Positions 1 to 20,917 of a stretch of DNA of 20,917 bases are shown one piece after another. Both the position numbers and the translations under genes were made by a program. The first letter of the stretch is position 1. Each line of letters starts with the position of its first letter. A model generated the notes under the pieces. That model searched no databases, had not been told where the DNA came from, and worked only from the letters and a program-made list of their open reading frames with translations. This DNA comes from a virus, in IMG/VR virus record IMGVR_UViG_3300042861_001045, positions 1-20,917 of that record. One strand, written 5' to 3'.

Positions 1-902
1 TCGTCGCAATCTTCGTCTGCTTTCATGTCATCGCAGTCGTCGGCGTCGTCTTTGATCTTGTTGTGCGGCATGTCATGCTTTGCTCCATCCGCTTTAACTT
101 CGATACTGTCAAGACGAGTATTGATACTGTCCATTCTAGTATTCATACCAGAAATAGCCGCCAAAATATCGGCCATGCTAACCTCTGGGGTTTTGTTTTC
201 TTCGTCCATTTTAACCTCAATTGAGTCTGATTTAACCATATTTGAGCTAACGCCCACAGGTGCTCCCCCCTTATCCCATACACCAACGCGGCACACGGCA
301 ACGTGGTCTAAGTAATGCGGGGAACCTTCAAGCAGGACGTCGCCTGTTTTGAAGAAGTTTTCGCCTAAAGCAACTGCTGGGCTGGTAGACAATTGATTCT
401 CTGCCATTAAGCCAGCAGCTTCGGCATCGCAGATCCTTGCAATGCCCCATACTTCGTCCACTTTGACGTAGGGTAATGCAACGGATCCGATAATTTGGTT
501 TCTGAATGAATCAGTGGTGAGCAACTTCTCTTCCGGGTGTTCCCATATAACCGGAAGTCCTTGACACCGTTCCAAAAATTCATCAGAAAGATAATCTTGC
601 GGGGATCGGTGAGCGATTTCGCCCGTTGATCGTTCGGCAAACCCGGTTCCGGAAATGCGGATATCGAACAGGTTCAAGTCACCGAACTTTTGGGGGGACG
701 GTAGTATACCGTCCCGCATGGCTTTCATAACGTCCAATTCGTTGATGGATTGGATTTCGGCCATATCGCGGGGGACGGCAGGAACCTCGTCATCGCGATG
801 AGCAACAAATTTCCTGCCGACCTCTTGGGGTATCCCTATAGTGGATTTACCCGCTGCGGCAGCGTACATTGCGCGTCTTTGCTCTTCGCTTTCAAAAGGC
901 AT
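1..902 (-). CDS. Prohead protease/scaffold, DUF2213-like (C-terminus off the left edge)
   Basis: The first 300 residues are visible and the frame is open at the left edge. The N-terminus (MPFESEEQRRAMYAAAAGKS, then IGIPQEVGRKFV) is a leader often seen on phage head proteins. Residues about 75-218 resemble DUF2213 prohead proteases: a WEHP segment (His122), LSTSPAVAL (172-180) and LDHVAVCRVGVWD (199-210, His200). By family analogy these supply the serine/histidine active site; I did not confirm the catalytic pair. From about 243 a short heptad-like stretch (MDSINTRLDSIEVK) leads into an Asp-rich tail, as expected of a protease fused to a scaffolding segment that guides capsid assembly and is then digested. 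It starts at ATG 902 with GGAAGG nine bases upstream and has its own promoter. The major capsid protein should lie just off the left edge. Confidence 0.8.
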   Translation of the reverse strand, partial: MPFESEEQRRAMYAAAAGKSTIGIPQEVGRKFVAHRDDEVPAVPRDMAEIQSINELDVMKAMRDGILPSPQKFGDLNLFDIRISGTGFAERSTGEIAHRSPQDYLSDEFLERCQGLPVIWEHPEEKLLTTDSFRNQIIGSVALPYVKVDEVWGIARICDAEAAGLMAENQLSTSPAVALGENFFKTGDVLLEGSPHYLDHVAVCRVGVWDKGGAPVGVSSNMVKSDSIEVKMDEENKTPEVSMADILAAISGMNTRMDSINTRLDSIEVKADGAKHDMPHNKIKDDADDCDDMKADEDCD

Positions 903-929
903 TTCGAACTACCTTCCCCATAAAACGTT

Positions 930-958
930 ATTTTACCATGCCGAGTTGCTTTTGTCAA
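930..958 (-). promoter_or_regulatory. Sigma70-type promoter for the prohead protease gene
   Basis: On the minus strand there is TTGACA (958-953), a 17-base spacer and TAAAAT (935-930). This is close to consensus and sits between the portal stop and the protease start. It would give head assembly genes extra transcription independent of the terminase promoter. Confidence 0.7.
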
Positions 959-976
959 TTGCAACATCGGTCAGGA

Positions 977-2482
977 TTAACTAGTTGTAAAGTGTCCGTG
1001 GTTAAAGCCGCCCCTATCGGATTTTTTAGACGCTCCACCACCGCTTCCGCCTTTGCTGAGGCGACCATTTCGATCATCTTTAAAAGGCTGAGGTCCGGAT
1101 TCATCGACTTCATCGAATAGCCCTTCTTTTTCCTGTTGCATAATCAATTCGACGTCCAGATCAAGGGCATTCGGGAACACGGATTCCAATTCGGACAAGT
1201 TAGCCTGTACCCATTCGATAAGCTTTGGCTTATTTTCGCCTAGGGCAACCGGTTCCAACACCTTGAACGTTTCCAACACTGATTGGTAACAAATCTTTTC
1301 GAACTCGACTCGCTCTTTCTTAGACGGTTCCAGAGCCTCTGGCCAAATACTCTTAAATGTCTTCTTGCAATGTGCGAACCATTCTTCGTATGTCGCGTGG
1401 TCTATTTCTTCCGGGTATTCTTTCCTTATGGTTTCGTAGTACTCCGGCGTCCATGCCACATATTGTACGATATTATCCATGAAATTATAGGCATCTTTCA
1501 TTTCACGCCTAAAATTATCAATAAAGTTCGAAATAAGCTTCGCATCCTCCGATCCTTCACCGAACCCCTTTGCTAGGGATTCCGAAGTAAGGAACTGGGT
1601 AGGCATATCCAATGACAGAGCCACCGTTTCAAGTATATTGTGACGTTGTTCTTGGTATGTGACATTATGCAAATCCAATGACACAATATCTTCATCGGGC
1701 ATTACAGATACCGTGTTACCCGTTCTAGCCTGTTTCAGAATATTCAGACGGATATTCTGGGCCATCTGCTGGACCTTATCAATGATCGAACCCGGCTGTT
1801 TGATCTTAGCGATAAGCACACCAGCTTTCGTGACCACCAAATTGTCCGCGATCATCGCTTGTAAGTATGATTGTAGCGGGTAAAGTGCTCTTGTGAATAT
1901 CGAGCGGCCCACGTAACCGAACGCTGAAATGGTGTAATCCAGGTAAACCGGCTGTTCGTTTAACTCCAAATGCACTCGCGACCTGTGGAATGGTTTTCCC
2001 ATTACTGAAATGGTCGAATACTTCAAGAACATGGGGTTCAAAGGGTCCAGAATACCCACCAAAGACCCTGCTGTATTCAACGGATCATACACGTTGAATG
2101 TTATTTCGCCACTTCGGAGTTCTTCCGGGGTCAACGGGGAAGACATATCGCCATCCGGAGGTACTACGGCGATTGATGAAATACCGTAAATACGTGCTAG
2201 ACGCATCGCATTGGATATATAAGCGTCGATGCTGAGGTCGTCCCAAACGTCATTGAACCTATCGATAACGCATTCTGGCGCATCGAGCACTACGATTTCG
2301 CGCCTTCGGGCCATCGAACGGGCAATTGGGGCATCTACGATCTTTTTCCCGAGTGGGTGAAGCGTGTAGATAAGCTTACAAAGTTCGTAGCTGGGCTGTT
2401 GGCCCGGTACGATATCCTGCGCCATCATTAAATTGTATAATTGGCTACCCTCTTGGATGCCACCGATACTTATATTGGACAT
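977..2482 (-). CDS. Portal protein, DUF1073-like
   Basis: A 501-residue protein with the features of the DUF1073 (phage portal) family: an early LHPLGKKIVDAPIARSMARR segment, an IYGISSIAVVPPDG strand region near residues 95-110, and SLDMPTQFLTSESLAKGFGEGSEDA near 290-315, followed by helical NFIDNFRREMKDAYNFMD. The portal is the dodecameric ring at the capsid vertex through which DNA is pumped, docking TerL outside. The C-terminus is a low-complexity Gly/Ser/Lys tail ending GGFNHGHFTTS. The ATG (2482) directly abuts the TerL stop, and a GGAGG site lies inside the end of the terminase gene, so translation is probably coupled. Family members are sometimes labelled as anti-CBASS Acb1 in databases, but the length and the position after TerL argue for a portal. 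Confidence 0.88.
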   Translation of the reverse strand: MSNISIGGIQEGSQLYNLMMAQDIVPGQQPSYELCKLIYTLHPLGKKIVDAPIARSMARRREIVVLDAPECVIDRFNDVWDDLSIDAYISNAMRLARIYGISSIAVVPPDGDMSSPLTPEELRSGEITFNVYDPLNTAGSLVGILDPLNPMFLKYSTISVMGKPFHRSRVHLELNEQPVYLDYTISAFGYVGRSIFTRALYPLQSYLQAMIADNLVVTKAGVLIAKIKQPGSIIDKVQQMAQNIRLNILKQARTGNTVSVMPDEDIVSLDLHNVTYQEQRHNILETVALSLDMPTQFLTSESLAKGFGEGSEDAKLISNFIDNFRREMKDAYNFMDNIVQYVAWTPEYYETIRKEYPEEIDHATYEEWFAHCKKTFKSIWPEALEPSKKERVEFEKICYQSVLETFKVLEPVALGENKPKLIEWVQANLSELESVFPNALDLDVELIMQQEKEGLFDEVDESGPQPFKDDRNGRLSKGGSGGGASKKSDRGGFNHGHFTTS

Positions 2483-3775
2483 TTAATAGCCTCCGTGGTT
2501 GCCTAGAGATATGGCAACGGAATATGTAAAGCAGTCGAGAAGGTCGTCTGCGCGTCTTGAGTGTTCTTTATCGCCCGGTCTGAATTGCACCAATTGGGCT
2601 ACGAGATGGTTTCGAGATGATCCTTTGTATACCGAAGTCTTGTTGTAAGCATTTTCGGATAGCTTTACTAGGTTCCTGTAAACGTACCCGGATACCGAAA
2701 CGGCCCTTTCGTCCTTACCGAACTGGGTTAGTTTCGAGTCGATAGCATGCACAGGCAATTCTCGGCGCATCGCTTGTTGCAATAGGATTGTTCCGGACGC
2801 TTTGTCTTCAATGTGAATACCCGAAACACCCAATCTGGCACCTACCAACCGCGCAAATTCCTCTAATTTATCACGAACGGACGGTAGCCATTCCTCCAGA
2901 ACGGCCCCTTCCATCTGGGTAATATCCCAATCTAATATCGTCAGAGGGGTCCCAACATGTTTGGAGTAAGCGCAATACACGACAGCGGTACCGTCATGCT
3001 CAGATCCCGATTTAACAGCTGAGTCAATAACAGCAAAAACGGAGTCACACCACGTTGGGTACGGTACCGGCTGGTTATTTTCAAGGAGGTATTCGAGTGA
3101 GAAAAACGCGACGCCGGACCAGTCAATAAACTCCGCGAGATACTCTTGTTTGAATACCATTGGATGGTTTTGCTCTTCGAGGAGGTCAAGCTCTTCACGT
3201 GGGAGGTGCGGGTTTGTGTGGGATGGTGCATGGTATTTTACAAATCCTTGACTAGCGTCAGTATTAATTTGATAGAACCAATTGTCAGGATCAATTCCAT
3301 TAGGAGTGCTAGCGGCAATAGCATAACCACGATAATCGAGCAGAGTAGGTTTAATAGCACGTTGCCAAATGGCTGACATGGTAGAATTTTTTGTAAAAGC
3401 TGCTTCATCTATTAGTGCTCCATGATATTTTCTGCCTCGTCCAGCTGCTTCATTTTCAAGCGACCAAAAGTCAATACGCCCACCGGTTTTTAACCGGATA
3501 ACCCCCTCCGTTTTTGATGATTGTTTCTTTAACGGTGCGACAATTTCGAGTGCTTGCTCATATGCCTCCGCCATGAACTTGTATTCCGGGGCAAAATAAC
3601 CCATGAACTGCCCGCGAACGGCCCCATCAACCGCTACAGATGTTAGGTAGTGGGTTTTACCCCAACGTCGGCCACAGCACACAGACTTGAAACGTGCCGG
3701 GTGCCTATGTATAGCTAGTTGCCCCCGGTGGGGTTCTGGCAGGTATATTGATCGGTTACCCGATTGAGAGGCCAT
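2483..3775 (-). CDS. terL: Terminase large subunit (packaging ATPase/nuclease)
   Basis: A 430-residue two-domain packaging motor. ATPase: Walker A CGRRWGKT at residues 34-41 and Walker B LIDEAAF at 121-127 (Asp123, Glu124). Nuclease (RNase H-like) domain: VIDSAVKSGSEHDGTAVV (Asp251, Asp261), HIEDKASG (321-328, Asp324) and RADDLLDC (408-415), which supply the metal-binding acids. It cuts concatemeric phage DNA and drives it through the portal. The chosen start (MASQSGNRSIYLPEPHRGQL) lies inside the upstream small-terminase gene, overlapping its end by 20 bases in another frame. The Shine-Dalgarno is poor, so translational coupling is likely. The portal gene follows with no gap. Length is usual for siphophage TerL. 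Confidence 0.93.
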   Translation of the reverse strand: MASQSGNRSIYLPEPHRGQLAIHRHPARFKSVCCGRRWGKTHYLTSVAVDGAVRGQFMGYFAPEYKFMAEAYEQALEIVAPLKKQSSKTEGVIRLKTGGRIDFWSLENEAAGRGRKYHGALIDEAAFTKNSTMSAIWQRAIKPTLLDYRGYAIAASTPNGIDPDNWFYQINTDASQGFVKYHAPSHTNPHLPREELDLLEEQNHPMVFKQEYLAEFIDWSGVAFFSLEYLLENNQPVPYPTWCDSVFAVIDSAVKSGSEHDGTAVVYCAYSKHVGTPLTILDWDITQMEGAVLEEWLPSVRDKLEEFARLVGARLGVSGIHIEDKASGTILLQQAMRRELPVHAIDSKLTQFGKDERAVSVSGYVYRNLVKLSENAYNKTSVYKGSSRNHLVAQLVQFRPGDKEHSRRADDLLDCFTYSVAISLGNHGGY

Positions 3776-4727
3776 CTTTAGGTTCCGATATAGTTACTCC
3801 ACTGTCGTCGTCCTTGAAGTTAAGTCCTTCTATCTGCGGCAGCAAGTTGGCTACAATTTGTACCCCACCACTGTCTCCTAACAGGCTAGTCTTGCCAGCA
3901 TAAAACCCGGCTACCTCACCTCGGTATTTCTCCGCTTGGATGGCAGCTTTCATATCGCCTTTTTTAACCGCCTGATCTCTGAGCATAGCCATATTCATCA
4001 AGTGCTCGGTGGCAGTAAATTCGGTGGACTCCCGCATTACCGAACGGATATGAGTCACGCGATTCAAAATACGGAAATCTGCCGAAAGCCTGTTTATCTC
4101 GTCCCTAGTTGGGGCTTTATCAAACGCGATTTTATAGGCGTACCGTACGTCGCCATACCTTATGTAATTGGCACAAAACGACTCTTCTTGGTACGTTAAT
4201 GGGACTTCGTTGGCATCAAACGATATCAACTCGCCGCGACGAGCCGGGGGTTCCGGTATATATTCCATTCCTGCGCCTATATTATTAGGGTCATCGTGAT
4301 CAAACTTTATTCCCTTGCCGTCGTTTTGATCTGCAGTCAACAACTGGAGGTTCCACGGGACGTTCAAACCCGACACTTTATCGCCCTGTAACGGCACAAT
4401 ATGGTCCACATGGTAATCCACGCCCGTGAGCTTTTTGATGCGTTTAGCTTTCTTGTAAAAAGCTTGGATTTGCTCCAACTGGGATTCGCTCAACCACTTG
4501 GGGGTCCTCTCATCAAGAGCAGCACGTCTTTTCTTGACGCGTTCAGCATACTGCTCTTTATTATTGAGATAGTGGTTACGTTTAGTTTCCCGGTAATGCT
4601 CTTCATTCTCGACACGCCATTTTTGGACGCTTTCGACGTTAGCCCTTCGTTTCTCGCACGGTGCACACGTCCCGTCTCTTGATAGATACGCTTGGCACTT
4701 TTGGCACTGAAATTTGGCTATTCTCAT
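3756..4727 (-). CDS. terS: HNH nuclease domain fused to terminase small subunit
   Basis: A 323-residue protein with three parts. Residues 8-24 hold a CxxC...CxxC knuckle (Cys8, 11, 21, 24) followed by a basic helical stretch. Residues about 104-142 carry an HNH-type motif (VDYHVDHIVPLQG, then LNVPWNLQLLTADQN and a Lys), the betaBetaAlpha-metal fold of HNH endonucleases. Residues about 177-282 (LTYQEESFCANYIRYGDVRYAYKIAF) match small terminase subunits, which recognise the packaging site and assemble as a ring. Position directly upstream of TerL supports this. HNH proteins beside terminases are known in cos-type phages, where they help make the cut; here the two are one polypeptide. The ATG at 4727 has no visible Shine-Dalgarno and lies about 8 bases from a -10 box, so the mRNA may be leaderless. 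Confidence 0.82.
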   Translation of the reverse strand: MRIAKFQCQKCQAYLSRDGTCAPCEKRRANVESVQKWRVENEEHYRETKRNHYLNNKEQYAERVKKRRAALDERTPKWLSESQLEQIQAFYKKAKRIKKLTGVDYHVDHIVPLQGDKVSGLNVPWNLQLLTADQNDGKGIKFDHDDPNNIGAGMEYIPEPPARRGELISFDANEVPLTYQEESFCANYIRYGDVRYAYKIAFDKAPTRDEINRLSADFRILNRVTHIRSVMRESTEFTATEHLMNMAMLRDQAVKKGDMKAAIQAEKYRGEVAGFYAGKTSLLGDSGGVQIVANLLPQIEGLNFKDDDSGVTISEPKDGLSIG

Positions 4728-4734
4728 ATATGCG

Positions 4735-4764
4735 AGTTTACCACAAAGATATATATCGTGTCAA
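4735..4764 (-). promoter_or_regulatory. Leftward promoter for the terminase/head operon
   Basis: On the minus strand there is TTGACA (4764-4759), an 18-base spacer and TAAACT (4740-4735), preceded by TGTGG as in the rightward promoters of this window. Transcription would begin about one base before the ATG of the HNH-TerS gene. Confidence 0.7.
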
Positions 4765-4947
4765 GGGTCCCATGGGTCAGGATTATCTTAGCCGGGGACA
4801 AAGGTTAAAAGACTATATAGTCCCGACCTACATTTACGGTTAAGTGTACTCCGTAGTCCCGGCCTGCCCCCAAGCCGGTTGTCTCTCGCGACTGGATGTA
4901 TCCCCTTTTGCAGCTGCTCGGCATTGGCTGTCGCTGGGTCCAGATAC

Positions 4948-4976
4948 TTGTGCAGAACCTTTCGATGCTGTATAAT
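4948..4976 (+). promoter_or_regulatory. Rightward early promoter
   Basis: TTGTGC (4948-4953), a 17-base spacer and TATAAT (4971-4976). The -10 box is perfect and the -35 matches at three of six positions (TTG). The predicted leader carries the GC-rich palindrome CCCTCCGGAGGG before the AGGAG site of the first gene. Confidence 0.65.
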
Positions 4977-5042
4977 AATCCCATGGTCGGCGATTCGGCC
5001 AGCCCCTCCGGAGGGAATCCGGACCCAATAGGAGACACGACA

Positions 5043-5429
5043 ATGACAACACGCACCAAAAAAGAAGCAGTAGAAGCAGTCCGTGCAGCAATCGAAGCCG
5101 TACAGACAGAAGCACACGACACAGCGACCCCACTCGACACGCCAAAAGGTGTTCTGGCTCTCGCAAGAAGCGTCGAGTACAGAGCAACGCTCCAGAGGAC
5201 GACGACCGCCACAGGTAACAAGAGCCTTGACAATGGCGACAGCGTGGCACTCCTCCTACGCGGTGCAGATCTCGAAACAGTCTACCAGATCGGGGCGAGA
5301 GAATTGGGAGTCACAGTGACCGAGCTTAAGACAAAGTACGCCCATCTCAATCCGGGCCAGCAGCGAATGAACGTTGGCAACAGGGTCCGCGGTGCGATCA
5401 AAAAGCACGAAGCCCGCCAAGCAGCCTAA
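5043..5429 (+). CDS. Conserved phage protein, KYGHLNPG-type paralog 1
   Basis: Function unknown. A 128-residue basic protein starting at ATG 5043, eight bases after AGGAG. The longer frame from 4896 has no ribosome site and would begin upstream of the promoter. Residues 1-25 are an Ala/Glu/Lys helix. Residues about 45-121 form a module shared with two other proteins here: KSLDNGD, then LRGADLETVY, LKTKYAHLNPGQQRM (95-109) and GNRVRGAIKK. The copies at 7825 and 11001 share the order LxGxxLxxVY / LKxKYxHLNPGxQRM / GxRxRG. The conserved basic RGxxKK end suggests nucleic-acid binding, as inference only. This kind of small protein is widespread in phages as hypothetical. Confidence 0.85.
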   Translation: MTTRTKKEAVEAVRAAIEAVQTEAHDTATPLDTPKGVLALARSVEYRATLQRTTTATGNKSLDNGDSVALLLRGADLETVYQIGARELGVTVTELKTKYAHLNPGQQRMNVGNRVRGAIKKHEARQAA

Positions 5430-5434
5430 TCAAC

Positions 5435-5452
5435 CACGGCCAAGGACGGCCA
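5435..5452 (+). repeat. Leader repeat, degenerate copy (ACGGCC-AAGG-ACGGCCA)
   Basis: CACGGCCAAGGACGGCCA is a close variant of the core found at 5569-5589 and 6012-6032 (CACGGCCATGGACGGCCAT). Two copies precede ribosome sites of small genes by one or two dozen bases, so the element may act in the mRNA leader. Confidence 0.5.
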
Positions 5453-5471
5453 ACAACCACAGGAGACTGAA

Positions 5472-5564
5472 ATGAAAGCGATTCTTGAATACTTGCAATT
5501 CGTGCTGGTTTGCATCGCAATCAGCTTGTTATTGATGATGGACTTGACCGGCACCAGCTGGTAA
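5472..5564 (+). CDS. 30-residue hydrophobic peptide, possible single-pass membrane protein
   Basis: The ATG at 5472 follows AGGAGA with ordinary spacing. The peptide is MKAILEYLQFVLVCIAISLL followed by LMMDLTGTSW. Residues about 8-22 are strongly hydrophobic, enough for one membrane helix. Such micropeptides are common between early phage genes, often with unknown roles at the inner membrane. It is too short for family assignment. The gene's 3' end lies inside a 42-base direct repeat, so the same last residues (GTSW and stop) recur at 5991-6007. Confidence 0.55.
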   Translation: MKAILEYLQFVLVCIAISLLLMMDLTGTSW

Positions 5565-5589
5565 GCAACACGGCCATGGACGGCCATCA
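5548..5589 (+). repeat. 42-base direct repeat, copy A
   Basis: A perfect 42-base match to 5991-6032, beginning CCGGCACCAGCTGG and ending ACGGCCATGGACGGCCATCA. It spans the end of the 30-residue peptide gene and the leader of the NinX-like gene. Confidence 0.85.
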
Positions 5590-5603
5590 CTCAGGAGAGC
5601 AGT

Positions 5604-5960
5604 ATGAAAAAAGTAAAAACATGTGAGTTATACGGATTAGACCTGAATTGGGCAGTGGCTACGGCTGAGGGGATAGCTGTTGAGTATATAAACGACGGCA
5701 TTACTCAATGCCTGTTGCAAACACAAGGGGGGCGTTATGCGCCATCGACAAATTGGGCACAAGGTGGACCGATCATCGAGCGGGAAGGAATCGACACTAA
5801 AGAAGGAAACCCTTTGTATTTCCCCAAAGGTAACGAGAAGGGCGACTACTACGAACCGCTCTGGATCGCGGGAAAACAGCACGGACAAACCCTACTTATC
5901 GCAGCAATGAGATACTATGTTGCCTCAAAGTTAGGCGATACAGTGGAATTACCGGAGTAA
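5604..5960 (+). CDS. NinX/DUF2591-like phage protein
   Basis: 118 residues. The ATG at 5604 follows AGGAGA. It resembles the NinX/DUF2591 family of small phage proteins: LDLNWAVATAEGI near residues 12-24, a central RYAPSTNWAQGGPIIERE segment (about 45-62), and LLIAAMRYYVASKLGDTVELP at the C-terminus. The molecular function of the family is not established; members sit in early or Nin-like regions of lambdoid and related phages. It lies in the first rightward unit and its leader contains the 42-base repeat. Confidence 0.75.
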   Translation: MKKVKTCELYGLDLNWAVATAEGIAVEYINDGITQCLLQTQGGRYAPSTNWAQGGPIIEREGIDTKEGNPLYFPKGNEKGDYYEPLWIAGKQHGQTLLIAAMRYYVASKLGDTVELPE

Positions 5961-5990
5961 TGATTGTGAGATACAGAGTACAGCACCAGT

Positions 5991-6032
5991 CCGGCACCAG
6001 CTGGTAAGCAACACGGCCATGGACGGCCATCA
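5991..6032 (+). repeat. 42-base direct repeat, copy B
   Basis: A second perfect copy of 5548-5589. Here it is not followed by a ribosome site or a credible gene, so it looks like the remains of a duplication just after the NinX-like gene. Confidence 0.85.
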
Positions 6033-6590
6033 ACCATCAATAATTGACCAGAAATCAACGATTGTTTGGCGGTACCAGCAATGGTTTCTAACCAAATCAA
6101 AGATTGATCGGTGCGCGTTCGCACGTGACAATGAACAACAATTGGCCGGAGATCAACCATTACCCAGAAATACTTTCAAGACCCCATCAAAAAATACTTT
6201 CGGAGGGGGTACTTGCGACCAAGATCAAAAAAACCGGTGGAGAAAACGGTGGAAGAAAATCACCCCGGTGGACGCCGGTGGAACCGGTGGACGCTCCCGA
6301 GTCCCCTTTTTTCCCGTTTTTTTTCCCCCCCTTGTTTTGTTCAATTCTACTATAAATTTTTTTCCACCGGTCCACCGCCCGCCGGACGCGACATCAAGCA
6401 CTTACCGGTGGAAGTGTTCCACGGCTCCACCATGTTCCACGCCATTCGAGTCGATACCATTCGGGCGCAAGATTGGCCTTCGGAGGGGGCCTTGGAGTCA
6501 AGATTGTTCTTCCACCGGTCAAGACATTCTTCCACCGGTCCGGGGGATCTTGGAGTCAAGGCATTCCCCACCGGTCCGAGAGCAGTTCGC
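6008..6590. other. Non-coding repeat region, candidate replication origin
   Basis: This stretch shows no credible gene. It holds about ten copies of an ACCGGT-centred motif: CCGGTGGA-type copies at about 6233, 6246 (variant), 6265, 6275, 6283 and 6404, and TCCACCGGT-type copies at 6363, 6511, 6531 and about 6568. Between the first cluster and the inverted copies is a pyrimidine- and AT-rich stretch (about 6301-6362) containing CTATAAATTTTTTT. Other repeats are TTCGGAGGGGG at 6199 and 6479, and CTTGGAGTCAAG at 6491 and 6549. A hairpin GTGCG-cgtt-CGCAC lies at 6111-6124. Iterons beside an AT-rich segment are the usual layout of a phage origin. Binding sites for a regulator are the alternative. 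Confidence 0.5.
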
Positions 6591-6591
6591 A

Positions 6592-6627
6592 TTGATACTA
6601 TGCAGCACACTGCCGACGTGGTATAAT
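6592..6627 (+). promoter_or_regulatory. Extended -10 promoter with TTGATA element
   Basis: TTGATA (6592-6597), 24 bases, then TGGTATAAT with TATAAT at 6622-6627. The spacing is too long for a normal -35, so the TGn extended -10 probably carries the promoter. Compared with its sister at 7565 the left palindrome arm is broken here, though the right arm AGCGTGTGGG (6629-6638) is kept. GTGGGAGATCCCAC follows as a possible 5' mRNA hairpin. Confidence 0.65.
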
Positions 6628-6671
6628 AAGCGTGTGGGAGATCCCACGAACAACAATAAAGGAGAAATCAA

Positions 6672-6896
6672 ATGACCGATTCAATCAAAATCCGCGACTT
6701 GATCACCGATTTGGGCGTTGTTGCTCTGGATCGCGCAGAAATGGTAAACGGCGGTAATAGCAACTACCCGTACGCGTTTGGTTTCTTGGTTTCGTTGATG
6801 CAATCAGTAGCTTGCGACATGGAGTTGTCAAACGAGCAACTCGGCGTCATACAAGAGTGTATTGATTACTGGAACAAAGTTAACGACTGTTGTTGA
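6672..6896 (+). CDS. Hypothetical phage protein, 74 residues
   Basis: Unknown function. The ATG at 6672 lies seven bases after AAAGGAG, in a unit driven by the 6622 promoter. The sequence is amphipathic and probably all-helical: MTDSIKIRDLITDLGVVALD, then YAFGFLVSLMQSVACDMEL (about 34-52) and NEQLGVIQECIDYW. The C-terminus is NDCC. The TGA stop lies inside the TTGATA element of the next promoter. No catalytic motif is seen. Confidence 0.75.
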   Translation: MTDSIKIRDLITDLGVVALDRAEMVNGGNSNYPYAFGFLVSLMQSVACDMELSNEQLGVIQECIDYWNKVNDCC

Positions 6897-6939
6897 TACT
6901 ATGCAGCACCCACGCACTGTGGTACAATAAGTGCGTGGG
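6893..6939 (+). promoter_or_regulatory. Extended -10 promoter inside a perfect inverted repeat
   Basis: TTGATA (6893-6898), 24 bases, then TGTGGTACAAT with -10 at 6923-6928. Perfect 10-base arms CCCACGCACT (6909-6918) and AGTGCGTGGG (6930-6939) flank an 11-base loop that contains the -10 box at loop positions 5-10. It drives the 6965 gene. Confidence 0.7.
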
Positions 6940-6964
6940 ATTCACCACCAAACGAGGTAAAACG

Positions 6965-7243
6965 ATGAAAACGCTCTATTTCCAATACGGCGGTAAAGTC
7001 AGCGACTGTTGGGATTGGTGGTCTGCTGAGTTGAGTATAGTCACGGATAAATCAGAGGCGCAGCTATTAATTGACCTATTCAGACTACTCGACGCCTATG
7101 AACACGACACTATAACCAGCGAAGAGCAAAACGAGCTAGACACCATCGAAGCGAAGATTGCATGCGACGGTTTCTACTTTGCCGACCGTCTCGAGGACTT
7201 GCCCCTTCTTAAATACGGCTTCTTGCTGTGCAGCTGCGATTAA
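6965..7243 (+). CDS. Hypothetical protein, tandem paralog A
   Basis: 92 residues of unknown function. The start at ATG 6965 is chosen over an upstream in-frame ATG at 6890, because it follows ACGAGGT and exactly matches the start of its tandem copy at 7285. It begins MKTLYFQYGGKVSDCWDWW and ends YGFLLCSCD, with a central acidic segment (TSEEQNELDTIEAKIACDGF, about 51-70). The copy at 7285 shares MKTLYFQY, the SxEQxELDxIEAxIAxxGFYFAD block, LEDLP-type wording and the C-terminal SCD. No known domain is recognised. Confidence 0.72.
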   Translation: MKTLYFQYGGKVSDCWDWWSAELSIVTDKSEAQLLIDLFRLLDAYEHDTITSEEQNELDTIEAKIACDGFYFADRLEDLPLLKYGFLLCSCD

Positions 7244-7284
7244 GTTGATACTATGCAGCACCTACCGCCAAACGAGGTAAAACG

Positions 7285-7563
7285 ATGAAAACGCTCTATT
7301 TCCAATACGACAACAAGATCACCGATTGCAGGTTTGTGTGGGCCGCTGAGTTGGGCGCAGTTGCAGACCGGTTGATAGTGCGACCATTGCTCGACCTACT
7401 CGACTCCTATGAATACGGCACCCTGACCAGCAAAGAGCAAGACGAGCTAGACGCCATCGAAGCGAGGATTGCACGTTGTGGTTTCTACTTTGCCGATTGC
7501 ATCGAGGACTTGCCCGGTCCCGCCAAATACGACGTTGTTGATGAAGGCGACAGCTGCGATTAA
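7285..7563 (+). CDS. Hypothetical protein, tandem paralog B
   Basis: 92 residues, the second copy of the 6965 gene, diverged but collinear: MKTLYFQYDNKITDCRFVW, SKEQDELDAIEARIARCGFY (about 51-70), FADCIEDLPGPAKYDVV, ending GDSCD. The function is unknown. The same ACGAGGTAAAACG ribosome region precedes the ATG. Its own promoter is deleted, leaving TTGATACTATGCAGCACC only, so it should be read through from paralog A. Both copies keep open frames, which suggests selection on both. Confidence 0.72.
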   Translation: MKTLYFQYDNKITDCRFVWAAELGAVADRLIVRPLLDLLDSYEYGTLTSKEQDELDAIEARIARCGFYFADCIEDLPGPAKYDVVDEGDSCD

Positions 7564-7564
7564 G

Positions 7565-7611
7565 TTGATACTATGCAGCACCCACACGCTATGGTATAAT
7601 AAGCGTGTGGG
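7565..7611 (+). promoter_or_regulatory. Extended -10 promoter inside a perfect inverted repeat
   Basis: TTGATA (7565-7570), 24 bases, then TATAAT at 7595-7600 within ATGGTATAAT. Perfect 10-base arms CCCACACGCT (7581-7590) and AGCGTGTGGG (7602-7611) enclose an 11-base loop in the same geometry as at 6893-6939 but with different arm sequence. Confidence 0.72.
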
Positions 7612-7646
7612 ATCTCTACTAAACAACAAAGCAAATGGTGAATGAA

Positions 7647-7775
7647 ATGAACGTGCACAATCATCCGCGTGGAACAATATGCGTAGAGCGATACACCAAC
7701 GACGGGTTTGAGTGGTTGGCATTGTATGACCAACGCAGCTATAAAGAATGGTTAGGTTGCTTTTCCGTAGTGTAA
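7647..7775 (+). CDS. Hypothetical 42-residue protein
   Basis: The ATG at 7647 follows GGTGA at about five bases; an in-frame ATG at 7635 would add four residues but has a weaker ribosome site. The sequence starts MNVHNHPRGTICVERYTNDG and ends WLGCFSVV, with several aromatic residues. It is the first gene after the 7595 promoter and is followed by the 7825 gene. It has no recognised family. The opposite-strand frame overlapping it is not credible. Confidence 0.5.
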   Translation: MNVHNHPRGTICVERYTNDGFEWLALYDQRSYKEWLGCFSVV

Positions 7776-7824
7776 ACACGACAATGATAGTAAAAATGAT
7801 CCGCCCACTAAATGAGGAAATGAA

Positions 7825-8382
7825 ATGACTAGACAGACTAGAACACCAAGGCAGACCAAGAAATCGACCGAGGACGCAAAGGAGGTATTCAAGATGAACG
7901 AAGAGCGCATGAACGAGTTGTTGGATAGCATACCCGAAGATGAGAGTGTTGATATTGACGACTTGCCAGAAGGCGAGTACACAATGGAGGACCTCAAGTC
8001 CCTCGGTGTTGTTGATAGTGATGACGACCAGATCGAGAATGACAACATCAGAGATCCGGAGGACGACACCGAGATCGTTGGTTCGATGCCGCGATTGCGT
8101 GAGCCAGAATACCGCGCCAAGTTGGTGAAAGTGACCACTGCAGCAGGAGGCAAGAGCCTGTGCAACGGCGACCCAATTGCGTTACAACTGCAAGGCAAGA
8201 GCCTCGACGATGTTTACGAGGTAGGCTCACAATTCCTTGAGGTCACCGTTGACGCTCTGAAAGAGAAATACGGCCATCTGAATCCGGGCCAGCAACGCAT
8301 GAACATCGGTAACCGAATGAGGGGGTTGATCAAGAAACGTGACCGTGAAGCAGCCGAGTTGATAAAAGACACTGTTGAGTGA
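7825..8382 (+). CDS. Conserved phage protein, KYGHLNPG-type paralog 2, acidic N-terminus
   Basis: 185 residues; the ATG at 7825 follows GAGGA (7814-7818). Residues 1-20 are basic (TRQTRTPRQTKK). Residues about 25-88 are strongly acidic (IPEDESVDIDDLPEGEYTME, DSDDDQIEND) and probably disordered. The C-terminal module (94-172) matches paralog 1 closely: EYRAKL, KSLCNGDPIAL, LDDVYEVG, LKEKYGHLNPGQQRM and GNRMRGLIKK. The function is unknown. The added acidic arm could mimic DNA or bind a partner, which is inference. It is the largest of the three copies here. Confidence 0.85.
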   Translation: MTRQTRTPRQTKKSTEDAKEVFKMNEERMNELLDSIPEDESVDIDDLPEGEYTMEDLKSLGVVDSDDDQIENDNIRDPEDDTEIVGSMPRLREPEYRAKLVKVTTAAGGKSLCNGDPIALQLQGKSLDDVYEVGSQFLEVTVDALKEKYGHLNPGQQRMNIGNRMRGLIKKRDREAAELIKDTVE

Positions 8383-8393
8383 AGCCCGAGAAA

Positions 8394-8436
8394 AGCGATC
8401 GAGCCGGAATCGCCACCGATGCCCGACCCGATCGCT
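8394..8436. repeat. Inverted repeat in a GC-rich spacer
   Basis: Perfect 8-base arms AGCGATCG (8394-8401) and CGATCGCT (8429-8436) in the 135-base spacer 8383-8517. The spacer looks more GC-rich than its neighbours and carries no credible gene. It has no T-run, so it is not an intrinsic terminator. Confidence 0.45.
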
Positions 8437-8517
8437 CCCGTCCGACGACGAGCCTCCGGAATACCTCCCGAGCCGCTCGCGTCCGCACCCGACACCGACC
8501 ACCGAAGAGGAACTCAA

Positions 8518-8730
8518 ATGAAATGTTATTACAAAGCAAAAGTGTTAGCCGCAACCAATCACAGAGGGAAGCGAGTTAAAATCGTTAACGTAACATACAA
8601 CCATAGCAGGTCGCCAATATTGATAAGTTGGGATTACGACTACAATTCGCTTGGTGAGTTAATGCGAACGAAAGGTTTGGCCCCGATGTTCGAAGATGGC
8701 GAGTGGGCCTATTACGAAGAGCTTATTTGA
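8518..8730 (+). CDS. Hypothetical protein, 70 residues
   Basis: The ATG at 8518 follows AGAGGA; the longer frame from 8419 runs through the GC-rich spacer and lacks a ribosome site. The sequence begins MKCYYKAKVLAATNHRGKRV and continues IVNVTYNHSRSPILISWDYDYN, then a short helix (LGELMRTKGLAPMFEDGEW). The basic, beta-rich first half might bind nucleic acid, but no family is recognised. The TGA stop lies in the upstream element of the 8756 promoter. Confidence 0.68.
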   Translation: MKCYYKAKVLAATNHRGKRVKIVNVTYNHSRSPILISWDYDYNSLGELMRTKGLAPMFEDGEWAYYEELI

Positions 8731-8767
8731 TATAGACGACGGCACCGGACTGTGGTATACTGGTGCC
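8727..8767 (+). promoter_or_regulatory. Extended -10 promoter with flanking inverted repeat
   Basis: TTGATA (8727-8732), 23 bases, then TGTGGTATACT with -10 at 8756-8761. Six-base arms GGCACC (8741-8746) and GGTGCC (8762-8767) flank the -10 region. It drives the chain of small genes starting at 8787. Confidence 0.65.
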
Positions 8768-8786
8768 TCACAGAAGGAGACAAGCA

Positions 8787-9023
8787 ATGATAATTTTGCA
8801 ACCCGCGTACGGTAGAAAGTACAAGACAATGGAAGAGATCCTCACGGATTGGTTTGATGGTAAGGACTTCAAGATAGAGCGTGGTCCGTACACGTCATCA
8901 CGCGATTATTGGGACCTCACGAACCAATTCGGTCTGGTGATGCTGCTGCTGAATAACCATTTAGTGCAAGCACCGGAGCCGGAATACGAAGCCGATCCTG
9001 AAATCAGCCAAACGAGGCACTAA
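8787..9023 (+). CDS. Hypothetical protein, 78 residues
   Basis: The ATG at 8787 follows AAGGAGA. The sequence begins MIILQPAYGRKYKTMEEILT, continues DWFDGKDFKIERGPYTSSRD and YWDLTNQFGLVMLLLNNHLV, and ends with an acidic stretch (EPEYEADPEIS). It looks like a compact alpha/beta domain with an acidic tail. No family is recognised. It is the first gene of a run of small, closely spaced or overlapping genes up to 10436. Confidence 0.7.
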   Translation: MIILQPAYGRKYKTMEEILTDWFDGKDFKIERGPYTSSRDYWDLTNQFGLVMLLLNNHLVQAPEPEYEADPEISQTRH

Positions 9024-9024
9024 A

Positions 9025-9192
9025 ATGTACAGAAAGCAAACGTATTTTGATCCACGCGATCCCAATTATGACGGTCCCGAGGACGACGAAGATCTTGACA
9101 ACAACGAGCCAGAAGAATACGACGATTGTTGGACAGACAACCCAGCAGATGATTACATCATGACCGACCGCGAGTTGCGGGGTGATTTCTGA
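9025..9192 (+). CDS. Small very acidic protein, 55 residues
   Basis: The ATG at 9025 follows ACGAGGCACTAAA. The sequence begins MYRKQTYFDPRDPNYDGPED and ends TDRELRGDF. Residues 11-45 are dominated by Asp and Glu (DDEDLDNNEPEEYDD), with no hydrophobic core, so it is probably disordered. Small acidic phage proteins can act as DNA mimics against host enzymes, but nothing here proves it. The stop overlaps the next start by one base (TGATG). Confidence 0.6.
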   Translation: MYRKQTYFDPRDPNYDGPEDDEDLDNNEPEEYDDCWTDNPADDYIMTDRELRGDF

Positions 9193-9359
9193 TGAAAGGC
9201 CCAGCTGAGCAAGTGCACGAGTTGTTAGCAAGGAACAAGATGGACTACTACCGGCAACAAGGCTTAACACAGAAATCAGCACTAAATCACGCGATCAGAT
9301 TCTTGATGGCAAACGGCTACACGGCAGAGAGAGCCAGAAAAATGCTGGAGCAACCATGA
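9192..9359 (+). CDS. Hypothetical helical protein, 55 residues
   Basis: It starts at the TGATG overlap with the previous gene and ends ATGA overlapping the next, so all three are probably translated together. The sequence is MKGPAEQVHELLARNKMDYY, then RQQGLTQKSALNHAIRFLMA and a short basic helix ending KMLEQP. It appears all-helical, with a TQKSALNHAIRFLMANGYTAE segment reminiscent of small DNA-binding helices. No family assignment is possible. Confidence 0.6.
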   Translation: MKGPAEQVHELLARNKMDYYRQQGLTQKSALNHAIRFLMANGYTAERARKMLEQP

Positions 9360-9553
9360 CATACGAAATCACTTACACCAAGACCAAGACAACGCCTAAC
9401 CAAATCAGGATACTCGCGTCAGACGGCACCTATTCATTAGCGTGTTATTTCACCGAGGACCAGATAAAAAATGAACGTGATCGCGTTATGCGGGATATTA
9501 AATACATCACTGACCAGCTGAGGAAATTCCATGAAATTGGAAAACGTCAATAA
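9356..9553 (+). CDS. Hypothetical protein, 65 residues
   Basis: It overlaps the previous gene by four bases (ATGA) and the next by 23. The sequence begins MTYEITYTKTKTTPNQIRIL, a beta-rich start, and continues CYFTEDQIKNERDRVMRDIK, a charged helix to the C-terminus (FHEIGKRQ). The function is unknown. The arrangement implies translational coupling. Confidence 0.6.
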   Translation: MTYEITYTKTKTTPNQIRILASDGTYSLACYFTEDQIKNERDRVMRDIKYITDQLRKFHEIGKRQ

Positions 9554-9722
9554 AAAGATTCACACGCTTTATTACATGGCCGGGTTGCTGCAAGACGAAA
9601 AAACCGTCTTCACCGGTACCGACGAGGAAATGGTACACTTGAACAACTCGATCGAGTTTGTTGAGGGGTGGTTGGGGTACTACCAAGAGCAACGTAAAAG
9701 TATGATGAGCAGAGGAGAATAA
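9531..9722 (+). CDS. Hypothetical protein, 63 residues
   Basis: The ATG at 9531 lies after GAGGAAATTCC inside the end of the previous gene. The sequence is MKLENVNKKIHTLYYMAGLL, then DEKTVFTGTDEEMVHLNNSI and EFVEGWLGYYQEQRKSMMSR, and is probably two helices joined by a short loop. No family is recognised. Confidence 0.6.
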   Translation: MKLENVNKKIHTLYYMAGLLQDEKTVFTGTDEEMVHLNNSIEFVEGWLGYYQEQRKSMMSRGE

Positions 9723-9723
9723 T

Positions 9724-9936
9724 ATGAACGAGAAAATTGTTATCCACTGTGATGCTTGCAACGGCACATCTGTGCTACATGAGCAAATCATCAAACCCCC
9801 GCAGGGGGAACATCTGACCATGACAGAGGTGGCTAATAGGTCAAAAAAGGAGACAATTAAATACGATGCTTACATCTACAATCACTACAGGATGGTGTGC
9901 AAGGATTGCGGGCATATAGTGCAGTATTGGGTATAA
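9724..9936 (+). CDS. Small zinc-ribbon protein, 70 residues
   Basis: The ATG at 9724 follows AGGAGAATAAT, one base after the previous stop. Two cysteine pairs, Cys9/Cys12 (CDAC) and Cys59/Cys62 (CKDC), suggest a zinc ribbon closed around a charged middle segment. It ends GHIVQYWV. Zinc ribbons of this size in phages may bind nucleic acid or host proteins; no specific role can be assigned. Confidence 0.68.
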   Translation: MNEKIVIHCDACNGTSVLHEQIIKPPQGEHLTMTEVANRSKKETIKYDAYIYNHYRMVCKDCGHIVQYWV

Positions 9937-9953
9937 ACGCAGGAGGAAGAACA

Positions 9954-10436
9954 GTGGGTGAAGATTTAGCAGCATATGAACAAATCACCGAGTTGTTGAA
10001 TGTTGCAATGACAAGAGAGGTGACGCCAGCAGAAATGTTTGCCAAGATCCTCCGATGTATTGAGCAGATCACCAAAGAAATGGCGGAGTTGAAAGCAAGA
10101 TCGTACCATTTAGACGCACGATTGGGTGAAGACGCTAAAACTAAGGCACTGGCGGCATTGCGCAGTCAAGAACGCGAAAAAGATGAAAGCCCGCAACGAG
10201 GGCCAATACCCGGACATACCTATAGCCAATCACAAAAAGCCAAGATATACAGGGCCAAATACGGCAGAGAAGCACCGGAAGATCGCATTAAAGCACAAGA
10301 AAAAGAATGTGGGAGATGCGGCGTTATGAAACCGTTTCATGACTACCACGTTAATTCAAGAAACGCCGATGGCAAAGATACGCAATGTAAAGTGTGTAAA
10401 ATAGCTTACAAAAAACGAGTCGCCGCACAGCGTTGA
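9954..10436 (+). CDS. Helical protein with C-terminal zinc knuckle (GTG start)
   Basis: A GTG start at 9954 is chosen because AGGAGGA lies just upstream; the earlier in-frame ATG at 9897 is buried in the previous gene without a ribosome site. This gives 160 residues. Residues 1-55 are helical (EQITELLNVAM, KILRCIEQITKEMAELKARS), 56-115 are charged and basic, and 119-148 carry CGRC...CKVC (Cys119, 122, 145, 148) with MKPFHDYHVN between. This CxxC-MKP-CKVC module also occurs at 13699 and resembles the N-terminus of the HNH-TerS protein. It is often found on phage HNH nucleases, but no HNH motif is present here. DNA binding is plausible. Confidence 0.7.
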   Translation: MGEDLAAYEQITELLNVAMTREVTPAEMFAKILRCIEQITKEMAELKARSYHLDARLGEDAKTKALAALRSQEREKDESPQRGPIPGHTYSQSQKAKIYRAKYGREAPEDRIKAQEKECGRCGVMKPFHDYHVNSRNADGKDTQCKVCKIAYKKRVAAQR

Positions 10437-10479
10437 TACTATGCACAGTACCCACGCTGTGGTATACTAACGATGTGGG
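10433..10479 (+). promoter_or_regulatory. Extended -10 promoter with partial inverted repeat
   Basis: TTGATA (10433-10438) containing the TGA stop of the previous gene, 24 bases, then TGTGGTATACT with -10 at 10463-10468. CCCAC (10451-10455) and GTGGG (10475-10479) pair, while the inner arm bases do not. The palindrome GGGACGTCCC follows. Confidence 0.65.
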
Positions 10480-10510
10480 GACGTCCCACTAACGCAATGA
10501 GGATTTTGAA

Positions 10511-10765
10511 ATGGACGAATTTGAAGTAATGAGCAAGATCGAAAATCTCGAAGGACAAGTGAAAGATGCCAAAAGCAGCAGTAATTACTGGAGCCAGAAG
10601 CACACTGAATTATCGGCAGAAATGGAGTCGTTACACTGTTTGATCGACCTGCTACCCAATTCACCGCCGCGTAAATCCGACGCTCCGGACGGCGAAGAAT
10701 GGAGAGCAATAACATACAGCGTCCAGAACCGACTAGCTGCTTGGATCGCGACCCGCTTGAAATAA
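10511..10765 (+). CDS. Hypothetical coiled-coil protein, 84 residues
   Basis: The ATG at 10511 follows ATGAGGATTTTGAA. The sequence begins MDEFEVMSKIENLEGQVKDA, a heptad-like helix through about residue 45 (SAEMESLHCLIDLL), then a Pro-rich loop (PNSPPRKSDAPDGEEW) and a C-terminal helix (VQNRLAAWIATRLK). It looks like a small oligomerising protein. No family is recognised. It is the only gene of its promoter unit before the 10766-11000 spacer. Confidence 0.65.
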   Translation: MDEFEVMSKIENLEGQVKDAKSSSNYWSQKHTELSAEMESLHCLIDLLPNSPPRKSDAPDGEEWRAITYSVQNRLAAWIATRLK

Positions 10766-10786
10766 ATTTGCACGAGCAAGCGCCCA

Positions 10787-10810
10787 ACCAGTGTGGCGGG
10801 TAACACTGGT
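10787..10810. other. Hairpin in the spacer after the 10511 gene
   Basis: Perfect 8-base arms ACCAGTGT and ACACTGGT enclose an 8-base loop, 22 bases after the stop of the 10511 gene. There is no T-run, so it is either a factor-dependent end, an mRNA 3' stabiliser or an operator. The rest of the spacer up to 10923 shows nothing convincing. Confidence 0.45.
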
Positions 10811-10923
10811 CCTAGAACAGAGTGCAGACAATGTACGCCATGTGGTGTCTCCTCCTGAATACGCGGATCTAGGCGGTACTGTTGCCGACTCAACAGACTT
10901 TATAATCCTGACCTGTAGCATGC

Positions 10924-10952
10924 TTGACTAAGACGATCAGTCATGATATAAT
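10924..10952 (+). promoter_or_regulatory. Strong sigma70-type promoter for the helicase unit
   Basis: TTGACT (10924-10929), a 17-base spacer and TATAAT (10947-10952): one of the best matches to consensus in the window. CTGGG-ggcgat-CCCAG follows near the expected transcript start as a possible 5' hairpin. It drives the 11001 gene and the overlapping helicase. Confidence 0.78.
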
Positions 10953-11000
10953 ACTCATCTGGGGGCGATCCCAGTTCTACAACCAACCAATGAGGTTAAC

Positions 11001-11333
11001 ATGTCCGACGAAATCAAAAAAGTACAAATCAAACCCGACCTGACCAAGTACGTTAAAGGCAAAAATGGCACTTTTCGTTCACAAGACGAAGTAGCCGAAA
11101 AGCTCGATGGCCTACACCTCGAAGAGGTTTACGGTCTGGTGTCCGGTGAATTGCAGGTTCCCGTCAGTGAGTTGAAAGACAAGTACGGTCACCTCAACCC
11201 CGGCTTGCAGCGTATGAGCCTTGGCGGACGTCTGCGTGGCGTGGCCCGCAAAGCCGAAACTGCAGCCAAGAAAGCTGCGCTAAAGGCTGAAAAAGAAGCC
11301 GCTAAAGCAGCTGCACAGCAAGAAGCCGCATAA
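11001..11333 (+). CDS. Conserved phage protein, KYGHLNPG-type paralog 3
   Basis: 110 residues; the ATG at 11001 follows ATGAGGTTAAC. Residues 34-82 hold the shared module (EKLDGLHLEEVY, LKDKYGHLNPGLQRM, GGRLRGVARK). The N-terminal part of the module seen in the other copies (KSLxNGD) is replaced by KNGTFRSQDE. The C-terminus (83-110) is an Ala/Lys/Glu helix, resembling basic tails that contact DNA. It is the first gene after a strong promoter, and its stop overlaps the helicase start (TAATG), suggesting equal expression and perhaps a shared role in DNA metabolism. Confidence 0.85.
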   Translation: MSDEIKKVQIKPDLTKYVKGKNGTFRSQDEVAEKLDGLHLEEVYGLVSGELQVPVSELKDKYGHLNPGLQRMSLGGRLRGVARKAETAAKKAALKAEKEAAKAAAQQEAA

Positions 11334-13000
11334 TGTCGGGGTCCATTTTTGGACTAATGGGAGGGGCCGGTTTACCGGCCCTTACTATTGAGGTAGACTA
11401 CAATGAAAAAACCCGATCGTTCAAAATGCGCGGCAACCCGTACCGCATCAATGATCTTCGCGGGATTCCTAATCGCAGATACGACAAACGCAATGATGTT
11501 TGGACCGCACCAAATACCTCTGCAAACGTTCGTTATCTCAAGTCAAACGCAACATTCGTCTTCACCGAAATTGCCAAGCGGCAAATCGAAGAAGCACTCG
11601 AACCGGCCAAGCAAGTCGAACTCGTTACGTGGGCATGGAAAACAAAGCCCATGGCCCACCAACAAGAAGCGCTATCAATTGCCCTGCGACGAGATTACCT
11701 TGCTCTCTTGCTCCCCACAGGAACTGGCAAAACGAAGCTAGCTATTGATATAGCAGCCGTTCGTTATGAACGCAAAGAAATCGATCGTCTGATATTGTTG
11801 GTCCCTGCCTCCCTTCAATTGAACTGGCAAGAAGAATTTGAGACTCATTGCCACGTCGATTACACTTTTGATCGCGGTAACGGACTCAAAATATCAAGTT
11901 TTACGATTGAAGGTTTAGGAATAACCAAATCAGGGTTCGAAAAAGCGCTAGCATTATGCGGCAAACGCACCATGATTGTGGCCGATGAATCAACCAAAAT
12001 CAAAAACCCCGACGCTGTACGCACCCAACGTGCTATTCACATCGCGCAAAAATGTAAATACCGGCATATTATGTCGGGTACACCAATCACCAAAGGCCCT
12101 CAAGATTTATATAGCCAATTCGAATTCATGAGTCCATCGCTGTTTGGACGTAGCAATTACGTCAGTTTTCGCAACCGTTATTGTGTGATGGGCGGCTACC
12201 AAAATCGTGAGGTTATCGGCTATGACAATATGGAGGAATTGCTTGAAATCGCTGCTTCGTGTTCTTATCAAGTTGACAAAAGGACGGTTTTACCAGACCT
12301 CCCCGACAAAGTATACACCCAACGTTACTGCAAGCCAACAAGCGAACAGGCTACTTTGTTTAAAGAGATACGAAAAAATCGTGAAACCTTGACCGAAAAT
12401 GGGGTGATTACCGCAAAGAACGTTCTGGAAAGAATGTTGAGGCTGCAAAGTGTTTGCGGTGGATTCGTAAACGTCGAAACGGATGCAGGAAAAGTATCAA
12501 CTCCCGTTGGCAAGACTAACCCCAAAATTAATTTGTTGATGGAGTTCCTCGACGAGTTCGATGAACCGGCACTTATTTGGACTCCGTACATTTCTGAAAT
12601 CAAAACCATAGGAGCGGTACTTGAAAAAAGATACGGAAATAACAATGTGGGCTATTTATACGGCGATATTGATCGTGACGCTCGTCAGCGGTATGTTAAT
12701 AGTCTTCAACGAGGTTCTATCAGATACATCGTCGGAAACCCCAGCACCGGAGGAATCGGCCTCACAATGACGGCAGCAAAAGCTGCTATTTACTTCACCA
12801 ATTCATATAACTACATCGACCGAGTTCAGTCCGAAGACCGCATACACCGCAAAGGACAAACGGATAAAGTTCTAATTGTCGATTTCATTATGGAGAACAC
12901 AGTAGACGAAGTTGTGATGATGGCGTTAAAAGCTAAGTCGGACGTATCTGATTTCATACGCGACAATCTTCAGTTGATTCTTGATAATAACGTAATATAG
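11333..13000 (+). CDS. SNF2/DEAD-like superfamily II helicase
   Basis: 555 residues. Residues about 18-75 (FKMRGNPYRIND, RRYDKRNDVWTAP) resemble the HARP-like segment of SMARCAL1-type annealing helicases. The helicase core has a Q-like segment AHQQEAL (108-114), Walker A LPTGTGKTKLA (127-137), motif II ADES (217-220), motif III MSGTPITKG (247-255), and in the C-terminal lobe NPSTGGIGLTMTAAK and the motif VI SEDRIHRKGQTDKV. These SF2 ATPases translocate on duplex DNA and remodel forks or anneal strands; in phages they occur in replication and recombination modules. The start overlaps the previous stop by one base. A complex hairpin region follows the stop. Confidence 0.9.
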   Translation: MSGSIFGLMGGAGLPALTIEVDYNEKTRSFKMRGNPYRINDLRGIPNRRYDKRNDVWTAPNTSANVRYLKSNATFVFTEIAKRQIEEALEPAKQVELVTWAWKTKPMAHQQEALSIALRRDYLALLLPTGTGKTKLAIDIAAVRYERKEIDRLILLVPASLQLNWQEEFETHCHVDYTFDRGNGLKISSFTIEGLGITKSGFEKALALCGKRTMIVADESTKIKNPDAVRTQRAIHIAQKCKYRHIMSGTPITKGPQDLYSQFEFMSPSLFGRSNYVSFRNRYCVMGGYQNREVIGYDNMEELLEIAASCSYQVDKRTVLPDLPDKVYTQRYCKPTSEQATLFKEIRKNRETLTENGVITAKNVLERMLRLQSVCGGFVNVETDAGKVSTPVGKTNPKINLLMEFLDEFDEPALIWTPYISEIKTIGAVLEKRYGNNNVGYLYGDIDRDARQRYVNSLQRGSIRYIVGNPSTGGIGLTMTAAKAAIYFTNSYNYIDRVQSEDRIHRKGQTDKVLIVDFIMENTVDEVVMMALKAKSDVSDFIRDNLQLILDNNVI

Positions 13001-13004
13001 CTTC

Positions 13005-13049
13005 GGGTGCGGGAACCTTTTTTAACGGTTCAATAAAACGACCGCACCC
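13005..13049 (+). terminator. Nested stem-loop after the helicase gene
   Basis: Outer arms GGGTGCGG (13005-13012) and CCGCACCC (13042-13049); inner arms GAACC (13013-13017) and GGTTC (13027-13031), with TTTTTTAAC in the inner loop. It starts four bases after the helicase stop. No T-run follows, so it is an imperfect intrinsic terminator and may instead protect the mRNA 3' end. Confidence 0.5.
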
Positions 13050-13059
13050 ACCCTTTCAA

Positions 13060-13115
13060 TGACCACGGCACTTTTATCTTTTCTGGGGCGGATTGATCGA
13101 AGATCGTCGTGGTCA
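13060..13115. repeat. Long-looped inverted repeat TGACCACG/CGTGGTCA
   Basis: Perfect 8-base arms at 13060-13067 and 13108-13115 with a 40-base loop, inside the 255-base spacer between the helicase and the next gene. The function is unknown. Confidence 0.5.
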
Positions 13116-13133
13116 CCCATTTCGGAAAAACAA

Positions 13134-13157
13134 TGTTAACAGAAATGTTTCACAACA
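13134..13157. promoter_or_regulatory. Possible operator upstream of the 13204 promoter
   Basis: The perfect palindrome TGTTAACA (13134-13141) is followed by a second TGTT-tcac-AACA (13146-13157). Two TGTT/AACA dyads in 24 bases, 24 bases before a -35 box, fit a paired binding site for a dimeric regulator. No cognate repressor is visible in the window. Confidence 0.35.
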
Positions 13158-13180
13158 GCGGCGTTCCGGTGGATTTGGGC

Positions 13181-13209
13181 TTGACGCCGCCGAACGAGTG
13201 TGGTATACT
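13181..13209 (+). promoter_or_regulatory. Sigma70-type promoter
   Basis: TTGACG (13181-13186), a 17-base spacer and TATACT (13204-13209), also with TGTGG just before the -10. It drives the 13256 gene and probably the genes to 14709. Confidence 0.75.
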
Positions 13210-13255
13210 ACATGTGTCGGGGATATCCGGCGTAATCAATAACAAGGTGAACAAA

Positions 13256-13696
13256 ATGACTAAAGAAGAAAAGATGACCCAGATAATCGAAGTGCTTGAA
13301 GAAAAGTCCCTCCGCGAATTGGCTTCGTTGATTGTCCGCTACAGCAACGACTATGATGAGGCGAAACGGGTGGCGTCAGCCATCAATGAGGAACTCGACA
13401 CCATCAAGAAATACACCGCCGAGCGCATGGATCGAGAAGGAGTCCAAAACGCTACGTTTCCCGATATCGGACGACTTGGGATCGCGCCAATTGTACGTGC
13501 GTCTGTTAAAGCCGACCAGAAGCAAAGTGCGTACGGGTGGCTACAAGATCACGGCCACGGTGATTTGATCACTACCACTGTTAATGCCAGTTCCCTTGCC
13601 GCTTTAATCCGACGCGAGATCAAAGCTGGTAACGAAGTTCCCGAAGATATTTTTAACGTCATGCAGTATGACGTCGCCACCGTAACTAAGAGCTAG
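13256..13696 (+). CDS. Conserved phage protein of the replication region, 146 residues
   Basis: The ATG at 13256 follows AAGGTGAAC; the longer frame from 13109 begins upstream of the promoter. Residues about 1-65 are a long charged helix (IEVLEEKSLRELASLIVRY, EAKRVASAINEELDTIKKYT), then a beta-type segment (FPDIGRLGIAPIVRASVKAD) and YGWLQDHGHGDLITTTVNAS, SLAALIRREIKAGNEVPEDI. The second half (Trp-Leu-x2-His-Gly-x-Gly-Asp-Leu-Ile, then VNAxxLxALI) is a pattern I have seen in phage early proteins of unknown function near recombination genes. No enzymatic motif is seen. Confidence 0.75.
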   Translation: MTKEEKMTQIIEVLEEKSLRELASLIVRYSNDYDEAKRVASAINEELDTIKKYTAERMDREGVQNATFPDIGRLGIAPIVRASVKADQKQSAYGWLQDHGHGDLITTTVNASSLAALIRREIKAGNEVPEDIFNVMQYDVATVTKS

Positions 13697-13698
13697 TC

Positions 13699-13968
13699 AT
13701 GAAAAAATGTCGTCAGTGCGGCGAAATGAAGCCAGATTCCGAGTTCCACAAGCACCCAACCGCCACAGATTTGTTGCGCAAGGACTGCAAAGTGTGCAGG
13801 AATGCTAACATACGGGACAAGTACCGCACTGACACATTTCAGAATCACCTCAAAGAGTACCGGTCCAGCACCGAGTACAAGAGGCACAAAGCGGCTTACA
13901 TGAGAGAGTACAACAGGAGGAAACGCGATGAGATAAACAAGACTAATGCATCCAACGACGAAGATTAA
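13699..13968 (+). CDS. Small zinc-knuckle protein, 89 residues
   Basis: It starts two bases after the previous stop, with no clear ribosome site, so it is probably coupled. The N-terminus has Cys4/Cys7 (CRQC) and Cys30/Cys33 (CKVC) with GEMKP and an FHKH segment between, the same module as at 9954-10436. The remainder is a basic, Tyr-rich helix (NIRDKYRTDTFQNHLKEYR, KRHKAAYMREYNRRKRDE). This layout matches the N-terminal half of many phage HNH endonucleases but the HNH core is absent, so it is either a stand-alone DNA-binding protein or a truncated nuclease. Confidence 0.7.
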   Translation: MKKCRQCGEMKPDSEFHKHPTATDLLRKDCKVCRNANIRDKYRTDTFQNHLKEYRSSTEYKRHKAAYMREYNRRKRDEINKTNASNDED

Positions 13969-13989
13969 TTTAACACATAGGTATATCAA

Positions 13990-14709
13990 ATGTCTAATAA
14001 AGAACTCGTAACTACACCATCCTACATCAATGCCGACTCCAATCGCGGTAACGATGCGGTGTCAATGACCGATATCGAAATCCCCCGCCTTGAAATTATA
14101 CAGTCCCTCAGCCCCTGCCGGGAAAAAGGTAATGTAGATTATATCGAAGGTGCCGAAGAAGGACTGCACTACAACACAGTGACCCGCGAACTGTACGGCG
14201 ATTCAGTGATCGTCTGCCCGGTTCACTACCTGCCACAGTTCCTTATCTGGAAGGACCGTAAGCTCGGTGGTGGATTCCGTGGCGCATTCAACACGGCACA
14301 AGAAGCTAACCGTCGCAGAGCGCAATTGGCTGCTGAAGATGGTCTAGCCGAATCTTCATTCACCATCGCTGAGACGCATACCAACTACGCACTACTTGTT
14401 GGAGCAGACGGTAGCGCAAGCGAAATCGTGCTGAGCTTTAGTCGTTCTAAGTTGAAGGTGTCACGCAAGTGGAATTCCATCATCCGCATGAATGGCGGCG
14501 ACAGATTCAGTCGCGTGTACCAGCTGAAATCGGTCGTCGAGAAGAACGCTCAAAATCAGAGCTACTACAACTGGTCTATCGCAACTGCGGGATACCCTGC
14601 CGAGGAAGTATACCGTCATGCCGAGAGCCTGTACAACGTAATCGGAGAAGGACGTGCTACCGTCGATTATTCTGATGTGATGGGTTCAGAAGCATCTGAC
14701 GAAATTTAG
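13990..14709 (+). CDS. Putative phage DNA-binding protein of the replication module
   Basis: 239 residues; the ATG at 13990 has no strong ribosome site upstream. It begins MSNKELVTTPSYINADSN and has DIEIPRLEIIQSLSPCRE (28-45), a segment typical of a group of phage proteins found with polymerases and recombinases and suspected to bind single-stranded DNA. Then come LHYNTVTRELYGDSVIVCPV (59-78), VHYLPQFLIWKDRKLGGGF, and a C-terminal half with LSFSRSKLKVSRKWNSIIR. The end is acidic (DYSDVMGSEASDEI), as in single-strand binding proteins, but lacks the final PF of an SSB tip. Tandem terminators follow, marking high or isolated expression. The assignment is tentative. Confidence 0.65.
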   Translation: MSNKELVTTPSYINADSNRGNDAVSMTDIEIPRLEIIQSLSPCREKGNVDYIEGAEEGLHYNTVTRELYGDSVIVCPVHYLPQFLIWKDRKLGGGFRGAFNTAQEANRRRAQLAAEDGLAESSFTIAETHTNYALLVGADGSASEIVLSFSRSKLKVSRKWNSIIRMNGGDRFSRVYQLKSVVEKNAQNQSYYNWSIATAGYPAEEVYRHAESLYNVIGEGRATVDYSDVMGSEASDEI

Positions 14710-14721
14710 TTCACCAGTGCG

Positions 14722-14739
14722 GGGCGTATAGCCCTTTTT
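14722..14739 (+). terminator. Short intrinsic terminator
   Basis: GGGC-gtata-GCCC (14722-14734) followed by five Ts, 12 bases after the stop of the 13990 gene. The stem is only 4 base pairs (5 with a G-U type extension), so it is weak alone. Confidence 0.5.
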
Positions 14740-14741
14740 AT

Positions 14742-14773
14742 AGCCGGGAGCGAATTACTCCCGGCTCTTTTTG
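14742..14773 (+). terminator. Strong intrinsic terminator
   Basis: A perfect 9-base stem AGCCGGGAG (14742-14750) and CTCCCGGCT (14758-14766) with a 7-base loop, followed by CTTTTT. It ends the 13990 transcript. The ribosome site GAGG of the next gene begins directly after the T-run, so read-through may set polymerase cassette expression. Confidence 0.85.
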
Positions 14774-14782
14774 AGGTGTTTA

Positions 14783-15070
14783 ATGTCTAATTTAACGTGG
14801 CGGACTAGTCAGAAAGGTAATCCCTACATCAAAGACGGGAATTTTCTGATATCAGTATTCGAGAGACAACGCGATCCGGGGTTTTGTTGGTGCATTAGCA
14901 GCGACGAGGATGCAATTAAGATATTCAGCAAGGGCGCTTTTGGTAAACGCACCGAGGCGATGACCGACGCCATACGTAATTATGCGCATCTGGTCCAAGA
15001 GGCCGACCCGATTGAGGATTCACCACGTCAGGACGACGACCCCCATTATGATGATGACGTGCCATTTTAA
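14783..15070 (+). CDS. Small protein with an SSB-like C-terminal tip
   Basis: 95 residues; the ATG at 14783 follows GAGGTGTTTA. The body (NLTWRTSQKGNPYIKDGNFL, ISVFERQRDPGFCWCISSDE, then a helix AMTDAIRNYAHLVQEA) looks like a small alpha/beta domain. The tail DSPRQDDDPHYDDDVPF is acidic and ends DDDVPF, nearly the DDDIPF tip by which bacterial SSB recruits RecQ, PriA, exonuclease I and polymerase partners. It therefore may be a single-strand DNA binding or SSB-mimicking accessory protein, although no OB-fold is evident to me. The stop overlaps the polymerase start by one base, implying they are made together. Confidence 0.72.
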   Translation: MSNLTWRTSQKGNPYIKDGNFLISVFERQRDPGFCWCISSDEDAIKIFSKGAFGKRTEAMTDAIRNYAHLVQEADPIEDSPRQDDDPHYDDDVPF

Positions 15071-16833
15071 TGTACCCCATACTGCGCGACGAGATTGTAG
15101 CGATCGATCTTGAAACCACCGGTTTGAGGTGGTGGGGATTGGATCAGTATTTCGGTATAGCTATAGCAACATCTAAAGGGGAATGGTACTACGATATTAG
15201 ACGGGATCCCTCAATAATCCCGTGGCTTCGCGACAATATTCCGAAGTGTCGTTTGATGTGTAATCACAACCTCAAATTCGACGCTCACTTTATGTCGGAA
15301 TTGCTGACGGCACCGAAAATCCATTGTACGATGATAGCTGAGGCTCTTATTGACGAGCACCGGCAATCGTATTCACTCGATAACGTTTCTAAGTTCCGGA
15401 GGCTTGGAGCTAAGGTCGGGATCGAGTGGGCCAAGAATGATATGGCTAATGCCCCGTATGATATGATGGCCAAGTACGCATCTGTGGACGCTAGGCTTGC
15501 CAGAGACTTGTGCATCAAGCAATTGTCGGATATCCGCGATCAGGAACTATCACAGGTATTCGATATGGAAATGGACCTGTTCAGAGTATTGGTTGATATC
15601 GAGGGCCGTGGAGTACCGGTAGACGTTAGAGCAGCCGAGGAATCAATACCAAAGCTGACGTCGATGATCGACTCGACACAATTGGAGATTAATACACTGG
15701 CGGGGTCACCGCTGAATGTTAATTCGGGGCCACAGGTGAAAGCTCTGTTTGCACCGGAGAAGATCAGCGAGACACGATGGCGCTTGGTGGATGGTACCAT
15801 AGCGCCCAGTACCAAAGGAGGTAGCGTAAGCTTGACTCAAGACGTGCTCCGCACAATGACCCATCCAGTGGCGTCTTTGATTATGCGGTTGCGCAAATTA
15901 ATCAAAGCCCGTGACACGTTTGTGATGGGCCATGTGTTAGGACATGAACACAATGGAATCGTACATACTAGTTTCAATCAAACGCGGACTGAATTTGACT
16001 CCGGAACAGCGACGGGCCGTCTATCGAGCACTAGCCCAGCACTTCAACAGATTAGCAAGCGAGATCCCGAATTTGCCGGAATCATCAGATCCTTGTTTAT
16101 CCCATTTGGAGGTCAGTCATGGCTCTGCTGTGACCACAGTCAGATCGATTTTAGAGTTGCAGCACACTTACAAAACGATCCACGGGTGATCAAAAGCTAC
16201 TGGGATGACCCGAGTCTGGACTACCACGATTTCACGGCCAAGATGATGAACATCCCGAGGAATCCGGAGTACGCCGGTGCACCGAATGCCAAGCAGATTA
16301 ACCTGGGGCTACAATTTGGTGCTGGACCCGGCAAGATTGCTAAAACGATGGGAATGCCATACACCACGCAAGTGAAGGACGGCATGGAGCGCTATATAGG
16401 TGGCCCCGATATCATGAAGCTGTTTGAGCGGTATCACTCTACACTGCCGATGACAAAGCAGTTTTCATCCAGAGCACAGACAATTGCATCAACACGAGGG
16501 TACGTGAAGACGCTAATGGGTCGTCGGTTGCGGTACCCGAAAATGATGGGCGCACACAAGGCAGCGGGTCATCTTTACCAAGCCAATGCTGCCGAGTGCC
16601 ACAAGACTGCGTTAATACGGATACACAACTTGCTCAAGAATACCAAGAGCAGTTTGATGGTATCAGTGCATGACGAAATAGGTGTTAGCTTAGACCCAAC
16701 GGAGGTGAATTTAATAGCTGAAATCAAAAGAATATACTGTGACTTTCAAAGCGACGAGGCACCATTCAAGTTACGCGTTCCCATTGAATGTAGTGCTGAT
16801 GTTGGACCCAACTGGTATATAGCGAGTAAGTAA
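15070..16833 (+). CDS. dpoZ: Family A DNA polymerase with 3'-5' exonuclease (DpoZ-type)
   Basis: 587 residues. Exonuclease: AIDLETTGL (Asp13, Glu15), CNHNLKFD (64-71, Asp71) and YASVDARLARD (Tyr136, Asp140). Polymerase: TATGRLSSTSPALQQI (313-328), motif A CCDHSQIDFR (Asp355, with Asp360 in place of the usual steric-gate Glu), O-helix PNAKQINLGLQFGAG (405-419, Lys408) and motif C VSVHDEIGV (His534, Asp535, Glu536). Against Klenow, Arg754 aligns with Ala404, Phe762 with Leu412 and Tyr766 with Phe416. It lacks a 5' nuclease domain. Immediately followed by purZ, it matches the DpoZ type described in aminoadenine siphoviruses such as phiVC8. The preference for Z is inferred, not shown. Confidence 0.9.
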   Translation: MYPILRDEIVAIDLETTGLRWWGLDQYFGIAIATSKGEWYYDIRRDPSIIPWLRDNIPKCRLMCNHNLKFDAHFMSELLTAPKIHCTMIAEALIDEHRQSYSLDNVSKFRRLGAKVGIEWAKNDMANAPYDMMAKYASVDARLARDLCIKQLSDIRDQELSQVFDMEMDLFRVLVDIEGRGVPVDVRAAEESIPKLTSMIDSTQLEINTLAGSPLNVNSGPQVKALFAPEKISETRWRLVDGTIAPSTKGGSVSLTQDVLRTMTHPVASLIMRLRKLIKARDTFVMGHVLGHEHNGIVHTSFNQTRTEFDSGTATGRLSSTSPALQQISKRDPEFAGIIRSLFIPFGGQSWLCCDHSQIDFRVAAHLQNDPRVIKSYWDDPSLDYHDFTAKMMNIPRNPEYAGAPNAKQINLGLQFGAGPGKIAKTMGMPYTTQVKDGMERYIGGPDIMKLFERYHSTLPMTKQFSSRAQTIASTRGYVKTLMGRRLRYPKMMGAHKAAGHLYQANAAECHKTALIRIHNLLKNTKSSLMVSVHDEIGVSLDPTEVNLIAEIKRIYCDFQSDEAPFKLRVPIECSADVGPNWYIASK

Positions 16834-16834
16834 A

Positions 16835-17860
16835 ATGAATACGATGATAGTCGATCTCCAATTCGGCAGCACTGGAAAAGGACTCATAGCCGGTTACATG
16901 GCGATGAAAAATCAACCAGACACAGTAGTGACAGCAAATGGCCCCAATTCGGGCCATATTTTTATTGATGGGAACGGCAACAAGGTGAAGATGCGCCAGC
17001 TTCCTGTAGGAGTGGTATCACCGAATCTTAAACGCATTATGCTTGGTCCGGGCGCTATTATCGACCCGGTAGTATTACGGGAAGAAATAGACACGTACAT
17101 CGAGTACATCGGTCAAGCTGATATAATCATCCATAAGAATGCTGCTGTAGTTTTGGATTATGACAGGGAGGCCGAGAGAGACCTCGGAAGGATCGGGAGC
17201 ACCCAGACGGGTACCGGCAGCGCCATGCTCCGGAAGATGGCCCGGAAGCCCTCGGAGGGGCCTTCGACGGCATCCGTCGCGGGGGACTTCGACTGGGGAT
17301 CCGATATAATGGTAGTCAATACCCGCGAGTGGTTGATGCATTTCGGTATGGCGGATAGGTGGCAGATAGAAGGATGCCAGGGATATTCTTTGAGTATCCA
17401 CCACGGATTTTGGCCATATACTACATCAAGAGACTGTACGCCAGCACAATTAATATCAGACTGTGGGTTACCGGTAAGTGTTTTGATGAACACGAATATA
17501 ATAGGATGCGCGAGGACCTACCCGATACGTGTAAACAATAAGACTGGATCGAGCGGTCCGTGTTACGATGATCAAAAAGAGATCAGTTGGGCCGACATAG
17601 GCGTAGAGCCTGAGTTGACCACAACTACCCACTTGCCGCGTCGGATTTTTACGTTTTCACACGACCAAATCTATGAGGCGTTGAGCATAGTTTGTCCCGA
17701 TGTGATGTTCTTGAATTTCGCGAATTACATGTCTGATTCCGACTTTAATAACTTAGTGGACGCAATTCGATACCGTACTGGCTTCGAAGGTGAAATAATC
17801 AGTGGGCATGGTCCTACTATCAATGATGTGAAACATTACGGAGGTTACTATGGCATATGA
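16835..17860 (+). CDS. purZ: PurZ, 2-aminodeoxyadenylosuccinate synthetase
   Basis: 341 residues, homologous to adenylosuccinate synthetase (PurA) but shorter than the roughly 430 of bacterial PurA. The P-loop reads QFGSTGKG (9-16): the catalytic Asp of the PurA signature GDEGKGK is Ser12, the hallmark of PurZ, which acts on dGMP rather than IMP. PNSGHIF keeps catalytic His41. Other landmarks are GPGAIIDP, GSTQTGTGSA, EGCQGYSLSIHHGFWPYTTS and THLPRRIFTFS. PurZ condenses dGMP with aspartate, giving the precursor of 2-aminoadenine deoxynucleotide that host PurB then cleaves. It starts one base after the polymerase stop with no clear ribosome site, so is coupled, and overlaps the MazZ gene by 11 bases. 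Confidence 0.93.
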   Translation: MNTMIVDLQFGSTGKGLIAGYMAMKNQPDTVVTANGPNSGHIFIDGNGNKVKMRQLPVGVVSPNLKRIMLGPGAIIDPVVLREEIDTYIEYIGQADIIIHKNAAVVLDYDREAERDLGRIGSTQTGTGSAMLRKMARKPSEGPSTASVAGDFDWGSDIMVVNTREWLMHFGMADRWQIEGCQGYSLSIHHGFWPYTTSRDCTPAQLISDCGLPVSVLMNTNIIGCARTYPIRVNNKTGSSGPCYDDQKEISWADIGVEPELTTTTHLPRRIFTFSHDQIYEALSIVCPDVMFLNFANYMSDSDFNNLVDAIRYRTGFEGEIISGHGPTINDVKHYGGYYGI

Positions 17861-18185
17861 AAAAATGTCGATTGACGAACTGGCCGACGAGGTATACCGT
17901 TGGGCCGACAAGCAATTTCCGGATCGCAACCCGGATCAAGCATGGCACAAGCTGAATGAAGAACTGGCAGAGTTATTCAAGGAGCCAAAAAATCCCAAAG
18001 AATACGCTGACGTTTTTATCGTTTTGCTTGACTTAGCCGCTCTTAATGGCATTAGCTTGGAAACCGAGATTCTGACCAAGCTCGAAATTAACAAAATGAG
18101 CAATTGGGTTAGGGATGGTGATGTAATGAGAAGGGTAAAATCTCCAGTTACCGAAATCAAAAAATACCACTACCCAGAAGATTGA
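17850..18185 (+). CDS. mazZ: MazG-like nucleotide pyrophosphohydrolase (MazZ type)
   Basis: 111 residues, all-alpha MazG fold. The metal site ExxE...ExxD is visible: EELAE (Glu38, Glu41) and EYAD (Glu51, Asp54), followed by VFIVLLDLAALNGI. MazZ enzymes of Z-DNA phages cut dGTP, and in some cases dATP, to monophosphates, supplying dGMP to PurZ. The ATG at 17850 follows GGAGG inside the end of purZ, in a different frame. Identity as MazZ rather than a housekeeping MazG rests on the position between purZ and datZ. The TGA stop lies in the upstream element of the next promoter. Confidence 0.88.
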   Translation: MAYEKMSIDELADEVYRWADKQFPDRNPDQAWHKLNEELAELFKEPKNPKEYADVFIVLLDLAALNGISLETEILTKLEINKMSNWVRDGDVMRRVKSPVTEIKKYHYPED

Positions 18186-18227
18186 GTATAGACGGGGACC
18201 ACTCGATGTGGTATACTAGTGGTCCCC
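18182..18227 (+). promoter_or_regulatory. Extended -10 promoter inside a perfect inverted repeat
   Basis: TTGAGT (18182-18187), 24 bases, then TGTGGTATACT with -10 at 18212-18217. Perfect 10-base arms GGGGACCACT (18194-18203) and AGTGGTCCCC (18218-18227) flank it. It lies inside the Z cassette and gives datZ and downstream genes a second source of transcription. Confidence 0.7.
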
Positions 18228-18247
18228 ACCACATACAGGTAAATGAC

Positions 18248-18418
18248 ATGTTTGGTTTAATAGGCTCGTTGGTAGGATTAATTTTCAATATCGCGTTGTT
18301 TGCATTGAATCTGGTATGGACCTTTTTATGCGTTGTCATATGGATAATGTGGGGTGTCATATTTGGGTTCAGCGTTGGAGCACGACCCATTAATGTCGGA
18401 CCCTTTAGGGCAGAGTAA
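18248..18418 (+). CDS. Small membrane protein, 56 residues
   Basis: The ATG at 18248 is the first in-frame start after the promoter and follows AGGTAAATGAC. The sequence MFGLIGSLVGLIFNIALFAL, then NLVWTFLCVVIWIMWGVIFG, is hydrophobic over about residues 2-43: one long or two short membrane helices. A short polar tail follows (ARPINVGPFRAE). No signal cleavage site or known family is seen. It is the only membrane gene in the nucleotide cassette. Its stop overlaps the next start (TAATG). Confidence 0.68.
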   Translation: MFGLIGSLVGLIFNIALFALNLVWTFLCVVIWIMWGVIFGFSVGARPINVGPFRAE

Positions 18419-18807
18419 TGAATAAGACACAATTCTTACGTTTCATAGGAGACGTGGCAGAAAAGTTAAGGGGGTTATCAAACTCCAAAGGCGTCGAATA
18501 CGCCGGTAGTGATAACCAGTTTGCGAATTTCGAGAGGCTTGCCGATAGGCTTGGCCTAGATCGTGAACGCGTTTTGATGGTGTATCTCAGCAAGCACATG
18601 GATGCCATTGATAGTTGGGTTAAAACCCGCAAGGAATTCAGTGAACCGATTGAGGGTAGGATTGAAGATGCTATCCTTTACCTTACGTTATTGCTTGCCA
18701 TGACGAAAGAATCAAAACAAGGACCCCAAGGGGCCAAATTACCAGAAATAGCAAAAGGTTTAAATGGACCTGCAGGTCCTACTAACCTTGGGAGATTCGG
18801 AGAATGA
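18418..18807 (+). CDS. Small all-alpha protein, possibly DUF1599/MazG-like
   Basis: 129 residues. A helical domain spans residues 1-95: EYAGSDNQFANFERLADRLG (27-46), VLMVYLSKHMDAIDSWV (52-68) and EPIEGRIEDAILYLTLL (76-92). The spacing of Glu76, Glu79, Glu83 and Asp84 recalls the acidic E-x-D-DxxxY segment of DUF1599 (nucleotide modification associated) and all-alpha pyrophosphohydrolases. A Gly/Pro tail follows (GPQGAKLPEIAKGLNGPAGP). It lies between mazZ and datZ, overlapping both neighbours' reading frames by one to four bases. The family label is a guess from pattern; a role in nucleotide pools is inferred from position. Confidence 0.68.
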   Translation: MNKTQFLRFIGDVAEKLRGLSNSKGVEYAGSDNQFANFERLADRLGLDRERVLMVYLSKHMDAIDSWVKTRKEFSEPIEGRIEDAILYLTLLLAMTKESKQGPQGAKLPEIAKGLNGPAGPTNLGRFGE

Positions 18808-19331
18808 AAATAAACGACTTAATGAGGACGTCATACGTCAAACGATGGCACATTGTCGACGTATCGCGGGAACAATCAGTGGCCGAACATTCAGCACTGG
18901 TAGCGTATATCGCAATCGACCTTATACGTAACACACCGGCAGTAGATGATTCGGTGTCATTGGAGGCTATGTGGTGGGCGTTATACCATGATGCGGGTGA
19001 GGTAATACTGGGGGATCCCCCCGGTAATCTTAAGCTGACACCGGGGTTTGCAGACGTCTACAAGAAAATGGCCGAACACTACACCCCAAGTATGTGTAAT
19101 ATGGACGTTTCTGAGGTTGCAGTTCAAGCTGTGAAGATAGCTGATCTGGTTGAATCAATACGGTACATGAGACGATATGGTGTAGGCAGCGAAGTCATAA
19201 TCATCGAGTCAAATTTATATGAGCGTCTTGAGGCATATGCTAACAAAACCCCATATGTTGAGACATGGGGCGGCGTGTATGAAGATGTAATGTACGGAAG
19301 ACCGACAATTGCGAATGTAGAAATCCCGTAA
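18804..19331 (+). CDS. datZ: HD-domain dATP triphosphohydrolase (DatZ type)
   Basis: 175 residues, HD superfamily close to YfbR-type nucleotidases. Metal ligands: His29 (QSVAEHS), His62-Asp63 (ALYHDAGEVI) and Asp114 (KIADLVESI). Arg14-Trp15 (VKRWHIV) is also typical of this group. DatZ of cyanophage S-2L strips the triphosphate from dATP, clearing the competing nucleotide so that 2-aminoadenine is used instead; the length here equals that enzyme's as I recall it. The LGDPPGNLK segment after the HD pair matches the YfbR group too, so a general deoxynucleotidase is the alternative, but the purZ/mazZ context favours DatZ. It starts four bases inside the previous gene. Confidence 0.9.
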   Translation: MKINDLMRTSYVKRWHIVDVSREQSVAEHSALVAYIAIDLIRNTPAVDDSVSLEAMWWALYHDAGEVILGDPPGNLKLTPGFADVYKKMAEHYTPSMCNMDVSEVAVQAVKIADLVESIRYMRRYGVGSEVIIIESNLYERLEAYANKTPYVETWGGVYEDVMYGRPTIANVEIP

Positions 19332-19762
19332 TGAAGATAAGAAATGAAAAGGACCTTTGGGCTGACCTTAAAAAGGCCATGCTGGGGCGATGGACCGCCC
19401 AACGCCACTCTGATATAGATTTTGGCCCCGGTGTTCCAGATGTGTCCTTTGTGATGCCAGAATCAAATGGGGTAACAGCGTGGTGCGAATTAAAGGTATG
19501 GTTCCCCAAAGATAAATATTATAAAATAGAGCACTATACCCAATACCAAAAAGATTGGATGATGGAACAATACAGGCTGGGAGTACCGGTATCACTATTA
19601 CTGGACGTCCAGACTGAGTATTACTTGTTCAAGGGATCGGATATTCTGGCTCCCGGATTAGTTGACATATCAGAGTATATAAATTACTGTTGTTGGCGCG
19701 GGACCAAGTTATCCGGAATTTATGACGCCTTCTGTGAATTGGTGAACAAAGATGGCAGATAA
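19331..19762 (+). CDS. VRR-NUC-like PD-(D/E)XK nuclease
   Basis: 143 residues. The active-site pattern of VRR-NUC nucleases is visible: RHSDIDFGPGVPDVSF (Asp37), WCELKVW (Glu53, Lys55) and TQYQKDWM (Gln73). These enzymes cut branched or flap DNA, often beside phage helicases and primases. The C-terminal part (LGVPVSLLLDVQTEYYLFKG) completes the fold. The start overlaps the datZ stop (TAATG), and it overlaps the primase gene by 11 bases, so it belongs to the same operon. A nuclease in the Z cassette might act in replication or on host DNA, which lacks the modification; the latter is speculation. Confidence 0.82.
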   Translation: MKIRNEKDLWADLKKAMLGRWTAQRHSDIDFGPGVPDVSFVMPESNGVTAWCELKVWFPKDKYYKIEHYTQYQKDWMMEQYRLGVPVSLLLDVQTEYYLFKGSDILAPGLVDISEYINYCCWRGTKLSGIYDAFCELVNKDGR

Positions 19763-20917
19763 CTTAGAAAATCTTATCGGTGAATACGATAAGATTCTGA
19801 ACACGATAAAAATAATAACATCAAGAGCACACGGTTTTGAAATTTCTTGCTGCACGCGGGGTGAAAAATCAATAATCGACACTAAGTATTTCAACAAAGA
19901 GGATATTAAGAGCGCAGTCCAGTGGGTAATGTCCAACAACGGAAAGCGCGAAGTATACGTCAACATCAACCGCATCGAAGAAGATTACGTACAAGAACGC
20001 CATAGCCGAATCAGCGATAACGACATAGACAAACGACTGTGGCTATTAATTGATTTGGATGCAGAAGGTGGAAAGAAAACGAATCCACCCCAAAGCAATA
20101 TCGACATGGCAGGGGCCATAGCAGGGCAGATCAAAGAAGACATGAGCAGTCTTTATCTGTGGCCGGATCCGTTAATAGCCAGTACCGGCAACGGATTCCA
20201 TATGTTGTACCCGATCAGCTGCAAGGCCGATAGCAATACCGATTCTATCATCCAACGCGTAACTGAGCAAATCGCCATATCATACGCGATAACGGGATTG
20301 GTGAAGATAGATAAACTTTACGATCGGTCAAGAATCGTGAGGTTGTACGGGACCCGGAACATCAAACATATCGGGGAAGCCAAGACGTCAGAAATCTTGT
20401 CGATGCCTAGTTTTGATAGATTTCTATCACACAAAGACTTAGAAAATTTCGTATCGACTAGCCACGTCAACGCTAACAACGTCGTGGCCCAAAGCGACTT
20501 CGATATGGACGGGTTTATTAAGCAATTCGTCCCCGATGCCAAGAAGACAATCCGGGCCACTAGGGAGTTGTGGAGCGTACCATGCCCCAATAACCCCGAT
20601 CACGACAAAGATAGCAAACCCCAGGTAATTAAGTTTACCGACAAAGGTAACTACGGGTTCAAATGCCATCACGACTCGTGTAAAACGACTACCATCTACG
20701 ACTTCATCAAAAAATACGATTCAGCGGCTGTAGCAAGACTTAAAAAATCGAACAAGATCAGTGGCTCGTACGATACTAAAGTCATCAATGGGTATAAAAG
20801 TGCTATTGAGGATTTGATCAGCAATGGGCGCATCGGGCAAATCAAATATGACGAATTTCAAGACAAGGTAACAATCGAAGGATTTCATGGTCGTGATTTG
20901 GATACGATCGCCTTCGA
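19752..20917 (+). CDS. AEP-type primase, probably fused to a helicase domain (C-terminus off the right edge)
   Basis: 388 residues are visible and the frame is open at the right edge. The catalytic core has LLIDLDAEG (Asp101, Asp103), STGNGFHMLYP (144-154, His150) and YDRSRIVRLYGTRN (190-203), the three motifs of archaeo-eukaryotic primases/PrimPol. A zinc-binding segment follows: CPNNPDH (Cys278, His284) and CHHDSC (305-310). After residue 340 a new segment begins, with YKSAIEDLISNGRIGQIKYD and GFHGRDLDTIAF, resembling the start of VapE/primase-helicase domains. It would prime or extend DNA at the fork; S-2L also has a PrimPol. It starts 11 bases inside the nuclease gene. The helicase part needs the sequence beyond the edge. 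Confidence 0.85.
   Translation, partial: MADNLENLIGEYDKILNTIKIITSRAHGFEISCCTRGEKSIIDTKYFNKEDIKSAVQWVMSNNGKREVYVNINRIEEDYVQERHSRISDNDIDKRLWLLIDLDAEGGKKTNPPQSNIDMAGAIAGQIKEDMSSLYLWPDPLIASTGNGFHMLYPISCKADSNTDSIIQRVTEQIAISYAITGLVKIDKLYDRSRIVRLYGTRNIKHIGEAKTSEILSMPSFDRFLSHKDLENFVSTSHVNANNVVAQSDFDMDGFIKQFVPDAKKTIRATRELWSVPCPNNPDHDKDSKPQVIKFTDKGNYGFKCHHDSCKTTTIYDFIKKYDSAAVARLKKSNKISGSYDTKVINGYKSAIEDLISNGRIGQIKYDEFQDKVTIEGFHGRDLDTIAF

Follow-up and report, generated by a model that had tools for sequence, protein, structure and literature searches.

Why would a phage place the −10 boxes of its promoters inside inverted repeats whose arms change from site to site and still pair? A reading made from the sequence alone had drawn attention to four such sites, arguing that the arms are conserved in their pairing and not in their sequence and that this fits a DNA hairpin or cruciform promoter, or an RNA hairpin in read-through transcripts, better than a plain repressor operator. 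The sites lie on a 20.9 kb phage fragment with a GC content of 48% (20,917 nucleotides, the whole stretch analysed, hereafter the window) that carries the gene set for the modified base 2-aminoadenine (Z) and encodes terminase and portal on the opposite strand. Its PurZ is 40–45% identical to those of known Z phages, including S-2L, and a nucleotide search of the whole window against phage records returned no match. Because the collections contain no close relatives of the window phage, we looked for covariation in other phages that share this anatomy. The window also encodes three paralogous proteins of unknown function (PHROG 8941; 4896–5429, 7825–8382 and 11001–11333), all sharing a motif like KxKYxHLNPGxQRM.

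All four inverted repeats are present where the sequence-only reading had placed them, each with a −10-like hexamer in its loop (Table 1). The repeats are perfect, with arms of 10, 10, 6 and 10 bp around the −10 boxes at 6923, 7595, 8756 and 18212, respectively. Across the window there are four perfect inverted repeats with arms of at least 10 and loops of 6–22, three of which sit on these −10 boxes; five Markov simulations of the window produced none. We further shuffled the flanks of nine plus-strand promoters while holding the −35 and extended −10 fixed, which gave an expectation of 0.11 sites with arms of 6 bp or more, and four such sites were reached in 0 of 20,000 shuffles. The four repeats around −10 boxes are thus far beyond chance. 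Taken singly, their folding z-scores are only moderate, ranging from −1.1 to −3.0 (−3.0 at site 7581; −2.2 at site 6909, where a 70-nt stretch folds at −21.0 kcal/mol as RNA), and Rfam gave no family match above its gathering score in the window. Arms cannot be exchanged freely among sites: when they were swapped between 6909 and 7581, 8 of the 10 pairs survived, and only 3–4 survived when 18194 was swapped with either. Only two compensated pairs are seen between the two clear copies (6909 and 7581), and the four hairpins contain no non-canonical pair, G.U included.

Table 1. Promoter, hairpin and Z-gene features of the window
Feature	Positions	Strand	Details
Hairpin CCCACGCACT-gtggtacaata-AGTGCGTGGG	6909–6939	+	−10 TACAAT 6923–6928 in loop
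Hairpin CCCACACGCT-atggtataata-AGCGTGTGGG	7581–7611	+	−10 TATAAT 7595–7600 in loop
Hairpin GGCACC-ggactgtggtatact-GGTGCC	8741–8767	+	−10 TATACT 8756–8761; −35 TAGACG 8733–8738, spacer 17
Hairpin GGGGACCACT-cgatgtggtatact-AGTGGTCCCC	18194–18227	+	−10 TATACT 18212–18217; −35 TAGACG 18189–18194, spacer 17
Upstream element TTGATACTATGCAGCAC, promoter module 1	6592–6608	+	−10 TATAAT 6622–6627
Downstream hairpin GTGGG AGAT CCCAC	6634–6647	+	Begins at predicted +1; from sequence and RNA fold
Upstream element, promoter module 2	6893–6909	+	Exact copy of TTGATACTATGCAGCAC
Fourth exact copy of TTGATACTATGCAGCAC	7245–7261	+	No −10, no hairpin
Upstream element, promoter module 3	7565–7581	+	Exact copy of TTGATACTATGCAGCAC
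Promoter module TTGATACTATGCA...TGTGGTATACT	10433–10489	+	−10 10463–10468; downstream hairpin GTGGGGACGTCCCAC 10475–10489
Promoter TTGACT-17-TATAAT (10924–10952)	10924–10974	+	Downstream hairpin CTGGGGGCGATCCCAG 10959–10974
Promoter TTGACG-17-TATACT (13181–13209)	13181–13231	+	Downstream hairpin GTCGGGGATATCCGGC 13216–13231, one U.G pair
Leading promoter TTGTGC-17-TATAAT	4948–4976	+	Divergent junction
Family A DNA polymerase	15070–16833		Z gene set
PurZ	16835–17860		Z gene set
dATP/dGTP pyrophosphohydrolase	17850–18185		Z gene set
HD phosphohydrolase	18804–19331		Z gene set

The plus strand of the window carries about nine promoter-like sites, mostly of the type −35/TGTGGTATAMT. Besides the four predicted promoters with a hairpin around the −10, four others (6622, 10463, 10947 and 13204) have one starting from about +1. 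At the leading promoter (−10 at 4971) there is no perfect inverted repeat around the −10, although the leader can fold. A 17-nt upstream element, TTGATACTATGCAGCAC, occurs in four exact copies in the window against 0.05 expected. Outside it, a single exact 17-mer match in viral contigs (L055) was rejected as a coincidence inside coding sequence, and 11 spaced-pattern matches in bacterial genomes, in which the −10 is not at the right spacing, also look like coincidences. Two other repeat families lie nearby: identical 42-nt repeats (CCGGCACCAGCTGGTAAGCAACACGGCCATGGACGGCCATCA; 5548–5589 and 5991–6032) with a small hairpin within and a diverged third copy at 5414–5455, and a TTCTTCCACCGGTCC-like 15-mer present four times at 6359–6577, in a stretch without a clear gene.

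Comparison of the copies indicates that the hairpin is separable from the promoter. In the module at 6592–6647, the right arm (AAGCGTGTGGG) is identical to that of site 7595, its complementary left arm is absent upstream, and it pairs instead with a partner downstream. One arm varying without the other was the outcome that the sequence-only reading had named as refuting it, and this occurs at the predicted promoter 6622, where the right arm still finds a partner. The lack of an upstream partner there shows that the promoter module does not include a hairpin around the −10, and that the arms change yet stay complementary at the four sites but not in every copy. The copy at 7245 retains the upstream element but, compared with the 6893 module, is missing 32 nt that comprise both arms and the −10. 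The 17-mer at 7245 may serve some purpose other than the promoter, or be a recent copy; it precedes a diverged duplicate gene (6965–7243 and 7285–7563, about 70% nucleotide identity). Furthermore, the element TTGATACTATGCA and a −10 at the same spacing recur in PurZ-bearing viral contigs (G002, G003 and G009) and also in G004. None of these promoters has a perfect hairpin around the −10, and some have a downstream palindrome, which indicates that the element and −10 constitute the promoter and that the hairpin is an addition.

Among known Z phages, ZP6 (L109:2783) has a repeat of 12 bp with the −10 at its centre, VLCpiS6a and PMBT28 have similar ones of 7 bp, and there is another at the promoter upstream of the ssb gene adjoining purZ in Acinetobacter phage Barton. 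This last site could be compared at orthologous positions across seven Acinetobacter phages, representing six distinct rows. The arms around the −10 read CCCGATCAT/ATGATCGGG, CCTGCC/GGCAGG, CCTGCCT/AGGCAGG and CCTGTCTAT/ATAGACAGG; all 54 base-pair cells are paired, three pairs are altered on both sides, and the covariation score was equalled by 1 of 500 shuffles. Hairpins in Z phages may lie around the −35, in the spacer, around the −10 or downstream. In Stenotrophomonas phage BUCT555 (L113: 3915, 6508, 16592 and 31113) and in L115 (14553), the −35 sits within the repeat or the repeat occupies the spacer, and L014 carries near-identical promoter copies at 5386 and 5705 with the −35 TTGACA inside a 10–11 bp inverted repeat (AAAATTGTTTGTTGACAAAACAATTTT). 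At several Barton promoters (L111: 23761, 24776, 27942 and 30459), a CCCCCAATCTATG-like spacer is repeated, possibly as a real operator or activator site; elsewhere the arms vary.

The same promoter-hairpin anatomy is present in T1, which we had taken as a non-Z control; neither T1 nor the T1-like phages are known as Z phages. Of 66 non-redundant T1-like promoter sites, 56 have the element GCACGAATTGCTAA with the −10 21 nt further on, and the hairpin arms differ among T1 promoters despite this shared element. Helices of 7 bp or more enclose the −10 at 17 of the 66 promoters, compared with 1.2 after arm swapping (maximum 5.2; 200 swaps), and at about half of the promoters no helix of 5 bp encloses the −10. 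Among 33 strong hairpins, the −10 falls in the loop in 14 and downstream of the hairpin in 5; most of the rest overlap it with the right arm, in three cases with the end of that arm. Several have a GAAA tetraloop with a C-G or G-C closing pair. Orthologues of one T1 promoter from eight phages are 90.6% paired, with nine cells changed on both sides and a covariation score equalled in none of 500 shuffles, and one relative pairs in a shifted register. Compensatory changes at orthologous sites, as expected of a structural RNA, therefore occur in both Acinetobacter Z phages and T1 relatives. Together with the T1-like arm swaps, they bear out, in phages other than that of the window, the proposal that pairing is kept and arm sequence is not.

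Which molecule folds can be approached through the pairs that are not Watson–Crick, each of which carried the same penalty in our helix scoring. At T1-like promoters, the sense strand contains 18 G.U and 3 A.C pairs, against 2.3 and 4.8 after shuffling; at 98 Z-phage promoters the counts are 16 and 1, against 7.7 and 9.5. Sense G.U is thus tolerated and A.C is not in both groups, the pattern of a structural RNA. In a cruciform, in which both DNA strands extrude and the loop would show the −10 to sigma, G.U and A.C pairs are equally harmful. Retained pairing and a −10 in the loop at all four window sites are in keeping with such a promoter, but the hairpin shifts register relative to the −10 and −35, and promoters with the same element and −10 have none around it, both in the PurZ contigs and at 6622, whereas a hairpin promoter of the N4 or Frpo type would need a fixed register and constant presence. 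Arms of 6–8 bp with loops of up to 15 are also poor cruciform formers, and we regard the DNA hairpin or cruciform half of the original proposal as highly improbable. The repressor operator that the sequence-only reading had ranked lower fares no better. Palindromes centred near the −10 occupy classic repressor positions, yet no half-site sequence is common to the sites, half-sites within one genome differ widely while staying complementary, and arm swaps destroy the symmetry. Because what is kept is the pairing and not the sequence of the arms, binding sites for dimeric regulators are disfavoured, and we give them very little probability. Single-stranded DNA tolerates G.T better than any other mismatch, and the G.U/A.C asymmetry therefore demonstrates folding of the sense strand and not strictly of RNA. 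Even so, it seems very unlikely to us that single-stranded sense DNA folds during replication or entry and, by exposing the −10 in a loop, provides a single-strand promoter that switches genes on.

The sense G.U preference and the variable register favour sense RNA as the best candidate for the folding molecule over a cruciform or hairpin promoter, making the read-through RNA half of the proposal the better one. The preference and the mobile register come from other phages, and for the window the RNA reading is carried over from them. It had also been suggested that Z:T pairs alter the stability of these hairpins. The recurrence of this anatomy in T1-like phages led us to drop that idea, and a hairpin made of RNA has A where the DNA has Z. 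The arrangement of hairpin over promoter is not specific to Z genomes, and the modified base is probably irrelevant to it. In non-Z controls related by terminase, few promoters were called at the threshold used, too few for comparing Z with non-Z rates.

The location of the hairpins suggests what such an RNA might do. In the window, left arms begin 8–17 nt past a co-directional stop codon, and in the annotated cases examined elsewhere 6–28 nt past it (ZP6, 12; Barton, 16; VLCpiS6a, 6; PMBT28, 7; T1, 9–28), as in REP-type elements. Intergenic gaps at these promoters are about 57–85 nt, and a post-stop location follows from such compact gaps whatever the role. The window also has a plain post-stop hairpin without a promoter at 10787–10810, and further gaps show the same. 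We think it fairly probable that the predicted promoters carry a superimposed sense-RNA hairpin in read-through transcripts, likely acting as a barrier where the upstream cistron ends. The promoters themselves would be of the ordinary sigma-70 type with an extended −10, serving co-directional phage genes, and the hairpin would be a second, separate signal placed over them. Polymerase arriving from the upstream gene would copy the promoter into RNA, whereupon the spacer and initial transcribed region could pair in a stem of about 6–10 bp, often with the copied −10 in its loop. Transcripts starting at the promoter would miss the left arm, which is upstream of +1, and would form no hairpin around the −10; only read-through RNA would fold where the hairpin encloses it. 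At the sibling promoters 6622, 10463, 10947 and 13204 the hairpin sits just downstream of +1. Whatever its sequence, the stem would most likely either block 3′ exonucleases or mark where neighbouring cistrons are processed apart, and the shortness of the gap would explain why it overlies the next promoter. By analogy, we infer that the window hairpins work like those of the other phages and that they likely protect or separate messages.

The main rival shares much of this anatomy. RNase III or another double-strand nuclease might cut the read-through hairpin and so divide the transcript into individual mRNAs, as happens at the intergenic R sites of T7, and a sense hairpin between co-directional genes beside a promoter, with covariation and sense G.U, is what such a site would look like. 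Its stems of 6–10 bp are, however, short for canonical RNase III substrates, the loops vary and no internal-loop pattern was seen, which leaves cleavage a possible but rather unlikely function. A nascent read-through hairpin would also take shape immediately behind the polymerase as it passes the promoter and might cause pausing, attenuation or partial termination that limits upstream polymerases crossing it. This we consider improbable: a terminator scan of the window listed none of the four sites and no T-run follows the hairpins, the best terminator-like site of the window being at 14742–14766. The explanation we prefer remains a barrier or boundary hairpin in read-through RNA.

Under this explanation, the same stretch of DNA would encode two things independently, a promoter read as DNA and a hairpin that forms in read-through RNA and covaries, a dual code that recurs with unrelated sequences in Z phages and T1-like phages. 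If confirmed, it would provide a rule for locating phage promoters and message boundaries by sequence alone, with T1 on E. coli as an easy test system. We found no description of this arrangement, including hairpins at T1 promoters, in the open-access literature searched, a body that leaves most subscription papers outside.

Among known systems, REP-type elements are intergenic mRNA hairpins that stabilize the upstream cistron, and the hairpins described here resemble them as sense-RNA hairpins with sequence-independent stems just past a stop codon between co-directional genes. They differ in overlying the promoter of the following gene, from −35 to +5, and they are short, with a sequence unique to each site and no repeated family. 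In T7, RNase III sites adjoin promoters, so that promoter and intergenic RNA hairpin are similarly packed together; the present stems are shorter, sometimes with the −10 inside them, and cleavage is hypothetical. The promoters of the N4 virion RNA polymerase likewise have an inverted repeat, and there the hairpin is the recognition element; the promoters here have a host-type −35/−10, the register varies and the hairpin is missing from homologous promoters. A further parallel to the window is found in the promoters of T1-like phages (Drexlerviridae), which also combine a conserved upstream element, a −10 at fixed distance and a variable, covarying hairpin at the −10, although GCACGAATTGCTAA is unrelated to the upstream element of the window and an arm often overlaps the −10 rather than the hairpin enclosing it.

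Follow-up and report, generated by a model that had tools for sequence, protein, structure and literature searches.

A predicted 2-aminoadenine (Z) cassette in an uncultured phage and a depletion of GC-only palindromes in its genome

Known Z systems and layout of the new locus

The closest described systems share different parts of the locus reported here. Acinetobacter phage SH-Ab 15497 encodes the four functions in an identical order, with SNF2 helicase and gp34-like genes upstream, as in our locus; however, its MazZ is a fusion with DUF5664, in contrast to the stand-alone MazZ found here, its dpoZ and purZ are separated by an SSB gene, and our locus has two unrelated ORFs ahead of datZ (protein identities are ~37-41%). 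Cyanophage S-2L has the order purZ, mazZ-1, datZ and a stand-alone MazZ-1 of similar size, but it contains PrimPol instead of DpoZ (PMC8065100). The DpoZ of Vibrio phage phiVC8 belongs to the same subfamily as ours and has the same three insertions and F459; in contrast, the MazZ of phiVC8 is a MazZ-2, a large gene with an integrase annotation separates its dpoZ from purZ, and its DpoZ is 36% identical to the one described here, in which most of helices E1/E2 is absent. The nearest DpoZ relatives (~47-48% identical) are found in six uncultured IMG/VR contigs (L061, L062, L064, L065, L067 and L099), which carry a compact DpoZ-PurZ-MazZ-DatZ block without the 78- and 129-aa ORFs that we found between mazZ and datZ. 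Among cultured phages, no close DNA relative of this phage was found.

The window, i.e., the whole stretch of DNA that was analysed, consists of the 20,917 nucleotides of record IMGVR_UViG_3300042861_001045. The dpoZ, purZ, mazZ and datZ genes are all intact and lie on the + strand between positions 15070 and 19331. The genes of the region are the following:

11333..13000, + strand: SNF2-type helicase of the replication module (PF00176), with its best relatives in Z phages
13109..13696, + strand: Pam3 gp33-like gene of the replication module (PF23984), with relatives in 67 fetched DpoZ-type loci
13990..14709, + strand: Pam3 gp34-like gene of the replication module (PF23977, 8e-64), with its best relatives in Z phages
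15070..16833, + strand: DpoZ, family A DNA polymerase (3'-5' exonuclease domain present) with a predicted preference for dZTP
16835..17860, + strand: PurZ, putative succino-2-amino-deoxyadenylate synthase (dGMP + Asp + (d)ATP)
17850..18185, + strand: MazZ-1, MazG-like (d)GTP pyrophosphohydrolase, predicted supplier of dGMP
18182..18418, + strand: 78-aa ORF with a hydrophobic stretch
18418..18807, + strand: 129-aa ORF (phrog_6802)
18804..19331, + strand: DatZ, putative HD-domain dATP triphosphohydrolase
19331..19762, + strand: VRR-NUC-type nuclease ORF (phrog_2165), directly 3' of datZ

An earlier note on this DNA had described a complete cassette of polymerase, PurZ, MazZ and DatZ, and curated-model, Pfam, phrog and PDB-sequence matches bear this out for the four genes; given such matches, chance is excluded as the source of their identities. 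The same note called them a co-oriented, overlapping block of four. The co-orientation and the presence of all four genes stand, whereas the overlap and the number have to be amended: dpoZ and purZ abut with a gap of one base, and the block contains six genes, since the 78-aa and 129-aa ORFs separate mazZ from datZ. According to the gene table, many IMG/VR contigs have the same gene order with equally close spacing. The predicted cassette is a deep-branching new member of an already described kind, of which many IMG/VR contigs carry representatives.

The 78-aa ORF shares 4 and 1 bases with the adjacent genes and gave no family match and no homologue among the fetched loci; it probably encodes a small membrane protein. 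Of 61 non-redundant Z loci, 11 have a member of the family of the 129-aa ORF no more than 1.5 kb from datZ; we regard this ORF as a candidate further component of the cassette. The model of the protein is a four-helix structure with a weak likeness to all-alpha NTP pyrophosphohydrolases; we rejected this assignment, because the Z scores of only ~6-8 are below what a helical bundle needs, and Foldseek alone gave no significant match. A second MazZ or a DUF5664 protein was discarded as well, as the ORF has no profile similarity to either and no Pfam domain, and as it is also present in phages RM378 and Mel-JY34, for which the stretch read contains no annotated purZ. The VRR-NUC-type ORF belongs to a family often located close to datZ in Z phages (at most 1.5 kb away in 16 of the 61 loci).

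Signature residues and phylogeny of the four proteins

PurZ matched NF038379 with 316 bits (cut-off 300) and is 44% identical to S-2L PurZ. Its GSTGKG motif, as compared to GDEGKG in four cellular PurA sequences, has Ser in place of the PurA catalytic Asp; at this site (S23 in S-2L) Ser is present in the window protein and in all 68 phage PurZ sequences compared. Q190, R146, V241, T273, R280 and F306 are all kept, and the usual A50 and T53 are replaced by Ser and Ile, respectively (Ile at T53 also in 2 of the 68 sequences). In the phylogenetic tree, which the earlier note had proposed as a check, the protein groups with phage PurZ (98/96), apart from PurZ0 (99/99) and outside cellular PurA, whose split has 100/100 support. 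On the basis of its homologues, the protein is predicted to act as a synthase on dGMP and Asp.

DpoZ scored 666 bits against NF038380 (NCBIfam phage_DpoZ_1, cut-off 500), and its nearest solved sequence is phiVC8 DpoZ (7pbk), which is also the best PDB match of the AlphaFold model (pLDDT 88, Z 35.7). R440, L455, F459 and G548, all three phiVC8-type insertions and the exonuclease residues D26/E28/D85 are present. Phe at F459, a Tyr to Phe change at the steric gate, is common to both DpoZ clades (PMC8599892); in the DpoZ family compared here, Tyr occupies this site in only four relatives, all of them without detectable purZ. About a dozen residues are missing from helices E1/E2 of the exonuclease domain, so that the extended mobile E1/E2 is not found. 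We assign the protein to the DpoZ family in spite of its short E1/E2 because of the curated score, the insertions and its clade, which it forms with the six uncultured contigs (100/99), apart from the cultured Z phages in the comparison. A scan of viral contigs with the single protein recovered no DpoZ relatives; an alignment-based scan recovered 80. The homologues predict a preference for dZTP over dATP. As a side observation, the extended mobile E1/E2 is a trait of phiVC8 DpoZ and not a requirement of the curated family.

The 111-aa ORF adjoining purZ matched PF04447 (E 6e-11) and solved S-2L MazZ (7ody, 5e-12). The metal ligands E35, E38, E50 and D53 and the guanine contacts I56 and D60 are all kept; R83 is replaced by Ser (Arg in 52 of 54 aligned MazZ homologues) and H95 by Arg. 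The transition-state arginine R83 is reported to be preserved in both MazZ variants and has been considered "probably important" (PMC8342488). In descent and genomic position the protein appears to be MazZ-like, and the absence of Arg83 and His95 makes its activity less certain. DatZ matched phrog_7076, annotated as dATP triphosphohydrolase (4e-23), and solved S-2L DatZ (6zpa, 2e-7). The equivalents of R19, W20, I22, H34, H66, D67, E70, D75, K81, K116 and D119 are kept and P79 is Asn; apart from this, the residues for the metals (HD and second metal), the phosphate and dATP or its base are conserved (roles from PMC8065100).

Hexamer palindromes in Z genomes

A single GC-only hexamer palindrome was counted in the whole genome, as compared to 25.2 expected from a Markov model (Poisson 3e-10) and 19.3 ± 4.2 under synonymous shuffling (300 shuffles, minimum 11). 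Hexamer palindromes containing A were at 1.08 of expectation, i.e., not avoided, and tetramer palindromes showed no useful bias. Near-absence of GC-only and retention of A-containing palindromes is what protection by Z-DNA predicts.

The same bias was observed in SH-Ab 15497 and phiVC8, both verified Z phages, and in ZP6, and in the six contigs with the nearest DpoZ the GC-only palindromes are equally purged where counted. Since S-2L, a verified Z phage, shows no avoidance of GC-only palindromes and a non-Z Yersinia phage has part of the footprint, we regard the latter as supportive but not diagnostic. As to the comparators named by the earlier note, phiVC8 and SH-Ab 15497 share the footprint, and S-2L proved an imperfect one, lacking both the footprint and a DpoZ (it uses PrimPol).

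Across 59 non-redundant Z loci, GC-only palindromes had a median observed/expected ratio of 0.31 and A-containing ones a median of 0.93, as compared to 0.68 and 0.69 in 18 loci of the terminase lineage without detected Z genes (log-ratio comparison, p = 2.5e-5). Loci with the gp34-like gene were discarded as matched non-Z controls, given that 69 of 80 carry purZ and the rest are mostly short or truncated; a control search with the S-2L terminase yielded only two loci. We lean slightly towards the view that Z-substitution leaves a footprint readable from sequence, with GC-only hexamer palindromes purged and the Z-shielded A-containing ones almost free. Among the papers searched, none linking Z to palindrome avoidance was found, and the footprint seems to be new to the literature.

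Interpretation and biological meaning

The best reading of the locus, which we consider very probable, is a working Z-cassette, with 2-aminoadenine in place of adenine in virion DNA. The position of PurZ outside PurA, the residues conserved in DpoZ and DatZ and largely in MazZ, and the palindrome footprint argue for the substitution that the earlier note had proposed; gene identities, key residues, phylogenetic placement and footprint were all observed directly. Enzyme activities, host steps and base substitution are predicted from characterised homologues. MazZ would convert (d)GTP to dGMP, from which, with aspartate, PurZ would form the succino intermediate; host PurB and nucleotide kinases, not seen in the window, would complete dZTP. 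DatZ would remove dATP from the pool, and DpoZ would copy the genome favouring dZTP over dATP. The resulting replacement of adenine in virion DNA would protect A-containing restriction sites.

The changes at R83 and H95 of MazZ and the shortened E1/E2 region of DpoZ might suggest instead that only some dZTP is made, and that altered MazZ or the altered exonuclease element leaves a genome with a mixture of A and Z. We hold this to be improbable: GC-only palindromes are almost gone and A-containing ones fully tolerated, which fits a strong, long-standing protection at A, and in phiVC8 DpoZ the R161A/M165A change in helix E2 increased, rather than decreased, Z selectivity (PMC8599892). Even less credible is a cellular-type PurA for ordinary AMP synthesis beside an ordinary PolA. 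PurZ does belong to the adenylosuccinate synthetase superfamily (PF00709), but its placement outside PurA (100/100), the Ser in place of the PurA Asp, the DpoZ score above the curated cut-off and the co-location of mazZ and datZ leave this reading hardly any probability, and in sequence terms it is already refuted.

The head-packaging genes of the phage belong to a lineage in which no Z genes were found. In fact, of 46 contigs that have a related terminase, not one gave a PurZ match (positive controls 4 of 4) or a credible DpoZ (one 17-bit match only). An assembly chimera, joining the head module of a non-Z phage to the replication module of a Z phage with the genes intact, might account for this. 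However, a phrog_8941 paralogue lies at 4896-5429, just after the terminase genes, with two further copies downstream, and the other loci with this family are 37 of the DpoZ type and none of the terminase lineage. GC content is even along the window, and GC-only palindromes are absent both from the head part (1-4800) and from the replication part (11001-20917). Mosaicism is normal in phages. For these reasons a chimera seems very unlikely.

With a working Z-cassette as the preferred reading, the cassette is carried by an uncultured phage, and no Z genes were detected in its relatives by terminase and portal. Its DpoZ is a natural variant without most of E1/E2, which may help to explain how DpoZ discriminates between Z and A. 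If the footprint holds true, it would be natural evidence that phages keep Z for its ability to block restriction, and Z genomes could be spotted without chemistry. The purpose proposed for Z-DNA, escape from restriction, would thereby become testable across many genomes.

Gene layout and identity of the Z-cassette

The window carries six genes closely packed on the + strand, starting at 15070, among the following features:

977-4727 (within), - strand, portal gene
977-4727 (within), - strand, large terminase gene
3756-4727, - strand, gene for a 323-aa product with an N-terminal HNH/endonuclease VII-like part and weak small-terminase similarity
4896-5429, 7825-8382 and 11001-11333, three phrog_8941 paralogues, motif GHLNPGxQRMNxGNRxRG
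9897-10436 and 13699-13968, two proteins matching endonuclease VII and Lar-like restriction-alleviation profiles
upstream of the cassette, SNF2 helicase
upstream of the cassette, Pam3 gp33-like protein
upstream of the cassette, Pam3 gp34-like protein
15070-16833, + strand, DpoZ, 587 aa
16835-17860, + strand, PurZ, 341 aa
17850-18185, + strand, MazZ, 111 aa
after mazZ, + strand, ORF of 78 aa
18418-18807, + strand, ORF of 129 aa (phrog_6802), before datZ
18804-19331, + strand, DatZ, 175 aa
immediately 3' of the cassette, VRR-NUC-type ORF

The single co-oriented block of four Z genes described in the earlier note was recovered, all four lying on the + strand, with the 78-aa and 129-aa ORFs also inside it. 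DpoZ and PurZ score 666 and 316 bits against the curated NCBIfam models (cut-offs 500 and 300), MazZ matches PF04447 and the solved S-2L MazZ (7ody), and DatZ matches phrog_7076 and the solved S-2L DatZ (6zpa). Among solved sequences, phiVC8 DpoZ is nearest to the polymerase. Polymerase naming varies: the window protein matches the NCBIfam 'DpoZ_1' model, and the polymerases of PurZ phages are named DpoZ-2 in PMC12884076. The cassette is real and complete.

Residues were compared using definitions from PMC8342488, PMC8065100 and PMC8599892. Like 68/68 phage rows, the window PurZ carries serine in place of the PurA aspartate, and it retains Q190, R146, V241, T273, R280 and F306; A50 is changed to Ser (5/68 phage rows) and T53 to Ile (2/68). 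MazZ retains E35, E38, E50, D53, I56 and D60, with R83 changed to Ser and H95 to Arg (Arg and His in 52 and 51, respectively, of the 54 MazZ compared). DatZ retains every metal ligand plus R19, W20, I22, K81 and K116, with P79 changed to Asn. DpoZ retains the exonuclease residues D26, E28 and D85, together with R440, L455, F459, G548, H581 and D582, and has the three phiVC8 insertions; compared with other DpoZ, its E1/E2 helix region is truncated by roughly a dozen residues. In the PDB, the fold most like its AlphaFold model (mean pLDDT 88) is that of phiVC8 DpoZ (7pbk, 561 residues aligned at Z 35.7); ordinary family A polymerases score just below. The cassette is very likely functional.

An alignment-based scan of IMG/VR returned 80 DpoZ loci, most of which have purZ, mazZ and datZ close by. 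Since this arrangement is widespread and agrees with the published Z-cluster (PMC8342488, PMC12884076), the window cassette belongs to a known kind. In 11/61 non-redundant Z loci (the window, L068, L070, L071, L075, L077, L080, L084, L091, L108 and L122), the phrog_6802 ORF is found no more than 1.5 kb from datZ. It has conserved motifs KGxEY, NF, KH and RIxDAIxYL, and is also present in phages with no purZ annotated in the stretches read. Modelled as four helices, it bears a weak likeness to all-alpha NTP pyrophosphohydrolases, which may serve only as a lead.

Phylogeny of PurZ and DpoZ

The earlier note had proposed a phylogeny of PurZ against cellular PurA as a check. In a tree with four cellular PurA rows and four PurZ0 rows, PurA splits off at 100/100, leaving the window PurZ outside it, PurZ0 splits off at 99/99, and the PurZ clade, including the window, is supported at 98/96. 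A PurZ-like gene with a GSTGKG motif, about 313.8 kb into a large, 994-kb contig of a bacterial MAG (L241, DJLZ01000001.1), branches with L240 and L243 close to the base of the PurZ clade; it is a putative prophage or cellular gene.

The window DpoZ groups with the uncultured contigs L061, L062, L064 and L067 (100/99), in another tree also with L065 and L099, in a clade separate from SH-Ab 15497, PMBT28, phiVC8 and BUCT555. The deeper branching order is unsure, because the sole outgroup is long-branched. This deep-branching DpoZ is new. Tyr takes the place of F459, the steric-gate residue, in just four DpoZ-family polymerases, those of L107, L109, L115 and L117, which also have Ala at G548; purZ was not detectable in any of these four loci. 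From their nested placement, Z may have been lost or the polymerase put to a non-Z use.

Palindrome footprint

If adenine is replaced by Z, A-containing sites would be safe and only GC-only sites would be selected against. In the window, in a test that arose during exploration and was not pre-planned, one GC-only hexamer palindrome was observed against 25.2 expected under a maximal-order Markov model (Poisson 3e-10). Under the same model, palindromes with 2, 4 and 6 A/T bases were at 0.89, 0.88 and 0.94 of expectation; GC-only non-palindromes were at 1.00. Synonymous codon shuffling within 17 window genes (300 shuffles) gave 19.3 ± 4.2 GC-only sites (minimum 11) versus the one observed, and 147 A-containing sites versus 159 observed.

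Observed/expected ratios under the synonymous null (GC-only/A-containing) were 0.32/0.92 for SH-Ab 15497, 0.17/0.89 for phiVC8 and 0.28/0.84 for ZP6. S-2L, a verified Z phage with a GC content of 0.69, in contrast to these three phages showed no GC-only depletion (0.91/1.08). Medians were 0.31/0.93 for 59 non-redundant Z loci and 0.68/0.69 for 18 loci with terminases related to that of the window and no detected Z genes (p = 6e-6 for A-containing sites and 2.5e-5 for the log ratio), the controls being few and mostly of one lineage and the loci not fully independent. Seven DpoZ-family loci without purZ gave 0.41/0.83, and the non-Z Yersinia phage 29.18 gave 0.48/0.76. A precedent is provided by hydroxymethylcytosine coliphages, which no longer avoid sites (PMC6286503). 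In the literature searched, no earlier report of GC-only palindrome avoidance in Z phages was found, and the sequence footprint appears to be new.

Head module and contig continuity

The terminase and portal of the window belong to a different lineage, one in which no Z genes were detected. A related terminase is present in 46 IMG/VR contigs, many of them fragments; PurZ was detected in none of them (positive controls 4/4), and the DpoZ search gave one 17-bit partial match only. The window spans an entire IMG/VR record (20,917 bases), which is classed as linear and is therefore possibly a fragment; the DNA of the contig L057 is 97.6-99% identical to window positions 1-2818 and reaches beyond its left end. 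Contig continuity is supported by the phrog_8941 paralogues, whose family is otherwise found in about 37 DpoZ-type loci, by even GC and by the palindrome footprint across both parts.

Cultured terminase relatives include Shewanella phage vB_Sb_QDWS and Pantoea phage PdC23, both with baseplate-J genes, and repressor and integrase genes are found in QDWS and Yersinia phage 29.18. Z phages were placed in Siphoviridae and Podoviridae by papers of 2021 (PMC8342488, PMC8599892); the window has no tail genes that would show a contractile tail. Z-DNA is, with high probability, the best explanation for the window cassette, and the head-module context in which this cassette is found is unusual and new.
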